From: Phocaeicola dorei
GTDB lineage: Bacteria; Bacteroidota; Bacteroidia; Bacteroidales; Bacteroidaceae
Assembly: GCF_013009555.1 (NCBI RefSeq)
Contig: NZ_CP046176.1
Coordinates: 5,487,501-5,551,500, forward strand
DNA: 64,000 nucleotides
Reading direction: 5' to 3'
Positions 1-64,000 of the stretch are shown here, one piece after another (position 1 is the stretch's first letter; every line of letters starts with the position of its first letter). The translations under genes and the position numbers were made by a program. The notes beneath the pieces were generated by a model. The model did no database searches, was not told the origin of the DNA, and was given only the letters and a program-made list of their open reading frames with translations.

Positions 1-744
1 ATGTCTGTCATTTGTAATAAGAAGAGATAAAGCCTCTGATAGATTATTCTTACTCAAGTTTCGGTTTTAGCATAAAGTCAGGATATACATAAAGCACAAA
101 AACGTTCTGTCACAGTAACATGCACATTACTAATCACTTCCTGTGTAAAAGTCTCTCAAATACCCCTCAATTGGTATGCCGGTGGCAAAACACATTCGTT
201 TTTGGGGTGTTCGCATTCGGGAATTCCAGCGGACAGGATGTAGAGTCAGCCCCTCACTGCCTCCCGGCTACTCGTGGGTATCATAGTTCATACCTGACAG
301 GACAGGATACTGTTTGCTTCGGCTACTGACCCCTGTTGCGTATGTAATAAGAACCCATTCCTATCGTATCTTCACTCCGCTCCGTTTGATATTTCACCTC
401 AGTGAAGCAACTGTTCCACTAGGGTGAAAGCGGCTGTTCACCTAAGTGAAATCGCCTCTTCACCTGGGCGAAACAACAAATGCAGCAAGACAAAATACGC
501 CATAGCTACGCTCTCTTGCAAAGAAGCGACCGCAACTATGGCACAGGAGTTAAAACGACCTGTATACGTTAAGCTGAATTTGACAGCGGAGAATGGCAAA
601 CCGTTTCAGGGGAACTTGGAATGCATTCACACAGTATATCGTTGGTTTACAGTAAGATACTGCGCACAATTTGGAATGATAATGTACTGATACAGAAGAA
701 ACTGAGACGAAAAATCATCGAAAATTGGCATCTTATCTTTGTAA
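1..744. other. Gene-poor region, no supported gene
   Basis: I find no convincing coding region here. The open frames at about 120-329 and 424-690 have no recognisable motif, no clear start context and unusual composition, so I leave them out. The only structure I see is the set of four short palindromes at 393-472, listed separately. The region lies beyond the 3' end of a decayed gene on the minus strand, so it may be relic DNA. Confidence 0.5.
393..472. repeat. Four tandem TTCAC-type short palindromes, about 22-bp period
   Basis: Four imperfect palindromes follow one another: TTCACCTCAGTGAA (393), TTCCACTAGGGTGAA (414), TTCACCTAAGTGAA (437) and TTCACCTGGGCGAA (459). Start-to-start spacing is 21, 23 and 22 bp, about two helical turns. 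The arms (TTCAC/GTGAA) are conserved while the centre and spacers vary, as expected for a protein-binding array or a small repeat element rather than coding sequence. Function unknown. Confidence 0.6.
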
Positions 745-1727
745 TTACAAATGCGGCAAGAAGCAACAATTTTGTGCGGTTATGGCAAGAGTAAAACCAT
801 GAACAAAATATTCACCTTTCTGCTTGTCCCACTGCGAGGCATAACGGTGCAGGCACCCGGCAATGTATTCAAAGTAAGGTTTCCATTTGCCATCATAAGC
901 CAGCCCTGAGGCAAGCTTCCTCTTTTCATAACTGTCGAAAGTCAAGTCGTTTTCATGATAAGTATCCAGAATGTAGGCAAAGAGTTGTTCACGTACCACT
1001 TGGTTGGGGATGGTGAGTTTGGTTTCTCCTTTATGCATTCCGCTGATGGTCAGCATTCCGAAGTAGAAAAGCAATCAGTTCTATCAACTCGTCTACCGAA
1101 TGATTGAATTGGCACGTTGTGGAGTAATACTCCAGCATGTCCCGTACATCCTTTTCTGTGAATCCTGTCATTTCATTGAATTGTGGATTCAGCGTGTAAT
1201 TGGTGCCGATGTTGAATCCGCTGGTCAGGTCATCCATGGTAACCGGACTCACTCCCGTTATAAAACAACGCTTGATAGCATATACGTTCCGGCCTTTACA
1301 GTGTCGAAAAAACTGCGCAGGTAACCGGTGCCGTGTGTCTCGCTTCTATAATTGTCCAGGCATGAGGGTTCGGATAAAATCTTATTGGTGAAATGGTCGT
1401 ATTTATCCATAAAAAGATAAATGCTTTGTCCGGCTTTATAACATTCTTTGTACAAGTAATCCAACTGTTCCACAGCACCCCGTTTGGCGTTAAGCCCTTC
1501 CTTTATCCCTTGGGGGAGCATAGATATCACAAAAGAAGTTGAACTCGGTATTGCAATGTGCATCCAGTGACTGGCGGTACGAGTGTAATTCGGCATTTAC
1601 CACTGCGAAGTTCAGATAGATAATAAGATAAGAATTGCGTTCGGGAGTGGGGTGTTATCCATGGTAGTTTTATCCGTTTACGATAAAACAATACTGGGTG
1701 ACTCATATTAACATCTTCACATGCCAA
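745..1727 (-). pseudogene. Decayed AAA-ATPase-like / PD-(D/E)XK nuclease-like protein
   Basis: Minus-strand frames together resemble the AAA-ATPase-like family common in Bacteroides (PF09820 with a C-terminal PF08011 region). Fragments recognised in order are a block containing IYLFMDKYDHFTNKILSEPS (around 1400, Walker-B-like), a block starting SPVTMDDLTSGFNIGTNYTL (around 1250) and a C-terminal block around 750-1030 with EKRKLASGLAYDGKWKPYF. These lie in different frames. The second block runs from the DELIELI segment straight into unrelated residues, implying an internal deletion. The N-terminal P-loop region is not recognisable. I call it a pseudogene with several frameshifts; the 5' boundary is approximate. 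Confidence 0.75.
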
Positions 1728-1890
1728 GCTTAAAATAAAACATGCAGTAATATATGTGTATAATTATTTTCTTCTTCTTCCTGTCAAAACAAAGGGGCTT
1801 AAAATTGCAGCACAATTGCAGCAAGGAGCTTCGGGAGGGGTGATTGAATGGAAAGTAAACTAAGAATATAAACCTTTTAAATAAAACTGT

Positions 1891-4800
1891 ATGATGAAAA
1901 CACATGAGAACCGGGCCTTGTTCAGCAGGGCTTTGCTGAAGGCTACCACCTGTCTTTTCCTTACTGCGGGTGCAGGAGTCAGTAGTGTATGGGCAGCACC
2001 GGAAGAGAATGCCCAAGCAACCTCGATAGTACAACAAAGTAGCACTGTCAATGGTAAGATTACAGACGCAAATGGAGAACCCATCATTGGTGCCAGTGTT
2101 GTGATAAAAGGTACTACTAACGGAACTATAACCGACTTCGACGGTAACTTTATGCTGGAAGTTCCTGCTAAAGCTACTTTAGTTGTATCCTATGTGGGAT
2201 ATAAAACGCTAGAGGTCTCTGTAAACGGAAAAAAAACACTTAACATCAATTTGAAGGAAGACACAGAAATGCTTGATGAAGTAGTAGTGGTAGGTTACGG
2301 TACTCAAAAGAAAGCTACACTAACCGGTTCTGTTTCACAGGTAGGTGGTGAAGAACTGAAGAAAGTGGCTGCAACAAATCTTACTAATACACTTGCTGGA
2401 AAAACAGCAGGTGTCATTGCTAATACACGTTCGGGCGAACCGGGTGAAGATAACGCTGACATTCTTATCCGTGGTAAAGGAACTCTAGGAAGTACCTCCC
2501 CTCTTATTGTCGTCGATGGTATTGCCGACCGGTCATTCAGTCATCTCAATCCCGAAGATATTGAATCTATCTCTATATTGAAAGATGCCTCAGCAGCTAT
2601 TTATGGTGCACGTGCCGCTAATGGAGTAATCCTGGTTACAACCAAACGCGGTACAGAAGGAAAAGTCAAAATCAACTATAGTGGTAATGTATCTTTCTCC
2701 CAGCCAACCCGCATCCCTGAAATGTTAGATTCCTACCAATATGCCACCTATGTAAATGAATACGATGCCGGACACGGTGAAGCCGCCACCTACTCTGCCG
2801 AAGCATTGGGTATGATTCAAAGTGGTGAAGATCAAATCCGCTATCCTAATACAGACTGGTGGAGTGAAGTAGCCAAAGACTGGGCTACCAAAACTCAACA
2901 TAGCTTGGCTATCAGTGGTGGTAATGACAAAATATCTTTCTATACCTCGGCACAATACATGTATCAAGACGCTATTTACAAGAAAGGTGTACAAGACTAT
3001 AATCAATATCAGTTTACTACCAATCTTGATGCAAAAATTACGAAAGCAATAAAATTCAGCATGGATATTTTAGGCAGGCAGGAAGTCAGGAATCGTGGTG
3101 TATATTCTACAGAAGATCTGTTTGGCTATTTTCTTACTACTAATCCGATGGCAGCTCCTTATTATCCTAACGGTCTGTTGCGTGTAGGCTATGATGGAGT
3201 AACCAACAATGCCGCTGTAAAAGTAACTGATATACCGGGTACTAACAAAACGACATACAGTACTCTTAACCTAAAGCCAAGACTCCGTATAGACTTAGAC
3301 GTCATTACCAAAGGATTATATGTAGAGGGTTATGCCGCACTGGACTTTCATTTTAATGATGGAAAACAGATAAACAATCCTTATGATGTTTACCAATATG
3401 ACGCAGCAACAGATTCCTATATCAACAGACGTGATGCCACAGGTTCCATCAGTGTTAACCAATGGTTCAACAAAGATAAAACCATTACCTTGAATGCCCG
3501 TTTAGGATATAGTCACGATTTTAAAGGTGGACATCATGTAGATGCTTTTATAGCTTACGAACAAAGTAAATACGATTATACCGGTATTTCTGCCTATCGT
3601 ACAAATTATTTATCAACAACTATTCCTGAAATCTTCGCCGGAAGCGATGTAGCTAAAGACAAGGATAATAGTGGAAGTTCGAATGTAACAGCTCGTCAAA
3701 ACTATTTCGGTCGTATCAATTATGCCTACAAAGACAAATATCTGGCAGAATTTACAATGCGCTATGATGGTTCTATGAATTTTGCTCCGGGACATCGTTG
3801 GGGAGCTTTTCCGGCGTTTTCTTTAGGTTGGGTGATGTCAGAAGAAGAATTCTTCCAACCCTTGAAAAATGTAGTAAGTTTCTTCAAAGTAAAAGGTTCA
3901 TGGGGTATGATGGGTAATGATAATGTAACTGCTTATCAGTATATGTCGCAATACAAATTCATTGATTTAAACAATACCAGCTCCATGTGCTTCGGTGATG
4001 AAGTAGTAAAAGCAATTTATGAATCACGTACAGCCAACCCTTTAATTACTTGGGAAAAAGCAAAAACCTGGAATCTAGGGTTTTCTTCACAATTCCTTGA
4101 TGGTAAGTTCGGATTGGATTTGGATTATTTCCAATCACGCCGTAATGACATTTTGATTACCCGTAATGCTTCTATCCCTACCTATTCGGGGTTAGTTCTT
4201 CCAGCCGAAAATTTGGGTAAAGTAAAAAATCACGGTCTAGAACTCATTGCAACCTATCGTGACCATTCTGGTGATTTCTCATGGGGAATAACAGGAAATT
4301 TCACTTATGCCAATAACAAAGTAGTATACGAAGATGAAGCTGCTTCCACTCCAGAATGGCAACGTCGTACCGGTCATCCTATTGACGGAATGGTACTATA
4401 TAAAGCATTAGGAATCTATCAAACACAAGAACAGGTAGATAACACACCTCACATTGCAGGTGCCAAACCCGGTGACTTAATTTATCAAGATACCAATGGA
4501 GATGGAAATATTACCTGGGATGATGCTATACGTTTAGATAAATCGGCCACACCTAAAATAATCTTCGGTCTGACCCTGAACGGAGCATGGAAAGGTTGGG
4601 ATCTGAATGTATTTTTCCAAGGACAAGCTGATGCAGAGCAATTGGTTCAACCGACCATGAATATGGCAACCGATTTCTATGAAGGACGCTGGATAGAAAC
4701 AAATACAGCAGAACAAAATGCTGCTGCCAAATGGCCACGTGCATTCATCAAGCAGACATATGGTGACGCATGGAATGGTGTAGCCTCTACATGGTGGTTA

Positions 4801-5058
4801 CGTGACGCTTCCTTCGTTCGTCTGAAATCTATAGAATTAGGATACACACTACCCAAAATGTGGACTAAAAGCATAGGTATTGAGAATGCACGTATTTATG
4901 TTAATGGTAACAATCTTTTTACCATTGATGGTATGAAAATATGTGATCCAGAGGCCGGTATGTTCAAAAACACAGATGGTTATGTGGTGGAGTCCGGTGG
5001 AGTCAGAGGTTACCCTCTCCAACGCATGATTACAGTCGGAGCTAATGTTACATTCTAA
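1891..5058 (+). CDS. SusC/RagA-like TonB-dependent outer-membrane receptor (locus 1)
   Basis: A 1055-residue TonB-linked outer-membrane transporter that would import glycan oligosaccharides with its SusD partner. The signal peptide ends near WAAPEE (residues about 30-37). A carboxypeptidase-D-like regulatory domain follows (VNGKITDANGEPIIGASVVI, about residue 53), then a TonB box/plug start (DEVVVVGYGTQKKATLTGSV, about 130) and plug motifs LIVVDGIAD and ILKDASAAIYGARAANG. The rest is a beta-barrel ending in a terminal aromatic residue (VGANVTF). Tandem ATGs at 1891 and 1894 are both possible starts. The SusD gene follows 24 bp downstream, so the two are probably co-transcribed. Substrate cannot be told from sequence. 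Confidence 0.95.
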   Translation: MMKTHENRALFSRALLKATTCLFLTAGAGVSSVWAAPEENAQATSIVQQSSTVNGKITDANGEPIIGASVVIKGTTNGTITDFDGNFMLEVPAKATLVVSYVGYKTLEVSVNGKKTLNINLKEDTEMLDEVVVVGYGTQKKATLTGSVSQVGGEELKKVAATNLTNTLAGKTAGVIANTRSGEPGEDNADILIRGKGTLGSTSPLIVVDGIADRSFSHLNPEDIESISILKDASAAIYGARAANGVILVTTKRGTEGKVKINYSGNVSFSQPTRIPEMLDSYQYATYVNEYDAGHGEAATYSAEALGMIQSGEDQIRYPNTDWWSEVAKDWATKTQHSLAISGGNDKISFYTSAQYMYQDAIYKKGVQDYNQYQFTTNLDAKITKAIKFSMDILGRQEVRNRGVYSTEDLFGYFLTTNPMAAPYYPNGLLRVGYDGVTNNAAVKVTDIPGTNKTTYSTLNLKPRLRIDLDVITKGLYVEGYAALDFHFNDGKQINNPYDVYQYDAATDSYINRRDATGSISVNQWFNKDKTITLNARLGYSHDFKGGHHVDAFIAYEQSKYDYTGISAYRTNYLSTTIPEIFAGSDVAKDKDNSGSSNVTARQNYFGRINYAYKDKYLAEFTMRYDGSMNFAPGHRWGAFPAFSLGWVMSEEEFFQPLKNVVSFFKVKGSWGMMGNDNVTAYQYMSQYKFIDLNNTSSMCFGDEVVKAIYESRTANPLITWEKAKTWNLGFSSQFLDGKFGLDLDYFQSRRNDILITRNASIPTYSGLVLPAENLGKVKNHGLELIATYRDHSGDFSWGITGNFTYANNKVVYEDEAASTPEWQRRTGHPIDGMVLYKALGIYQTQEQVDNTPHIAGAKPGDLIYQDTNGDGNITWDDAIRLDKSATPKIIFGLTLNGAWKGWDLNVFFQGQADAEQLVQPTMNMATDFYEGRWIETNTAEQNAAAKWPRAFIKQTYGDAWNGVASTWWLRDASFVRLKSIELGYTLPKMWTKSIGIENARIYVNGNNLFTIDGMKICDPEAGMFKNTDGYVVESGGVRGYPLQRMITVGANVTF

Positions 5059-5082
5059 TGACCTATAAAACTAAAGTACAAA

Positions 5083-6855
5083 ATGAAAAAACATATATTA
5101 CTTTGTGCAGCACTTGCACTTTCAAGTTTCGGACTTCCTTCTTGTTCAGATATTTTAGATCAAAAACCACTAGACTCATACACAGATACAGCTGTTTGGG
5201 GTGATTTGAGCCTGGCGGAAAGTTTCTTAAACTACTGTTATTTACGAGTGGAAGCAGAAAATACAAACGGCGTAATGTTCTGTAATTATACAGATGAAAC
5301 CTATCATATGCACGACTATGGAACAAGTACCTATACACAAGGCCGTGCTTCATGTGACAACTATAATACCGGGTGGACTGAAGGAAAAGGAAATACGTGG
5401 TCACATTATTATGGCGGCATTAAATTATGCAACCAATTATTGGAAGACATCATGGATACGCCTGCCAATACCGATAGTGAAAAAGAATGGAAAAATCAGA
5501 TAATCGGCCAGGGCTACTTTTTACGCGCCTACTACTATCATATGCTATATAGTGTCTATGGACGTATTCCATTGATTGACCATACTTATGACTTGGATTC
5601 TGAATTCAAAGAGGAACGTGCAGATATGGATGATGTAGCTGATTTTATTGTTGCTGATTGTGATAAAGCTGCTGAATTACTTCCCACAGTCTATAAAGAT
5701 GCAAGTGATTTTGGGCGTGCAACCAAAGGGGCGGCCCTTGCTTTAAAAGGCCGAGTATTGCTTTATAAAGCAAGTCCCTTATTCGGTACTCCCTCTAGAG
5801 AAAAATGGCAGGCGGCAGCAGATGCAAACAAAGCAGTCATCGATATGAATATCTATTCTTTAAAACAAGTTTCGAATAGTGATGAATATGCAGATCTGTT
5901 CTTCGATTCCAAAAATCCGGAAGTAATTTTCGAAAAACTTTATGATGAAAAAGGAATTGCAGGAAGTAGTGCCAGCCTAGTTATGCAAGCTCCTGCCGGA
6001 CCTGGTAACGGATATGAAGGCTGGAGTACGTGGCAACCCACTTACGAAATAGTAGAACTCTTCCAGAATGCTGATGGTACACCTTATAAACCGGCAGAAA
6101 CCAAACCATTCACGATTTTACAAACCACAATTGACCCTGACTCTGGAGAAGCCACACAAAAAGAAGTCACTATACAGGCATCAGATGTAAACCCATGGGA
6201 AGGTAGAGAAATCCGTCTGAAAGCAAATATTCTCTATGATGGTATGCTGTGGGGATACGGAGATTCAAACCGTGAAATCGAATTATTTGAAGCCGGAGCA
6301 AAAGGGGTCATTCCGGGTAAAGATTCACGTACAGGAGAAACTTGGTGGAACGGTACAAAAACTGGATATAATATGCGAAAGTTCTTATCTTCTCATATTA
6401 ATTTTTATGACGATACGGTAGTAGATACTACCCCATGGTTCTTCATCAGACTGGCAGAAGTCTATTTGAACTATGCTGAATGTCAGATAGAGCTAGGTAA
6501 CAATGCCGAGGCTCTAAAATACATCAACCTTATCAGAAACCGTGCGTTATTACCGGATGCCACAGGCAAAGACATACGGACTGAATATGAATATGAACGC
6601 ACTGTAGAATTGATGTTCGAAGGACAACGATTCTTTGACTTACGCCGCTGGAAGAAAATGGAAGAAACATATTCCAAAGAACATTGGCCTACCGGATTAA
6701 AAATTTATAAATTGCAGAATGGAACCAAAATATATTATCATAACCCAGAAGCCGTACAGCAACGTAATTTCGATGCCTCAAAAAATTATTGGTGGCCTAT
6801 CCCACGTTACGAGTTAAACAAATCAACGTTACTAGATGCCGCACCGTATGAATAA
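5083..6855 (+). CDS. SusD/RagB-like surface glycan-binding lipoprotein (locus 1)
   Basis: A 590-residue surface lipoprotein that caps the SusC barrel and binds glycan. The signal peptide ends with the lipobox around Cys21 (GLPSC). The early SusD signature DILDQKPLDSYTD follows, then the TPR-like core (GQGYFLRAYYYHMLYSVYGRIPLI) and the typical C-terminal motifs RLAEVYLNYAECQIELGN and FEGQRFFDLRRWK. It follows SusC by 24 bp and is followed by a hairpin terminator at 6885, so SusC-SusD probably forms the core transcript. Confidence 0.95.
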   Translation: MKKHILLCAALALSSFGLPSCSDILDQKPLDSYTDTAVWGDLSLAESFLNYCYLRVEAENTNGVMFCNYTDETYHMHDYGTSTYTQGRASCDNYNTGWTEGKGNTWSHYYGGIKLCNQLLEDIMDTPANTDSEKEWKNQIIGQGYFLRAYYYHMLYSVYGRIPLIDHTYDLDSEFKEERADMDDVADFIVADCDKAAELLPTVYKDASDFGRATKGAALALKGRVLLYKASPLFGTPSREKWQAAADANKAVIDMNIYSLKQVSNSDEYADLFFDSKNPEVIFEKLYDEKGIAGSSASLVMQAPAGPGNGYEGWSTWQPTYEIVELFQNADGTPYKPAETKPFTILQTTIDPDSGEATQKEVTIQASDVNPWEGREIRLKANILYDGMLWGYGDSNREIELFEAGAKGVIPGKDSRTGETWWNGTKTGYNMRKFLSSHINFYDDTVVDTTPWFFIRLAEVYLNYAECQIELGNNAEALKYINLIRNRALLPDATGKDIRTEYEYERTVELMFEGQRFFDLRRWKKMEETYSKEHWPTGLKIYKLQNGTKIYYHNPEAVQQRNFDASKNYWWPIPRYELNKSTLLDAAPYE

Positions 6856-6884
6856 AAAATAGTATTTCTTGATTATTATATATT

Positions 6885-6914
6885 ACAGGAACGGAAAATA
6901 AAAACCGTTCCTGT
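6885..6914 (+). terminator. Hairpin terminator after SusD
   Basis: A perfect 10-bp stem (ACAGGAACGG at 6885-6894, CCGTTCCTGT at 6905-6914) with a 10-nt A-rich loop, followed by TTTTC. It lies between SusD and the metallopeptidase gene and probably reduces read-through. Confidence 0.75.
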
Positions 6915-6935
6915 TTTCAAAAAAAGTAATTATAT

Positions 6936-8276
6936 ATGAATAAACATACCTTCTTTTTATTTCTGGCAATAATAATCACTTCCTGTTCCAACGCACAAAG
7001 AAACAGCGATATCCCTCTACCCTCCGGCAAGTCCATCTATATCCCCAAGGAGCTTCAAGGCATGGATTTACAGAATCCGGCAAGTCAGTGGAGTTATCAC
7101 CGTATGGCATACACCGAGAACTTCGTCATCTTCTGGGAGAAGGGCTTCGGCAATGACCTCAGCAACCCACCACAGCTGGAGGGGCATTCCATGAAGGTGG
7201 ATCTGCCCGGTCTGAAGGAGAAGCTGGAAAACTTCTACGCTTATTTCTACCACACGCTGCAGTTTGCCAGGCAAGGCTCGAAATGTGATAAATACCGCAT
7301 GATGGTCATGATAAACTATTCCCTGGAAGGCACTGCCTACGGAGGGGATTACGACGGGCAGATCGGTGCGCTCTGGATCACCCCCAACCGGGTACAAGAT
7401 GAGAAATTGAATTGTATCGCGCATGAACTGGGGCATAGCTTCCAGTCACAAATCACCTGCGACGGTCAAGGAGAAGCTTGGGGTGGTTGCGGCTTTTTCG
7501 AGATGACTTCACAATGGATGCTCTGGCAAGTAAATCCTGACTGGATGACCGATGAGAAATATCATTGGGATGCGTTCAAAACCCTTACACACAAAGCTTA
7601 TCTGCATTTGGATAATATTTATCATTCACCATATGTGCTTGAATACTGGGGAATCCGGTACGGTCTGCCTTTCATAGCCGAACTGTACCGCCAGGGAAAA
7701 CGTGGGGAGGACCCTGTCATTACCTACAAACGGCTGAACAGTCTTGGACAGAAAGAGTTCTGTGACGAGATGTTCGACGCCTGTCGCCATTTTGTCAACT
7801 GGGATTTTAAGCGGGTATGGAAAGAGACACGCCCGTACGCAAACCAATACACTTGCAAAATGAATCCATCTGAAGAGGGATGGTACCGGGTTGCACCCGA
7901 AAACTGTCCTGAGAATTATGGTTTCAACGCAGTTCCCCTCTCCGTTCCCCAGCCGGGAAGTGCCGTGGAAGTGGAGTTCCTTGGGGAGGCAGGTAGGGAG
8001 GGTTACAATTCCGTCCACCCGGAGAAAGCCGGCTGGAGATACGGTTTTGTCGCTGTCACTCGGGAAGGAAAATCCGTTTACGGAGAAATGGGAAACAACA
8101 CGGAAGGAGTGGTGAAGTATATTGCTCCCAAGGATGTACCGTTGGCCCACTTGTGGTTGGTTGTCATGGGGGCTCCGACGGAACACTGGATGAATCCCAT
8201 ATCCGGGGAAAAAGATGCACAATGGCCTTATAAAATAAAAATAACCGGCAGTTTCCTACTCACCTCGGCAAATTGA
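6936..8276 (+). CDS. Putative HELGH zinc-metallopeptidase lipoprotein (DUF6055-like)
   Basis: A 446-residue exported lipoprotein with a short signal peptide ending in ITSC (Cys17). Its core carries a zinc-binding HELGH at residues 163-167, inside NCIAHELGHSFQSQ, with a possible third ligand Glu180 in DGQGEAWGG. The overall layout (YTENFVIFWEKGFGND near the start, later MTSQWMLWQVNP) resembles the Bacteroides DUF6055 family, formerly annotated as an avirulence-type protein. The C-terminal part (about 310-446) looks like a beta-rich accessory domain. It lies between SusD and the hybrid regulator, so it probably belongs to the locus and may trim a protein carrying the glycan. Family assignment is from memory and catalysis is inferred from the motif. 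Confidence 0.75.
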   Translation: MNKHTFFLFLAIIITSCSNAQRNSDIPLPSGKSIYIPKELQGMDLQNPASQWSYHRMAYTENFVIFWEKGFGNDLSNPPQLEGHSMKVDLPGLKEKLENFYAYFYHTLQFARQGSKCDKYRMMVMINYSLEGTAYGGDYDGQIGALWITPNRVQDEKLNCIAHELGHSFQSQITCDGQGEAWGGCGFFEMTSQWMLWQVNPDWMTDEKYHWDAFKTLTHKAYLHLDNIYHSPYVLEYWGIRYGLPFIAELYRQGKRGEDPVITYKRLNSLGQKEFCDEMFDACRHFVNWDFKRVWKETRPYANQYTCKMNPSEEGWYRVAPENCPENYGFNAVPLSVPQPGSAVEVEFLGEAGREGYNSVHPEKAGWRYGFVAVTREGKSVYGEMGNNTEGVVKYIAPKDVPLAHLWLVVMGAPTEHWMNPISGEKDAQWPYKIKITGSFLLTSAN

Positions 8277-8376
8277 AAGATTCATCTGGAATCCTTACTT
8301 TTTCTTCGAATTTTCTCTTTTCTTTCTCAGAAAAGTAGTAATCTTGCATAAGATTTAGAAATAAGAAGAAAATACT

Positions 8377-11300
8377 ATGAAAAGACTAGTCCTATTGCTA
8401 TTGAACTTACTGATGCCGATGATTCTGTTTGCTGCGTCCAATGACCTCTGTTTCCGTCATTTTTCTGTAGAAGACGGACTATCATCCAATTCGGTACGTG
8501 CTTTAATGCAAGATAAATACGGTTTTCTATGGATAGGAACGGATGAAGGACTGAACCGCTATGACGGTACTACTGTAAAACTCTATAGACTGAAAGATAG
8601 GGGAGCTAATGAAGCTATTTCATCTTTATACAGCACCCTCAACAAGATATGGATAGGTACAGACGAAGGCATATATATCTATGATTACGAAACAGAAGAT
8701 ATAATGCCTTTTGTACTGGCCACCTCCAAAAATATCCATATTGAAACAAATACGAACCATATTGTCGAAGATAAAGACAAAAACCTATGGTTCACTACGG
8801 TAGGACAAGGAATATTCAAATACAACACCATCACCAACCACTTGGAGCAATACGAATTTAAAAACGCAAATGGTTTAATGGCAAGTGTGCTGGTGGATAG
8901 TGAAAACCAAATATGGGCCATTACCAATTGGGGAAACTCAGGTCTTTTCAAACTGAATAAAGCAGAAAATAAATTCGAGACTTTTCCGCTCTCCTATGAA
9001 AGCGGAAAGCATGACTCAAACGCATTGGTCATGTTGGAAGACTCGGAACATACACTGTGGTTAGGAACCTGGGAGTGTGGTTTGCAAAAAATCGATAAAT
9101 ACAGCGGAAAGGCCACTACTTATCTGCATCCGACAGACGGAAAAGGTGCCACCCATATTCATTCTATCATGGAATATGCCCCTCACCAGCTACTCATAGG
9201 CTCGGATGACGGGCTTCTGTTATTCAATACCATTACAGAGGAATATCAATTGTTTACAGAAGATGAAACAAACCCACATTCATTGTCCAACCGTTTTGTT
9301 TATCCTATTATAAAAGATCATGAAGGTGGAATATGGATCGGAACTTACTATGGAGGAGTAAATTATATCTCACCCAATACTGGACAATTCGAAAGTTTTG
9401 TCCACTCACGTTTCTCCAATTCTGTTAACGGAACAGTCATCGGACGGTTCTGCGAAGACTCTAACGGAGATGTATGGATCGCTTCGGATGACGGAGGGTT
9501 AAACCGCTTTTCTCCCAAAAATAGAAAATTTTCCCATTATTTGCCCTTGGAGGGAAAAAACAGTCTGTCCTATCACAATGTACATGCACTTTGTATGGAC
9601 GGTGATAATTTATGGATCGGTACTTATACTGGAGGGGTAAACGTATTAAATCTGCAAACGGGAACTTTTAAAACATATTCTGCCTATCAGGATAATCCCG
9701 CCTCACTGGACGGAACCAGTTCTTATGCCATATTCAAAGACAGAAAAGAGAGAATATGGGTCACCTCCATGTCCGGAGTAAATCTATATAACCGGGAAAA
9801 AGATAATTTCACCCGAATTAAATACTTGGACGCACTGACCATTGACATTGACCAGGATACCAAAGGAAATCTCTGGTTCTCCACCCAAGGCAAGGGATTA
9901 TTTAAATACCATCCAGAAAAACAGATATGGAAGAACTATATACATGACCATAAAAATCCGAACTCACTGGCAAACAACCAAGTGAACTGTGTACTGATTG
10001 ACACAAACGGAGAGATGTGGGTGGGAACCATGAACGGGCTCTGCAAATACAATGCGGAAGAAGATGCATTCGAAACTTTACCTCTTGAAATTCCCAGTCA
10101 CAATATATGCAGCATCATCGAAGACCAACGCATATTGTGGCTCACCACCACCAAAGGGCTAGTGCGCTACACCCCTGGAGAAGGTTGCCGAGTATTTACT
10201 AAAAGCGACGGACTGCAAAGTGAACAATTCCTACCTAATGCTGCCTTAAAAGCATCGGATGGAAAAATTTATATCGGCTCGGTAAACGGATTTAATGCTT
10301 TCTACCCCCATCAGATTAAGACAAATGTGATGCTTCCTCCAGTAATCATTACAGAACTGGAAATAGATAATAAGGAAATCCAAACTGGAAACAAACTGCT
10401 TCCAAAATCTCTCAACCAGTTGGAAGAACTGGAGCTATCCTATAAAGAAAATGCATTCAGCTTGCTTTATGCCTCTTTAAGCTATTGCACCCCCAATAAA
10501 AACAAATACGCCTATAAACTGGAAGGATTTGACAAAGACTGGAACTATGTAGGCTCCCAGAATAAGGCCACTTACACCAATTTGCCCGCAGGAACCTATC
10601 TTTTCAAAGTAAAGGCGACCAATAATGACGGAATATGGAATGAAAAAGGAACCAGTCTGAAAATCACCATCCACCCTCCTTTCTATTGGTCCACCGCTTC
10701 CAAACTGCTCTATTTTATATTGGTTTGCATAGCTTTCGGATTCGTCATCCGCTTCATCATCAAACGGACAGAGAAGAAACATACGGCTGAAATAAACAAA
10801 CTGAACGCCAACAAGGAAAAAGAAGTACACGAAGCCAAAATCAAGTTCTTCACCATGATAGCCCACGAAATACGCACACCGGTATCCCTTATCATAGGAC
10901 CTTTGGAGAAAATAATGAAATCCCCCGTGTCCCTGCCGTCTACAGTACGCGACGATCTAAATATTATTGACCGTAACAGCCAGCGTCTGCTGTTCCTGGT
11001 AAACCAATTGCTGGATTTCCGGAAGGTGGAACAGGAAGGAATGAAAATGAAGTTTGCTTCCCAAAATATCCACCAACTGCTCAAAGCGGTTTGTGAACGT
11101 TTCGAACCTTTCATCGCCCAACATGGAGCACGGCTTACTGTGGAATATCCTGAAGCAGATTTCACAGCTATAGTAGACAGTGAAGCGGTAACCAAACTAG
11201 TCAGCAACCTGTTAACCAATGCCAGTAAATACACAAAAGATGAAGTTACTCTTACCTGTATCGTACAGCCGGAACAACATACTTTTATAATCCGAGTGAC

Positions 11301-12363
11301 AGATAACGGCATAGGGATCAGCAAAGAAGAACAAAAGAAGATATTCCATCCGTTCTATCAGGCTATGGATAACAAGCCGGGAACAGGTATCGGCCTCAGC
11401 ATTGTCAAAAGTATTGTAGAATCACACAATGGCTGCATTGAAGTGGAATCCGAAGTGAACAAAGGGTCATCTTTTATCGTAACACTGCCTGTAGAACAAG
11501 CACAAGTCCTGCCACAGGATACGGGCACATCACTATTGAACAACCCAGCCATTCCCGAAGAAATCTTGCAAGAGGACCTCTCCGGTTCTCCTATCAAACA
11601 TAAACCAACCATGCTGATTGTGGATGATAATGAGGAAATGTTGAATTTCCTTTCGAGTAGTCTGGCTGATAAATACAGCATACTTACCGCAGAAGACGGT
11701 ATAGAAGCATTAAATAAACTCAAAGAAAACGAAGTGACACTCATTGTAAGCGACTGGATGATGCCACGCATGGACGGAGTGGAATTCTGCAAAGCGATAA
11801 GGACTAACCAAACTACCAGTCATATACCCTTCATCCTGCTAACGGCCAAGACAGATACCAACTCCAAGATAGAAGGTATGGATTGTGGTGCAGATGCCTA
11901 CATAGAGAAACCTTTCTCCATGCAATACTTGGAAGCATGTATCAAGAATCTGGTAGACTTGCGTAATCTGCTGCGTCAGAAATTCTCGAAGATGCCGCTG
12001 GTTCCGCTGAACAGCATTGCCAATAATTCTATGGACGACAAGTTCCTTACCCGCATGAATGAAATCATAGAAGAGAATTTCTCCAATCCGGAATTATCCG
12101 TAGATTTCCTGGCCGAAAAGTTGTGTATCAGCCGTTCGGGTCTGTTTGCCAAAATTAAAACATTGGCCAATATCACCCCTAATGAACTGATTCAAGTGGT
12201 ACGTTTGAAAAAAGCAGCGATCTTGCTAGCAGAAAACAAATACCGCATTAATGAAATCTGTTATATGGTAGGATTCAATAATCCGTCTTATTTCTCCAAG
12301 TGTTTCCAGAAACAGTTCGGCATGAAACCGGGGGAATTTGTAAACGGGAAAAGAGAAGAATAA
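8377..12363 (+). CDS. Hybrid two-component regulator (sensor kinase, receiver, AraC-type DNA-binding)
   Basis: A 1328-residue one-protein two-component system that typically senses a glycan fragment in the periplasm and activates the adjacent SusCD genes. Order: signal peptide; two-component propeller repeats (about 30-680, recurrent LWIGT units); Y_Y_Y domain (about 690-755); transmembrane segment (about 768-790); HisKA with His830 in MIAHEIRTP; HATPase_c with DNGIGIS and GTGIGLS; receiver with Asp1126 in VSDWMMPRMDG; C-terminal AraC-type HTH (FLAEKLCISRSGLFAKIK to YFSKCFQKQFGMKPGEF). All key residues are present, so it should work. It probably controls 1891-8276. Confidence 0.95.
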   Translation: MKRLVLLLLNLLMPMILFAASNDLCFRHFSVEDGLSSNSVRALMQDKYGFLWIGTDEGLNRYDGTTVKLYRLKDRGANEAISSLYSTLNKIWIGTDEGIYIYDYETEDIMPFVLATSKNIHIETNTNHIVEDKDKNLWFTTVGQGIFKYNTITNHLEQYEFKNANGLMASVLVDSENQIWAITNWGNSGLFKLNKAENKFETFPLSYESGKHDSNALVMLEDSEHTLWLGTWECGLQKIDKYSGKATTYLHPTDGKGATHIHSIMEYAPHQLLIGSDDGLLLFNTITEEYQLFTEDETNPHSLSNRFVYPIIKDHEGGIWIGTYYGGVNYISPNTGQFESFVHSRFSNSVNGTVIGRFCEDSNGDVWIASDDGGLNRFSPKNRKFSHYLPLEGKNSLSYHNVHALCMDGDNLWIGTYTGGVNVLNLQTGTFKTYSAYQDNPASLDGTSSYAIFKDRKERIWVTSMSGVNLYNREKDNFTRIKYLDALTIDIDQDTKGNLWFSTQGKGLFKYHPEKQIWKNYIHDHKNPNSLANNQVNCVLIDTNGEMWVGTMNGLCKYNAEEDAFETLPLEIPSHNICSIIEDQRILWLTTTKGLVRYTPGEGCRVFTKSDGLQSEQFLPNAALKASDGKIYIGSVNGFNAFYPHQIKTNVMLPPVIITELEIDNKEIQTGNKLLPKSLNQLEELELSYKENAFSLLYASLSYCTPNKNKYAYKLEGFDKDWNYVGSQNKATYTNLPAGTYLFKVKATNNDGIWNEKGTSLKITIHPPFYWSTASKLLYFILVCIAFGFVIRFIIKRTEKKHTAEINKLNANKEKEVHEAKIKFFTMIAHEIRTPVSLIIGPLEKIMKSPVSLPSTVRDDLNIIDRNSQRLLFLVNQLLDFRKVEQEGMKMKFASQNIHQLLKAVCERFEPFIAQHGARLTVEYPEADFTAIVDSEAVTKLVSNLLTNASKYTKDEVTLTCIVQPEQHTFIIRVTDNGIGISKEEQKKIFHPFYQAMDNKPGTGIGLSIVKSIVESHNGCIEVESEVNKGSSFIVTLPVEQAQVLPQDTGTSLLNNPAIPEEILQEDLSGSPIKHKPTMLIVDDNEEMLNFLSSSLADKYSILTAEDGIEALNKLKENEVTLIVSDWMMPRMDGVEFCKAIRTNQTTSHIPFILLTAKTDTNSKIEGMDCGADAYIEKPFSMQYLEACIKNLVDLRNLLRQKFSKMPLVPLNSIANNSMDDKFLTRMNEIIEENFSNPELSVDFLAEKLCISRSGLFAKIKTLANITPNELIQVVRLKKAAILLAENKYRINEICYMVGFNNPSYFSKCFQKQFGMKPGEFVNGKREE

Positions 12364-12396
12364 AAACTAATCAAAAATCATTCCCTAAAAATAAAA

Positions 12397-12429
12397 AATC
12401 CGGTTTCCCCTTTTCAGAGAAACCGGATT
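12397..12429. terminator. Bidirectional terminator between regulator and rubrerythrin
   Basis: A perfect 11-bp stem (AATCCGGTTTC at 12397-12407, GAAACCGGATT at 12419-12429) with an 11-nt loop and an A-run on its left side. It sits between convergent genes and can end transcription from both. Confidence 0.8.
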
Positions 12430-12456
12430 CATGATGAACGAGTGATTTTATTTCAA

Positions 12457-13035
12457 TCAATAATTATTCTTCTTCACTTCGAAATAAGCTTGCGGATGCA
12501 GACATGCAGGACATACTTCAGGAGCTTCCGTACCTACATAAATGTAACCGCAGTTACGGCACTGCCATACAGTTTCTTCCGCTTTCTTGAATACTGTGCC
12601 TTCTTCCACATTCTTCAATAAAGCCAGATATCTTTCCTCATGCCCCTTTTCAGCTTCAGCGATTCTGCGATACATAGTAGCGATAGCAGGAAAACCTTCC
12701 TGATCGGCCACATCAGCAAAGTGAGGGTAATCAGTAGTCCATTCTTCATTTTCACCGGCAGCCGCAGCTTTTAAATTCTCCATAGTGGTACCAATGATAC
12801 CTGCAGGATAGCTGGCAGTGATTTCTACCATACCACCTTCCAACCATTTAAACATACGTTTCGCATGTTCCTTTTCCTGATCAGCTGTTTCAGTAAAAAT
12901 AGCAGCAATCTGTTCATAACCTTCTTTCTTTGCTGTACTTGCAAAGTAAGTATAACGCATTCTAGCCTGTGACTCACCTGCAAATGAAGTCAGCAAATTT
13001 TTTTCTGTCTGTGTACCTTTTACGCTCTTAGCCAT
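12457..13035 (-). CDS. rbr: Rubrerythrin
   Basis: A 192-residue non-haem di-iron peroxidase that reduces hydrogen peroxide in anaerobes. The N-terminal ferritin-like four-helix domain carries the helix motifs [12 protein letters not shown] and [12 protein letters not shown], with further Glu/His ligands at [14 protein letters not shown]. The C-terminal rubredoxin domain has two Cys pairs, CRNCGYIY and [11 protein letters not shown]. Length and domain order match the classic family. It is a single gene with a TAnnTTTG box at 13085-13092, flanked by a terminator on its 3' side. Confidence 0.96.
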
Positions 13036-13084
13036 AATAATTAGTTTTATTAGTTAGTTATTATTCAATCATCTTTTGGTAATA

Positions 13085-13092
13085 CAAAGATA
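13085..13092 (-). promoter_or_regulatory. Bacteroidetes -7 box for rubrerythrin
   Basis: The minus strand reads TATCTTTG, matching the TAnnTTTG consensus of the Bacteroidetes primary sigma factor, about 50 bp upstream of the rubrerythrin start. Confidence 0.6.
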
Positions 13093-13217
13093 TATCTTTT
13101 ATTCCAAAATTGTATTCATTACAATTATATTTTTATATTTAATTAAACGTTCACTTTATATAAAATAAACAAGAACACCTACTATTTGTGTTCACAACAA
13201 CATTAACATTTTTCATT

Positions 13218-13487
13218 ATGAAAAGCATCATCAAATTATTCACTTTTCCCCTCCTTACTATAATAGGATTTAATTCGTGTGCGTCCATACCGTTAAAGGT
13301 CGGAGAATCTGAAAACAACTCCACTTACACTGTCAGCTATCTGTTTGAACATGACGGTTGCAAGGTATATCGTTTTTACGATAAAGGAAATTACGTTTAC
13401 TTTACTACGAGAGGAGATGTAACCAGTATCACAAATGATTCTACCGCCCAACGCACCATTACTATCAACAAAACACCCTATGAATAA
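13218..13487 (+). CDS. Small lipoprotein (DUF4884-like)
   Basis: An 89-residue protein starting at ATG 13218; an in-frame upstream start at 13188 would put ten extra residues before the signal sequence. The N-terminus is a lipoprotein signal with the lipobox at about GFNSC (Cys21). The mature part is a short beta-rich stretch (STYTVSYLFEHDGCKVYRFYD, then VYFTTRGDV) resembling a small Bacteroides lipoprotein family that I recall as DUF4884. Function unknown. Confidence 0.7.
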   Translation: MKSIIKLFTFPLLTIIGFNSCASIPLKVGESENNSTYTVSYLFEHDGCKVYRFYDKGNYVYFTTRGDVTSITNDSTAQRTITINKTPYE

Positions 13488-13540
13488 CAAAAATACGAAT
13501 TTAAATAGAATAATACCTTAATTTATACATTAATTTTATC

Positions 13541-13548
13541 TACTTTTG
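13541..13548 (+). promoter_or_regulatory. -7 box for the SulP transporter
   Basis: TACTTTTG matches TAnnTTTG, 37 bp upstream of the ATG at 13586. Confidence 0.6.
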
Positions 13549-13585
13549 CAACTCGTTTAAAATCATAGCATAAAGTAGTTGACAA

Positions 13586-15268
13586 ATGAAAGCATTTGAA
13601 TTCAAGCCGAAGCTCTTCACTACCCTACAGAATTATTCAAAAGAGAGCTTCATGGCCGACCTTATGGCCGGAATTATCGTAGGTATTGTTGCACTTCCAC
13701 TAGCTATCGCATTTGGTATCGCTTCGGGAGTTTCTCCAGAAAAAGGCATCATCACTGCTATTGTAGCAGGATTTATCATCTCTTTATTAGGAGGAAGCAA
13801 AGTACAAATAGGCGGACCTACCGGAGCATTTATCGTAATTATCTATGGTATCATCCAAGAATACGGCATCAGCGGATTAACAGTAGCAACTCTTATGGCA
13901 GGAGTACTCCTTATTTTATTAGGTGTATTCAAGCTGGGAGCTGTTATCAAATTTATTCCTTATCCCATTATTGTAGGATTTACCAGTGGTATTGCCGTCA
14001 CCATTTTTACGACACAGATTGCCGATATCTTCGGACTGAACTTCGGAGGAGAAAAAGTACCGGGAGACTTTATAGGCAAATGGATGATTTATTTCCGTCA
14101 TTTTGATACTGTTAATTGGTGGAACGCCATTGTCAGCATAGTCAGTGTCCTGATCATCGCACTGACTCCCCGATTCTCAAAAAAGATCCCAGGCTCGCTG
14201 ATTGCCATCATTGTAGTGACTATTGCCGTATACCTGATGAAGACATACGGCGGAATCACTTGCATCGACACCATTGGCGACCGTTTTACCATTCAGTCAC
14301 AGTTGCCGGATGCAGTAGTACCCAAATTAGATTGGGAAGCTATCAAGAATTTATTTCCGGTTGCCATCACCATTGCTGTACTGGGAGCCATAGAATCTCT
14401 GTTGTCTGCTGCCGTAGCCGATGGTGTCATTGGTGACCGCCACGATTCAAACACGGAACTGATAGCCCAGGGCGCAGCCAATATTATCGCTCCACTGTTT
14501 GGCGGTATTCCTGCTACAGGAGCCATCGCACGTACCATGACCAATATCAACAACGGTGGAAAATCACCTGTTGCAGGTATCATTCATGCAGTCATTCTGT
14601 TGCTGATTCTCTTGTTCCTGATGCCTCTGGCACAATATATCCCGATGGCCTGTCTGGCAGGTGTATTGGTGATTGTTTCTTATAACATGAGCGGCTGGCG
14701 TACTTTCAAGGCGTTGCTGAAGAATCCGAAATCAGACGTCACCGTACTACTGATCACTTTCTTCCTGACTGTTATCTTTGATTTAACCGTAGCTATTGAA
14801 GTAGGTTTGCTCATTGCCTGTGTATTGTTCATGAAACGTGTCATGGAAACAACAGAAATATCGGTTATCAAAAATGAAATCGACCCCAATAATGAATCCG
14901 ATCTGGAAGTGCACGAAGAACATCTCATGGTTCCCAAAGGTGTGGAAGTATATGAAATCAATGGTCCCTACTTCTTTGGTATCGCTACCAAGTTTGAGGA
15001 AATCATGTCCGAACTGGGCGACCGTCCCAAAGTACGGATTGTACGTATGCGTAAAGTACCATTCATTGACTCTACCGGTATTCACAACCTGACTAATCTA
15101 TGTGAAATGTCTAAAAAAGAAAATATTCAAATTGTGCTTTCGGGAGTGAATGAAAAAGTGCATCAAATTCTTGAAAAATCAGGATTTAATGAATTACTGG
15201 GAAAAGAAAATATCTGTCCTAATATTAATGTAGCACTGGAAAAGGCAAAGGACATTATAGAAAAATAA
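13586..15268 (+). CDS. SulP-family anion transporter with STAS domain
   Basis: A 560-residue inner-membrane permease of the SulP/SLC26 family (sulfate, bicarbonate or dicarboxylate). The membrane domain spans about residues 20-420, with the family signature VGIVALPLAIAFGIASGVSP early on and IGGPTGAFIVI in the substrate-site region. A cytoplasmic STAS domain (about 450-555) carries the PFIDSTGIH motif. It is monocistronic between its own promoter and the hairpin at 15304-15339. The ion carried cannot be decided from sequence. Confidence 0.92.
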   Translation: MKAFEFKPKLFTTLQNYSKESFMADLMAGIIVGIVALPLAIAFGIASGVSPEKGIITAIVAGFIISLLGGSKVQIGGPTGAFIVIIYGIIQEYGISGLTVATLMAGVLLILLGVFKLGAVIKFIPYPIIVGFTSGIAVTIFTTQIADIFGLNFGGEKVPGDFIGKWMIYFRHFDTVNWWNAIVSIVSVLIIALTPRFSKKIPGSLIAIIVVTIAVYLMKTYGGITCIDTIGDRFTIQSQLPDAVVPKLDWEAIKNLFPVAITIAVLGAIESLLSAAVADGVIGDRHDSNTELIAQGAANIIAPLFGGIPATGAIARTMTNINNGGKSPVAGIIHAVILLLILLFLMPLAQYIPMACLAGVLVIVSYNMSGWRTFKALLKNPKSDVTVLLITFFLTVIFDLTVAIEVGLLIACVLFMKRVMETTEISVIKNEIDPNNESDLEVHEEHLMVPKGVEVYEINGPYFFGIATKFEEIMSELGDRPKVRIVRMRKVPFIDSTGIHNLTNLCEMSKKENIQIVLSGVNEKVHQILEKSGFNELLGKENICPNINVALEKAKDIIEK

Positions 15269-15303
15269 AACGGACTACTCTATTAAAAGAATTTATCTAT
15301 GGA

Positions 15304-15339
15304 AAAGAGGATACTCCCGATAGCTGGAATATCCTCTTT
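15304..15339. terminator. Bidirectional terminator between SulP and TolC-like gene
   Basis: A 10-bp stem (AAAGAGGATA at 15304-15313, TATCCTCTTT at 15330-15339) lies between convergent genes, followed by T-rich DNA on both sides. Confidence 0.75.
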
Positions 15340-15364
15340 CTCATCTAAATACTTCAGGTTGGTA

Positions 15365-16693
15365 CTACTCCACCAAAGAGTGGCATGAATAGAATGCCAA
15401 TATCCGTTCTTTCAGTAAATAGGTATATTTAGTTTGTGATTGTTGGGACAACGCATCTGCTAATTTCATTTTTATCTCATTATACTCATATACAGCCGAC
15501 TTTCCAGCCATATACTTCTCTAACGCATACCGATGCGCCTCCCGATTGGCAGCTACCGCTTTGGTAGTAGATTCGTATTTCTCAAAAGCTGCCAACGCAT
15601 CCATATATGCTTTCTCAATATCCTTATAGAGACTTTTCTTTTCATTTTCCAATGACAAGCGGGCATTATTCTCTTCCAAACGCGCTGTTTTTACCTGATT
15701 CCTCGTAGAGAAGCGGTCAAAAAGAGGGATGCTTAATGTGAAATAAATGCTTTTCTGCATATTGTTTTTAAACTGCTGATAAAAAGACGGATTCATTGCA
15801 CGACGAGAATAATAGTAACCGGTATTGATTCCGGCACCCAAAAAAAGCTGTGGGTAATATCCCGACTTGACAACTTTTGTACTTTTCACTTTACTCTGCA
15901 AAGAATAATGAGCTTGCTTTATCTGAGGCATACAGCTTAATGCCGAGGCGTAAATCCCCTCAGGAGTGACAGACTCCATAGAAACTATACTTTCATCCAA
16001 AGAATCTACATCAAAATACTCCTCACCCTTCAACTCCATCAATTGCATCAAGTCAAGAAAAGAAAGCCGCAGCGAGTTCCTAGCTTCAGTAGCTACCAGC
16101 TCATCATCAGCCAATTGAGCTTTCACATCATATAATTGAGACTGCGGAACTTTTCCATTCTCTATCAAAATCCGTGTTCTGATTTCTTGTTCTTTTGTCA
16201 ACCGGATTTGTTCTTGAGCGATACGATAGATTTCTTTATTCAACAGTATCTGAAAATAATAGTTAGTTACATTGAGTGACAAATTGTTTTCTATCAATTC
16301 CTTATTTGCCTCAGCCGCCAATATATCGAATTTATTCCGGGTAATGGATGCACTTGTTTTGAATCCGGTAAAAAGAGGCATTTCAGCACTGGCAGAGAAT
16401 GAAGAATTTTGTATGTTGCTATCTTCATACGTATTATCCTGATTCAAGGCCCTGCCAAAAGAAAAACGTTGTGAAGCTCCTACATTCAGGTCGGGCAGAA
16501 AACTGCTCTTCAGCGTATTTCTCTCTACTTTCAAACTTTTAATCCGGTTTTGACTCTGCTTCACCTCTATATTGTGCAGTATGGCATAATCTATACATTC
16601 TTTGAGACTCCACTTCTTATTTTGTGCTTGTATATTCGCTATAAATACGATGGCTGCAACAGCTGCAACTATTAACTTTTTCATACTGCTCAT
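15365..16693 (-). CDS. TolC-like outer-membrane efflux protein of the peptide exporter
   Basis: A 442-residue outer-membrane channel of the TolC/OEP family. Signal peptide (IVAAVAAIVFIANIQAQ), then two OEP halves with long helical coiled-coil stretches (WSLKECIDYAILHNIEVKQSQNR at the start of the first, repeated EKYMAGKSAVYEYNEIKMKL-type helices at the end). ATGs at 16693 and 16684 are both possible starts. It starts 3 bp after the ABC-transporter stop, so it is the last gene of the HlyD-ABC-TolC operon and would carry processed peptides across the outer membrane. Confidence 0.92.
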   Translation of the reverse strand: MSSMKKLIVAAVAAIVFIANIQAQNKKWSLKECIDYAILHNIEVKQSQNRIKSLKVERNTLKSSFLPDLNVGASQRFSFGRALNQDNTYEDSNIQNSSFSASAEMPLFTGFKTSASITRNKFDILAAEANKELIENNLSLNVTNYYFQILLNKEIYRIAQEQIRLTKEQEIRTRILIENGKVPQSQLYDVKAQLADDELVATEARNSLRLSFLDLMQLMELKGEEYFDVDSLDESIVSMESVTPEGIYASALSCMPQIKQAHYSLQSKVKSTKVVKSGYYPQLFLGAGINTGYYYSRRAMNPSFYQQFKNNMQKSIYFTLSIPLFDRFSTRNQVKTARLEENNARLSLENEKKSLYKDIEKAYMDALAAFEKYESTTKAVAANREAHRYALEKYMAGKSAVYEYNEIKMKLADALSQQSQTKYTYLLKERILAFYSCHSLVE

Positions 16694-16696
16694 TCT

Positions 16697-18871
16697 TTAA
16701 CCTATTTCATCAAACTGTTCCTTCCATAAACGATGATACATCCCATTCGAATTGAACAATTCTTCATGAGTACCTGCCTCGATTACTTGCCCCTTATCAA
16801 TCACCACAATCTTATCAGCATTCTTCACTGTACTCAACCGATGAGCAATCACGATAATCGTTTTCCCCTTCCGTGCCAATGCATCTAATGTCTGCTTTAC
16901 ATAGCGTTCGGAAATAGAATCAAGCGAAGACGTTGCCTCATCGAAAATAAGTATCTCCGGTTCCTTATACAAAGCACGCGCTATGGCAAGCCGCTGCCGC
17001 TCGCCACCCGACAAGGATGCACCATGTTCACCGATATAAGTCCGGTAGTCCTTAGGCAAACCATCTATAAAGTCCTTCAAGCCAAGTTGTTCTGTCAAAT
17101 CTACAATTTTCTTCATGTCCGGATGCAAGTCGCCTACCGCTATATTCTCTGCAATGCTGCCGGCAAATAATTCAATCTGTTGAGGTACTGTTCCCACCCG
17201 GCGACGAAGGCTGCGATTGTCTATTTGCGCAATATCATAATCGCCTATGCGAATGCGACCCTCCTGTATAGGATAAATATGCTGTAACAACGAAATCAAA
17301 GTCGTCTTGCCCGACCCGCTTTCTCCCACTATGGCAGTAGTCTTCCCCTTTTCTATCTTCAAGCCCAATTCCTTGAACACATCCTTGCGCGAACCATAGC
17401 GAAACGAAACATTCTCAAACGTAATATCGCCTACCATATCCGGTTCTAATATTATCTTTTGATTATTATCCTGTTCGCGTTCCAAGTCCATAATCTGGAA
17501 TAAGCGGTCGGCGGCAATCAGTGCATCCTGAATAGTCTGATTGGAAGAAATCAGCGAGCCGATAGGAGAAATTACATAACCAACCAAGGAATAAAACACC
17601 ATCAGAGCGCCGGGTGTCAACTCCTGATCGACCACCAAAATACTTCCTAACCAAAGAACGGCAATCGTAATGCCGGTAGATACAAACTGAATACCGCCTT
17701 GCGCCATAATGGATCCATAAATACTGCGATACGTATTCTTTAATAAATGTACAAAACGAGTTTCCGTTTTCAAATTGGCATATTCCTCTATACCGAATCG
17801 TTTGATAGTAGAAATAGAATTAAGAGACTCCACCAATTGCGCTTCCAAATCAGCACTACTTTCCATAATACCGCGCTGATATTTCCGGTTCAATTTATTA
17901 AATCCCCAGAAAATAAGCAAGAATAAGGGGGCAGACACTAATGTAATCAATGCCAGCTCCCAGGAATAAACGAACATAAGGCACACAGAGAAGACAAGAA
18001 TCATGATATTAACCACCAGATCCAACGAAACATTATTGATAAAATTACGGATTTTCACCGCATCATTGACGCGTGAAATAATTTCACCTACGCGCATCGT
18101 ATCAAAGAATTGCTGAGGTAAAGTCAGCAGATGCTTATAATATCCTAAAATCAATGCCGCATCAATCCGTTGTCCGGTCTTTAAAGCCAGAATACTTTTC
18201 ATTGCTCCGATAAAAGTCCGCAATAGCAGGATGACCAGCATGATCACTCCCATGAGATTGAGTAAATTGATATTTTTATCCACCAATACATAATCTGTAA
18301 TTTTACCTACATAGATGGAAGTGGATAATCCCAAAATGCTATAAATAAGCGCACCAAACACGGCTTGTAGCATCACGCTTTTGTGAGGAGCCAGCAGAGA
18401 AAAGAACTTCTTTGTCATACCGGTTTTCATGTTTCCGGTCTTGAAAGTTTCTTCCGGTTCCAATAACACCAGTACACCGGTCCACATTTTCTCAAATTCC
18501 TGATTGGTCACGCGATGCATCCGCCCGTCACCCGGATCCATATACTCTATGTATTCTTTCTTTTTCTCCACCTTATATATCACTACAAAATGCTGAAGCT
18601 GCTCGTGCACGATGACATGGGCAATAACAGGTTTAGGAACAATATACAATGCCTCAAACTTAGCCCGCACTCCTTTAGCTGACAAGCCCAGCTTATTAGC
18701 AGCCTCTATCAACCCCAAAATATTCGTTCCTTTTTGATCGGTAAACGCATATTGGCGGATACGTGCAATGGGAAATTGCAAACCATAATAGGCACATACG
18801 GAAGCCAGACAAGCCGCTCCGCAATCTGTAATATCAAACTGTTTTATTTTAATACCTTTCTTGCTCATCAT
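16697..18871 (-). CDS. Peptidase-containing ABC transporter (C39, bacteriocin-exporter type)
   Basis: A 724-residue protein from ATG 18871 (ATGATG, 18868 also possible); a TTG further upstream overlaps the HlyD stop and is unlikely. Residues 1-140 form a C39 leader peptidase with Gln11 and catalytic Cys17 in QFDITDCGAACL, a His in LQHFVVIY and Asp in MDPGDG, so it looks active and would cleave after Gly-Gly. The six-helix membrane domain is about 160-440. The nucleotide-binding domain has Walker A GESGSGKTT, signature LSGGERQR and Walker B ILIFDEATSSLD. Substrates are probably the GG-leader peptides at 20.6-26.9 kb. Confidence 0.96.
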   Translation of the reverse strand: MMSKKGIKIKQFDITDCGAACLASVCAYYGLQFPIARIRQYAFTDQKGTNILGLIEAANKLGLSAKGVRAKFEALYIVPKPVIAHVIVHEQLQHFVVIYKVEKKKEYIEYMDPGDGRMHRVTNQEFEKMWTGVLVLLEPEETFKTGNMKTGMTKKFFSLLAPHKSVMLQAVFGALIYSILGLSTSIYVGKITDYVLVDKNINLLNLMGVIMLVILLLRTFIGAMKSILALKTGQRIDAALILGYYKHLLTLPQQFFDTMRVGEIISRVNDAVKIRNFINNVSLDLVVNIMILVFSVCLMFVYSWELALITLVSAPLFLLIFWGFNKLNRKYQRGIMESSADLEAQLVESLNSISTIKRFGIEEYANLKTETRFVHLLKNTYRSIYGSIMAQGGIQFVSTGITIAVLWLGSILVVDQELTPGALMVFYSLVGYVISPIGSLISSNQTIQDALIAADRLFQIMDLEREQDNNQKIILEPDMVGDITFENVSFRYGSRKDVFKELGLKIEKGKTTAIVGESGSGKTTLISLLQHIYPIQEGRIRIGDYDIAQIDNRSLRRRVGTVPQQIELFAGSIAENIAVGDLHPDMKKIVDLTEQLGLKDFIDGLPKDYRTYIGEHGASLSGGERQRLAIARALYKEPEILIFDEATSSLDSISERYVKQTLDALARKGKTIIVIAHRLSTVKNADKIVVIDKGQVIEAGTHEELFNSNGMYHRLWKEQFDEIG

Positions 18872-18897
18872 TGAATATTTATAAATGAATTGTAGAA

Positions 18898-20064
18898 TCA
18901 AAATTTAGCTATCATCGCATTATTCTCATATTGTTTGGGATTCGCCCAATCGTCTATCTTTTGGTAGAGCAAATCGAAAAGCGATCGCCGCGTTATCATA
19001 AAATGGGCACTGACGGTCATTCCCTTCTTTAATATTCCTTTCTGTCCGCTTTTCAGCATAAGATAGTTCCGCTCCATTTGACATTTCACTTTATAGAATG
19101 AGTTTCCCTGACTGTCGGTTAGGAAGTCTGATGAAATTTCGGTCACTTTGCCGGGTAATGTTCCCCATTCATTATAATTAAATGATTCCACCTGTACATT
19201 GACCGGCATTCCCAAACTCATAAAACCGATATTTCGAGGAGTAACATATATCTCCATACACAGTGTGGAATCCGGGCTGATAACTGCCAATGACTGTCCT
19301 GCCTGTATACTGCTTCCCCTGTATATGCCGGAAAATTGATCAATGGTTCCACTTATCGGACTACGAACTATATAGAGTTCTTTATCTTTCAACTCTTGCT
19401 TCAGTGTAGTATTCATTTCGCTACGAGAATTACGATACGTATTCAGATCTGCCTGCCACGTACTCAACTGGCTTTGTATCAATGAAGCCAGTTCATTTTG
19501 CCGGCTTTGATATTGAAAATAATATTTATCATATTCTTCTTCTGAAATCACTTTCTTATCAAACAGGTTTTTATTGCGCTTATACTCTTTTTCTGCCTGT
19601 GCCAAAGAGGTTTCCAGTTCTTTTTGCTTTTTGATAAAATAGGTATATTCCTGTTGACGTACCGGAGAATGAAACCTGGCAGGACATTCGCCTTTTGCCA
19701 GATAAGCCAAATCTGACAAATGTGCTTCATAGTCATTCAGGCGATTCGTTTGATAATTGATTTTATAATCGGAGTTATTGGTGCGGAAGCGGAGGAGTAC
19801 ATCGCCTTTATTCACTTGATCGCCTTCGCGCACATAAACTGAATCTATTAATTCTGTGATAGACGATTTTATTTCAGTTTTTTCAGTAACCGGCCTTACT
19901 ACTCCACTGCCTTGCACAGAGATATCTACATAGATAAAAGGCAATGCAATCATAACGGCAGTCACGGCTGCCAATACTATCCAATAGATAATTTGGGATT
20001 TTGCGGTGTGTTGATAGATGTATGTTTCAATACTGTTCTCTATCCATTCATTTGGTAATAACAT
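18898..20064 (-). CDS. HlyD-family membrane-fusion protein of the exporter
   Basis: A 388-residue periplasmic adaptor with one N-terminal membrane helix (residues about 24-46, IIYWIVLAAVTAVMIALPF), a lipoyl-like half (VREGDQVNKGDVLLRF), a coiled-coil hairpin (about 120-210) and a second lipoyl half with a beta-barrel (IVRSPISGTIDQF, then GMPVNVQVESF). It is the first gene of the HlyD-ABC-TolC operon, with its stop 26 bp before the ABC start. A TAnnTTTG box and a three-hexamer operator lie just upstream (20094-20151). Confidence 0.95.
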   Translation of the reverse strand: MLLPNEWIENSIETYIYQHTAKSQIIYWIVLAAVTAVMIALPFIYVDISVQGSGVVRPVTEKTEIKSSITELIDSVYVREGDQVNKGDVLLRFRTNNSDYKINYQTNRLNDYEAHLSDLAYLAKGECPARFHSPVRQQEYTYFIKKQKELETSLAQAEKEYKRNKNLFDKKVISEEEYDKYYFQYQSRQNELASLIQSQLSTWQADLNTYRNSRSEMNTTLKQELKDKELYIVRSPISGTIDQFSGIYRGSSIQAGQSLAVISPDSTLCMEIYVTPRNIGFMSLGMPVNVQVESFNYNEWGTLPGKVTEISSDFLTDSQGNSFYKVKCQMERNYLMLKSGQKGILKKGMTVSAHFMITRRSLFDLLYQKIDDWANPKQYENNAMIAKF

Positions 20065-20093
20065 AACATTTCTACTTTTACTGATTCATGCAG

Positions 20094-20151
20094 CAAAAGT
20101 AGAATGAAAGAAAAAAGATATGTGTTATCGAATTGTTATCTTTAGGTTAAT
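20094..20151 (-). promoter_or_regulatory. Site A: promoter and 11-bp-repeat operator for the exporter operon
   Basis: Transcription towards HlyD would use TACTTTTG (minus strand, 20094-20101). On the plus strand GTTATC (20124), GTTATC (20135) and GTTAAT (20146) follow at exactly 11-bp steps. The first hexamer starts 22 bp from the -7 box, so the operator covers the -33 region as in PhoB-type activation. The same layout recurs at 25218, 26700 and 26920. The responsible factor is inferred to be the response regulator at 28318. Confidence 0.75.
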
Positions 20152-20170
20152 ATCTATAAGTTTATACAGA

Positions 20171-20209
20171 AAAGATTCAGTGTTGACATGTTTTCAACAC
20201 TGAATCTTT
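20171..20209. terminator. Hairpin terminator, perfect 15-bp stem
   Basis: AAAGATTCAGTGTTG (20171-20185) pairs perfectly with 20195-20209 across a 9-nt loop. It separates the small-peptide genes upstream from the exporter promoter and most likely ends the peptide transcript on the minus strand. Confidence 0.7.
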
Positions 20210-20265
20210 ATTTAGAATGCACTATAGACAATTCCAATGATACCATTAATGCTTTTGAAACGATA

Positions 20266-20463
20266 TCAAGCGTCTTTATTTTTTCTATATATCAATATGA
20301 CATTATAAAAAAGTCCTATTATATAGATAATTATAAATGCTTGCACACTAGTTATCTCAAATACAAACTGTTTCGTTTTAAAATAAACAATCATCAAATT
20401 CACTAGTTGCATGGAAATAAATAGTATGACAAAATTCTTTGTATATAGTTTAATTCTACTCAT
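20266..20463 (-). CDS. Small two-helix membrane protein, possible immunity protein
   Basis: A 65-residue hydrophobic protein with two predicted membrane helices (about residues 9-29 and 40-58) and a basic tail (YRKNKDA). It lies 147 bp after the GG-leader peptide at 20610 on the same strand and before the hairpin at 20171, a typical place for an immunity protein. No homologous family is recognised; the immunity role is inferred from context only. Confidence 0.5.
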   Translation of the reverse strand: MSRIKLYTKNFVILFISMQLVNLMIVYFKTKQFVFEITSVQAFIIIYIIGLFYNVILIYRKNKDA

Positions 20464-20609
20464 TTTTTAATGGATTATACAATTGATTTAGTGGATATTC
20501 TTTAGCTTATCTCAATATATCACACTATGCATTTTTTGCTATCTCAATTAACAAGCGCAATTATTAAAATAAAACATTAGTTTCACAATTGCAATACCAA
20601 ATTACTCTA

Positions 20610-20750
20610 CTATAAGCAAAAGAGTACATACACTCCATACATTGCACAGGCCCCATAAAATGCTTTACCTATTTTATGTCCCAATTCTCTACCTTCTTCA
20701 TAAGATCCTCCATCAATCTGTCGAAGTTCGTCAAAAGTTAATTCATTCAT
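20610..20750 (-). CDS. Double-glycine-leader peptide 1 (class II bacteriocin-like)
   Basis: A 46-residue peptide from ATG 20750 (an in-frame upstream ATG is less likely). The leader MNELTFDELRQIDGG is a textbook double-glycine leader (LTFDEL..I.GG). The mature part (31 residues) starts SYEEGRELGHKIGKAFYG and has overlapping GxxxG motifs, followed by a hydrophobic C-terminus (AMYGVYVLFCL) and two cysteines. This fits a pore-forming class IIb-like bacteriocin. It starts 22 bp after the neighbouring peptide's stop. It should be cleaved and exported by the C39 ABC transporter. Activity is not demonstrated. Confidence 0.8.
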   Translation of the reverse strand: MNELTFDELRQIDGGSYEEGRELGHKIGKAFYGACAMYGVYVLFCL

Positions 20751-20772
20751 AATGATAATTTTTAAATTAATA

Positions 20773-20943
20773 CTAATAAAGAGGGGATTCAACTATACCA
20801 ACAAGTACCCCAATAAAAGAAGTTATATTACTCCAATTTTGCCTTGCCGTACTTGAGTTCATATAATAAGACATTGATACTCCAGCTAGAATTTCTTTCA
20901 ATTCAGATGATGTCAATTTTGATGTCATTATATCATTTTCCAT
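20773..20943 (-). CDS. Glycine-type-leader peptide 2, possible partner of peptide 1
   Basis: A 56-residue peptide found by reading the minus strand. The N-terminus resembles a leader (MTSKLTSSELKEILAG), with AG instead of GG at the presumed cleavage site. The C-terminal part has a GVLVG motif in a hydrophobic run (SFIGVLVGIVE). Its ATG lies inside the 3' end of the upstream membrane-protein gene, with an 11-bp overlap, suggesting translational coupling. With peptide 1 directly downstream this resembles a two-peptide (class IIb) arrangement. It is shorter than usual annotation limits. Confidence 0.65.
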   Translation of the reverse strand: MENDIMTSKLTSSELKEILAGVSMSYYMNSSTARQNWSNITSFIGVLVGIVESPLY

Positions 20944-21172
20944 TTTTTCTTCGTATTATAAAATTAATTGCTACTATCAGTAAAATAAGTTTACTCACTA
21001 TATTTATAGAGTTAAATATACTTTCTTCTATATTCAAATTAGAATTTTGAAGGAGTAATACAAACAATACAAATACTACCAAAAATCCAAAAAGAAAAAT
21101 AGTTTTTATCATTTTAACTATTCCACTATTATCTCTACAGAATTTCTCTATTATTGATTTGTATCTCATCAT
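20933..21172 (-). CDS. Small two-helix membrane protein upstream of peptide 2
   Basis: A 79-residue protein (ATGATG at 21172/21169) with a basic N-terminus, two hydrophobic helices (about 23-43 and 54-70) and a basic tail (RRKNGK). Its stop overlaps the start of the peptide-2 gene. By position it may be an immunity or accessory protein. No known family is recognised. Confidence 0.55.
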   Translation of the reverse strand: MMRYKSIIEKFCRDNSGIVKMIKTIFLFGFLVVFVLFVLLLQNSNLNIEESIFNSINIVSKLILLIVAINFIIRRKNGK

Positions 21173-21330
21173 TTATATTTTTTTATTCATTTCATAAATA
21201 TACTGAGTAGTTTAAATAGATTTTCTCATAAACTATTTTGATTACTATTTTTTACAAATTCAATATCATATAAAAATTATAGTAATATTACAATTTCTAA
21301 ACTATAGTCAAAATTATATTTACATAAAAG

Positions 21331-21477
21331 CTACCAGCAGACAACATCCGCCAACAGTCCATATTTCTCATGGAGTTGTTCCATCTGTTCCGCAGTAGGA
21401 GGCATACACCCTCCCGATACCTGTACACGTTCCTCACCACTGAGTGGCTTCACCATGCAATAATCATTTTTTTTCAT
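21331..21477 (-). CDS. GG-leader peptide, MKKNDY family copy 1 (intact coding sequence)
   Basis: A 48-residue peptide. The 23-residue leader starts MKKNDYCMVKPLSGEE and ends VSGG. The 25-residue core begins with Cys (CMPPTAEQ) and ends with VVCW, so two cysteines bracket it. Two paralogues lie at 24648 and 26191 with almost the same leader. This copy keeps both the GG site and the full core. However, an IS982-like element begins 28 bp upstream, which cuts it off from the promoter it would share with its neighbours. Function unknown; processing by the C39 transporter is inferred. Confidence 0.75.
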   Translation of the reverse strand: MKKNDYCMVKPLSGEERVQVSGGCMPPTAEQMEQLHEKYGLLADVVCW

Positions 21478-21504
21478 ACTTCATTTTGTGTTTTATTGTT
21501 ATAT

Positions 21505-22585
21505 ATGCGAATCAGTAGTTGAAATACCTACTTGATTCAGTTAGTTAAAATGTTATTATTCAATTAATTATCTCGTTTATTTATTTCTCAATCTCCTTGA
21601 AAATCAGTATATTAGAAGAATAAAACCACTCATTATTCTAATTATGATTCCCAAGGAGAAAGAGCTAAAACTTATAAAAATATATATGTACATCTGCGAT
21701 ATTTACCAGTCTTCACTGAAGTTTTACTGCCAGAGATTCAGTAATAATGCAACTCCTATCTTTACAGACCAGGAACTGCTTACCGTATATCTGTTTTGCG
21801 GAGCCTATCAGCGATACTTCCAAATCAAAGAGATACATACATTCACTGAAGAATATTTGCTCTCATGGTTCCCCAACCTACCTTCTTATCAGACATTCAA
21901 CTATCGGTTAAACCTGATGAGTGAGGCCATTAGTGAACTTGTAAAGCATCTCATTACATTCTTTAAACCAGAGGATTGCGATTCTATGACATCACTTATT
22001 GACTCTATGCCTATTATTACCTGTGCAGGAAAGAATAAAACAGGAAAGGTAGCTACTGAAATTGCAACCAAAGGATACTGTTCTACAAAGAACATGTATT
22101 ACTTCGGTCTCAAACTCCATGCTTTAGCCTTCCGCAGGGAAGGAACTATTCCATTCCCGGAAATGATTCTCTTATCATCGGCAGAAGAGAATGACCTGAC
22201 AGTTCTTAAAAGAGAAGCCGCTGATAGCCTTATAAACAGAAACATCTTTGCCGATAAGATATACTCGGATTTTTCTTACTGGGGCAATAAGCAACAAGAA
22301 CAAGGAACTACTATGCTAACTCCCGTGAAAGCAATAAAAGGAGAGGAACCAGTTATTACTCAAAGAGAGAAAGCTGGAAGAGAACTGTTCTCTACTGCTG
22401 TTTCAAAGGTCAGACAGCCTATAGAAGCGTTTTTCAACTGGCTGAATGAGAAAACAAATATTCAAAGAGCGATGAAAGTCAGATCAACATCTGGACTTTT
22501 AGTACATACGATGGGAAAAATTGCCATCGCATTCATTTATCTAATTTTTTAAAACAAGAATCAGAAATCAACTACTGATTCGCAT
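21505..22585 (+). mobile_element. IS982-family-like insertion sequence, copy 1
   Basis: Inverted repeats begin ATGCGAATCAGTAGTTGA at 21505 and the exact complement ends at 22585, giving an element of about 1081 bp with one transposase gene. It appears identical to copy 2 (23535), 2030 bp away. Unlike copy 2 I find no matching target duplication (left flank TATAT, right flank TACTA), hinting at deletion or recombination beside it. Confidence 0.85.
21644..22552 (+). CDS. IS982-like transposase, copy 1
   Basis: A 302-residue DDE transposase with likely catalytic residues Asp120 (SLIDSMPI), Asp204 or Asp209 (FADKIYSD) and Glu261 (RQPIEAFFNWLNEKTNIQ). Length and motif order fit the IS982 family. 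The protein is identical to that of copy 2. No frameshift is visible, so it may be active. Confidence 0.9.
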   Translation: MIPKEKELKLIKIYMYICDIYQSSLKFYCQRFSNNATPIFTDQELLTVYLFCGAYQRYFQIKEIHTFTEEYLLSWFPNLPSYQTFNYRLNLMSEAISELVKHLITFFKPEDCDSMTSLIDSMPIITCAGKNKTGKVATEIATKGYCSTKNMYYFGLKLHALAFRREGTIPFPEMILLSSAEENDLTVLKREAADSLINRNIFADKIYSDFSYWGNKQQEQGTTMLTPVKAIKGEEPVITQREKAGRELFSTAVSKVRQPIEAFFNWLNEKTNIQRAMKVRSTSGLLVHTMGKIAIAFIYLIF

Positions 22586-22946
22586 TACTAATAATCATTC
22601 TATTTATTGCATAAGACAATAAGGCACCAACAAAAGTAGCAATTATATCTTTATAATCACATAATCCCCCTTCCACTATCAATCCCAATAATTCATATAT
22701 CATCAATCCACATGAAGAATAGAAAAGCAACTTAATCGGTTTGTACATTTCATTAGGAGAAAAAAGAGAAACAAGAATAAAAAAAACAACACATTCACCA
22801 AACAGATTAGTGTATGTATCGGCAAGATAGAAATCAAATAAATGATTTGTATATACCCAAGGACGGTAATACGTCCGGAATAGCAGCATTATTATGATAA
22901 AGAGACAACCTACTATCAAGTGAAGCAATCTATGTTTTTTTCTCAT
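22572..22946 (-). CDS. VanZ-like membrane protein, C-terminus altered by the IS
   Basis: A 124-residue membrane protein with four likely helices and a VanZ-like signature in its last third (DYKDIIATFVGALLSY). The stop codon and last few residues (NANQ) are encoded by the terminal inverted repeat of IS copy 1, so the native C-terminus has been lost. It follows two GG-leader peptides and a small membrane peptide on the same strand; by analogy it may have been an immunity protein. Whether it still works is unclear. Confidence 0.65.
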   Translation of the reverse strand: MRKKHRLLHLIVGCLFIIIMLLFRTYYRPWVYTNHLFDFYLADTYTNLFGECVVFFILVSLFSPNEMYKPIKLLFYSSCGLMIYELLGLIVEGGLCDYKDIIATFVGALLSYAINRMIISNANQ

Positions 22947-23019
22947 AATTACGATATCTAGTTGCTAGTCAGGAAAGCTTATAAACAATCCTGACTAATA
23001 AATTCTTATTTAAAATTAA

Positions 23020-23133
23020 TCATACTAGTATATTATATAATTGAATAACAATTGATATAACCACATAAATAATCAAGATAAAATTGATTCGCTTCAATTT
23101 TTTGTTTTCCTTTTGTAAATCCGTTTGTTTCAT
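23020..23133 (-). CDS. Small single-helix membrane peptide
   Basis: A 37-residue peptide: a basic N-terminal stretch (KENKKLKRI) followed by one hydrophobic helix. It begins 13 bp after the stop of the GG-leader peptide at 23147, in the same direction. It may be an accessory or immunity peptide. Too small for family assignment. Confidence 0.45.
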   Translation of the reverse strand: MKQTDLQKENKKLKRINFILIIYVVISIVIQLYNILV

Positions 23134-23146
23134 TATCTATTCGTTT

Positions 23147-23317
23147 TTATCCATAAGCTGTTGGACTATTTTGTGCCATCTGACCAAAATATTCTAAAAA
23201 ATTACAAATACTTGCTCCTATAGAACCTACACTATTCCCCAAACTTCTCATTGCTTTATCTCCACCACAAAAACATTTACATTCTTGCTCAGATAATTCT
23301 TCATAAACACATTTCAT
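23147..23317 (-). CDS. Double-glycine-leader peptide with GxxxG (Cys-rich leader)
   Basis: A 56-residue peptide. Leader MKCVYEELSEQECKCFCGG ends in GG and is unusually rich in cysteine. The 37-residue core starts DKAMRSLGNSVGSIGASI, has a GNSVG (GxxxG) motif and one Cys, and ends in AYG. It starts 18 bp after the stop of the neighbouring peptide, suggesting a two-peptide bacteriocin pair. Confidence 0.7.
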   Translation of the reverse strand: MKCVYEELSEQECKCFCGGDKAMRSLGNSVGSIGASICNFLEYFGQMAQNSPTAYG

Positions 23318-23335
23318 AAAATAATACTTTAATGA

Positions 23336-23515
23336 TTAATTTCTTGTTCCGTTCCATCCCTCATTAACCCCCACGCAAAAATCATCCCAATTATTGTATA
23401 CATAAATTGCAGCACCAGCCACAGCAAGAGCTAAAGCGACCCATCCACCATTCACTTCTTGCATCTCATTCACATTCATTTCCTGCATCAAAGCACTATT
23501 TTCTAAATTTTTCAT
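23336..23515 (-). CDS. Double-glycine-leader peptide (class II bacteriocin-like)
   Basis: A 59-residue peptide. Leader MKNLENSALMQEMNVNEMQE ends VNGG, a clear double-glycine leader. The 35-residue core starts with a hydrophobic helix (WVALALAVAGAAIYVY) and continues into a polar tail ending NGTRN. IS copy 2 ends only 19 bp upstream of the start codon, so its native promoter is gone and any expression depends on the IS. Confidence 0.75.
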   Translation of the reverse strand: MKNLENSALMQEMNVNEMQEVNGGWVALALAVAGAAIYVYNNWDDFCVGVNEGWNGTRN

Positions 23516-23534
23516 AATAGTATTTTTTTTATTA

Positions 23535-24615
23535 ATGCGAATCAGTAGTTGAAATACCTACTTGATTCAGTTAGTTAAAATGTTATTATTCAATTAATTA
23601 TCTCGTTTATTTATTTCTCAATCTCCTTGAAAATCAGTATATTAGAAGAATAAAACCACTCATTATTCTAATTATGATTCCCAAGGAGAAAGAGCTAAAA
23701 CTTATAAAAATATATATGTACATCTGCGATATTTACCAGTCTTCACTGAAGTTTTACTGCCAGAGATTCAGTAATAATGCAACTCCTATCTTTACAGACC
23801 AGGAACTGCTTACCGTATATCTGTTTTGCGGAGCCTATCAGCGATACTTCCAAATCAAAGAGATACATACATTCACTGAAGAATATTTGCTCTCATGGTT
23901 CCCCAACCTACCTTCTTATCAGACATTCAACTATCGGTTAAACCTGATGAGTGAGGCCATTAGTGAACTTGTAAAGCATCTCATTACATTCTTTAAACCA
24001 GAGGATTGCGATTCTATGACATCACTTATTGACTCTATGCCTATTATTACCTGTGCAGGAAAGAATAAAACAGGAAAGGTAGCTACTGAAATTGCAACCA
24101 AAGGATACTGTTCTACAAAGAACATGTATTACTTCGGTCTCAAACTCCATGCTTTAGCCTTCCGCAGGGAAGGAACTATTCCATTCCCGGAAATGATTCT
24201 CTTATCATCGGCAGAAGAGAATGACCTGACAGTTCTTAAAAGAGAAGCCGCTGATAGCCTTATAAACAGAAACATCTTTGCCGATAAGATATACTCGGAT
24301 TTTTCTTACTGGGGCAATAAGCAACAAGAACAAGGAACTACTATGCTAACTCCCGTGAAAGCAATAAAAGGAGAGGAACCAGTTATTACTCAAAGAGAGA
24401 AAGCTGGAAGAGAACTGTTCTCTACTGCTGTTTCAAAGGTCAGACAGCCTATAGAAGCGTTTTTCAACTGGCTGAATGAGAAAACAAATATTCAAAGAGC
24501 GATGAAAGTCAGATCAACATCTGGACTTTTAGTACATACGATGGGAAAAATTGCCATCGCATTCATTTATCTAATTTTTTAAAACAAGAATCAGAAATCA
24601 ACTACTGATTCGCAT
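23535..24615 (+). mobile_element. IS982-family-like insertion sequence, copy 2
   Basis: Same inverted repeats and length as copy 1. It is flanked on both sides by TATTA (23530-23534 and 24616-24620), which fits a 5-bp target duplication from direct insertion. Confidence 0.85.
23674..24582 (+). CDS. IS982-like transposase, copy 2
   Basis: A 302-residue DDE transposase identical in protein sequence to copy 1, with the same Asp120, Asp204/209 and Glu261 candidates. The near-perfect identity of the two elements points to recent transposition or duplication. Confidence 0.9.
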   Translation: MIPKEKELKLIKIYMYICDIYQSSLKFYCQRFSNNATPIFTDQELLTVYLFCGAYQRYFQIKEIHTFTEEYLLSWFPNLPSYQTFNYRLNLMSEAISELVKHLITFFKPEDCDSMTSLIDSMPIITCAGKNKTGKVATEIATKGYCSTKNMYYFGLKLHALAFRREGTIPFPEMILLSSAEENDLTVLKREAADSLINRNIFADKIYSDFSYWGNKQQEQGTTMLTPVKAIKGEEPVITQREKAGRELFSTAVSKVRQPIEAFFNWLNEKTNIQRAMKVRSTSGLLVHTMGKIAIAFIYLIF

Positions 24616-24647
24616 TATTAGTTAATAAATTGTATTTATCTAAAAGC

Positions 24648-24794
24648 CTACCAGCAGATAATATCCGCTAATGGTCCATATATTTTACGAAGTTGTTCCA
24701 TCTGTTCCGCAGCAGGAGGCATACACTCTCCCGATACCTGTACATGTTCCTCACCACTGAGTGGCTTCACCATGCAATAATCATTTTTTTTCAT
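24648..24794 (-). CDS. Leader peptide, MKKNDY family copy 2 (GG site changed to GE)
   Basis: A 48-residue paralogue of the peptide at 21331 with the same leader (MKKNDYCMVKPLSGEE) and core layout (CMPPAAEQ to IICW). The cleavage site reads VSGE, not VSGG, so the second Gly is lost and C39 processing is probably impaired. About 40 bp upstream there is a short stretch similar to the 3' end of the peptide at 26384, so a two-gene unit was duplicated. Confidence 0.65.
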   Translation of the reverse strand: MKKNDYCMVKPLSGEEHVQVSGECMPPAAEQMEQLRKIYGPLADIICW

Positions 24795-24897
24795 ACTTCA
24801 TTTTGTGTTTTATTGTTATATACTAAGAAAATAATTCTCTAAAATAGCTCCAAGAACATTCATATACAGAAACTGTCATATTACATTAATATCCGTA

Positions 24898-25059
24898 CTA
24901 TTTCCCTTTATCATCTTCTTTTTTTCTTACACTAATATTAAGTATCGCTACCAGAAAAAGAAAGCATACGGGAATCAACTTAGCCCGGTCTCCCTCATAG
25001 AGAAATAAAGCTATAGCAAGTAAAAATACTGATACAATATACAGAATACTCTTTTTCAT
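24898..25059 (-). CDS. Small two-helix membrane protein, possible immunity protein
   Basis: A 53-residue protein with two hydrophobic segments (about residues 4-20 and 27-43), separated by a charged loop (YEGDRAK), and a charged tail (VRKKEDDKGK). It starts 2 bp after the end of a decayed bacteriocin-like core, so it probably was its immunity partner. Context-based inference. Confidence 0.5.
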   Translation of the reverse strand: MKKSILYIVSVFLLAIALFLYEGDRAKLIPVCFLFLVAILNISVRKKEDDKGK

Positions 25060-25061
25060 AT

Positions 25062-25197
25062 TCAACAGAATGTTGCCACACCTACTAATGCTCCACTGTA
25101 TCCACCCAAAGCTTCACCCGAAACAGTCCGGCTCCTGTCAAAATACCAAGACCTGCACCACCGACCGCACCAGCTACATATTTAGCATACTGAGTAA
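25062..25197 (-). pseudogene. Decayed class II bacteriocin-like core peptide
   Basis: Gly/Ala-rich sequence typical of bacteriocin cores can be read on the minus strand: ITQYAKYVAGAVGGAGLGIL, then after a frame change TVSGEALGGYSGALVGVATF and a stop at 25062-25064. There is no ATG and no leader, and the halves are in different frames. It starts about 20 bp after the -7 box of site B, so the leader appears to have been deleted and the promoter joined to the core. Confidence 0.6.
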
Positions 25198-25217
25198 TTA
25201 GGGTTGTTTCGATGCGA

Positions 25218-25275
25218 CAAATATAAATCTACTTTTTCAAACTCTTTGTTATCAGATTATTATCTTTAGATTAAT
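25218..25275 (-). promoter_or_regulatory. Site B: promoter with 11-bp-repeat operator
   Basis: Minus-strand -7 box TATATTTG (25218-25225). The hexamers on the plus strand are GTTATC (25248), ATTATC (25259) and ATTAAT (25270), at 11-bp steps and 22 bp from the box. It reads into the decayed peptide, the small membrane protein and the MKKNDY copy at 24648. Spacing is identical to sites A, C and D. Confidence 0.7.
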
Positions 25276-25305
25276 GTTAAATCGTCGTACAAGACATATC
25301 ATTTA

Positions 25306-25551
25306 TCATCTAAAATAATATCCTCCGAAAAAAAGTATTGCTGCAACAATCCATATTATCAGCAAAGCAATAAAAATTCTTTTTGTCCAGCTATATGCTT
25401 TTTTTAAACTGATGACATAGGAAACATCTGACTTTCTATTCTTTTTCCAAGCCTCTATACTATGGTATAAAGGAATTATGCCTAAAACAGGACACATAAA
25501 AGTTAGCAGAACCGATAATAAAAGGACTGTTGATATATGTTCTTTTTCCAT
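25306..25551 (-). CDS. CD225/dispanin-like small membrane protein
   Basis: An 81-residue protein from ATG 25551; a longer in-frame start overlaps the upstream gene. Two membrane helices (about 9-29 and 60-79) flank a cytoplasmic loop with the pattern CPVLGIIPLYHSIEAWKKN and a later SLKKAYSWTKR, which fits the CD225/dispanin (IFITM-like) layout. It starts 13 bp after the lipoprotein stop, so the two are probably co-transcribed. An immunity or membrane-protection role is a guess from position. Confidence 0.6.
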   Translation of the reverse strand: MEKEHISTVLLLSVLLTFMCPVLGIIPLYHSIEAWKKNRKSDVSYVISLKKAYSWTKRIFIALLIIWIVAAILFFGGYYFR

Positions 25552-25564
25552 ACTGATTGTTATT

Positions 25565-26140
25565 TTAAAATGCACAATAAATTGCACTGCCTAGTACTCC
25601 ACCAACAGTACATGCTCCAAAAAACAAATCGCCAATATCACATGCTATAGGGTGGTTATTCTCATAAAAATCTTTATAATTTTGGTATTCATCATTGGCA
25701 CACTGATACCAACTAGCAAGACTTCTTGTTTTTACTAAATTTTCATCATCAAATTCCAATTTTATATCTTTCAAGGTATTATCAGATATATATAATGTTG
25801 CAAATAGTACTTCATCAGTCGTGTAGTGATAAAGTATATAATTATTTTCGTCTATATTTTCTTTCACCAAAATAGCATCAAGTTTTATATCTCTATTATC
25901 CTCTCTATAAACAGATAAATAAAATTGTTCTATATTTCGACCTGAGGCACGAGTGATATAAGGAACCTCTTTGCTTTTCAATTCATAACCTAGTCCATTT
26001 TGTTTGATATCAATAATCACAGTACTTTTCCTTTCTTTTTCCATCACAGATTCGGAATTACTACAACTAAAGAACAACAATGTAATAAAGCAAGCGCAAA
26101 ATGATTTTGCGATTTTAAATACAATTCTTTTCATATTCAT
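25565..26140 (-). CDS. Lipoprotein with bacteriocin-like C-terminal tail
   Basis: A 191-residue lipoprotein with lipobox LFFSC (Cys26; ATG 26140 or 26134). The middle region is polar and beta-rich with no known family. The last about 25 residues form a Gly-rich hydrophobic tail (DLFFGACTVGGVLGSAIYCA) that resembles the core of a class II bacteriocin and shares the FxGAC pattern with peptide 1 at 20610. It lies downstream of the peptide group driven by site C. It could be a decoy/immunity protein or a carrier; both are speculative. Confidence 0.6.
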   Translation of the reverse strand: MNMKRIVFKIAKSFCACFITLLFFSCSNSESVMEKERKSTVIIDIKQNGLGYELKSKEVPYITRASGRNIEQFYLSVYREDNRDIKLDAILVKENIDENNYILYHYTTDEVLFATLYISDNTLKDIKLEFDDENLVKTRSLASWYQCANDEYQNYKDFYENNHPIACDIGDLFFGACTVGGVLGSAIYCAF

Positions 26141-26152
26141 ATAGTTTTCTAT

Positions 26153-26193
26153 TAATGCAAATCAATAGGAAGTACTGATACTGATTTACATTA
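26153..26193. repeat. Short relic resembling IS ends
   Basis: TAATGCAAATCAATA (26153-26167) and TACTGATTTACATTA (about 26179-26193) form an imperfect inverted repeat matching the IS terminal repeat (ATGCGAATCAGTA) except at two or three positions. It looks like a relic in which only the ends remain. The stop of the peptide at 26191 lies within it. Confidence 0.4.
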
Positions 26194-26355
26194 GTTAATA
26201 AAATTGTACTTATATAAAAACCTACCAGCAGATAACATCTGCCAACAGTCCATATTTCTCATTTGTTCCGCTGTAGGAGGCGCATAACCTCCCGATATCT
26301 GTGCATATTCCTCGCCACTGAGTGGCTTCACCATGCAATAATCATTCTTTTTCAT
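26191..26355 (-). CDS. Leader peptide, MKKNDY family copy 3 (frameshifted core)
   Basis: A 54-residue paralogue. Leader MKKNDYCMVKPLSGEE ends ISGG, so the cleavage site is intact, but the core begins YAPPTAEQM (first Cys changed to Tyr). Compared with the copy at 21331, 13 bp are missing after AEQM, between two ATG trinucleotides, so the rest is read in another frame (RNMDCWQMLSAGRF...). The product is probably altered. It follows two other GG-leader peptides driven by site C. Confidence 0.65.
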   Translation of the reverse strand: MKKNDYCMVKPLSGEEYAQISGGYAPPTAEQMRNMDCWQMLSAGRFLYKYNFIN

Positions 26356-26383
26356 ACTTCATTTTGTGTTTTGTTGTTATATA

Positions 26384-26506
26384 CTAAAAAAATAATTCTC
26401 TAAAACGGCTGGGTACTACAAATACACTAGTCAGACTAGTACTGCTACTGTAAATGTAGCATCCACCATAAATATTCATACATTCTGCTAACGTCAGCGT
26501 TTTCAT
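26384..26506 (-). CDS. Double-glycine-leader peptide (NIYGG family)
   Basis: A 40-residue peptide. Leader MKTLTLAECMNIYGG ends in GG; the NIYGG ending is shared with the peptide at 26753. The 25-residue core starts with Cys (CYIYSSSTSLTSVF) and ends RELFF. Its ATG begins 1 bp after the preceding peptide's stop, so the two are coupled. Homologous 3' sequence recurs near 24835. Confidence 0.7.
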   Translation of the reverse strand: MKTLTLAECMNIYGGCYIYSSSTSLTSVFVVPSRFRELFF

Positions 26507-26507
26507 T

Positions 26508-26669
26508 TCATTTAATTCTTATCATGTTCTGTGTTCGTGTTATTATTTTCCCTATTTCAATATTAGGGCAATCTCTGATTCTTCTTTTGAACAAGCGGAC
26601 AGTAAAAAGTGGTATACCGGTCATGTGATTTACGTCCCCACCTTGTTCGTTTATACTCGTTTTTTCCAT
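26508..26669 (-). CDS. Short GG-containing basic peptide
   Basis: A 53-residue peptide starting at ATG 26669, the first start after the site-C promoter box at 26700-26707 (an ATG at 26702 would overlap the box). Short N-terminal part MEKTSINEQGG looks like a compact leader; the remaining 42 residues are basic (FKRRIRD, ending MIRIK) with one Cys. The GG motif could be fortuitous, but the position at the head of a peptide group supports a leader peptide. Confidence 0.5.
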   Translation of the reverse strand: MEKTSINEQGGDVNHMTGIPLFTVRLFKRRIRDCPNIEIGKIITRTQNMIRIK

Positions 26670-26699
26670 ATCTCTCTTTTTGGGTTTGTTTTGATGCGA

Positions 26700-26757
26700 C
26701 AAAGGTAAATTGCTTTTTTCTAACTCTTTGTTATTGAAGTGTTATCTCTATGTTAAT
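26700..26757 (-). promoter_or_regulatory. Site C: promoter with 11-bp-repeat operator
   Basis: Minus-strand -7 box TACCTTTG (26700-26707), plus-strand hexamers GTTATT (26730), GTTATC (26741) and GTTAAT (26752) at 11-bp steps, first hexamer 22 bp from the box. It drives the peptides at 26508, 26384 and 26191 and perhaps the lipoprotein. The flank before the box (GATGCGACAAA) is nearly the same at site B. Confidence 0.75.
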
Positions 26758-26875
26758 TGTTTATATATCTGGGTATACACTTACCTTCTTCATTCAATAC
26801 ATAAACAACTCTTCCTTCACCACCATAAATATTTTCTTTTTCTCCTTTTCTCAATTCTAAAATAATATTTTCCAT
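26753..26875 (-). CDS. Double-glycine-leader peptide next to the sensor kinase
   Basis: A 40-residue peptide. Leader MENIILELRKGEKENIYGG ends in GG; the 21-residue core starts EGRVVYVLNEEGK and has one Cys. It is unusually polar and short for a pore-forming bacteriocin. It is the first gene on the minus strand from site D, which lies between it and the kinase gene, so a signalling role is possible (inference). Its stop overlaps site C. Confidence 0.65.
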   Translation of the reverse strand: MENIILELRKGEKENIYGGEGRVVYVLNEEGKCIPRYINN

Positions 26876-26919
26876 AACTTATTGTTTTAATTTAAATGAC
26901 TTACATTTGTTTTACATTG

Positions 26920-26977
26920 CAAATATACAGGCTATTTTTATAATAAAATGTTATCCGATTGTTATCTAACATTAGAA
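26920..26977 (-). promoter_or_regulatory. Site D: promoter with operator, between peptide and kinase genes
   Basis: Minus-strand box TATATTTG (26920-26927) and plus-strand GTTATC (26950), GTTATC (26961) and a weaker third hexamer (TTAGAA, 26972), again 22 bp from the box. The two perfect GTTATC copies are 11 bp apart. The operator also lies 9 bp upstream of the kinase -7 box on the other strand, so the regulator may control itself. Confidence 0.7.
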
Positions 26978-26986
26978 ATATGTTAT

Positions 26987-26994
26987 TATCTTTG
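26987..26994 (+). promoter_or_regulatory. -7 box for the kinase-regulator operon
   Basis: TATCTTTG fits TAnnTTTG and lies 13 bp before the kinase ATG (27008). The resulting leader would be very short. Confidence 0.6.
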
Positions 26995-27007
26995 CAAAAA
27001 AATAAAC

Positions 27008-28321
27008 ATGAAAGGTAGACACATTAAAATACTCACTATTTTTGGATTAATAGCAATTATAGCTTTACAAACTATATGGTTATGTAATGCATATATACAG
27101 TTTTCACAAAGTATATATAAAGATAGTAATGACATTTTAAAGAAGTCCTTAAACAGGGAAGCTTCTATTAGATTTGAAAAAACACCTAAGGGAACAATGA
27201 TAAATGGTGCTCCAATAAAAGATTCTAACGAAATTGTACCGGAAATAGCCTATTTGAACGAAGGATTATTAAAACTAGGATTAGAACTATCATTAACTAA
27301 TGTTGATTCCCTCGCCAATGATTTCTTAAAAGCTACTAATATTGAAAGTACAATAACTATCTACCTACTGAATACTGACACAGAAAAAGTTCTGAATAAA
27401 AGCAAGAATGATTTAGATATCCATTCATTCGGGATTATAAAAACAGATATAATTCCGATCCGGACAGATTTATCACAAGGTGTGCAAATGATTTTAATAA
27501 ACCCATATTACACAATTATTAAACGTATGGGGTTACTGCTAATAGCAACTGTCATATTGATGATTTTTGTAATAGGATGTATTGTATATCAAATAAAAAT
27601 CATCGCCAGACAAAATAAAATAGCCCAACTCAGGGAAGATTTTTCTTATGCCATGATTCATGATATGAAAACACCACTCAGTTCTATCACGATGTGTACT
27701 AGTTTTCTGCACAGTGGAAGACTGGATGACAAACCTGAAATGAAAGAGAAATATTTTACTATCGTAGAAAATGAAGCAGATCATTTATTAGCATTGACCA
27801 ATAAGATACTTACATTATCAAAACTAGAAAATCATAAATTGGAAATGAATAAGAAAAAAATCTCATTCGAACCTATTATTGAGGATTTAAAAGAGAAGTT
27901 TATAACAAAATCTGACAAACCCATTCATTTCACTATTGATTTAAAAGCCAAAGAAGTATATGTTGATGAAGAATTTTTTAAAGAACTTATGAGCAACTTG
28001 ATAGATAATGCCATTAAATATTCCAAAAAGAGTATTGAAATAAAAATAAGTTCGCATTACGATGATAAATATACCATTATAAAAATATATGATAACGGAA
28101 TGGGTATCTCAGAGAAAGATCAAAGAACCATTTTCGACAAGTTTGAACGTGCTTCAGCAACTAAACGCACTAAATTTGGTGGAGCTACCGGATTTGGATT
28201 AGGTTTAAACTATGTTTATCAAGTAATTGAAGCACATGAAGGAAAAATATATGTAAACAGCATAGAAGGAGATTTTACAGAATTTACTTTGTTTATACCT
28301 AAAATTATGGAGGAACTATGA
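27008..28321 (+). CDS. Sensor histidine kinase (probable peptide-regulon sensor)
   Basis: A 437-residue membrane kinase. ATG 27008 is chosen because upstream in-frame starts (from 26948) fall in the operator and promoter. Two membrane helices (about residues 8-28 and 172-195) flank a periplasmic domain of about 140 residues of unknown type. HisKA carries His218 in MIHDMKTPLS; HATPase_c has the N box NLIDNAIKYS, G1 DNGMGIS and G2 GFGLGLNYV. It overlaps the regulator by 4 bp (ATGA). It resembles the RprX-type kinases of Bacteroides in general, but the sensed signal is unknown. Confidence 0.92.
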   Translation: MKGRHIKILTIFGLIAIIALQTIWLCNAYIQFSQSIYKDSNDILKKSLNREASIRFEKTPKGTMINGAPIKDSNEIVPEIAYLNEGLLKLGLELSLTNVDSLANDFLKATNIESTITIYLLNTDTEKVLNKSKNDLDIHSFGIIKTDIIPIRTDLSQGVQMILINPYYTIIKRMGLLLIATVILMIFVIGCIVYQIKIIARQNKIAQLREDFSYAMIHDMKTPLSSITMCTSFLHSGRLDDKPEMKEKYFTIVENEADHLLALTNKILTLSKLENHKLEMNKKKISFEPIIEDLKEKFITKSDKPIHFTIDLKAKEVYVDEEFFKELMSNLIDNAIKYSKKSIEIKISSHYDDKYTIIKIYDNGMGISEKDQRTIFDKFERASATKRTKFGGATGFGLGLNYVYQVIEAHEGKIYVNSIEGDFTEFTLFIPKIMEEL

Positions 28322-29016
28322 TTAAACTTTTATTAGTAGAAGATGATCCCACTTTCAGTTATATCGTGAAAAGTGGATTACAGGAAATTATTGGTGGTTA
28401 TGAAGTGATAACTGCTATGAATGGAAAAGAAGGATTGAAGGCTTGGGAAGAATATCATCCGGATATCATTATTTCGGATATTGACATGCCTGTAATGAAC
28501 GGTTATCAAATGGTAGAGCGTATTCGTGAAACTGATGGAGATACTCCTATTTTATTTGCTTCCGCATTGACTTCTCCCAAAGATGTAAAAGAAGGATATA
28601 AACTAGGTGTTAATAACTATGTGAAAAAGCCCTTTGTGCCCGATGAACTCGATGCGCATATACATGCCATTCTTAAAATAAAAGCAGGAACCAAATCACG
28701 CAATGAAAATGAACATTATAAACTGGGACGTTTCACACTGGATGCCAAACATGCCACACTGTATAATGATGAAACTGAAGAAAAAAAGATGCTAACTGTA
28801 CGCGAGGCAAAAATACTTCAACTCTTCTGTAAGAATATAAATGAAACTGTGGAAAGAAAAGCTATTCTAAGCCGTTTTTGGGATACGGAAGACGATTATT
28901 TTAAATCACGCAGCCTGGATGTTTTTATCACGAAATTGCGGAAACTGTTGAAAGATGAACCTCGCATTGAATTGAAAAATATCCGAGGAGTAGGTTATAC
29001 ATTGTTACTGACCTGA
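28318..29016 (+). CDS. OmpR-family response regulator (probable peptide-regulon activator)
   Basis: A 232-residue regulator. Receiver domain (about 1-120) with phospho-acceptor Asp54 in IIISDIDMPVM and Lys in NNYVKKPF. Winged-helix DNA-binding domain (about 135-232) with SRSLDVFITKLRKLLKDEPR as recognition region and ending RGVGYTLLLT. OmpR/PhoB-type regulators bind direct repeats spaced 10-11 bp, which fits the GTTATC-N5 repeats at sites A-D. Binding to them is my inference. Confidence 0.94.
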   Translation: MIKLLLVEDDPTFSYIVKSGLQEIIGGYEVITAMNGKEGLKAWEEYHPDIIISDIDMPVMNGYQMVERIRETDGDTPILFASALTSPKDVKEGYKLGVNNYVKKPFVPDELDAHIHAILKIKAGTKSRNENEHYKLGRFTLDAKHATLYNDETEEKKMLTVREAKILQLFCKNINETVERKAILSRFWDTEDDYFKSRSLDVFITKLRKLLKDEPRIELKNIRGVGYTLLLT

Positions 29017-29040
29017 AAAAGTAAGATATGTTCATGAGCA

Positions 29041-29082
29041 AAGTAAGTTAACTTACTTGCCCCTCGAAGTTAACTTACTTTT
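29041..29082. terminator. Bidirectional terminator after the regulator
   Basis: 15-bp perfect stem (AAAGTAAGTTAACTT at 29041-29055, complement at 29068-29082), followed by TTTT; between convergent genes. Confidence 0.8.
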
Positions 29083-29087
29083 TTCAC

Positions 29088-29864
29088 TTAATATGAAACC
29101 GAAACCGGAATACCTGCCTCTTTCACCAATCCTCCTATTTTATCCAATTCCTTATGAGTAGCTTTTTCCAAATCATGATCGGGCGTTTCGCGGTCAATGG
29201 TATAAATCATCACTTGACGCGGAGCTATCTTTTTCACAACCTCCAACCAAGGTAACACATACCGGTCTGTCGTATTATTCACATCCTGACCTTGATAGGT
29301 ACCTTTCATGAACATAGTCTGAATAATCAGCTTTCCTTTGAAAGCTTTCATGCCTTCTATAATTTTCTGCACATCATAATGTCCAGTAGGACGATCCGTC
29401 AAATGGATATAATCCGTATCAATGGTATCCAGTTTCAATATATTATTATCTATCTTATTCAATGCATCAAATACCTCCGGTTTGTGAATAAAAGTAGAGT
29501 TACTCAATACACTCACTTTTGCCTGGGGAAAATATTTATCACGCAGTGCCAAAGTATCCTCTATAATTCCTGCAAAGTGAGGATGAGCCGTCGGTTCGCC
29601 ATTACCGGCAAAAGTCAGCACATCCGGTTTAGGACCATTTTGCTGCATATCAATCAAACGGGCCTCCAAAGCTTCACGAACCTGCTCGCGAGTAGGCAGT
29701 TTCTTTTTCGGACGATGATCTTCATTAAAACCACATTCACAATAAATGCAGTCGAAGGTACAAAACTTGCCATCTTCAGGAAGAAGATTGATTCCTAAAG
29801 AAACTCCCAAACGACGACTATGTACCGGACCGAAGATGGGAGAAGGATAAATGATTGTTGACAT
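29088..29864 (-). CDS. Radical SAM protein
   Basis: A 258-residue cytoplasmic radical SAM enzyme with the cluster motif CTFDCIYCECG (Cys35, Cys39, Cys42), a GNGEPT-type motif (AGNGEPTAHPHF) for SAM binding and a compact TIM-barrel. Its length and start (PVHSRRLGVSLGINLLP) match a family of small radical SAM proteins of unclear substrate. It lies next to the peptide regulon, but the convergent orientation and the terminator between them argue against a role in peptide modification. Confidence 0.88.
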   Translation of the reverse strand: MSTIIYPSPIFGPVHSRRLGVSLGINLLPEDGKFCTFDCIYCECGFNEDHRPKKKLPTREQVREALEARLIDMQQNGPKPDVLTFAGNGEPTAHPHFAGIIEDTLALRDKYFPQAKVSVLSNSTFIHKPEVFDALNKIDNNILKLDTIDTDYIHLTDRPTGHYDVQKIIEGMKAFKGKLIIQTMFMKGTYQGQDVNNTTDRYVLPWLEVVKKIAPRQVMIYTIDRETPDHDLEKATHKELDKIGGLVKEAGIPVSVSY

Positions 29865-29909
29865 AGTTTTTTTTTCAGTTGATAACAGTACAAAAATACA
29901 GAATGTTTT

Positions 29910-31982
29910 TCAGAATTTCAGCCTCAACTGCAAATAAAGGTCACTCTTTGTACTGCCGTCAATTTCCTCCAAGGCGGAACTTATCTTATCCCGATTGAAA
30001 TAATGAGTAGTTCCGTACTTGGCCTGCAAGATAATGTGTTTATTCAATTCATAACGGGCGTTCACTGCCACACGCATACCTTTATAATAGAATGAAGGCA
30101 TGGAAAAAGCATAGAGCACACTCTTTTCATAGATAGTAAGACGGGAATTATAGTCATCTGTGTTAAACCATGCGGCACTCAAATCAAGCTGAAGAGGAAG
30201 CAAATGGAAGGTATAAGCAGCACTTTGAGAAACCAGAAAACCATTGGAAGCAGATTGCCCACGAAAGTTGATGCGTACATAATCCGCTATGGTTTTCAAT
30301 GTCAGCTTATCTTTCACGCTATAATTCAATTGGTATCGGCATTTCTGCTGAATAGATGGAATAGTTTGCTTGGTTTTATCCTCAGCAGTGAAGTCCTTTT
30401 CCTTCTTTTTATAACGATATCTTATAAACATTTCCAGTTCATAAGTAGGTGAATAACTTAATTGGAGTAATCCGTCCAATCCTTTGGTTCCTGCTTTGCT
30501 TACTAAATATTTCTTCCAAGGGAAATAGAAAAAATCACCATAACAAGTCATTTTGATATACTTTAAAATACTGGTTTCCAATCCTATATAAAATCCACTC
30601 TCATTTTGTACCGTACTTCCCTCTCCTATAGAACGAGCATAAACCGATTGATATTTGGCATCATAATACCTGTTCATAACTATTAACTGTGTTCCTCCTT
30701 TCGGTGAATAACGTAACATATTCATGGTTGCCCAAGTACCACATTTGTCTATAGCCGTTTCACCCAATAAAGAGAAGCGTTTCCAAAAGAATTTATAATC
30801 TCCTCCCACATTATAAAAGTCCTTTCCACGGGGATAATAAATATTATAGTACTTCTTCTCAGGATTCAACGGCTTGTTGAAAACATTATAAACAGCTGTT
30901 AATCCTAACTCACAGTACTTTCCATTATAATTTAAATTACTGCCAACCAACTGATTAGTTAATGTATTTTTCTTCTCAAACTCACGATACAACCGATGAT
31001 ATCCATCTTTTTTCAACGACCTTATAAACTGATTATCAACAATACCATCCATCTTCCGATAAGAATAGAAACCATCCAATGTCCATCTTTTCGCCAACTT
31101 ATAGCTGACTGCCATTCCTTGAAAATAGTTATATTCATCGGTAGAAGAATGCTTGCGTATTCCCCGGCTCTTATTTCCCAAAGTAGAGAGTGTAGCTGTT
31201 TTTCCCATCCCGAAATCAGTGTTGATAACTAGTCCATAACCATAGCTGACACGGTAATTACCAAGAGCTAAAGTCTTGATATGACCTATATTACGAATTA
31301 ACAAGTATAGTGAATAAAAATCATAACCTTTTTTATTTTGTCCGGTAAAGAAAGGTTCTCCTGCATCCTTTTCAGCAGTAATTCCTGCATAAATCTGATC
31401 CCGATAATGAAAACTATATCGCAGATTATGATAATATCCATATCCCAAATACTGTTTGTTCGGATTCTTTTTTAAAGTTTCTGCCGGGTACTGTTGATAC
31501 CCGGCCTTCGTATAAAAAGGAATATCAACACGTGTTGATAACTCTTGTTTACCGTATTTCAATATCCGCTTTATATTTGGTTTATATTGCTCTTTTTCAG
31601 GAGTTTCAAAGTAAATAAAGGGTAGTAAATAGTGAATAGTCTGCCTGTCAATATCTTCAATCATCCATAACTCATTGCGGGTAAGCATAGGACCATATTT
31701 GTACAGATAATACAATATATTCTCTACCAGTTGGTCAGAGAGAAATGGAAAACGTTCCAGTTGCTCTTTAGTTGCTGTATTGATATTGATGGGATTTTCA
31801 CGTAATTCGGAAAGCTCCTCAAAGTGAGTATCCCATTGAAACGAACTGTTTTCATCTTCATCCATCAATTGCTCTACCAGTTCTTCCCATACTTCCTGCG
31901 CACACAGGTTATGCACCGACAAAAGTATTGTAATACAGATAATTAACATTACTTTCAACAACCTGTTCATTTTGTAATTCAT
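29910..31982 (-). CDS. Helix-hairpin-helix and outer-membrane barrel protein
   Basis: A 690-residue exported protein (signal peptide about 1-29, MLIICITILLSVHNLCAQ). Two ComEA-like helix-hairpin-helix motifs follow (NPININTATKEQLERFPFLS, then a second around residue 100). The remainder is beta-rich with alternating aromatic residues and ends in LQLRLKF, as in outer-membrane barrels. This combination is found across Bacteroides; its role is not established. ATGs at 31982 and 31970 are possible. Confidence 0.75.
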   Translation of the reverse strand: MNYKMNRLLKVMLIICITILLSVHNLCAQEVWEELVEQLMDEDENSSFQWDTHFEELSELRENPININTATKEQLERFPFLSDQLVENILYYLYKYGPMLTRNELWMIEDIDRQTIHYLLPFIYFETPEKEQYKPNIKRILKYGKQELSTRVDIPFYTKAGYQQYPAETLKKNPNKQYLGYGYYHNLRYSFHYRDQIYAGITAEKDAGEPFFTGQNKKGYDFYSLYLLIRNIGHIKTLALGNYRVSYGYGLVINTDFGMGKTATLSTLGNKSRGIRKHSSTDEYNYFQGMAVSYKLAKRWTLDGFYSYRKMDGIVDNQFIRSLKKDGYHRLYREFEKKNTLTNQLVGSNLNYNGKYCELGLTAVYNVFNKPLNPEKKYYNIYYPRGKDFYNVGGDYKFFWKRFSLLGETAIDKCGTWATMNMLRYSPKGGTQLIVMNRYYDAKYQSVYARSIGEGSTVQNESGFYIGLETSILKYIKMTCYGDFFYFPWKKYLVSKAGTKGLDGLLQLSYSPTYELEMFIRYRYKKKEKDFTAEDKTKQTIPSIQQKCRYQLNYSVKDKLTLKTIADYVRINFRGQSASNGFLVSQSAAYTFHLLPLQLDLSAAWFNTDDYNSRLTIYEKSVLYAFSMPSFYYKGMRVAVNARYELNKHIILQAKYGTTHYFNRDKISSALEEIDGSTKSDLYLQLRLKF

Positions 31983-32039
31983 TGGCGTGTTTTAAGTTAA
32001 ATAGTTTTATCCACTATACAGAGTAATCATATTTCTTGC

Positions 32040-32047
32040 TACTTTTG
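32040..32047 (+). promoter_or_regulatory. -7 box for the DUF4294 gene
   Basis: TACTTTTG, 7 bp upstream of the ATG at 32055; fits TAnnTTTG and would give a very short leader. Confidence 0.5.
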
Positions 32048-32054
32048 CACCAAG

Positions 32055-32651
32055 ATGAAAAGGAAACTCTTTATAGCATTGTTTTTTTCCTTTATAGCCG
32101 TTGCTGCTCATTCCCAGCAACAAACGACTACTATAAACGGATACATGGTACCTGTATGTGTATACAAAGGAGATACTATTCCAGCTGTACAGTTACCTAA
32201 TGTATACATTTTCAGACCATTAAAATTCAAAAACGAAAAAGAAAGACGGGAATACTACCGCTTGGTAAGGAATGTGAAGAAAACCCTGCCATTAGCCCGT
32301 GAAATTAACCGTGCTGTAATAGAAACTTACGAATATATAGAAACATTGCCTGACAAAAAAGCCAGGGAAAAGCACCTGAAACTCGTAGAGAAGGGACTAA
32401 AAGAGCAATATACACCGATTATGAAGAAATTAACCTTTTCACAGGGCAAACTGTTGATAAAGTTAGTAAACCGTCAGACGGATTCTTCCTCTTATGAATT
32501 GGTAAAAGCTTTTATGGGACCCTTTAAAGCCGGATTCTATCAAACTTTTGCAGCACTTTTTGGTGCCAGCCTGAAGAAAGAATATCATCCGGAAGGAGAG
32601 GATCGACTGACCGAACGGGTGGTATTGTTAGTTGAAAACGGACAAATCTAA
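32055..32651 (+). CDS. DUF4294-like exported protein
   Basis: A 198-residue protein with a signal peptide (to about AAHSQQ). Contains a helical, Lys/Arg-rich domain (KNEKERREYYRLVRNVKKTL, then LTFSQGKLLIKLVNRQT) that I recognise as DUF4294. Function unknown. Divergent from the HHH gene. Confidence 0.75.
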   Translation: MKRKLFIALFFSFIAVAAHSQQQTTTINGYMVPVCVYKGDTIPAVQLPNVYIFRPLKFKNEKERREYYRLVRNVKKTLPLAREINRAVIETYEYIETLPDKKAREKHLKLVEKGLKEQYTPIMKKLTFSQGKLLIKLVNRQTDSSSYELVKAFMGPFKAGFYQTFAALFGASLKKEYHPEGEDRLTERVVLLVENGQI

Positions 32652-32681
32652 CTGATTCCTACTGTTTGAATTTTACTCTTA

Positions 32682-33218
32682 TTATCTGAATTTCATTAAT
32701 TTATTGGCAAACTCCCATACAATAATCCCTGTCGTTACTGATACATTTAACGAATGTTTTGTACCATACTGGGGAATCTCGATGCATCCGTCACAGGCAT
32801 TGACTACTTCCTGTTGTACCCCTTTCACTTCATTTCCCATTACGATGGCATATTTCTTATCGGCATCCAGTTCCAGTTTATCCAGCAAAGTACTGCCTTC
32901 CACCTGTTCGATAGCCAATACGATAAACCCTTGATCATGAAGTTCCTGAACGGCATCAAGCGTATTCTTTTTATATCTCCACTCCACCGAATTCTCAGCT
33001 CCTAAAGCTGTTTTATGCATTTCGGGATGGGGAGGAGTGGCTGTAATACCACATAAATAAATGCAATCTACCAAAAATGCATCCGATGTGCGAAACACTG
33101 ATCCTATGTTGTGTAAACTGCGTACTTCATCCAGCACCACTGCTAAAGGCAACTTATCGGCTTTCTTGAATTCGTCTACAGTAAGCCGGTTCAGTTCTGT
33201 TATTTTGAGTTTCCTCAT
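32682..33218 (-). CDS. SpoU/TrmH-family RNA methyltransferase
   Basis: A 178-residue cytoplasmic SPOUT methyltransferase that probably 2'-O-methylates tRNA or rRNA. The three motifs are present: EVRSLHNIGSVFRTSDAF (1), AIVMGNEVKGV (2), IPQYGTKHSLNVSVTTGI (3, knot). Short, with no N-terminal substrate-binding domain. Confidence 0.9.
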   Translation of the reverse strand: MRKLKITELNRLTVDEFKKADKLPLAVVLDEVRSLHNIGSVFRTSDAFLVDCIYLCGITATPPHPEMHKTALGAENSVEWRYKKNTLDAVQELHDQGFIVLAIEQVEGSTLLDKLELDADKKYAIVMGNEVKGVQQEVVNACDGCIEIPQYGTKHSLNVSVTTGIIVWEFANKLMKFR

Positions 33219-33800
33219 ACTCTATTTTCTACTTTATTATTAACGGTTACAAACTTACATAAAAATCTATGATCTTTACGCCTATATAATGAAAAAGAAG
33301 TCTCCCCTACTCTCTTTTTATTTTTACTTCAGTCCCAAATCCATCTGTTTTACAATTGGATTTCTTTATACAAAAAAAGATAATAACTAATTCACATCCC
33401 CCTGTTGATAACGGTTGAAAACATGTAAAAAGGATGAGGATATCATTTCAAAAGTATTTCTTGCATATTTCAAATAATGGTATAACATACACTTAAAATC
33501 AACAATCCAAAAATTAATCACATAACTTAAACAATCAATATCAACACAATTTAATCACTATTATAGGCATTCATAACCATAAAGTTTTTAACTTTGCATA
33601 TTATCAACAGTTTGTTAATAGAACAAGTAAAGACAGTATAATCAGTGCTTAAGCCAGTTGATTACTTATTCATATCTCACTATTACAAATGAATAACTTA
33701 TCAGGCAAGGAAAAGAGTACTATTTTTACTAACAATATGAACAGACTATTATCAATACCATATTTCTTTTTTTGAAAGAAGAAGAAAAAATATAGATATA
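33219..33800. other. 580-bp AT-rich intergenic region
   Basis: No coding region, hairpin terminator or clear RNA gene seen. AT-rich with a few TTATCAAC-type words (33406, 33601) but no convincing DnaA-box cluster. Probably the long leader/promoter region of nadA. Confidence 0.4.
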
Positions 33801-34793
33801 ATGAATAAAGAAGAATGGTTGAAAAAAGGGTATGTTACCGAACCGGTAGACAAAACTCTGGATTTGAAGACTGAAATTGATAAGTTGCGTAAGGAAAAGA
33901 ATGCGCTTATCCTAGGTCACTATTACCAGTCGGGCGAAATACAAGATATCGCCGACTTTGTAGGTGACAGCTTGGCGCTGGCACAATGGGCGGCTAAAAC
34001 GGATGCTGATATCATTGTGATGTGTGGTGTTCACTTTATGGGTGAAACGGCTAAGATTCTTTGTCCTGATAAAAAAGTGCTGGTACCGGACTTGAATGCA
34101 GGATGTTCATTGGCTGACAGTTGTCCTGCTGATGAGTTTGCTAAGTTTGTTAAAGAGCACCCGGACCATACAGTGATTTCGTATGTTAACACTACAGCGG
34201 CTGTTAAAGCGGTGACTGATGTGGTGGTCACTTCTACCAATGCCAAGCAAATCGTAGATAGTTTTCCGGCAGATGAGAAGATTATTTTCGGTCCGGATAG
34301 AAATCTGGGTAATTATATCAATTCGATTACAGGACGCGATATGTTGCTTTGGGATGGTGCCTGCCATGTGCACGAACAGTTTTCTGTGGAGAAGATACTG
34401 GAATTGAAAAAACAGTATCCTAACGCTGCCATTCTGGTTCATCCCGAATGTAAAGGAGCCGTTTCCAAACTAGCCGATAAGGTTGCTTCTACGGCAGGAC
34501 TTTTAAAATATGCCATTACTAGCGACAAGAAAGATTTTATTGTTGCTACGGAAAGCGGTATTCTGCACGAAATGCGTAAGAAATGTCCTGAAAAAAACTT
34601 TATTCCCGCTCCTCCCGAAGACAGTACCTGCGCTTGCAATGAATGTAATTTTATGCGGTTGAATACGATGGAAAAGTTGTACAATACATTAAAATATGAA
34701 TGGCCGGAAGTGGCAGTGGATGAAGCAATAGCTGAGGAGGCGGTGAAACCTATCAAGAAGATGCTGGAAATTTCGGAGAAGCTGGGATTATGA
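33801..34793 (+). CDS. nadA: Quinolinate synthase NadA
   Basis: A 330-residue enzyme that condenses iminoaspartate and dihydroxyacetone phosphate to quinolinate in NAD synthesis. Motifs include ILGHYYQSGEIQDIADFVGDS and MCGVHFMGETAKIL. Likely [4Fe-4S] ligands are Cys102 (GCSLAD), Cys188 (DGACHVHE) and one Cys of CACNEC (277-282). The nadB/nadC genes are not adjacent. A 47-residue gene overlaps its stop. Confidence 0.96.
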   Translation: MNKEEWLKKGYVTEPVDKTLDLKTEIDKLRKEKNALILGHYYQSGEIQDIADFVGDSLALAQWAAKTDADIIVMCGVHFMGETAKILCPDKKVLVPDLNAGCSLADSCPADEFAKFVKEHPDHTVISYVNTTAAVKAVTDVVVTSTNAKQIVDSFPADEKIIFGPDRNLGNYINSITGRDMLLWDGACHVHEQFSVEKILELKKQYPNAAILVHPECKGAVSKLADKVASTAGLLKYAITSDKKDFIVATESGILHEMRKKCPEKNFIPAPPEDSTCACNECNFMRLNTMEKLYNTLKYEWPEVAVDEAIAEEAVKPIKKMLEISEKLGL

Positions 34794-34933
34794 CTTTTGT
34801 AAAAGATAACAAGATATGGTTGATAAAAGACGTTTCTGTTGTTCCTAAAAGTAAAAGGGAATTCTTCTGGAAAAGATTTATGATAGGATGTATCATCGGA
34901 ATAGGAGTGACATTGCTGGTTCTGTTTTATTAA
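34790..34933 (+). CDS. 47-residue single-helix membrane peptide overlapping nadA
   Basis: Start ATG overlaps the nadA stop in ATGA, suggesting translational coupling. N-terminal half is basic and polar (SKREFFWKRFM), followed by one membrane helix (IGCIIGIGVTLLVLFY) at the very C-terminus. No family recognised. Confidence 0.55.
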   Translation: MTFVKDNKIWLIKDVSVVPKSKREFFWKRFMIGCIIGIGVTLLVLFY

Positions 34934-34940
34934 AGACTTG

Positions 34941-34986
34941 TTTTGACGGGATAATGGTTCTCATGGAAATCATTATTCCGTCAAAA
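34941..34986 (+). terminator. Hairpin terminator after nadA operon
   Basis: 16-bp stem with one G-T pair (34941-34956 with 34971-34986), followed by a T-rich stretch. Confidence 0.75.
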
Positions 34987-35076
34987 TTGTTTTCAAAGGA
35001 AAACAAAATACTTATTTTTATGAGAGTCGATGGAAGTAAACAAATGATATAACTAATTTTATACAGTTTTACTTTT

Positions 35077-35658
35077 TTACGCCTTCAGAAATCGGCAAAG
35101 CTTCTCTACGGCCAGCGCACGGTGACTGATTTTGTTTTTCGTCTCATTGCCTAGTTCGGCAAAAGTTTTAGTATATCCTTCGGGCACAAAGATGGGGTCG
35201 TACCCGAAACCTGACGAACCTCGTTTTTCTTTGATAATCTCACCTTTTACAATTCCTTCGAACAAATGCTTCTTTCCATCCAGAATTAGGCAGATAGCTG
35301 TACGGAACTGTGCCTTTCTGTTGGGGGCTCCCTGCATATTCTGCAATAATTTTTGCATATTGGCTTCCGCATTGTGTCCTTCACCTCCGGCATAACGGGC
35401 GGAATAAACACCCGGCGCACCATTCAAAGCTTCCACCTCCAGGCCCGTATCATCGGCAAAGCAGTCCAGACCATAGTTTTCAAAAATATATTCCGCTTTC
35501 AGCATTGCATTACCTTCCAGTGTATCGGCTGTTTCGGGGATATCAGCATGGCAGTTAATATCTTTAAGGCTTAATAATTCCACCTTTTCACCCAAGATAG
35601 CAGAGATTTCCTCCAATTTATGGGCATTGTTTGTAGCAAATACTAATTTCCTTTTCAT
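35077..35658 (-). CDS. rdgB: RdgB/HAM1 non-canonical purine NTP pyrophosphatase
   Basis: A 193-residue house-cleaning enzyme that hydrolyses dITP/XTP to monophosphates. Motifs: [50 protein letters not shown]. Typical length. Confidence 0.95.
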
Positions 35659-35680
35659 TTTATATTGTATTTATTGAATG

Positions 35681-35688
35681 CAAAGATA
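35681..35688 (-). promoter_or_regulatory. -7 box for rdgB
   Basis: TATCTTTG on the minus strand, 22 bp upstream of the rdgB start. Confidence 0.6.
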
Positions 35689-35817
35689 CTGAGAATGAAC
35701 CAAAGTAAGATAATTCCTGACAGAATAATATAGGTGAAAAGGTAAATAATAATTTGTTTGCTATGTTTATTTTCAATTTTTGATTATCTTCGTTGGTATC
35801 ATTTGATACTTGATAGT

Positions 35818-36345
35818 ATGGTATATATAGAAACGCCTCATTTGTTGTTACGGGACTGGAAGGAGGAAGATATTCTTCCGTTTGTCCGCATGAACAGTGA
35901 TAAAGAAGTAATGGAATTCTTTATCACTACTTTGACACAGGAAGAGACGATGGCTTTTTATTGTCGTATCCAGAAAGAATTTGAAGAATATGGTTATGGT
36001 TTGTATGCTGTAGAATGTAAAAAAACTCGGAATTTTCTAGGCTATGTAGGTTTTCATAATATTGCTTTCGAATCGGATTTCACTCCCGGAGTGGAAATAG
36101 GATGGCGGTTGTGCCGGGATGTATGGGGAAAGGGATATGCCACAGAAGCCGCCTCTGCCTGTCTGGATTATGCGAGTGATAATTTACCTTTTAAAACGGT
36201 ATATTCATTCACTGCCATACCCAATAAACGTTCTGCACGGGTCATGCAGAAAATAGGAATGCATTTTGAAAAAGAGTTCGATCATCCTTTGGTGGAACAA
36301 GAGCATTGGCTATGCAGACATGTATTGTATAAAATAGAAATTTGA
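35818..36345 (+). CDS. GNAT N-acetyltransferase (RimJ/RimL type)
   Basis: A 175-residue acetyltransferase starting at ATG 35818; an upstream in-frame start adds 20 unrelated residues. Begins ETPHLLLRDWKEED, has the acetyl-CoA loop in RDVWGKGYATEAASACLDYA and the final motif PNKRSARVMQKIGM. Substrate unknown. Confidence 0.88.
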   Translation: MVYIETPHLLLRDWKEEDILPFVRMNSDKEVMEFFITTLTQEETMAFYCRIQKEFEEYGYGLYAVECKKTRNFLGYVGFHNIAFESDFTPGVEIGWRLCRDVWGKGYATEAASACLDYASDNLPFKTVYSFTAIPNKRSARVMQKIGMHFEKEFDHPLVEQEHWLCRHVLYKIEI

Positions 36346-36378
36346 GAGAATAGGATAACCGATATGTGGTAATCTTAT

Positions 36379-36430
36379 CATTGCTTCATCGTTCTGTTTC
36401 TGCATTGAAAAACAGGACGATGAAGCAATG
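36379..36430. terminator. Bidirectional terminator between GNAT and YitT
   Basis: 21-bp stem with one wobble pair (36379-36399 with 36410-36430), between convergent genes; T-run follows on the plus side. Confidence 0.8.
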
Positions 36431-36449
36431 GTAAGAGATTATTTTTTAG

Positions 36450-37346
36450 TTACTTTATTTTTAGTTTGTCGAACCCTTCTCCATACACTCCTACCACATT
36501 ACTTTGTGATATAAATGCATTGGGGTCAATATCTTTCACCAATCGGAATATATCCAGTGACTGGCTTTTTTTGGCTAATACCACTACGACTTTGATTCCT
36601 TGTTTGCTATACCATCCTGTACCATCTAATAGGGTAACTCCACGGTCTATTTGTTTGGTGATTCCTTCGGCTATTTCATCATGTTTGCGCGAGAAAATAA
36701 GGAACTGTACAGATTGGCGTGAACTGTTTATTACATAATCAATCACAATGCTCATGATAAACAATACGCAGAAACCAAACAACACTCGTTTCCAATCATG
36801 GAATATGAAATAACAGGAGGATATGATGACAATATCACAATACATCATCATGCGGCCAAGGGTTACATCTTTGTATTTATTGATAATCCAAGCAATGATA
36901 TCCGTACCACCGGTACTTCCATTATTGCAGAAAACAATGCCGATACCAAATCCCAGTAAGCCGGCACCTACTACACAAGCCATGAATTCTTGTCCTGGTC
37001 CTAATAATTGCGGCAGTGTTCCATCCGGACCTTTCAACAATGTTTGAAAGAGCCATAACAGAAATGTCAGCATAAAGATGGCATAAATGGTCTTCAGACT
37101 GAATTTAGGTCCTAATATTTTCAATGCGAATCCTAGAAAAACAGCATTGATGATGAAATAAGACACTTGAATCTCTATTCCCGTAGCATAATAAATAATT
37201 GCCGCGATACCGGTTACTCCGCCTGTAGTTATTTGATAAGGCAGTAAGAAAGCCGCCCATCCCAGTGCATAGCAAATCAGTCCGAAGGTAATGGCTAAAT
37301 AGTCTTTTACCTCTCTGCCTAGTTTGATTTTTAATATTTGGTCCAT
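36450..37346 (-). CDS. YitT-family membrane protein with DUF2179
   Basis: A 298-residue membrane protein. Start ATG 37346 is chosen because the in-frame start at 37409 lies inside the leuS terminator hairpin. Five or so helices (YitT_membrane), with NNGSTGGTDIIAWIINKYK as a conserved segment, then a cytoplasmic DUF2179 domain (about 215-295, GVTLLDGTGWYSKQGIKVVVV). Transported substrate unknown. Confidence 0.9.
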   Translation of the reverse strand: MDQILKIKLGREVKDYLAITFGLICYALGWAAFLLPYQITTGGVTGIAAIIYYATGIEIQVSYFIINAVFLGFALKILGPKFSLKTIYAIFMLTFLLWLFQTLLKGPDGTLPQLLGPGQEFMACVVGAGLLGFGIGIVFCNNGSTGGTDIIAWIINKYKDVTLGRMMMYCDIVIISSCYFIFHDWKRVLFGFCVLFIMSIVIDYVINSSRQSVQFLIFSRKHDEIAEGITKQIDRGVTLLDGTGWYSKQGIKVVVVLAKKSQSLDIFRLVKDIDPNAFISQSNVVGVYGEGFDKLKIK

Positions 37347-37380
37347 GGTAATGAGGATTGTTTTTAATATAAAGTAGAAA

Positions 37381-37412
37381 GGTGTGTCAAAAGTTACTGC
37401 TTTTGACACACC
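37381..37412 (-). terminator. leuS terminator
   Basis: A perfect 13-bp stem (37381-37393 with 37400-37412), 6-nt loop, followed by TTTCTACTTT on the minus strand. Confidence 0.85.
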
Positions 37413-37428
37413 TCAAGTATAGTATCGA

Positions 37429-40263
37429 TTATAATACGATATTTACAATTTTCTTCGGAACGATGATTACCTTTTTCGGGGTTTTGCCTTCAATCCATTT
37501 CTGGGCTTGTTCATTTGCCATAACTGTTGCCTGAATGGTATTGTTATCGGCATCAGTAGCGAACTCCATGGTGAAGCGTGCTTTACCATTGAAAGAGATA
37601 GTGTATTTTACAGTGTCTTCTTTTAGGTAATCTTCATTGAATGCAGGCCATTGTGCATCGCATACGCTGGTGGTATTTCCCAAAGCTTCCCAAAGTTCTT
37701 CTGCATAATGTGGAGCGAACGGGGCTAACAGGATGATGAGATTGCTCAATACCTCTTTATTGCGGCATTTCAATGAAGTCAGTTCGTTTACACAAATCAT
37801 AAATGCACTGATAGAAGTGTTGTAAGAGAAAGTTTCAATATCTCCGGTTACCTTTTTAATCAGCTTATGAATTGCTTTCAACTCTTCTTTAGTCGGTTCA
37901 CTTTCTACAGGCAAGAATTCGTCTGTGCGGCTATAAAACAGATTCCACAGTTTTTTCAAGAAACGGTGAACACCATCGATACCATTAGTATCCCAAGGCT
38001 TGGACTGTTCTACCGGACCGAGGAACATTTCGTACATACGCAGCGTATCGGCACCGTATTTTTCGACAATCATATCCGGATTGACTACGTTGTACATGGA
38101 TTTACTCATTTTCTCTACTGCCCAACCACAGATATATTTTCCATCTTCTAGGATAAACTCAGCGTTGTTATATTCAGGACGCCATGCTTTGAAGGCTTCG
38201 GTATCCAGAATATCATTGGATACAATATTCACATCCACATGCAATGGAGTGGTTTCGTACTGGTCTTTCAGGTTCAGTGACACAAATGTATTGGTATCTT
38301 TGATACGATATACAAAATTGCTTCGTCCCTGAATCATTCCTTGATTTACCAATTTCTGGAATGGTTCTTCCTTGATGCTTACGCCTAGGTCATGCAGGAA
38401 CTTATTCCAAAAACGAGAATAAATCAAATGGCCGGTAGCATGTTCTGTACCACCTACATAGAGGTCTACATTCTGCCAGTAGTGATCTGCCTTTTCTGAT
38501 ACCAGTGCTTGGTTGTTATGTGGGTCCATATAGCGCAGATAGTATGCGGATGAACCGGCAAAGCCCGGCATGGTATTCAGTTCAAGTGGGAATACATGGA
38601 CATGGTCAATTAACGTATTTTCCACTACTTCGCCTTTTTCTACATCCCAAGCCCACTTGGTGGCATGTCCCAATGGAGGTTCGCCTGTTTCAGTCGGCAG
38701 GAATTTAGCCACTTCGGGAAGTTCAAGTGGCAATTTAGAGGAATCAATCATATAAGGCATACCATCTTTGTAATATACGGGGAACGGTTCGCCCCAATAA
38801 CGCTGGCGTGAGAAGATGGCGTCACGAAGACGATAGTTCACTTTCACACGTCCCAGGTTGTGGGCTTTCACATATTCTTTGGTAGCTGCGATAGCTTCTT
38901 TGATGGTCAGTCCGTTCAAAGAAAGGTCACAGTAAGGAGTGACATTCTTGCGGGGTGAGTTGCAAACAATACCTTCTTTGGCATCGAAACTTTCTTCACT
39001 TACATCACAACCTTCTACCAACGGAACGATAGGCAGGTTGAAATGCTTTGCAAAAGCGTAGTCACGGCTGTCGTGAGCAGGAACCGCCATGATAGCACCT
39101 GTACCATAACCTGCCAATACATAATCGCTGATCCATACGGGAACAGCATCGCCGGTAAACGGATTGACAGCGTATGAGCCACTAAATACACCGGTCACAC
39201 GGCGGTCGGCGATACGTTCACGTTCTGTACGTTTCTTGGTACGGTCTAGATAGGCTTCTACTTCTGCTTTCTGTGCTTCGGTGGTAAGTTGGGGAACCAG
39301 TTCACTTTCCGGAGCCAATACCATGAAGGTTACGCCGAACATGGTATCTGCACGGGTAGTAAAGATGGTGAATTCAATATCGCTGTCTTTCACTTTGAAT
39401 TGTACTTCCGTACCTTCCGAGCGTCCGATCCAGTTACGTTGTGTTTCCTTCAGTGAATCAGTCCAGTCCACGGTGTCTAGCCCGTTCAGCAGCCGCTGTG
39501 CGTAAGCTGAAACACGTAAACACCACTGACGCATCTTTTTCTGTACCACAGGGAAACCTCCACGTTCCGAAACTCCGTCCACCACTTCATCATTGGCAAG
39601 AACAGTTCCCAATTGCGGACACCAGTTCACCATTGTTTCGCCCAGATAAGCGATACGGTAGTTCATCAGGATTTCCTGTTTTTCTTTTTCGCTTTTGGCA
39701 TTCCATTCTTCAGCGGTGAAATGTAGTTCTTCGCTACAAGCGGCGTTTAATCCTTCGTTGCCATATTTAGAAAATGCTTCCGCCAGTTCGCTGATGGGAC
39801 GTGCCTGCTGTTTGTCATTGCAATAATAGCTATTGAACATCTGTTGGAAAGCCCATTGAGTCCAATGGTAATAACCGGGCTCACAAGTACGTACTTCACG
39901 GTCCCAATCAAAAGAGAAACCGATTTTATCCAACTGTTCACGGTAGCGGTTGATATTGTTCACAGTGGTGATGGCAGGGTGTTGTCCGGTCTGGATAGCA
40001 TATTGTTCTGCAGGAAGTCCGTATGCGTCATATCCCATCGGGTTCAGCACGTTGAAACCTTGCAAACGTTTGTAACGGGCATAAATATCACTAGCAATGT
40101 ATCCTAGTGGGTGTCCTACGTGTAAGCCTGCTCCCGATGGATAGGGGAACATGTTTAATACGTAGAATTTCTTTTTGCTTTCGTCTTCGGTTACTTGATA
40201 GGTATGGTTCTCTACCCATCTTTGTTGCCATTTCTTTTCAATCTCTCTGAAATTGTATTCCAT
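37429..40263 (-). CDS. leuS: Leucyl-tRNA synthetase
   Basis: A 944-residue class I synthetase. HIGH-type motif in [16 protein letters not shown] (residue about 41), editing domain in the middle ([12 protein letters not shown]), KMSKS in [12 protein letters not shown], then the anticodon-binding domain. Length typical of Bacteroidetes LeuRS. Confidence 0.97.
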
Positions 40264-40305
40264 GATCTATTTTTGTTATTTAATATCTTTGTTATTAAGT
40301 GGTTG

Positions 40306-40313
40306 CAAAGATA
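40306..40313 (-). promoter_or_regulatory. -7 box for leuS
   Basis: TATCTTTG on the minus strand, 42 bp upstream of the leuS start. Confidence 0.6.
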
Positions 40314-40484
40314 ATGAAAGTCGTGGAGATATATGGAAAGAACAGGAAATAAAAAACTTTTTTATCATGTATATATATTTGTTTTTATTTACATTTTTGG
40401 GAGTGGTATATATTAGTTATATACATTACAAAATTTATTGTATTTATTTATACAAATAGCAGTTGTAAGATATAGATGATAAGG

Positions 40485-40530
40485 TTGTAAGATTTATAAT
40501 CTTCCGTGGATAAGATTATAAATCTTACAA
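40485..40530. promoter_or_regulatory. Perfect 19-bp palindrome upstream of the locus-2 regulator
   Basis: TTGTAAGATTTATAATCTT (40485-40503) and its exact complement (40512-40530) are separated by 8 bp. A third partial copy (TTGTAAGATA) starts at 40463. There is no T-run after it and both neighbours are transcribed away from it, so a terminator is unlikely; it may be an operator. Confidence 0.5.
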
Positions 40531-40625
40531 GTATATTATTTAGATGTTTAAGGTATAGGTGTATTATTTTTCCTGTTTCAATACGAATTCCTTGCTAAAA
40601 TCATCTACCAAACAATTAATTTCCA

Positions 40626-40633
40626 TAACTTTG
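40626..40633 (+). promoter_or_regulatory. -7 box for the locus-2 hybrid regulator
   Basis: TAACTTTG, 24 bp upstream of the ATG at 40658; supports this start against the upstream in-frame start at 40559. Confidence 0.6.
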
Positions 40634-40657
40634 CTTCCATCAATACATCTAATAGCT

Positions 40658-43600
40658 ATGAAGTACTTTTTCCTCTTCCTACTTTTATTTTTAGGTAAAT
40701 ACTCTGTTTGTGCGCAGCACATGATATCTAAGCAGCTTCCTTTTTTCTATCAACTTTCGTCCAATGAGATTTTTGATATCTATCAGGATAAAGAAGGATA
40801 TTTGTGGATAGGAACCACTAATGGGCTGGCACGGTATGATGGTTTTCGCTTGCAGCCTTTCCGGTCTGATTATAAGAATCTGAATTTGCTTACAAATAAT
40901 TCAATTTCAAATATAGTGGATAATTCTCGCTATGTATGGATCGGTACATGGAAAGGATTAAATCTTTATGATAAACAAGCTTGTAAAATAATTCCTTTTC
41001 CGGATACAAGATTGTTGGATAAGGGAATTAATTATATGGCAGCAGATAAGGAAGACAATATTTGGATAGGAGCTGGTAATACAATATATAGATGTAATTC
41101 TACAGCTTCTATTGCGAGGGAATATGATATTTTCGGCTCGCAACAGAATAAGCATGTCATTAATTTTGTTTATCAGGATAGAGAGGGAAATATGTGGGTG
41201 CTTACAGGAGGAGGCTTATTCAGGTATGATGATAAGTCAGATTCCTTTATTACTTATCCTCCATTAGGTAGGAACAATGCGCCTTATACTATGTATCAAG
41301 ACCAATCAGGAAATTACTGGATTGGTACGTGGGGCGAAGGACTATGGCAGTTCTTTCCAAAGAAAGAAGAGGAAGAATGTTATAAAAGACATCATATTAT
41401 CAATTCCAGAAGTGGGGAAACGGAACCGATCTTTTATAGTATGACGCAAGATAATACATTCGGCTACTTGTGGCTATTGTCTTATAATGAACTTTACGCC
41501 TTGCAATATACCGAAGAGGGTACATTGGTATCTGTGGATATACATGATTTGGTAGATACACACATGATGTACACTAAAATCATGAAAGACAGAGAAGGGA
41601 ATCTGTGGCTGGGGTCTTATGATATGGCATATACTATTTTCTTTGATAATTCGAAGATTGATAATTATCCTTTGCCGCAACTTAAAAAACACATGGGTTG
41701 GGATGCGAATATCTTGAATCTTTGCTTGGATAAAAATGATGTAATGTGGGTCAATCAGGATAGATACGGGCTTTGCCTGTATGATTTGTCACAAGATCTA
41801 TTTGCAGATAATAGTGGTAATAATTTGTCAAATCCGGGCGAAGTAAGCATTATTGTGAAATCCAAGCTTAAGGAAGGAGTATGGATCAGTCCCAGATATG
41901 GTGCACGGGTAATGAGAATGACTCATCAGGGTATGAAGATACAGTTGGAAGAGGATATTGATTTGGAAAAACAAATCTATAATCCGGGAAATATCAGGGA
42001 CTTGGTTGAAGATAATAAAGGTAGTTTATGGATTTTTAGCCAGTCGGGGCTTTATGTAAAGCGTCCTGATAATTCTATTTTACTTGCAGCAAGTTCTGAT
42101 TTTCCAGAGATGTCTTCCTTGACAAGTGATAGGGAAGGTAACATATGGGGAGTGTCTACTGATAAAAAGGTGTACAGGTTAAGCTGTATTGATAGGAATA
42201 TATCTTATGAATTAAAAGCTTGTATTCCAGTTCTTTCAGGACAGGAAAATGTAAATCATGCCTGTATAGATAGGGAGGGTTGCTTATGGTTGGTTTCTTC
42301 TTTAGGGAGAATATTCAAATCGGATACGAATAAAGAGGCATTTGAAAATATGGCTTTGGATAATCAGATAGATGATTGCTCTGTGTTGGGGTTACTTGCT
42401 GATGAAAACAATGTGTGGATTATAACTAACAAAAAGGTGCTTCAATATAATATTTATCAGAAGGTATGTATGAATTATGCCACTTCGGATGGGAATATAT
42501 GGGTTGATGTATTCAGGTATAGAGCGATAAGCAGGGACAGACAAGGAGGGCTGTATGTAGGTGGGCATCGTGGTTTTATACATATTCAGTCTGGTAGTGT
42601 CTCATTGGCGGATAAGATACAGTTTTCTCCTGTCGTTACGGATGTAAAAATTGAAAATAAAAGTATATTCTTTGCTGAAGATGAATCACTTCATACCATC
42701 AACCGGATTTCTTTGGCCCCCAATTCCAGAAATATAGAAATATTTTTTTCATCGCTTATCTATTCATTGAATTCCAAGGTAGAGATGGCTTATAAATTGG
42801 ATGGAGTAGATAAGGATTGGGTATATCTGTCCTATGATAAGAATTCTGCTTTTTATAATCAGTTAAAGAAAGGTACTTATTCATTCTGGTTAAAATGGAA
42901 ATATGGACAAGGAAAATGGATGGAAGGCAAAGTTGTATTGGCTATTGTCCAGGCTCCGGCTTTTTATGAAACTTGGTTGGCATATATGGTTTACCTTGTT
43001 TTGATTGTACTTGCTGTCTATCTGTCTTTTCATACTTATGCGCAGCGTATTAAAATCAAAAATGAAGTGAAACTAAAAGAAGAGCTGGCACGGACAAAAT
43101 TGAACTATTTTACAAATATCTCTCATGAATTACTAACTCCGCTGACAGTCATTTCTTGTATTACTGACCATTTGGAACAAAAAGTTCCTGCTATCCGACA
43201 ACAGTCTGTAATACTGAAATCCAATGCCGACAAACTGAAACGGTTAATACAGCAGATTTTGGACTTTAGAAAGATGGATGTGGGAAAAATGAATCTGAAT
43301 GTGTCCGAAGGAAATATCAGTGAGTTTATACAGAATATTTGCAAGACGAATTTTCTTCCTCTTGCTCAAAAGAAAGGCATAATTTTAGAGATTGACGTAG
43401 AACCATTGGAAATTAAAGGTTATCTGGATTTTGATAAGTTAGACAAAATAATATATAACCTGTTATCGAATGCCGTAAAATACACTCCCGAATATAAATG
43501 TATCAAAGTAAACGTATACCTTATAAATAAGGAAGGAAATAAGGTCTTGGTTATCAAAATAAAGGATGAGGGAATAGGTATCTCATCCAAAGAAATCAAT

Positions 43601-44641
43601 TATATTTTTACTCGTTTTTATAGTAGTAAGAAACAGGTGGGAATCGAATCGAATGGTATCGGGCTTTCTTTGACGAAAGAGTTGGTGAATCTTCATCATG
43701 GAACTATCACAGTAGACAGTGAATTAGGTAAAGGTACCTGTTTTACGGTAGAACTTCCCATTGACAGAACGGGGTATAAGCATGATGAAATAGTGGACGA
43801 GTTGGAAAGTGTGGCAATGGATATCACCGAATGTGTAATTGTGGCAGAGGATGATGTTTCATCTGATGGAGATACGGATAAATCTACTCTTCTGTTGATA
43901 GATGATAATGCAGAATTACTCTATATCATGAAAGAAATATTTAAGGAAAAGTATAGTGTATGGACTGCGGCAGACGGACAGCAAGCTTGGGATAAACTAA
44001 GCAACCATGAAGTGGATATGATTATTTGTGATGTGATGTTGCCTGATATCAATGGTTGGGAGCTTTGCACTCGTATTAAGTCGGATTTGCGTTTTAATCA
44101 TATTCCGGTGGTCATACTTACTGCGAAGAACGGCATTGATGACCGGATAGCCAGTTATGATGCCGGAGCGGATGGTTATATTGCAAAGCCATTTGAAATG
44201 AAAGTACTTTTTGCCCGTGTGGATAATCTTATCAGATCGTTTAAGATGCGTCAGGCGGCTTTTCGTAAAGAAGAAGACGTCAATTTGGAAACTTTAGCTT
44301 ATCCGTCTGCCGACAAGTTGTTTCTGCAGTCTATAATTGAAAGCATAGAACAACATCTGGAAGAGTCTGAATTTGATTTGGAAAGACTTTCCGAAGAAAT
44401 GAACATGTCCAAATCTACTTTATACCGTAAAATAAAATCTATGACCGGATTGACACCTTTGGACTTTGTACGCAATATAAAGATGAAGCGTGCCTGTATG
44501 ATGTTGCTTGCGCGTACTCAGACCATATCTGAAGTGGCATACGCTGTAGGTTTCAGTAATCCTAAGTATTTTACGAAATGTTTTAAAGAGGAATTTGGCG
44601 TGACGCCTACCGAGTATCAGCAGTCACATATCAAGGCCTGA
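40658..44641 (+). CDS. Hybrid two-component regulator (locus 2)
   Basis: A 1327-residue regulator, from ATG 40658 (signal peptide FLFLLLFLGKYSVCAQ). Propeller repeats (about 20-650, LWIGTTNGLARYDG etc.), Y_Y_Y domain (about 690-755), membrane helix (about 768-790), HisKA with His823 in NISHELLTP, HATPase_c with DEGIGIS and SNGIGLSLTKE, receiver with Asp1125 in IICDVMLPDING, AraC-type HTH (LSEEMNMSKSTLYRKIK to YFTKCFKEEFGVTPTEY). Complete. Probably controls the GH2-SusCD genes downstream. Confidence 0.95.
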   Translation: MKYFFLFLLLFLGKYSVCAQHMISKQLPFFYQLSSNEIFDIYQDKEGYLWIGTTNGLARYDGFRLQPFRSDYKNLNLLTNNSISNIVDNSRYVWIGTWKGLNLYDKQACKIIPFPDTRLLDKGINYMAADKEDNIWIGAGNTIYRCNSTASIAREYDIFGSQQNKHVINFVYQDREGNMWVLTGGGLFRYDDKSDSFITYPPLGRNNAPYTMYQDQSGNYWIGTWGEGLWQFFPKKEEEECYKRHHIINSRSGETEPIFYSMTQDNTFGYLWLLSYNELYALQYTEEGTLVSVDIHDLVDTHMMYTKIMKDREGNLWLGSYDMAYTIFFDNSKIDNYPLPQLKKHMGWDANILNLCLDKNDVMWVNQDRYGLCLYDLSQDLFADNSGNNLSNPGEVSIIVKSKLKEGVWISPRYGARVMRMTHQGMKIQLEEDIDLEKQIYNPGNIRDLVEDNKGSLWIFSQSGLYVKRPDNSILLAASSDFPEMSSLTSDREGNIWGVSTDKKVYRLSCIDRNISYELKACIPVLSGQENVNHACIDREGCLWLVSSLGRIFKSDTNKEAFENMALDNQIDDCSVLGLLADENNVWIITNKKVLQYNIYQKVCMNYATSDGNIWVDVFRYRAISRDRQGGLYVGGHRGFIHIQSGSVSLADKIQFSPVVTDVKIENKSIFFAEDESLHTINRISLAPNSRNIEIFFSSLIYSLNSKVEMAYKLDGVDKDWVYLSYDKNSAFYNQLKKGTYSFWLKWKYGQGKWMEGKVVLAIVQAPAFYETWLAYMVYLVLIVLAVYLSFHTYAQRIKIKNEVKLKEELARTKLNYFTNISHELLTPLTVISCITDHLEQKVPAIRQQSVILKSNADKLKRLIQQILDFRKMDVGKMNLNVSEGNISEFIQNICKTNFLPLAQKKGIILEIDVEPLEIKGYLDFDKLDKIIYNLLSNAVKYTPEYKCIKVNVYLINKEGNKVLVIKIKDEGIGISSKEINYIFTRFYSSKKQVGIESNGIGLSLTKELVNLHHGTITVDSELGKGTCFTVELPIDRTGYKHDEIVDELESVAMDITECVIVAEDDVSSDGDTDKSTLLLIDDNAELLYIMKEIFKEKYSVWTAADGQQAWDKLSNHEVDMIICDVMLPDINGWELCTRIKSDLRFNHIPVVILTAKNGIDDRIASYDAGADGYIAKPFEMKVLFARVDNLIRSFKMRQAAFRKEEDVNLETLAYPSADKLFLQSIIESIEQHLEESEFDLERLSEEMNMSKSTLYRKIKSMTGLTPLDFVRNIKMKRACMMLLARTQTISEVAYAVGFSNPKYFTKCFKEEFGVTPTEYQQSHIKA

Positions 44642-44672
44642 TAAAAGAAAGAGGGGATAAATTTCTGTCATT

Positions 44673-44732
44673 AGGGTATTGAAACGTTTCATGAAAGGAT
44701 TTTATACCTTCTGTAAAGGGTTTCAATACCCT
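44673..44732 (+). terminator. Long-loop hairpin between regulator and GH2
   Basis: A perfect 13-bp stem (AGGGTATTGAAAC at 44673-44685, complement at 44720-44732) with a long loop, then ATTTTTCC. It probably ends the regulator transcript. Confidence 0.65.
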
Positions 44733-44783
44733 ATTTTTCCAGGATATGGCTTCTTTTGTTTCATGATTCTTAAATAATAAAGC

Positions 44784-47222
44784 ATGAAGAAAAAGAAGTT
44801 ACCATTAGTCTGTTGGGATAGTATCAAATTACTAACTGCACTTTTCCTGTTATGGGGAGTTTGTTTCGGAGCAGATGCGTATCCGGGAAGTGAATATCGA
44901 AAACAACTTTTTGATTATGATTGGAAATTCAAGTTGGGGGATTATCCTGACGCTTCATTGAATACATACGATGATGCTGATTGGAGGATACTTGATTTAC
45001 CTCATGACTGGAGTATAGAAGGAACCCTTGATCCGGAAAATCCGATGGGGAATGATGGAGGTTATTTTCCGGCAGGGACGGGATGGTATCGTAAGTCATT
45101 TGAAATACCTTCTAAGCATAAAGGCAAGAAAGTGGGTATTTACTTTGAAGGAGTTTATATGAATTCAGAGGTCTTTATTAATGGAAAATCCGTAGGAATC
45201 CGTCCTTATGGATATTCATCCTTTTATTATGATCTGACTCCTTATCTACGTTATGATGATAAGAATATTATTGCTGTACGAGTGGATAATTCGCAGCAGA
45301 AAAATTGTCGCTGGTACACCGGTACAGGTATCTATCGGCATGTGTGGCTGACAGCGATGAATGCTGTTCATATAGAGCATTGGGGGATAGCTATAACTAC
45401 TCCTGAGGTAAGTGAGGAGAGAGCTGTTGTACAAATAAAAACTATTTTGAGAAATGAAACTTCTTCTGACAGACAGATTACCTTGACAACAAAGTTGACT
45501 AAAGGAAATGATGAAGCCGGAAAAGGAGAAATAAAAGTGGATTTGCCTGCCAATGGAATAAAGGAAATAACACAAAAAATTTTTGTGTTGTATCCTGCTT
45601 TGTGGAGTCCTGAGACCCCTCATTTATATAATGCACACTTTCTAGTGACTGAAGCGAGTGATGTAATAGATAGTACAACGGAATCTTTTGGTATTCGGAC
45701 GGTTACTTATTCGGCTGAACAAGGATTATTCTTGAATGGCAAGAGAATTATTTTAAATGGTGGATGTTTACATCATGACAACGGTTGTCTGGGGGCAGCG
45801 GCTTATGATCGTGCCGAAGAACGGAAAGTAGAATTAATGAAGGCTGCGGGATTTAATGCGGTACGTACTTCGCATAATATTCCTTCAGAAGAGTTCCTCC
45901 ATGCCTGTGATCGTCTCGGATTATTGGTTATAGATGAAACCTTTGACGGTTGGCGTGACAGTAAGAATCAATATGACTATTCTATTCTTTTTGATCAATG
46001 GTGGCAACGGGATATCGAATCCATGGTTCTTCGTGACCGCAATCATCCTTCTATTTTTTGTTGGAGTATTGGCAATGAAGTAATTGAGCGTAAAAAATTG
46101 GAAGTGGTCACTACAGCTCGGAAGTTGGCCGACTATGTACATAAGTTTGATCCCAGTCGTCCGGTAACTTCTGCTTTAGCTGCTTGGGATAATGACTGGG
46201 AAATATATGATCCATTGGCTGCCGTACATGAAATAGTGGGCTATAATTATTTGCTGCATCGAGCGCCGGTTGATCATCAGCGTGTACCTTCCCGTGTCAT
46301 TATGCAAACCGAATCTTATCCACGAGATGCTTTTGCCAATTGGTCGTTGGTAAATGGTCATGATTATATTATTGGTGATTTTGTTTGGACGGCTATTGAT
46401 TATTTAGGTGAATCGGGTATCGGGCGATTTTATTATGCAGGTGAGTCGGAAGGTGAACACTATCAACGTAACCATTATCCTTGGCATGGGGCCTATTGTG
46501 GAGATATTGATTTGACAGGTTGGAGGAAACCTATATCACATTATCGTGACTTGTTGTATAATCCTGATAAGAAACTTTACTTGGCTGTAAAAGAGCCGGA
46601 TAATTATTATGGTAAGGTGAAGGAAACCTTATGGTCTGTCTGGCCTACTTGGGAAAGCTGGAATTGGCCGGGACATGAAGGAAAAGAAATAGAGGTGGAG
46701 ATTTATTCCCGATATCCCAAAGTACGTCTGTATTTGAATGATAAGCTGATAGGCGAGAAATTCACAGGGAAGGAACAGCAATTCAAAGCAGTCTTTCTTG
46801 TTTCATACGAGCCAGGAATATTGAAGGCGGTAGGTGTGGAATCCGAGATAGAAATAGAGAAAACGATCTTACAGACTGCCGGAAAACCTGTGAAAATTCA
46901 ATTAACGGCCGATCGTACAAAAATAAAGGCAAATGGTCAGGATTTGAGTTTTATCACAGTAGAAATAATAGATAAGGAAGGCATTCTGGAGCCGAATGCT
47001 GATAATCAATTAACTTTTGAAGTGAAAGGGGCAGGTACTATAGTGGCTGTGGGAAATGCTGATTTGAAAGACACGGATAGCTATATCGGTTATCAGCGGA
47101 AAGCATGGAAAGGGCGTGCTATAGTGGTAGTAAAAAGTACACGGAAAGAAGGTAAGATAATGTTGAAAGTGACTTCTCCCGGATTGGTTCCGGCTACTGT
47201 ATCCATTCGTACAAGTAAATAA
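44784..47222 (+). CDS. Glycoside hydrolase family 2 (beta-galactosidase-like)
   Basis: An 812-residue exported glycosidase (signal peptide about 1-32). GH2 sugar-binding domain (about 40-200, WRILDLPHDWSIEG), immunoglobulin-like domain (200-310), TIM-barrel with acid/base Glu432 in CWSIGNEV and probable nucleophile Glu510 in IMQTESYP, then DUF4982-like and a further C-terminal domain. GH2 includes beta-galactosidases, mannosidases and glucuronidases; specificity cannot be fixed here. It lies just before SusCD. Confidence 0.92.
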   Translation: MKKKKLPLVCWDSIKLLTALFLLWGVCFGADAYPGSEYRKQLFDYDWKFKLGDYPDASLNTYDDADWRILDLPHDWSIEGTLDPENPMGNDGGYFPAGTGWYRKSFEIPSKHKGKKVGIYFEGVYMNSEVFINGKSVGIRPYGYSSFYYDLTPYLRYDDKNIIAVRVDNSQQKNCRWYTGTGIYRHVWLTAMNAVHIEHWGIAITTPEVSEERAVVQIKTILRNETSSDRQITLTTKLTKGNDEAGKGEIKVDLPANGIKEITQKIFVLYPALWSPETPHLYNAHFLVTEASDVIDSTTESFGIRTVTYSAEQGLFLNGKRIILNGGCLHHDNGCLGAAAYDRAEERKVELMKAAGFNAVRTSHNIPSEEFLHACDRLGLLVIDETFDGWRDSKNQYDYSILFDQWWQRDIESMVLRDRNHPSIFCWSIGNEVIERKKLEVVTTARKLADYVHKFDPSRPVTSALAAWDNDWEIYDPLAAVHEIVGYNYLLHRAPVDHQRVPSRVIMQTESYPRDAFANWSLVNGHDYIIGDFVWTAIDYLGESGIGRFYYAGESEGEHYQRNHYPWHGAYCGDIDLTGWRKPISHYRDLLYNPDKKLYLAVKEPDNYYGKVKETLWSVWPTWESWNWPGHEGKEIEVEIYSRYPKVRLYLNDKLIGEKFTGKEQQFKAVFLVSYEPGILKAVGVESEIEIEKTILQTAGKPVKIQLTADRTKIKANGQDLSFITVEIIDKEGILEPNADNQLTFEVKGAGTIVAVGNADLKDTDSYIGYQRKAWKGRAIVVVKSTRKEGKIMLKVTSPGLVPATVSIRTSK

Positions 47223-47255
47223 TAATAACCTTTGTTTAATTCTAAATATAATAGT

Positions 47256-50200
47256 ATGAAAACATTTCGTTTTGTTTTATTGCTGTTTTTGGTATTGAGT
47301 ATATCCAATACAGCTTGGGCGCAAAACCAGACTGTAAAAGGTAGGGTGATGGACTCTAAATTAAAAGAACCTCTTATGGGGGTTTCTATTTTGGAAATAG
47401 GTACTTCAAATGGTACTGTAACTGATTTGGATGGTAACTTTACGCTTTCTGTTCCTAAAGGAGTTGTATTGCGTATTTCTTATGTGGGATATTTAGTTCA
47501 GGAAGTTCCGATAAATGGAAAAACATATCTGGATATATTTTTGAAGGAAGATACTGAATTATTAGATGAGGTGGTGATTGTGGGGTATGGGGCCCAAAAG
47601 AAAGCTACATTATCCGGCTCTGTAACGAGTGTAGGTGGTGAGAAGCTGGCAAAAACTCCAGTGACGAATGTATCACAAGGATTAGCCGGACGTTTACCGG
47701 GCGTGGTCGCTGTTTCCAACACTTCAGAACCAGGATATGATGGTGCTACTATTACTGTTCGTGGGGTTAATACCTTTGGAAAAGCTGATCCGTTAGTAGT
47801 TGTTGATGGAGTACCCGGACGTTCTTTGGAGCGTATTGATCCAAGTACTATTGAAACGATGTCTGTATTAAAAGATGCTTCAGCAGCTATTTATGGTGCT
47901 CAAGCTGCCAATGGAGTTATTTTGATTACAACAAAACGAGGAAAAGCAGGCAAGCCGAGAGTAGGTTTTACTTATAATTATGGAATAGCTGCTCCTACTG
48001 TAATACCGGAAATGACCAATGCTGTGGAATATGCTACTTTGATGAATGAAATAGATAAGTATGCCGGTAATAAGGGCCGCTATACGGTAGATGATCTTAG
48101 ATTATATGCTGATGGTTCCGATCCTTGGGGACATCCGGATACGGACTGGTTTAATGAAACATTGAAATCATGGTCTCCACAAACTTATGCCAATGCTACT
48201 ATTGATGGTGGTACAGAGAATGTGAAATATTTTGTTAGCGTATCAGCCAAAGGACAAGATGCATTTTATCGTCATAGTGGGTCAAATTACCATCAGTATG
48301 ACTTGAAGATGAATCTTGATATGAAAATTAATAAATATGTTGATACTTATGTCAATGTAACAGGAAGAATGGAAGATCGGAAATATCCAACCCGTTCTGC
48401 AGAGAATATTTTCCGTATGCTGATGCGATCTAAACCTAATTCACCGGCTTATTGGCCTGACGGCCGTCCGGGACCCGACATTGAATTTGGTGATAATCCG
48501 GTAGTTATATGTACCAATCAAACTGGTTATGAACGTGATAAGCGTTATGTGTTAAATGGGGATTTCGGAGTTAATATCAAGGTGCCTTATGTGGAGGGAT
48601 TGACTTTGAAGGCTACTGCGTCACTTGATAAGACGTTCCGTTTTCGTAAAATATGGCAAAAACCTTGGTATTTGTATTCATGGGATGGGACTTCGATGGA
48701 TGAAAATGGCCAGCCCCTATTGGTGGAAGGAAAGAAAGGGTTTAGTGATCCTCGTCTGACAGAATCAATGGAAGACAATTTGGGGGTATTATTGAGTGGT
48801 ATCGCTAGTTATAGCCATACATTTGCTCAAGATCATGATGTAAATATTCTAGCAGGTGTAGAACGTATCACGGATAAGGGGGATTCATTTGAAGCTTATC
48901 GTCGTTATTTTCTTTCTGCCACTATTGACCAGCTTTTTGCTGGTGGTCAGGATGAAATGAATAATACAGGTACAGGGTATGAGGAAGCCCGTTTAAATTA
49001 TTTTGGTCGTGTGAACTACGCTTATAAGTCTAAATATTTGGTAGAGTTTGTTTGGCGCTATCAAGGTTCCTATATTTTTGATCGTTCTAATAAATTCGGA
49101 TTCTTTCCGGGTATTTCATTAGGATATGTAATATCTGAAGAAGATTTTTTCAAAAAGAAATTGCCCTTTATTAGTTTTGCCAAAGTACGGGCATCATGGG
49201 GACAGACAGGAAATGATTTGATTGATCCTTATCAGTATTTGGCTTCCTATACTTTCAATGATTTGATGTATTTGACTAATAATGGTGCAACGATGAACCA
49301 AGCATTGAAAGAAGGAGTAGCTCCTAATCAAAATGTGACTTGGGAAACAGCTACACAAAAGAATATAGGTTTTGATTTACAATTTTTGAATGGAGATTTG
49401 GCATTTACCATTGACTATTTTTATAATAAACGCAGTGATATTTTATGGAAACGAAATGCTTCTGTTCCGAGCACTTCCGGATTGGTACTTCCTGATGAAA
49501 ACTTAGGGAAAGTACAAAATCAAGGGGTAGATTTCAATATTGATTATCGTAGAAATTTTAAAGATTTTCGGTTGGGTATAAACTTGAATGGGGTTTATGC
49601 TAAAAACAAAATTCTTTTTTGGGATGAGGCACCTGGTACTCCAGAATGGCAGAAGTCCACAGGCAAACCTATCGATTCGGGACTTTATTACGAAGCTATC
49701 GGCATATTTAAAGATCAGGCAGCTGTAGACGCGTATCCTCATTGGGCCGGTGCACGTCCGGGGGATATTATTTTCAAAGATGTAAATGGGGACGATGTGA
49801 TAGATGGCAATGACCGTGTTCGTAATGATAAGAGTCGTACTCCACGATTTACAGGTGGATTGAATGTAGATTTAGGATATAAGGATTTTGATCTCTCATT
49901 TTTGCTGCAAGGTGCTATGGGGGGAGTTTTCTATCAAACGACAGAATCGGGTGATTTTGCCAATTTCTTAAAGAGTTTTTATGATAACCGTTGGACAGAG
50001 GAAAACCCTGATGCTGATTCTCCCCGTACCTATAATCGAAGTAATGAATATTTTATAAATCAGCAGAATACATTCTGGTTGCATAAAACTGATTATATAC
50101 GTCTGAAGAATATAGAATTGGGATATACTGTACCATCTATATGGAGTAAGAAAATAGGTGTGGAACATTTACGTATTTATATTAATGCTTATAACTTGCT

Positions 50201-50309
50201 GACATTCAGTCCTGATATGAAGGATTATGATCCCGAAAATACAAGTGGATCGGGATATAATTATCCGTTGAATAAAGTGATAAATTTTGGAGTAAACCTT
50301 ACTTTTTAA
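47256..50309 (+). CDS. SusC-like TonB-dependent receptor (locus 2)
   Basis: A 1017-residue receptor, start ATG 47256 (signal peptide to NTAWAQ). Carboxypeptidase-D-like domain (VKGRVMDSKLKEPLMGVSIL), TonB box/plug (DEVVIVGYGAQKKATLSGSV), VLKDASAAIYGAQAANG, barrel ending FGVNLTF. Starts 33 bp after GH2, ends 5 bp before SusD. Confidence 0.95.
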   Translation: MKTFRFVLLLFLVLSISNTAWAQNQTVKGRVMDSKLKEPLMGVSILEIGTSNGTVTDLDGNFTLSVPKGVVLRISYVGYLVQEVPINGKTYLDIFLKEDTELLDEVVIVGYGAQKKATLSGSVTSVGGEKLAKTPVTNVSQGLAGRLPGVVAVSNTSEPGYDGATITVRGVNTFGKADPLVVVDGVPGRSLERIDPSTIETMSVLKDASAAIYGAQAANGVILITTKRGKAGKPRVGFTYNYGIAAPTVIPEMTNAVEYATLMNEIDKYAGNKGRYTVDDLRLYADGSDPWGHPDTDWFNETLKSWSPQTYANATIDGGTENVKYFVSVSAKGQDAFYRHSGSNYHQYDLKMNLDMKINKYVDTYVNVTGRMEDRKYPTRSAENIFRMLMRSKPNSPAYWPDGRPGPDIEFGDNPVVICTNQTGYERDKRYVLNGDFGVNIKVPYVEGLTLKATASLDKTFRFRKIWQKPWYLYSWDGTSMDENGQPLLVEGKKGFSDPRLTESMEDNLGVLLSGIASYSHTFAQDHDVNILAGVERITDKGDSFEAYRRYFLSATIDQLFAGGQDEMNNTGTGYEEARLNYFGRVNYAYKSKYLVEFVWRYQGSYIFDRSNKFGFFPGISLGYVISEEDFFKKKLPFISFAKVRASWGQTGNDLIDPYQYLASYTFNDLMYLTNNGATMNQALKEGVAPNQNVTWETATQKNIGFDLQFLNGDLAFTIDYFYNKRSDILWKRNASVPSTSGLVLPDENLGKVQNQGVDFNIDYRRNFKDFRLGINLNGVYAKNKILFWDEAPGTPEWQKSTGKPIDSGLYYEAIGIFKDQAAVDAYPHWAGARPGDIIFKDVNGDDVIDGNDRVRNDKSRTPRFTGGLNVDLGYKDFDLSFLLQGAMGGVFYQTTESGDFANFLKSFYDNRWTEENPDADSPRTYNRSNEYFINQQNTFWLHKTDYIRLKNIELGYTVPSIWSKKIGVEHLRIYINAYNLLTFSPDMKDYDPENTSGSGYNYPLNKVINFGVNLTF

Positions 50310-50314
50310 ATAAA

Positions 50315-52105
50315 ATGAAAAATATGAAACGTTTATATGGATTACTTGTATTGCTATGTTTTATGCTAACAGCATGCAATGATGATTTTTTGGATGTGGA
50401 CCCAGTAGACCGTTATTCAGATGCAGTTGTCTGGACGGATGAGTCATTAATAACCTCTTTTGTTAATAATATTTACGAGGGACAGAAATGGGGATTTCAT
50501 ACCGTAATGCTTTCTTCTTTGTGTGATGAATCAATGGAGGTTTGGGCATGGGAAAGTCAGCCGATAGTGATGAGTGAATTGAGTCCGAGCTATCAAGGTA
50601 TTCTTGCCCCTAATTTTTGGATTATAACCTTCCATAATATAACTTGGACCAATCTTTATAAAAATATTCGTGCCTGTAATATCTTTTTTGAAAATGCAGA
50701 GAAATATGCTTTAGAAGGAGATGTTGTCGATAAACTGAAGGGTGAAGTACATTATTTACGTGCTTATTTTTATTATTGGTTGTTGAGCCAATGGGGTGGT
50801 ATCCCTTTGATTGAGAAGTCTTTTACTCCTTCTGATGATTTACTCGTAGCTCGTAATACGTTTGAAGAAACGGTAGATTTTATTGTGAAAGATTTAGATG
50901 AAGCAGCTTCTATTTTGCCTTTGAACGGAGATAAAGCCCGTGCAACGAAAGGTGCTGCTATGGCTTTGAAAGCCCGTGTCCTGCTTTATGCGGCTAGTGA
51001 TTTATTTGTTTCTCAGTCTTTATGGGCATCCGGTTATGAGCATCCTGAACTTATAGGGTATGTGGGAGGTGATCGTACGGAACGTTGGCAACGGGCCAAA
51101 AAGGCTGCTAAAGCTGTTATGGATTTAGGTATATATCATCTGTATGGTGAAAATGGAGGATGGAAAAATAGAGAGGAAGCTACTCAAAACTATGCTGATA
51201 TTTTCTTATGTCATAATTCGGATGAAGATATTATGGTACAATATTATGATTATGTAAATCATAATAGCAGTGATTTTCAATTGCCTCGTGTTGGTTTGTT
51301 CAATAGTCCCAATGGTTTTCATGGTTGGGGCGGAAATACTCCTACTGGACAATTAGTTGATTCTTATGAAATGGCAGATGGCAGCAAATTTAGTTGGGAT
51401 AATCCACAACAAGCAGCTTACCCTTATCAAAATCGAGATCCTCGCTTCTATGCTTCTATTATGTATAATGGTTCTTATTGGCGTCAACGTCCGGATGATA
51501 CAGTAGGTAGTGATCCTGAAGGAATAGTACAAACTGCTTATTATCAGCAGTCAGATGGAAGTTATACACCAGGTTTAGACACTCGCCAAGGCCCTATTGA
51601 AGATTGGAATGGTTCTTATACAGGATATTATATGCGTAAGTTTTTAGATCCTTCAGTTAATCATCAGTATGATAAACAACCTTATCCTTGGCGTCAGATA
51701 CGTTATGCTGAAGTTTTGTTGAATTATGCTGAAGCATGCATAGAATTAGGTGAAGATGCTGAAGCCCGTAAGTATATCAATATGATTCGTACAAGAGCGG
51801 GAATGCCTGACATACCAGATTCTGAAATGGGAGATGTCTTGAAAGAACATTATCGTAATGAACGTAAAATAGAATTAGCTTATGAACAACATCGTTATTT
51901 TGATATCCGCCGTTGGATGATTGCACCTGAAGTGATTAAGAATGTTCAAGGAATAGATATTCGCTATCCTTATGGAGTTACAGAGCCTAATTATTCCATT
52001 ATTGATGTGCAGGAGAGGAAATGGAATGATAAGTCTTATTTACTCCCTATTTATTTGGATGAAATGCAGAAAAATGATTTATTGATACAAAATCCATTAT
52101 ATTAA
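50315..52105 (+). CDS. SusD-like glycan-binding lipoprotein (locus 2)
   Basis: A 596-residue lipoprotein, lipobox LTAC (Cys21), followed by DDFLDVDPVDRYSD. Helical core RAYFYYWLLSQWGGIPLI and the C-terminal RYAEVLLNYAEACIELGE, YEQHRYFDIRRW. Starts 5 bp after SusC. ATG 50315 or 50324. Confidence 0.95.
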   Translation: MKNMKRLYGLLVLLCFMLTACNDDFLDVDPVDRYSDAVVWTDESLITSFVNNIYEGQKWGFHTVMLSSLCDESMEVWAWESQPIVMSELSPSYQGILAPNFWIITFHNITWTNLYKNIRACNIFFENAEKYALEGDVVDKLKGEVHYLRAYFYYWLLSQWGGIPLIEKSFTPSDDLLVARNTFEETVDFIVKDLDEAASILPLNGDKARATKGAAMALKARVLLYAASDLFVSQSLWASGYEHPELIGYVGGDRTERWQRAKKAAKAVMDLGIYHLYGENGGWKNREEATQNYADIFLCHNSDEDIMVQYYDYVNHNSSDFQLPRVGLFNSPNGFHGWGGNTPTGQLVDSYEMADGSKFSWDNPQQAAYPYQNRDPRFYASIMYNGSYWRQRPDDTVGSDPEGIVQTAYYQQSDGSYTPGLDTRQGPIEDWNGSYTGYYMRKFLDPSVNHQYDKQPYPWRQIRYAEVLLNYAEACIELGEDAEARKYINMIRTRAGMPDIPDSEMGDVLKEHYRNERKIELAYEQHRYFDIRRWMIAPEVIKNVQGIDIRYPYGVTEPNYSIIDVQERKWNDKSYLLPIYLDEMQKNDLLIQNPLY

Positions 52106-52116
52106 AAAATCATAGA

Positions 52117-52147
52117 TAAGCCCGTAGCTTAATGATGGCTACGGGCT
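52117..52147. terminator. Bidirectional terminator between SusD and Tricorn-like protease
   Basis: Perfect 11-bp GC-rich stem (AAGCCCGTAGC at 52117-52127, complement 52137-52147) with a 9-nt loop and T/A-rich flanks; convergent genes. Confidence 0.85.
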
Positions 52148-52167
52148 TTATTAAAAAGAATGATTTT

Positions 52168-55100
52168 TTATTCCACTCCCAAATCCTTATAAGTTCTCGG
52201 AGCCGGAACGGGAGGTAATGGTTTGCGATCCTTTAACTCTTGTAGAATTACCTCAATGGCTTTATTCAACTGCTGGTCTTCACCTAACTGTTCTTTTACC
52301 GGGTCATTATCAATCAGAATATCGGGATCTACTCCATGGTTCTCCACTATCCATTGACCGGTCTTTGCATCATAATTGGTAAAGAACGGAACACGTACAT
52401 CCGTACCATCCATATAAGGCAACGGGCCACTGATACCGATAATGCCACCCCATGTACGAGTACCGATAACTTTACCGATTTTATTTGCCTTAAAACTCCA
52501 TGGGAACAAGTCACCGTCCGAAGCCGAGTATTTATTGATTAGCAATACTTTCGGACCCACTAGTGTTGCATCAGGAATGGTACCGATTTTGGTTGATCCA
52601 CGACGCATGGTCAGGCGATAGGGTTCACGAAGCAAACGTTCGATAATCATTGGAGATACATTACCACCTCCATTGGCACGGTCATCAATAATCAAGGCTT
52701 CTTTATCGAGTTGGGGATAGAAGTAGCGGGCGAATTCATTCAGACCGTCCGGTCCCATATCGGGAATATAGACGTAACCTACACGACCATTAGTTGCTTC
52801 TTCCACTTTTTTGATATTATTCTGTACCCAGTTATAATGATACAATGGGTATTCATTGTCTAATGGTTTAATGACCACTTTACGTACTCCTTTACTTGAT
52901 GCGGTACGGTTTATGCTTAGTTCAGTCAATACATTGGCTTTGCCTGCCAGCAGACTGTAAATGTTATCAACAGTAGCTGTTGAGATGCCATCAATAGCTG
53001 TGATATAATCTCCTTCTTTTACTCCGATACCCGGTTCTGTAAGGGGAGAACGCAGTTTCTGACTGTAAATTGCACCCGGTAGGATTTTGTCAATACGGTA
53101 GAAGCCACTCTTGTCACGACTCAGTTCAGCTCCCAGTAATCCCATTGGAATACGTTCGGGACCTTTTATTTCACCCGGATTCACATAAGCGTGTCCGCAA
53201 GCCAGCTCGGCAATCATCTCACCGATGATATAGTTCAAGTCCAGACGGGTTTTTGCATGAGGAACTAATACAGCATATTTTTCTTTAATCGCATTCCAGT
53301 CTACTCCATGCATATTTTCCAGATAGAATCCGTCACGGAAAGCCCGCCATGTTTCATCGAATATCTGAGCCCATTCTTGACTGTAATCAATGGGAGCAAC
53401 CATATCGCTTAAGTTAATATTCTCTTCCAATGAGGCTTTAGTGCATGGAAAATCACAGATATACAGATTATTTCCTTTAAAGAACAATGCTTTCTTATGA
53501 TTGGCAGCTACATCCATATATGCTCCTTCGGCTACGATTTCTTCTTTTTGTTTAGCCAAATCATATACTTTGGTATTTCTACCACTGGCATACCACACTT
53601 TTTTACCGTCTGAATAGAAATTATCGTAGTTACCTGCTTGTAAAGGTAATTTAATCAGTCTTCCGGGCAAGCCTTCCGGATCTATTTTAACTGTATTATT
53701 TGTGGCTTCCGGTTTTTTATTGGCCGCATCGGTAGTCTGTTGTTCTATGCTGACCATTTCATCCGAAGGTAATAAAGGTGACGGTGTGTCATTGGCGAGC
53801 ATGGCCATATAGACTCCTCCCATACGATTATAGGCATGATTCCATTCTGTCTGGCTGTAGATGGGATTAAAATCTCTTTCGGAACTGAATATGAGGTATT
53901 TTCCATCCGTGCTGAAGACAGGTGAAGAAGAACTGTACCATTTTTCGGTCACCGGATATTCCTTACCTGAAGTCAGATGGTATACATAAATGACACTCAT
54001 GTTATTAGCTCCGGATTTAGTATAGGTAATCCATTGGCTGTCTGGTGAATAGTTCACTTCATAGAACTCTCCTTCCGGATTCTGCATGACAGTCCGTTTC
54101 GCTTTTGAGGCAATATCAACTTCTACGATACGGTTTTTACGGTCGGTATAAAGTATTTTCTTGCTGTCCGGGCTCCACATCAGTTGGCGGATATAAGTAT
54201 CATTGTTTTGGGTCAGTTGGATGGGATCACCCCCTTCGACAGATTGTAGCCAGATTTCAGTTTCACCGGTACGGTCACTGATATAGGCTATTTGTTTACC
54301 GTTCGGACTCCATTCTCCTTCCCGTTCATTGGCTCCCGGGGTGCGGGTGATATCACGGGTTACCCCTTTTTCGGCAGGGATATCGAATACTTCTCCGCGA
54401 GCAGTTACTACCAGACGGTGGCCATCCGGTGAAAGGCTGGCGGCAGTCAGGTTATCTGCTACCCGTTTCATTTCTTTTCGGGCATAGATATTGTCTGAAG
54501 TCAGCGTGATGGAGATTTTTTCTGATTTGCGCGTTTTAGGATCCAGTTTATAGAGGTATCCTCCATGTTCATAGACAATAATTTGTCCGTTACTGCTGGG
54601 GAATTTTACATCATAATCCGTATAGTTAGTTACTTTTTCAGTTTGTTTGGTCCGGATATTATAAACAAAGATATTCATGGTGCGATCCCGATCGGAAATA
54701 AAGTAGATTTCCTCTCCTATCCACATAGGGATAATATCTTGTGCAATATTATTGGTGATATTCTCTACTTTCTTAGCAGCCGGATCATAAATCCAAATGT
54801 CATCTGCCATGCCACCGCGATAATATTTCCAATTACGGAATTCTCGCATAACCCGGTTGTAAGCCAGCTTTTTTCCATCGGGAGAATAGCTGCAAAAACC
54901 TCCTTCGGGTAATGGAATCACTTCGGGCATTCCTCCGTTTTTCGATATGCTCCATAGTTTGCCATCAAAACCGTCACTGATACGATTGCGGTAGACTATG
55001 TTTTTTCCATCCGGCGTCCAAGTCATTACTATGTTATTGGGACCCATTCGATCTCCTAAGTCATCCCGGTTGTTTGTTGCTGTGTAGGTAAGTCGTTGGG

Positions 55101-55392
55101 GTTCGCCTCCGTCAGTTGGAATCAGATATACTTCAGTGTTACCGTCATATTGACCGGTGAAAGCAATTGATTTTCCATCCGGAGAAAAACGTGCGAACAT
55201 TTCATAACCGATATGGGAAGTCAGCTTTTGTGCTTCTCCTCCATTCAAAGGTGCTTTGTACAGATCTCCGGCGTAAGAAAAGACAATGTCGGAGCCATTG
55301 GTAGCGGGAAAACGGAGTAATCTAGCCTCATCGGCATGTCCGGTGAAAGCTGTTCCTGCCAGTAACAGGGAGAATAATAGCTTTTTGTTCAT
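52168..55392 (-). CDS. Tricorn protease homologue (S41 family)
   Basis: A 1074-residue exported protease (signal peptide to FTGHADEA). Seven or so WD40-like beta-propeller repeats with the FSPDGKSIAFTGQYDG pattern, a second propeller, a C-terminal helical domain, a PDZ-like domain (EPGIGVKEGDYITAIDGIST) and the S41 core with Ser in the SASDGD motif and the RANGGGNVSPM region. Degrades oligopeptides in related archaeal enzymes; here it is probably periplasmic. Not part of the flanking loci by orientation. Confidence 0.92.
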   Translation of the reverse strand: MNKKLLFSLLLAGTAFTGHADEARLLRFPATNGSDIVFSYAGDLYKAPLNGGEAQKLTSHIGYEMFARFSPDGKSIAFTGQYDGNTEVYLIPTDGGEPQRLTYTATNNRDDLGDRMGPNNIVMTWTPDGKNIVYRNRISDGFDGKLWSISKNGGMPEVIPLPEGGFCSYSPDGKKLAYNRVMREFRNWKYYRGGMADDIWIYDPAAKKVENITNNIAQDIIPMWIGEEIYFISDRDRTMNIFVYNIRTKQTEKVTNYTDYDVKFPSSNGQIIVYEHGGYLYKLDPKTRKSEKISITLTSDNIYARKEMKRVADNLTAASLSPDGHRLVVTARGEVFDIPAEKGVTRDITRTPGANEREGEWSPNGKQIAYISDRTGETEIWLQSVEGGDPIQLTQNNDTYIRQLMWSPDSKKILYTDRKNRIVEVDIASKAKRTVMQNPEGEFYEVNYSPDSQWITYTKSGANNMSVIYVYHLTSGKEYPVTEKWYSSSSPVFSTDGKYLIFSSERDFNPIYSQTEWNHAYNRMGGVYMAMLANDTPSPLLPSDEMVSIEQQTTDAANKKPEATNNTVKIDPEGLPGRLIKLPLQAGNYDNFYSDGKKVWYASGRNTKVYDLAKQKEEIVAEGAYMDVAANHKKALFFKGNNLYICDFPCTKASLEENINLSDMVAPIDYSQEWAQIFDETWRAFRDGFYLENMHGVDWNAIKEKYAVLVPHAKTRLDLNYIIGEMIAELACGHAYVNPGEIKGPERIPMGLLGAELSRDKSGFYRIDKILPGAIYSQKLRSPLTEPGIGVKEGDYITAIDGISTATVDNIYSLLAGKANVLTELSINRTASSKGVRKVVIKPLDNEYPLYHYNWVQNNIKKVEEATNGRVGYVYIPDMGPDGLNEFARYFYPQLDKEALIIDDRANGGGNVSPMIIERLLREPYRLTMRRGSTKIGTIPDATLVGPKVLLINKYSASDGDLFPWSFKANKIGKVIGTRTWGGIIGISGPLPYMDGTDVRVPFFTNYDAKTGQWIVENHGVDPDILIDNDPVKEQLGEDQQLNKAIEVILQELKDRKPLPPVPAPRTYKDLGVE

Positions 55393-55421
55393 TTTATTTA
55401 GGGTTTGATTTTCGTCGGAAA

Positions 55422-55429
55422 CAAAGTTA
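55422..55429 (-). promoter_or_regulatory. -7 box for the Tricorn-like protease
   Basis: TAACTTTG on the minus strand, about 29 bp upstream of the start. Confidence 0.6.
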
Positions 55430-55539
55430 GGTATTATTCTTCAGATTATGAGCTGGAACTTATTTCTTTTTTCAGTTGATTATTACTAGAGTTTTTTAAT
55501 AAGAAATAGTTTTATTGGCATGATGTTTTTAAGAAATGC

Positions 55540-55547
55540 TATATTTG
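55540..55547 (+). promoter_or_regulatory. -7 box for the ECF sigma gene
   Basis: TATATTTG, 23 bp upstream of ATG 55571, which supports that start over upstream in-frame ATGs at 55520/55523. TTG at 55515 may be the -33 part. Confidence 0.6.
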
Positions 55548-55570
55548 CAATATTAATAGTCTTAATAAAG

Positions 55571-56158
55571 ATGGATGCAAGTATAGTAGATAAAGATTTG
55601 ATTGAAAGAATAAACAAAGGAGAAGAAAAAGCTTTTGAGGTTTTATATAATAGCTATTTTGTCTATCTCTGTGCTTGTGCTAATTCTTATATCTTTAACC
55701 CTGTGGAAGCGCAAGATATAGTTAATGAAACTTTTGCTAAAATATGGTATAGGCGTGGTGAGTTATCTTTTCCTATTCATGCTTATTTGATACGTGCTAT
55801 TCAGAACGGGTGTTTGAATTACCTCCGTTCGCTTCACAGCCGTGAAAGAATTATAGATGAATACCGTGAAGCATTACTTGAGTATCAAGAAGAATTTTGT
55901 GCTTCCGAGTGTTCGCCTTTGCAAGAAATGGAATTAGCTGATTTGGAAAAATCAGTCCAAAATATAGTGTCTTCCTTGCCTGATAAATGCAGGTTCATTT
56001 TTGAGCAATATCTTTATTCCAATCTGACTCCTCAAGAGATTGCAGATAAAAATAATATTTCAGTCAATACAGTCAGAGTACATGTAAAAAATGCCATGGA
56101 TAAAATAAGAGAAAAGGTGGGATCTAGAGTAGGGATTCTATTATTTTTTCTTTTCTAA
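55571..56158 (+). CDS. ECF-type RNA polymerase sigma factor (locus 3)
   Basis: A 195-residue sigma-70 factor. Region 2 (about 20-90, GEEKAFEVLYNSYFVYL, VEAQDIVNETFAKIW), region 4 (about 125-180, SLPDKCRFIFEQYL, TPQEIADKNNISVNTVRVHV). Forms a trans-envelope switch with the FecR protein downstream and the STN-containing SusC. Confidence 0.94.
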   Translation: MDASIVDKDLIERINKGEEKAFEVLYNSYFVYLCACANSYIFNPVEAQDIVNETFAKIWYRRGELSFPIHAYLIRAIQNGCLNYLRSLHSRERIIDEYREALLEYQEEFCASECSPLQEMELADLEKSVQNIVSSLPDKCRFIFEQYLYSNLTPQEIADKNNISVNTVRVHVKNAMDKIREKVGSRVGILLFFLF

Positions 56159-56246
56159 AAAAAGAATGAAAAAAATCTGTTTTTGGCTTAAATGTTTTGT
56201 CTGTTGCTTGTGTATTATCTATAGTAGATAATTCCAAAGATATAAA

Positions 56247-57257
56247 ATGAACAGCCAAATAGATGAATTTGAACGAATAATGCTGGATTATCTGAAAGGC
56301 GAAATCTCGTCTGAAGATATGCAGAAACTAACTATATTACTGAAAAGAGAGAATGCTTGTCGCGAAAAATATCGTGAAATAGCCCGTTCTTATGCATTGG
56401 CATCCTCTTCTTGGTTTGCACGCAGGAAAGAGCAAAACTTTGAGCAATTGTGTGATACATTGAATTTCTATTCTTCTCGTAAACATTCTTTTTTCCGTAA
56501 AATAAGCGTTTGGAGAAGCGTTGCTATATGGACTTTACTGATTGGTTGTAGTATAACATTCTTTTATTTATATCATTCGTCTAGTCCAGAAGTTCTTACT
56601 CCTTCTTATTGTCAGATTGAGGTTCCCCAGGGGGCCAGTTCGAAATTATTATTGCCTGATAGTACCATTGTTTTTCTGAATGGGGGGACGGTTTTAAAGT
56701 ATGATGTTTCTTTGCAGCAGCGGACTGACCGGAAAGTTTTTCTTTCAGGTGAGGCTTATTTCAAAGTTTCTAGAAATATGCTCAAGCCTTTTATTGTTCA
56801 TACGGGGGAATTGAATATAAAAGTATTAGGTACAACATTTAATGTGGCTTCTTATCCTGATGATACGGAAATAAAAGTGAGCCTTGTGGAAGGTAGTGTG
56901 AATGTTTACACTACTTCAGATGCTAAAAAGAATATTCTTCTTTCTCCTGATGAGCAAGCTGTTTATAATAAAAATGATAAGGTATTGTCTATGAGAAAGA
57001 TAGATGCGGTATCTCAAGCAGCATGGACTACAGGAAGACTGGTATTTGTTAATGAAAAGTTATTTGATATTTTGAAAACAATCGGGAAAAAATATGATGT
57101 ACAGATACTTGTGCAGTCTCGGAAAGTGTATACTGAATATTTTTCAGGAAGTATAGATACGAATCTGACTTTGGATGAAATTCTTTCTTATTTAGATGTG
57201 GATAATAAGTTTATGTGGAGAAAGAAAGGAAAAACAATAGTTATTACAGACCGGTAA
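56247..57257 (+). CDS. FecR-family anti-sigma factor (locus 3)
   Basis: A 336-residue inner-membrane anti-sigma factor. N-terminal cytoplasmic part (about 1-85), one membrane helix (about 89-109, VAIWTLLIGCSITFFYLY), periplasmic FecR domain (about 125-225, EVPQGASSKLLLPDSTIVFL to LGTTFNVASY) and C-terminal DUF4974-like domain (FDILKTIGKKYDVQIL). Confidence 0.94.
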   Translation: MNSQIDEFERIMLDYLKGEISSEDMQKLTILLKRENACREKYREIARSYALASSSWFARRKEQNFEQLCDTLNFYSSRKHSFFRKISVWRSVAIWTLLIGCSITFFYLYHSSSPEVLTPSYCQIEVPQGASSKLLLPDSTIVFLNGGTVLKYDVSLQQRTDRKVFLSGEAYFKVSRNMLKPFIVHTGELNIKVLGTTFNVASYPDDTEIKVSLVEGSVNVYTTSDAKKNILLSPDEQAVYNKNDKVLSMRKIDAVSQAAWTTGRLVFVNEKLFDILKTIGKKYDVQILVQSRKVYTEYFSGSIDTNLTLDEILSYLDVDNKFMWRKKGKTIVITDR

Positions 57258-57321
57258 CTGATAGATAAAAAGTACTGTGAAAAGTACATGCTTAAATAAT
57301 TGTTAACTAAAAATTCTAAGT

Positions 57322-60300
57322 ATGAAAAAAAACTTTTGTAAAGTTCGTAGGGGGCATTGCCTCTCTCTTGTATGGATAGTTTCATTTCTACTATGGGGAA
57401 ATGTCACTATGGCCGCATTGCCTATTCAGGAGGCAAAACTTTCTATACAACAGCGTTCAGTGGCTTTGAGTCGGGTTTTTTATGAGATTGAAAAACAGAC
57501 CGGCTACTCTTTCCTTGTTCGTAATAATGATATTAATATGAATGAGAAAGTATCTATTGATGTTAAAAATAAAAGTGTGGAAGAGGTGCTTGAGATGTTG
57601 TTTGTAGGGAAAAATATCCGTTATAAAGTGGAAGGGGAGCATATTTCTGTTTATAAACCCCAGCAATCAAGACAAAATGCAATTACCGGATTGGTTATGG
57701 ATGTGGCAAAAGAACCAGTTATTGGTGCTTCTGTTGTGGTAATGGGATCTACTAACGGGTGTATCACAGATTTTGATGGAAAATTTTCTTTAGAAGTTTC
57801 TGAATTTCCTGTGAAGTTACAAATCAGTTATATTGGTTATAAATCTCAAGAGGTAACTGTACGTGATACAAAAACTATTCAGGTGGTATTACGTGAGGAC
57901 ACTGAAACTTTAGATGAAGTGGTGGTAGTGGGATACGGTTCGCAGAAAAAAGCAAACCTGACAGGAGCCGTTGCCTCGGTCAAGATGGATGAAGTGATAG
58001 GCAATCGTCCTTTGTCACAAGCTGCTGATGCATTGCAAGGTACGGTTCCCGGCTTGTTTGTGTCTAGTGATGGCAATGCTCCAGGTAAAAGTAAGTCATT
58101 CCAGATTCGTGGCGCTTATTCTGTAGGTATTAAAAATGATGATGGTTCTTATGGTAGTGCTATCAAGCCTTTGATTTTGATTGACAATGTGGAAGGAGAC
58201 TTGGATATGGTTAATCCTGAGGATATTGAAACGGTTACAGTGTTGAAAGATGCTGCTTCAGCTGCCATTTATGGTGCCCGTGCTGCCGGTGGTGTAATTT
58301 TGGTTACTACCAAACGTCCGAAAGGAGAAACTTCTTTCCAACTGAATTATAATAATAACTTTGCCTTTGCAACTGCCATGAATTTGCCAGAACAGGCACC
58401 GTTGATGGAATATTTGCAGGCCTATTCTGATGCAGCCGGAGATCAATTCTGGACAATGGGTTCGCCTAGTGTAAGCAAATGGATGGGATATTTGGAGCAA
58501 TATCGTAATAATCCGTCTTCTATTCCTACTGTCGGCGATGGTATCTTTAAAGATACGGATGGGGCTGTTTATTATATGAATGAAAAGGACTTGGTGAAGA
58601 ACATGCTTGAGACTAGTTTCCAGCATACACATAATATATCAATGACAGGTGGTACTGATAAGCTCCGTTATCGTCTTTCTGCCGGATTTATTGATAATGA
58701 CGGTGTGCTGATTACTGACAAGGATAAATACAGACGAATGAATGTCAGTGGATTTATATCTGCCAATGTTACAAAATGGTTTACTCAGGAAGCCACTTTT
58801 AGCTATGCACATAGTAAAAGAATGGAGCCAAAGTCTGCTTTGGGCGCTGTTTACAGTACTCGTCTTGCTTCTTTCTATCCGGAAGGCAATATGCCGGAAG
58901 GTATTTCTGCTGCAGGCGATGGATTACCTTTCTTTACTCCGTCCAATCAGATACGTTGGTCCAATCCAGAAAAAACATTGTATGACAATCCTCGTATTTT
59001 CCTGAAGTCTATATTGAAGCCATTAAAGGGATTTGAAATAGCATTTGAATATACTTTCGACAAGAATATATATGATTATAGCTGGTATACGGGAAGTGTG
59101 GTATATACTACTGTGCAAGGTGGTAAAGACACGACTCCGACCAATGACTATTTACAAAAAAAGAAAAGATATACCGACTATAACTCAATCAACTTGTATG
59201 GTACTTATGATTTCTCATTGGGTAATCATCAGTTTAAGATAATGGCAGGTTTCAATCAAGAATCCAGTTATCAGGAAACAATGGAGGCTTTATCCTATGG
59301 ACAAGCTGTTATTGAGGTGCCTTCATTGGGTTCGGGTACATCTACATTGAAAGCTACGGACAAGTATAATGAGTTTTCTGTTCGCGGCGGATTCTTCCGT
59401 GTGAATTACAACTATCAGGATAAATATTTGCTGGAAGTAAACGGACGTTATGACGGTTCTTCTAAGTTTCCTAAAGAATCACGTTACGGTTTCTTCCCCT
59501 CTGTTTCGGCCGGTTGGAACATTGCACAGGAAAAATTCATGGAAAGTACTCAGAATTGGTTAGGTTCTTTGAAGCTACGTGCTTCTTATGGTATGATTGG
59601 TAACCAGAACGTGCCTGCTTATTCGTTTATTCCAACTATGGCGGTGAATAATAAATACAATGGTTGGATATCCAATGGTAATTATGTAACCGCTATTACT
59701 TCTATTCCTTCATTGGTAAGTCGTAACTTTACTTGGGAAAAGGTAGGGACATTAGACATCGGTATTGATTTCTCTATGTTCAGTAATCGCTTTACAGGTA
59801 CTTTTGACTGGTATCAGCGTAATACGAACGGCATGCTTGCTCCGGGTGTGCAATTGCCTGCTGTAGTAGGTGCGGATGCTCCTTATCAGAATACGGCAGA
59901 TATGCGTACACGTGGCTGGGAACTGAGTTTCAATTGGCGCGACCAGATTGGAAAGGTGAGCTACCGAGTCGGTTTCAACCTGTCCGACAGCAAGTCAAAG
60001 ATTGTGAAGTATGACAGTAACTCATCCTACATATTAAGCAGCCAAAAGACGAATGCGCTGACGGGTGGAACATATACATTTTGGGAGTTTTATAAAGGTA
60101 AGGAATTAGGCGAAATCTGGGGATATGAAACAGATGGTTATTATACCGTAGACGATTTTGTCGATACTTCTTCATGGAAATTAAAGGATGGCGTTCCAAG
60201 CATAGATGGCTATAATCCTCGTCCGGGTGATGTGAAGTTCAAGAACTTAATGGATGATGAAAGAGGGACAAATATGATTTCCAGCGGTAACAATACGTTG

Positions 60301-60849
60301 AATAATCCGGGCGACCGTAAAGTGATTGGTAATGAAACTCCTCGTTATCTTTATGGTATTAATCTAGGATTAAACTATAAAGGTTTTGATTTGAGTGCCT
60401 TTTTGCAAGGAACCGGTAAACGCGATAAATGGATTGCCAATACATTGACTTTCCCATTATATTCTGACTTTAAGTTTATTCCTTTATATAAAGGTTTGGG
60501 TGATTACTGGCAACCGGTAGATGCTGCCAATGGTGATTACACAGCAGTTAATCCTAATGCTGAGTTCCCACGTATTTATGGCAACTATGGTAACCAAGGC
60601 TCTAATTACCGCCAGTCAGACAAGTACTTGTCCGATGCTTCTTATCTGCGTATCAAGAATGTTACTTTGTCATATACATTCCCCAAAGCATGGATTACCA
60701 AAATATCTTTGTCGCAGTTACGTGCTTTTGTCAGTGTAGAAAATCTGGCAACGTTCTCATCATTGCCAAAGGGTATCGACCCGGAAACGCTGAAATGGGA
60801 TTATCCCGCATTCCGCACAGTATCCTTTGGGCTTAATCTTACATTATAA
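57322..60849 (+). CDS. SusC-like TonB-dependent receptor with STN domain (locus 3)
   Basis: A 1175-residue receptor with an N-terminal STN signalling domain (about 40-110, AKLSIQQRSVALSRVFYEIE), absent from the other two SusC proteins here. Then CarbopepD-like domain (ITGLVMDVAKEPVIGASVVV), plug (DEVVVVGYGSQKKANLTGAV) and barrel ending FGLNLTL. The STN domain couples it to the FecR/ECF pair. Confidence 0.95.
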   Translation: MKKNFCKVRRGHCLSLVWIVSFLLWGNVTMAALPIQEAKLSIQQRSVALSRVFYEIEKQTGYSFLVRNNDINMNEKVSIDVKNKSVEEVLEMLFVGKNIRYKVEGEHISVYKPQQSRQNAITGLVMDVAKEPVIGASVVVMGSTNGCITDFDGKFSLEVSEFPVKLQISYIGYKSQEVTVRDTKTIQVVLREDTETLDEVVVVGYGSQKKANLTGAVASVKMDEVIGNRPLSQAADALQGTVPGLFVSSDGNAPGKSKSFQIRGAYSVGIKNDDGSYGSAIKPLILIDNVEGDLDMVNPEDIETVTVLKDAASAAIYGARAAGGVILVTTKRPKGETSFQLNYNNNFAFATAMNLPEQAPLMEYLQAYSDAAGDQFWTMGSPSVSKWMGYLEQYRNNPSSIPTVGDGIFKDTDGAVYYMNEKDLVKNMLETSFQHTHNISMTGGTDKLRYRLSAGFIDNDGVLITDKDKYRRMNVSGFISANVTKWFTQEATFSYAHSKRMEPKSALGAVYSTRLASFYPEGNMPEGISAAGDGLPFFTPSNQIRWSNPEKTLYDNPRIFLKSILKPLKGFEIAFEYTFDKNIYDYSWYTGSVVYTTVQGGKDTTPTNDYLQKKKRYTDYNSINLYGTYDFSLGNHQFKIMAGFNQESSYQETMEALSYGQAVIEVPSLGSGTSTLKATDKYNEFSVRGGFFRVNYNYQDKYLLEVNGRYDGSSKFPKESRYGFFPSVSAGWNIAQEKFMESTQNWLGSLKLRASYGMIGNQNVPAYSFIPTMAVNNKYNGWISNGNYVTAITSIPSLVSRNFTWEKVGTLDIGIDFSMFSNRFTGTFDWYQRNTNGMLAPGVQLPAVVGADAPYQNTADMRTRGWELSFNWRDQIGKVSYRVGFNLSDSKSKIVKYDSNSSYILSSQKTNALTGGTYTFWEFYKGKELGEIWGYETDGYYTVDDFVDTSSWKLKDGVPSIDGYNPRPGDVKFKNLMDDERGTNMISSGNNTLNNPGDRKVIGNETPRYLYGINLGLNYKGFDLSAFLQGTGKRDKWIANTLTFPLYSDFKFIPLYKGLGDYWQPVDAANGDYTAVNPNAEFPRIYGNYGNQGSNYRQSDKYLSDASYLRIKNVTLSYTFPKAWITKISLSQLRAFVSVENLATFSSLPKGIDPETLKWDYPAFRTVSFGLNLTL

Positions 60850-60870
60850 ACCTTAAATTAGTACGAGTAT

Positions 60871-62793
60871 ATGAAAAGATTATTTATAAGTTTAGCAATT
60901 CTCGCAGGAATCAGCCTCTCTAGTTGTAATGATAGTTTCTTGGAAAAGACTCCTGTTACAGACTTGACGGAGAATAATGCATTCAATTCCTACGATAACT
61001 TCAAGGCTTTTATGTGGCCTTGTTATGAGATGTTTACAAATAATACTATTCGCACTTCCTTACAAGGATTCGGACAAGACGGACAGTATAAGGGCGATAT
61101 GGCAGCAGGATACTTTCAGCAAAAATATGAAAGTGGCTACAATGAATTTGCTTATCAGACAGTTGCCAGTGTAGCATCCGGTAATGGCTGGGATTTTAAA
61201 TCATTTATCCGCCGTGTCAATATCATGCTTTCACACATTGATAATTCTAGTATGACAGAGGCTCAGAAAGACCATTGGCGTGCAGTAGGATATTTTTTTC
61301 ATTCTTTTTGGTATATGGAATTGATAGATCGTTTTGGCGATGTGCCTTGGGTGGACCAGGTATTGCAGGAAGATTCTCCCGAAGCTTATGGACCTCGTGT
61401 GGATAGAAAAACCGTAGCCGACAAGGTATTGGAACGTCTGCAATGGGCGGAACAGAATATTGGAAATTTCACATCACAGGATGGGGACAATACGATTAAC
61501 CAAGATTGTGTACGTGCCGTTATTTCGCGTTTCGGATTACGTGAAGGTACATGGAGGAAATATCATGAATTGGGTGATGCTGAAAAATATCTGCAAGAGT
61601 GTGTACGCGCATCCGAGTTATTAATGGCCGCTTATCCTACTCTTTACACAGGAACAGACGGTCAACCCGGTGCCGGATATGGTGAAATGTGGACAACAGA
61701 GGATTTGGGACAAGTTCCAGGTATCATTCTCTATAAATCTTATGTGAAGGATATAAATCCTATGGGCATGAGTTATATTGAACATACTTCTTCACACTAT
61801 GTGGAGATGAACCAGAATACGGTAGATCTTTATTTGATGAAGAATGGCAAGCCGATTTTGGCTGACGGATCGGGCTACCATGGAAATAAGGACATGTATG
61901 CGGTATTTCGTGACCGTGACCCGCGTTTGTATCACACGGTTATACCTCCTTATAAAGTAAAATCTGGAAAAGGCGACTATCCTACCTGGTCGTATACAGA
62001 CAATCCGGCAGACCGTGAATATATTGATATTATGGGAGCAAATGAAAGTTGCAGTAACCCGGGTGTTGGTATGAAACGTTTGCCTGGGCAGAACTGGAGT
62101 GCATCACTTGTACCTGAAATACCAAGATTAGGTACTGGAGCATTTGTGACTTGCCGTTCAGGCTACTATGTATGGAAGAATTGGGATAACTGGGAAACCA
62201 GCTTTAATAATGGTAATTTGAATACAGCTGACAAACCTATTTTTAAAATTGAAGAAGTCCTGTTGAATGAAGCTGAAGCCAAATTTGAATTGGGAGTATT
62301 TGACCAAGGGGTTGCAGACAAAACAATCAATAAGTTGCGTGATCGTGCCGGTGTAGTCAAAATGGTGGTTGCTGACATTAATGATAGTTTTGATCCTAAC
62401 CGTGGAAAATACTATCCTAAAGGTAATGAAAGTGGTATTTTGGTTGATCCTGTCTTATGGGAAATTCGTCGCGAACGTATTATAGAATTGATGGGTGAGG
62501 GATTTGGTATTTATGATATCCGTCGTTGGCGTATGGCTCCGTGGTTCCTCAATAAACCTGCAACTGGTCTTTGGATGAGTAAAGAAGAGGCAATGAAAAA
62601 TAATATGACTTTATATAATCCTGAAACTGGTTATTCTGATGGAACTGACGGTTCATTGACGGAAGGTAATTTGTATCTTTTCAATGATCCTCTAAAAGAA
62701 GGTAAAGGTTGGTTAGATAAATATTATTTGTATCAAGTACCGACTACCGAAATATTATTGAACCCAGAACTGGAACAGAATCCTGGTTGGTAA
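60871..62793 (+). CDS. SusD-like glycan-binding lipoprotein (locus 3)
   Basis: A 640-residue lipoprotein, lipobox LSSC (Cys19), followed by NDSFLEKTPVTDLTENNAF. Core (HWRAVGYFFHSFWYMELIDRF), C-terminal IEEVLLNEAEAKFELG and GEGFGIYDIRRW motifs. Starts 21 bp after SusC. Confidence 0.94.
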   Translation: MKRLFISLAILAGISLSSCNDSFLEKTPVTDLTENNAFNSYDNFKAFMWPCYEMFTNNTIRTSLQGFGQDGQYKGDMAAGYFQQKYESGYNEFAYQTVASVASGNGWDFKSFIRRVNIMLSHIDNSSMTEAQKDHWRAVGYFFHSFWYMELIDRFGDVPWVDQVLQEDSPEAYGPRVDRKTVADKVLERLQWAEQNIGNFTSQDGDNTINQDCVRAVISRFGLREGTWRKYHELGDAEKYLQECVRASELLMAAYPTLYTGTDGQPGAGYGEMWTTEDLGQVPGIILYKSYVKDINPMGMSYIEHTSSHYVEMNQNTVDLYLMKNGKPILADGSGYHGNKDMYAVFRDRDPRLYHTVIPPYKVKSGKGDYPTWSYTDNPADREYIDIMGANESCSNPGVGMKRLPGQNWSASLVPEIPRLGTGAFVTCRSGYYVWKNWDNWETSFNNGNLNTADKPIFKIEEVLLNEAEAKFELGVFDQGVADKTINKLRDRAGVVKMVVADINDSFDPNRGKYYPKGNESGILVDPVLWEIRRERIIELMGEGFGIYDIRRWRMAPWFLNKPATGLWMSKEEAMKNNMTLYNPETGYSDGTDGSLTEGNLYLFNDPLKEGKGWLDKYYLYQVPTTEILLNPELEQNPGW

Positions 62794-62812
62794 TTTATAG
62801 TGTGATACGAAT

Positions 62813-62853
62813 GAGGCTGTCTCAAATGCGGAATAACGTATGGAGACGGTCTT
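62813..62853 (+). terminator. Hairpin after SusD
   Basis: 11-bp stem including G-U pairs (GAGGCTGTCTC, 62813-62823; GAGACGGTCTT, 62843-62853), then TTTGGTTTTT. Probably an attenuator before the sulfatase. Confidence 0.55.
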
Positions 62854-62887
62854 GTTTGGTTTTTAAACTTAGAAAAATCGAAATAAA

Positions 62888-64000
62888 ATGAGATTTCAGA
62901 AAATAGGATTGACTACTGTAGTGTTGTGTACCGTAGGAATACAACAGAGCTTTTCTATCGATATAGTTACAAAAGAAAAACCTAATATCGTGTTTATTTT
63001 GGCTGATGATTTAGGTTGGACGGATTTGGGTGTAATGGGCAGTGATTATTATGAAACTCCTAATATAGACCGTCTTGCTACAGAAGGAATATTGTTTGAC
63101 AATGCTTACGCTGCAGCCGCCAATTCAGCACCTAGCCGTGCTTGTATGATGACAGGAATGTACACGCCACGCCATGGAGTATATACAGTTAGTCCTCCCG
63201 ACCGTGGTGATCGTACCAAACGTAAATATATAGCTATTCCCAATGTAGAAGATGTCTGTGCCGACTTTGTGACTATGGCCGAGGCTTTGCAAGAACAGGG
63301 TTATCAGTGTGGTCATATCGGGAAGTGGCATTTGGGGGATGATGAGGACGGTACAGGACCCTTGTCACAGGGATTTATATGGAATGTGGGCGGTAATAGA
63401 GCAGGAGCTCCCTATTCTTATTTTTATCCCTATTGTCTGCCTGATAAAAGTAAATGTCATGTGGGATTAGAAGAAGGTATATTGGGTGAATATCTTACTG
63501 ATCGGTTGACTGAAGAAGCTGTTTCTTTTATAAAATCTCATAGTGAAGGTCCTTTTTTCTTACATTTGTCCCATCATGCCGTACATACGGTTTTGCAAGC
63601 ACCTGATTCATTGATAAATAAATATCGTAATAAAACTCCCGGTAAATATCATAAGAATCCTATATATGCTGCAATGATTGAAAAACTAGATGATAGTGTT
63701 GGTAGGATATGCCAAGTTATTAAGACATTAGGAATAGCAGATCGTACAATAGTCATTTTTTATTCAGATAATGGAGGTTCGGAACCAGTGACAGACAATT
63801 ATCCGTTAAATGGAGGAAAGGGAATGCCTTATGAAGGTGGGAGCCGTGTGCCGTTGATTATAAGGTGGACTGGTAAAATAGAAGGAGGCATCCGTTCATC
63901 TGTTCCAATAACAGGAGTTGATTTTTATCCAACTTTTGTTACTTTGGCACAGGGTAAGATTCCTGCTAACTTAGATGGAAAAGATATTTTTACGCTTATA
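62888..64000 (+). CDS. S1 sulfatase, serine type (partial, runs off the window)
   Basis: The 5' 371 codons are present; the frame is open to the window end. Signal peptide (to about SFSIDI), then KPNIVFILADDLGWTDLGVM with metal ligands Asp40-Asp41 and the active-site motif SAPSRACMMTG. The formylglycine residue is Ser80, so activation would need an anaerobic sulfatase-maturating enzyme (none seen here). Later GHIGKWHLG and SDNGG motifs are typical. It probably desulfates a host or dietary glycan. Confidence 0.92.
   Translation, partial: MRFQKIGLTTVVLCTVGIQQSFSIDIVTKEKPNIVFILADDLGWTDLGVMGSDYYETPNIDRLATEGILFDNAYAAAANSAPSRACMMTGMYTPRHGVYTVSPPDRGDRTKRKYIAIPNVEDVCADFVTMAEALQEQGYQCGHIGKWHLGDDEDGTGPLSQGFIWNVGGNRAGAPYSYFYPYCLPDKSKCHVGLEEGILGEYLTDRLTEEAVSFIKSHSEGPFFLHLSHHAVHTVLQAPDSLINKYRNKTPGKYHKNPIYAAMIEKLDDSVGRICQVIKTLGIADRTIVIFYSDNGGSEPVTDNYPLNGGKGMPYEGGSRVPLIIRWTGKIEGGIRSSVPITGVDFYPTFVTLAQGKIPANLDGKDIFTLI

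Follow-up and report, generated by a model that had tools for sequence, protein, structure and literature searches.

To our knowledge, most examples of peptide quorum sensing come from Gram-positive bacteria. The ComC/ComD/ComE and Blp systems of streptococci combine a GG-leader peptide encoded beside a kinase with a dedicated C39 exporter, and their regulons include bacteriocin-like peptides. Different peptide alleles go with different receptor N-termini; the kinase is a multi-TM HPK10 protein and the regulator is of the LytTR type. PhoB/OmpR operators (e.g., the Pho box) consist of direct repeats at 11-bp steps, which sit just upstream of the promoter core and replace the upstream promoter element.

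For gut Bacteroidales, PMC6671954 describes bacteroidetocins as GG-leader peptides that come with an ABC transporter carrying a double-glycine peptidase domain, in a region of four genes that include a TM protein, the peptide, a thiol oxidoreductase and a C39 ABC transporter; the terms 'two-component' and 'quorum' are absent from the main text of that paper. The Bacteroidales RiPP clusters of PMC10352776 were picked for modification enzymes (e.g., radical SAM or LanC-like), and GG-motif peptides occur in them together with C39 exporters. Among these clusters, BGC5 encodes a histidine kinase and a response regulator, with no transporter. In PMC3646045, an EMSA shows binding of P. gingivalis RprY to the promoter of its own gene. 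The passages on RprX/RprY in PMC3646045 and PMC6032018 give no peptide/exporter regulon, and 'motif', 'binding site', 'consensus' and 'direct repeat' are absent from both main texts. Term searches of the main texts of a BcpT toxin paper (PMC9308784) and a P. vulgatus fitness paper (PMC13114119) gave no link to the regulon described below.

In the window analysed here (the whole stretch of 64,000 nucleotides), four promoters share one operator, and their common switch probably answers a small secreted peptide that is made beside its own receptor. Our preferred reading, which we hold to be rather likely, is an autoinducing peptide-pheromone system with a logic like that of ComC/ComD, in which a kinase with a periplasmic sensor acts through an OmpR-type regulator to switch on a C39 exporter and bacteriocin-like peptides. 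We did not find a description of such a system in titles and abstract starts of the open-access literature (subscription journals and bioRxiv were outside the scope of this search). The computed results are the anatomy and conservation of the operator, its co-occurrence with the kinase, the kinds of target gene, the divergent cassette of peptide and sensor, and the swapping of sensors.

The first-pass annotation had proposed four such sites, A–D, and all four are present at the positions that it gave, with hexamers at 11-bp steps. Site A at 20124 reads GTTATC-N5-GTTATC-N5-GTTAAT (18/18 hexamer letters), followed by site C at 26730 (17/18), site B at 25248 (16/18) and site D at 26950 (14/18), whose third hexamer is weak as had been noted. 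Each site also has a CAAANNTA box (TAnnTTTG when read on the minus strand), and the distance from the end of this box to the first hexamer is 22 bp in 4/4 sites, as proposed. The operator-promoters, all on the minus strand, thus span 20094–20151 (A; −7 box 20094–20101, hexamers 20124, 20135 and 20146), 25218–25275 (B; −7 box 25218–25225, hexamers 25248, 25259 and 25270), 26700–26757 (C; −7 box 26700–26707, hexamers 26730, 26741 and 26752) and 26920–26977 (D; −7 box 26920–26927, hexamers 26950, 26961 and 26972).

With up to three mismatches, the three-hexamer pattern was matched 3 times in the window, compared with a mean of 0.09 over 100 shuffles. The genome scan for hexamers plus box that had been suggested earlier was run on the whole 5.6-Mb genome: a box, 20–24 bp and two relaxed hexamers gave 5 matches (reversed control, 2), of which 4 were A–D, every one at gap 22, and the fifth (2160655) had a gap of 24. 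Relaxed hexamers without the box showed no genome-wide enrichment at up to one mismatch (65 matches vs. 70 in the reversed control); without mismatch there were 4 matches, 3 of them A, B and C. Hexamers alone were rejected as a genome-wide signature since they did not rise above the reversed control; the operator signal is the combination of box and hexamers. The match at 2160655 and 12/13 of the own-genome matches at 2–3 mismatches (all but 4939947) were taken as chance. A one-mismatch hexamer match at 4181874 is surrounded by efflux-type genes, with no box-plus-hexamer match in its 10-kb neighbourhood, and was not added to the regulon. Across 23 sequences (the window and 22 loci), 69 matches fell at the 11-bp step and 0 or 1 at each step of 7–10 and 12–15 bp. 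In 41 loci, several of which overlap, gap 22 gave 42 matches and each other gap from 12 to 32 gave 0–2, with site D below the cut of that script.

Operator A would drive the exporter operon, and its first downstream ORF is HlyD-like. The operon, on the minus strand, consists of an HlyD-type periplasmic adaptor (18898–20064), an ABC exporter with an N-terminal C39 peptidase (ORF limits 16697–18901, likely ATG near 18871; Pfam Peptidase_C39, and TIGR01193 at 528 bits with a cut-off of 524) and a TolC-like outer-membrane channel (15365–16693; PF02321). Operator B faces a decayed peptide, called by reading the sequence, followed by a small ORF (24898–25065) and a peptide (24648–24794), and operator C faces a small-ORF and peptide group (26669–26191). 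Downstream of C lie the double-glycine peptide MKTLTLAECMNIYGG... (26384–26506, minus strand), which is near-identical in three other genomes (G371, G403 and G080), and MKKNDYCMVKPLSGEE... (26191–26355, minus strand), a double-glycine peptide that is one of three related copies; the second is the peptide at 24648–24794 (minus strand), with SGE in place of SGG, and the third lies at 21331–21477 (minus strand). Also on the minus strand are a class IIb bacteriocin-like double-glycine peptide (23336–23515; TIGR03949 at 25 bits with a cut-off of 21.5, PF10439 below cut-off) and two small ones, MKCVYEELSEQECKCFCGG... (23147–23317, a sequence reading) and MNELTFDELRQIDGG... (20610–20750). For the region from 15365 to 29016, neither the ORF list nor the scan of ten proteins revealed a recognisable modifying enzyme. 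Immediately beyond this region, at 29088–29864, is a radical-SAM-like gene.

Operator D faces the kinase-adjacent peptide, a candidate pheromone precursor of 40 aa (26753–26875, minus strand), which is divergent from the kinase gene and has a leader ending in GG and a 21-aa core. Beside this operator is a candidate −7 box of the kinase gene on the plus strand, TATCTTTG (26987–26994). The sensor histidine kinase (27008–28321, plus strand; 437 aa, HisKA and HATPase_c) is predicted to have a long N-terminal helix, a periplasmic sensor at about residues 36–168, a second long helix and the kinase core, with membrane topology taken from an AlphaFold model (pLDDT 79.9, pTM 0.50, 48 sequences). The OmpR/PhoB-type response regulator follows at 28318–29016 (plus strand), with receiver (PF00072) and winged-helix Trans_reg_C (PF00486) domains above cut-off. 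Its closest NCBIfam model is RprY (NF051850), but at 203 bits against an equivalog cut-off of 370 it was not identified as RprY; nor was the paralogous regulator of this genome (179.6 bits, same cut-off).

In a search of 399 genomes of the family, a strict form of the operator pattern was matched at 98 sites, which lie in 35 genomes (reversed control, 1 match). Relatives of the kinase were sought by whole-genome searches, used in place of a contig scan that had yielded 3 relatives (one, in L006, that is 45% identical along most of the protein, and 2 distant). They are encoded in 33 of these 35 genomes and in 42/399 overall (Fisher 1e-37, which is not a true probability given that the genomes are related). 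This recurrence makes the regulator assignment of the first-pass annotation well supported at the level of sequence. The hexamer letters also roughly follow the recognition helix of the regulator, though with an exception in L006 and mixed hexamers in some loci, and the match mostly follows one deep split. Operators A–D fit RprY-like OmpR/PhoB-type regulators, and among candidates for the protein that binds them, the one encoded at 28318 clearly stands out.

For this system, we infer binding by the regulator, activation rather than repression, processing of the peptide and its role as ligand. A–D would be activator operators of the 28318 regulator, their three monomer sites at 11-bp steps ending where a −33 element would sit. 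TTTG was found at the −33 position in 0/73 operators. Because the three repeats end at that place, we propose that RNA polymerase is brought to TAnnTTTG promoters without TTTG there by the regulator in its phosphorylated form. The C39 exporter behind operator A would cut the precursor after GG and export the mature peptide of ~21 aa, which the periplasmic domain of the kinase would sense. Operator D may then close a positive feedback loop on the peptide, and operators A, B and C would turn on the exporter and the bacteriocin-like peptides.

The target genes in relatives bear on this reading in two ways. The 12 peptide-type loci contain 43 operators, of which 15 face a double-glycine-type peptide, 7 HlyD and 5 TolC (27 in all), and random positions in the same loci met such a peptide ORF in 122/4000 tries. 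The proposed regulon of exporter and peptides holds, and in relatives these 27 operators again precede double-glycine peptides or exporter genes. In 12 other loci, 0/30 operators face either; the same operator class serves other genes there, which the first-pass annotation had missed. It is thus conceivable, if unlikely, that the regulator controls A–D while the kinase senses another signal (envelope stress, a competitor's peptide, or host/bile), and that the D peptide is another exported bacteriocin-like product. Related kinases accompany the operator class at these non-peptide loci, and the modelled two long helices around a periplasmic domain resemble environmental sensors. A Foldseek search of the PDB with the kinase model gave 347 matches at E up to 0.001, and the best 50 of these contained no match for the sensor fold. 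Since these matches cover the kinase core or run long at high rmsd, we claim no ligand class for the sensor.

What that alternative alone leaves unexplained is the organisation of the site D region and the exchange of sensors between kinases. A double-glycine peptide divergent from the kinase occurs in the window and ten further genomes (11 in total); the single peptide beside the kinase had been noted earlier, but not its pairing with the kinase or its place in a divergent, swapped cassette. Within the genus, the peptide family (E below 1e-7; 9.8e-15 in its own genome, where the same peptide is one row of the profile) was found in 10/61 genomes. A close exporter (E up to 1e-150) occurred in 8/61, all 8 among those 10 (Fisher 1.5e-8), and was not found in the peptide-bearing G426 and G401 (the latter 82% complete). 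Another genome, G062, has the kinase, the regulator and an operator, with no match to the site D peptide or the close exporter. Both observations count against the pheromone reading. The leaders of 9 distinct peptide alleles are similar (mean 0.37) and the cores are not (0.03). In three species (G140, G196 and G293), the kinase domain is 97% identical and the sensor 32–47%. The divergent block of ~1 kb (about 1972–2950 of L047) comprises peptide, operator and sensor and is sharply bounded, with flanks mostly 85–100% identical.

Sensors are also exchanged between kinases, in both directions. P0025/P0026 carry a kinase 100% identical to that of the window with a sensor at 21% (30–32% by local alignment), and in the reverse swap, L030 and P0063 are 98% identical in the sensor and 62% in the kinase. 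The peptide of genome G293 is the same as that of G401, and the core is the same in G371 as in G403, each pair with 98% sensor identity. Similarity of core and sensor correlates at r 0.81 for 11 alleles, 0.57 for 9 dereplicated alleles and −0.01 for 8, when G080 alone represents the close pair G080/G371; core-kinase values are 0.69, 0.52 and 0.31. These values give no support for peptide-sensor co-evolution beyond close relatives. As the correlation is lost without G371 and core-kinase values are nearly equal, we did not use it as proof, and its failure is a point for a kinase that senses another signal.

It is quite improbable that the kinase is instead attacked, as the receptor of a bacteriocin or phage, and that its sensor diverges for that reason, with the linked peptide as antidote, decoy or hitchhiker. 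Bacteriocin receptors can diversify under attack, and promoter, peptide and sensor all diverge alike here. Against this, operator and GG leader are kept across most peptide alleles, and the peptide therefore looks maintained as an exported regulon product. We regard as very improbable that another OmpR-type regulator, e.g., the paralogue at 4.94 Mb, binds A–D: a same-anatomy operator does precede the paralogue's own divergent target gene, but its hexamers are GTTAAT/GTTAAC/GTTAAC, compared with mostly GTTATC for the first two in A–D, the recognition helices differ (TRLRK vs. TKLRK in the 28318 regulator), A–D lie <10 kb from 28318, and the GTTATC form mostly accompanies a 28318-type regulator in relatives.

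Extending the pheromone reading, we lean slightly towards a polymorphic pheromone with pherotypes in gut Bacteroidaceae, in which peptide and sensor form an exchangeable cassette on conserved kinase, regulator, exporter and bacteriocin-like genes. On this reading, some species lack the peptide gene through loss and retain kinases with matching sensors, so that they may listen in on others. If true, this would provide a direct handle on when abundant gut bacteria use antibacterial peptides and on which of them hear which others, and with the swapped sensors the matching of ligand and receptor can be tested directly. The operator, with its box, 22-bp gap and three 11-bp repeats, is compact, and its specificity is sufficient for the prediction of regulon members in further Bacteroidaceae genomes.

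Compared with the described systems, the locus shares GG-leader peptides and a double-glycine-peptidase ABC transporter with the bacteroidetocins, but its gene order differs from their region; no thiol oxidoreductase was found among the ten proteins scanned or by eye in the ORF list. Unlike the Bacteroidales RiPP clusters, it has no recognised modifying enzyme. As in RprX/RprY of Bacteroides and Porphyromonas, the regulator is closest to the RprY model. The operator resembles the Pho box in placing 11-bp direct repeats where an upstream promoter element would be, and differs in its hexamer (GTTATC/GTTAAT), its three repeats and the fixed 22-bp spacing to a TAnnTTTG box. As in ComC/D and Blp, a GG-leader precursor lies beside the kinase, and a C39 exporter is under the same operator as the peptides (except in G426 and G401, where it was not found). 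With regard to the receptor input domain and the peptide allele, a shared divergent block and swaps are seen, and the correlation fails without the close pair. Unlike ComC/D and Blp, the kinase is a HisKA protein with two predicted long membrane-type helices rather than an HPK10 multi-TM protein, and an OmpR/PhoB regulator stands in place of LytTR. The operators consist of 11-bp repeats, the promoters are of the Bacteroidota kind, and the cell envelope is Gram-negative.

The four minus-strand operator-promoters A (20094..20151), B (25218..25275), C (26700..26757) and D (26920..26977) share one architecture, as the first-pass annotation had claimed. On re-measurement, the distance from the end of the CAAANNTA box to the first hexamer was exactly 22 bp in 4/4 sites, and the three hexamers follow one another every 11 bp. 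In minus-strand orientation, they end 22 bp upstream of TAnnTTTG, which we take to be the Bacteroidota -7 element, and the last hexamer thus occupies the position of the -33 element. TTTG was found at that position in 0/73 operators examined; its absence does no more than agree with activation, TTTG being rare by chance as well. The three-hexamer pattern occurred three times in the window (vs. a mean of 0.09 in window shuffles), and the genome scan that had been suggested for box and hexamers singled out the same sites: relaxed to the box plus two hexamers, it gave five matches across the complete genome of 5.6 Mb, four of them A-D (reversed control, 2). A looser pattern (≤3 mismatches) returned 17 matches in the same genome, with A-D the best at 0-1 mismatch (reversed controls, 8); one of the weak matches (genome position 4939947) precedes a paralogous kinase. 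Hexamers without the box showed no genome-wide enrichment (65 matches vs. 70 in the control).

The minus-strand genes of the window form a single array. Operator D faces the 40-aa double-glycine precursor (26753-26875), a candidate pheromone divergent from the sensor histidine kinase (27008..28321, plus strand); operator C faces a peptide group, operator B a decayed peptide and its neighbours, and operator A HlyD, the C39-ABC transporter and TolC, all on the minus strand. The ABC protein scores above the TIGR01193 cut-off, and one peptide scores above the class IIb bacteriocin cut-off. On the kinase strand, TATCTTTG at 26987-26994 adjoins the operator D region, so the OmpR/PhoB-type response regulator (28318..29016, plus strand) may also influence kinase expression.

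Two identical insertion-sequence blocks of 1083 bp (21505-22587 and 23535-24617), both encoding a DDE-type transposase, interrupt the peptide array, and their transposase DNA is present in five copies in the genome. The MKKNDYCMVKPLSGEE... peptide family has three diverged copies (21331-21477, 24648-24794 and 26191-26355), two of which end in CW and one of which has SGE at the cleavage site; resembling peptides (e.g., MKELNKDENQSITGG...IICW) are present in the family genome G140 and others. Also within the array, 22572-22946 encodes a weakly VanZ-like membrane protein (under the Pfam cut-off); the G080 array contains two relatives, one of which has its own operator. Past the regulator and convergent to it, the product of 29088-29864 has a CxxxCxxC stretch and appears radical SAM-like by eye.

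The 36 distinct operators of ten peptide-type loci gave a consensus of about CAAARRTA-N22-GTTATC-N5-GTTATC-TTTAK-GTTAAT. Taking as target what comes within 450 bp, and using a leader expression that allowed GG, GA or GE (window site B thus scored via the SGE copy) and overlooked at least three double-glycine peptides (L063 1467, L042 19564 and L059 6505), we classed the targets of 43 operators from 12 peptide-type loci as 15 double-glycine-type peptide, 7 HlyD, 5 TolC, 15 other (including L050 18126, which looks like a chance site) and 1 none; random positions in these loci hit a double-glycine-type peptide ORF in 122/4000 draws. A double-glycine peptide or exporter followed 0/30 operators in 12 other loci, two paralogue loci included, and the operator class therefore extends beyond the peptide system. 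Five loci (L045, L048, L049, L051 and L060) show two or three related kinases per single response regulator in view and the same operator class, with no double-glycine peptide or exporter after their operators. Locus L059 (G232) carries two duplicated operator-promoter units (4658/6505 and 4848/6695) with identical spacers. Small exported-type proteins (roughly 86-163 aa) containing a YN motif, similar by eye, recur under this operator class in peptide-type and other loci (L047 12674, L050 12900, L052 17282, L049 15476, L051 7371, L054 19031 and L060 4200).

Going by the names of its close protein hits, the window belongs to a Bacteroidaceae genome, probably Phocaeicola. Across 399 family genomes, the strict operator pattern matched 98 sites in 35 genomes (reversed control, 1 match); its matches in the window's own genome are the paralogue site plus A and C, with B and D too weak to qualify. 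The window kinase or a relative was found in 42/399 (E up to 1e-40), some relatives being only 32-36% identical to it; kinase absences are soft because the search scored only four candidates per genome. Kinase and operator co-occurred (Fisher 1e-37, in genomes related to one another): 33 of the 35 operator genomes had the kinase or a relative, the other two being G395 and G321, and nine genomes had a kinase and no strict pattern.

The closest named model to the regulator is RprY, with a score under the cut-off. R-type recognition helices (SRLR/TRLR) pair with GTTAA hexamers in the eight operator-bearing paralogue-type genomes, GTTAT is the usual hexamer where the helix has K or N, and G149 and G232, where V replaces T, have GTTAG in many hexamers. 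Locus L006 is an exception (K in the helix, GTTAA hexamers), some other letters appear both in L060 and in the group G140/G196/G293, and no operator was recognised, under this comparison's definition, at five loci that have a regulator. The pattern, which mostly mirrors one deep split, fits the regulator as the binder of these operators. The RprY-like paralogue pair (L041, genome C1:4933000-4943000) has a GTTAAY operator that precedes a divergently oriented gene, whose ~765-aa product starts, by eye, like an outer-membrane receptor; L061 is similar.

Small GG-leader peptides divergent from the kinase were found in the window and ten further genomes (G080, G371, G403, G426, G149, G232, G140, G196, G293 and G401), and in G315 such a peptide lies close to the end of a contig, with the kinase out of view. 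Their leader is conserved at the L, E, I and GG positions; the core (19-25 aa) is not conserved, with a D/N/E-G pair near its middle in 7/9 distinct cores. A profile of these peptides matched 10/61 genus genomes (E below 1e-7), nine of which had supplied profile rows or near-identical ones, and the close exporter occurred in 8/61, all within those 10. Searching databases with the profile yielded 56 proteins out of 136 candidates, most of which were the same alleles in variant or truncated form.

Kinase domains of G140, G196, G293 and G401 are 97-99% identical, against 32-47% for their sensors; G293 and G401 are the exception, with 98% identical sensors and an identical peptide. DNA identity among G140, G196 and G293 is 89-98% in neighbouring peptide genes, 40-73% across peptide, operator and sensor, and 88-100% in the kinase, with a 100-bp step at the kinase edge intermediate; a further drop, to 42-63%, occurs in G196 at the far end past the regulator. 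Upstream of the peptide genes the sequences are either unrelated or wrongly aligned. The sensor was less similar to the window's than the kinase part in 110/120 database homologues; in the database proteins P0025 and P0026, identity to the window's protein is 100% in the kinase and 21% in the sensor (30-32% by local alignment). The reverse swap is seen between L030 and P0063 (sensors 98% identical, kinases 62%). Judged from sequence comparison, these swaps and the divergent block match the trace that ligand-receptor cassette exchange would leave. A core-sensor correlation disappears without near relatives, and core vs. kinase is nearly as strong.

G339 has three kinase genes, one short, alongside a single regulator. 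One of these kinases matches that of G293, a peptide-encoding species, at 85% identity in the sensor and 62% in the kinase part, and its upstream DNA aligns with the G293 peptide-operator stretch over 369 bp at 68% identity; G237 shows a shorter likeness to that stretch (73% over 126 bp). With the peptide profile, the best match in G339 was unconvincing (E 0.23) and G237 gave none. It is possible that both are listeners or decaying systems. At L020, L051 (G339) and L049 (G237), no peptide adjoins the kinase, and the DNA upstream looks like a peptide gene that has been lost.

The simplest account, in which we infer regulator binding, activation, processing and ligand identity, would be autoinduction by a peptide signal that the cell senses in its periplasm. 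Operator D would give positive feedback, and the exporter and bacteriocin-like peptides would be released in coupled fashion. Searches of open-access literature, judged by titles and abstract beginnings, turned up no such system in Bacteroidota. P. gingivalis RprY binds its own promoter, according to part of PMC3646045; operator-motif terms are absent from the main texts of PMC3646045 and PMC6032018. Bacteroidetocin and RiPP papers, in their excerpted text, do not describe such regulation but do report C39 exporters together with GG peptides, as here.
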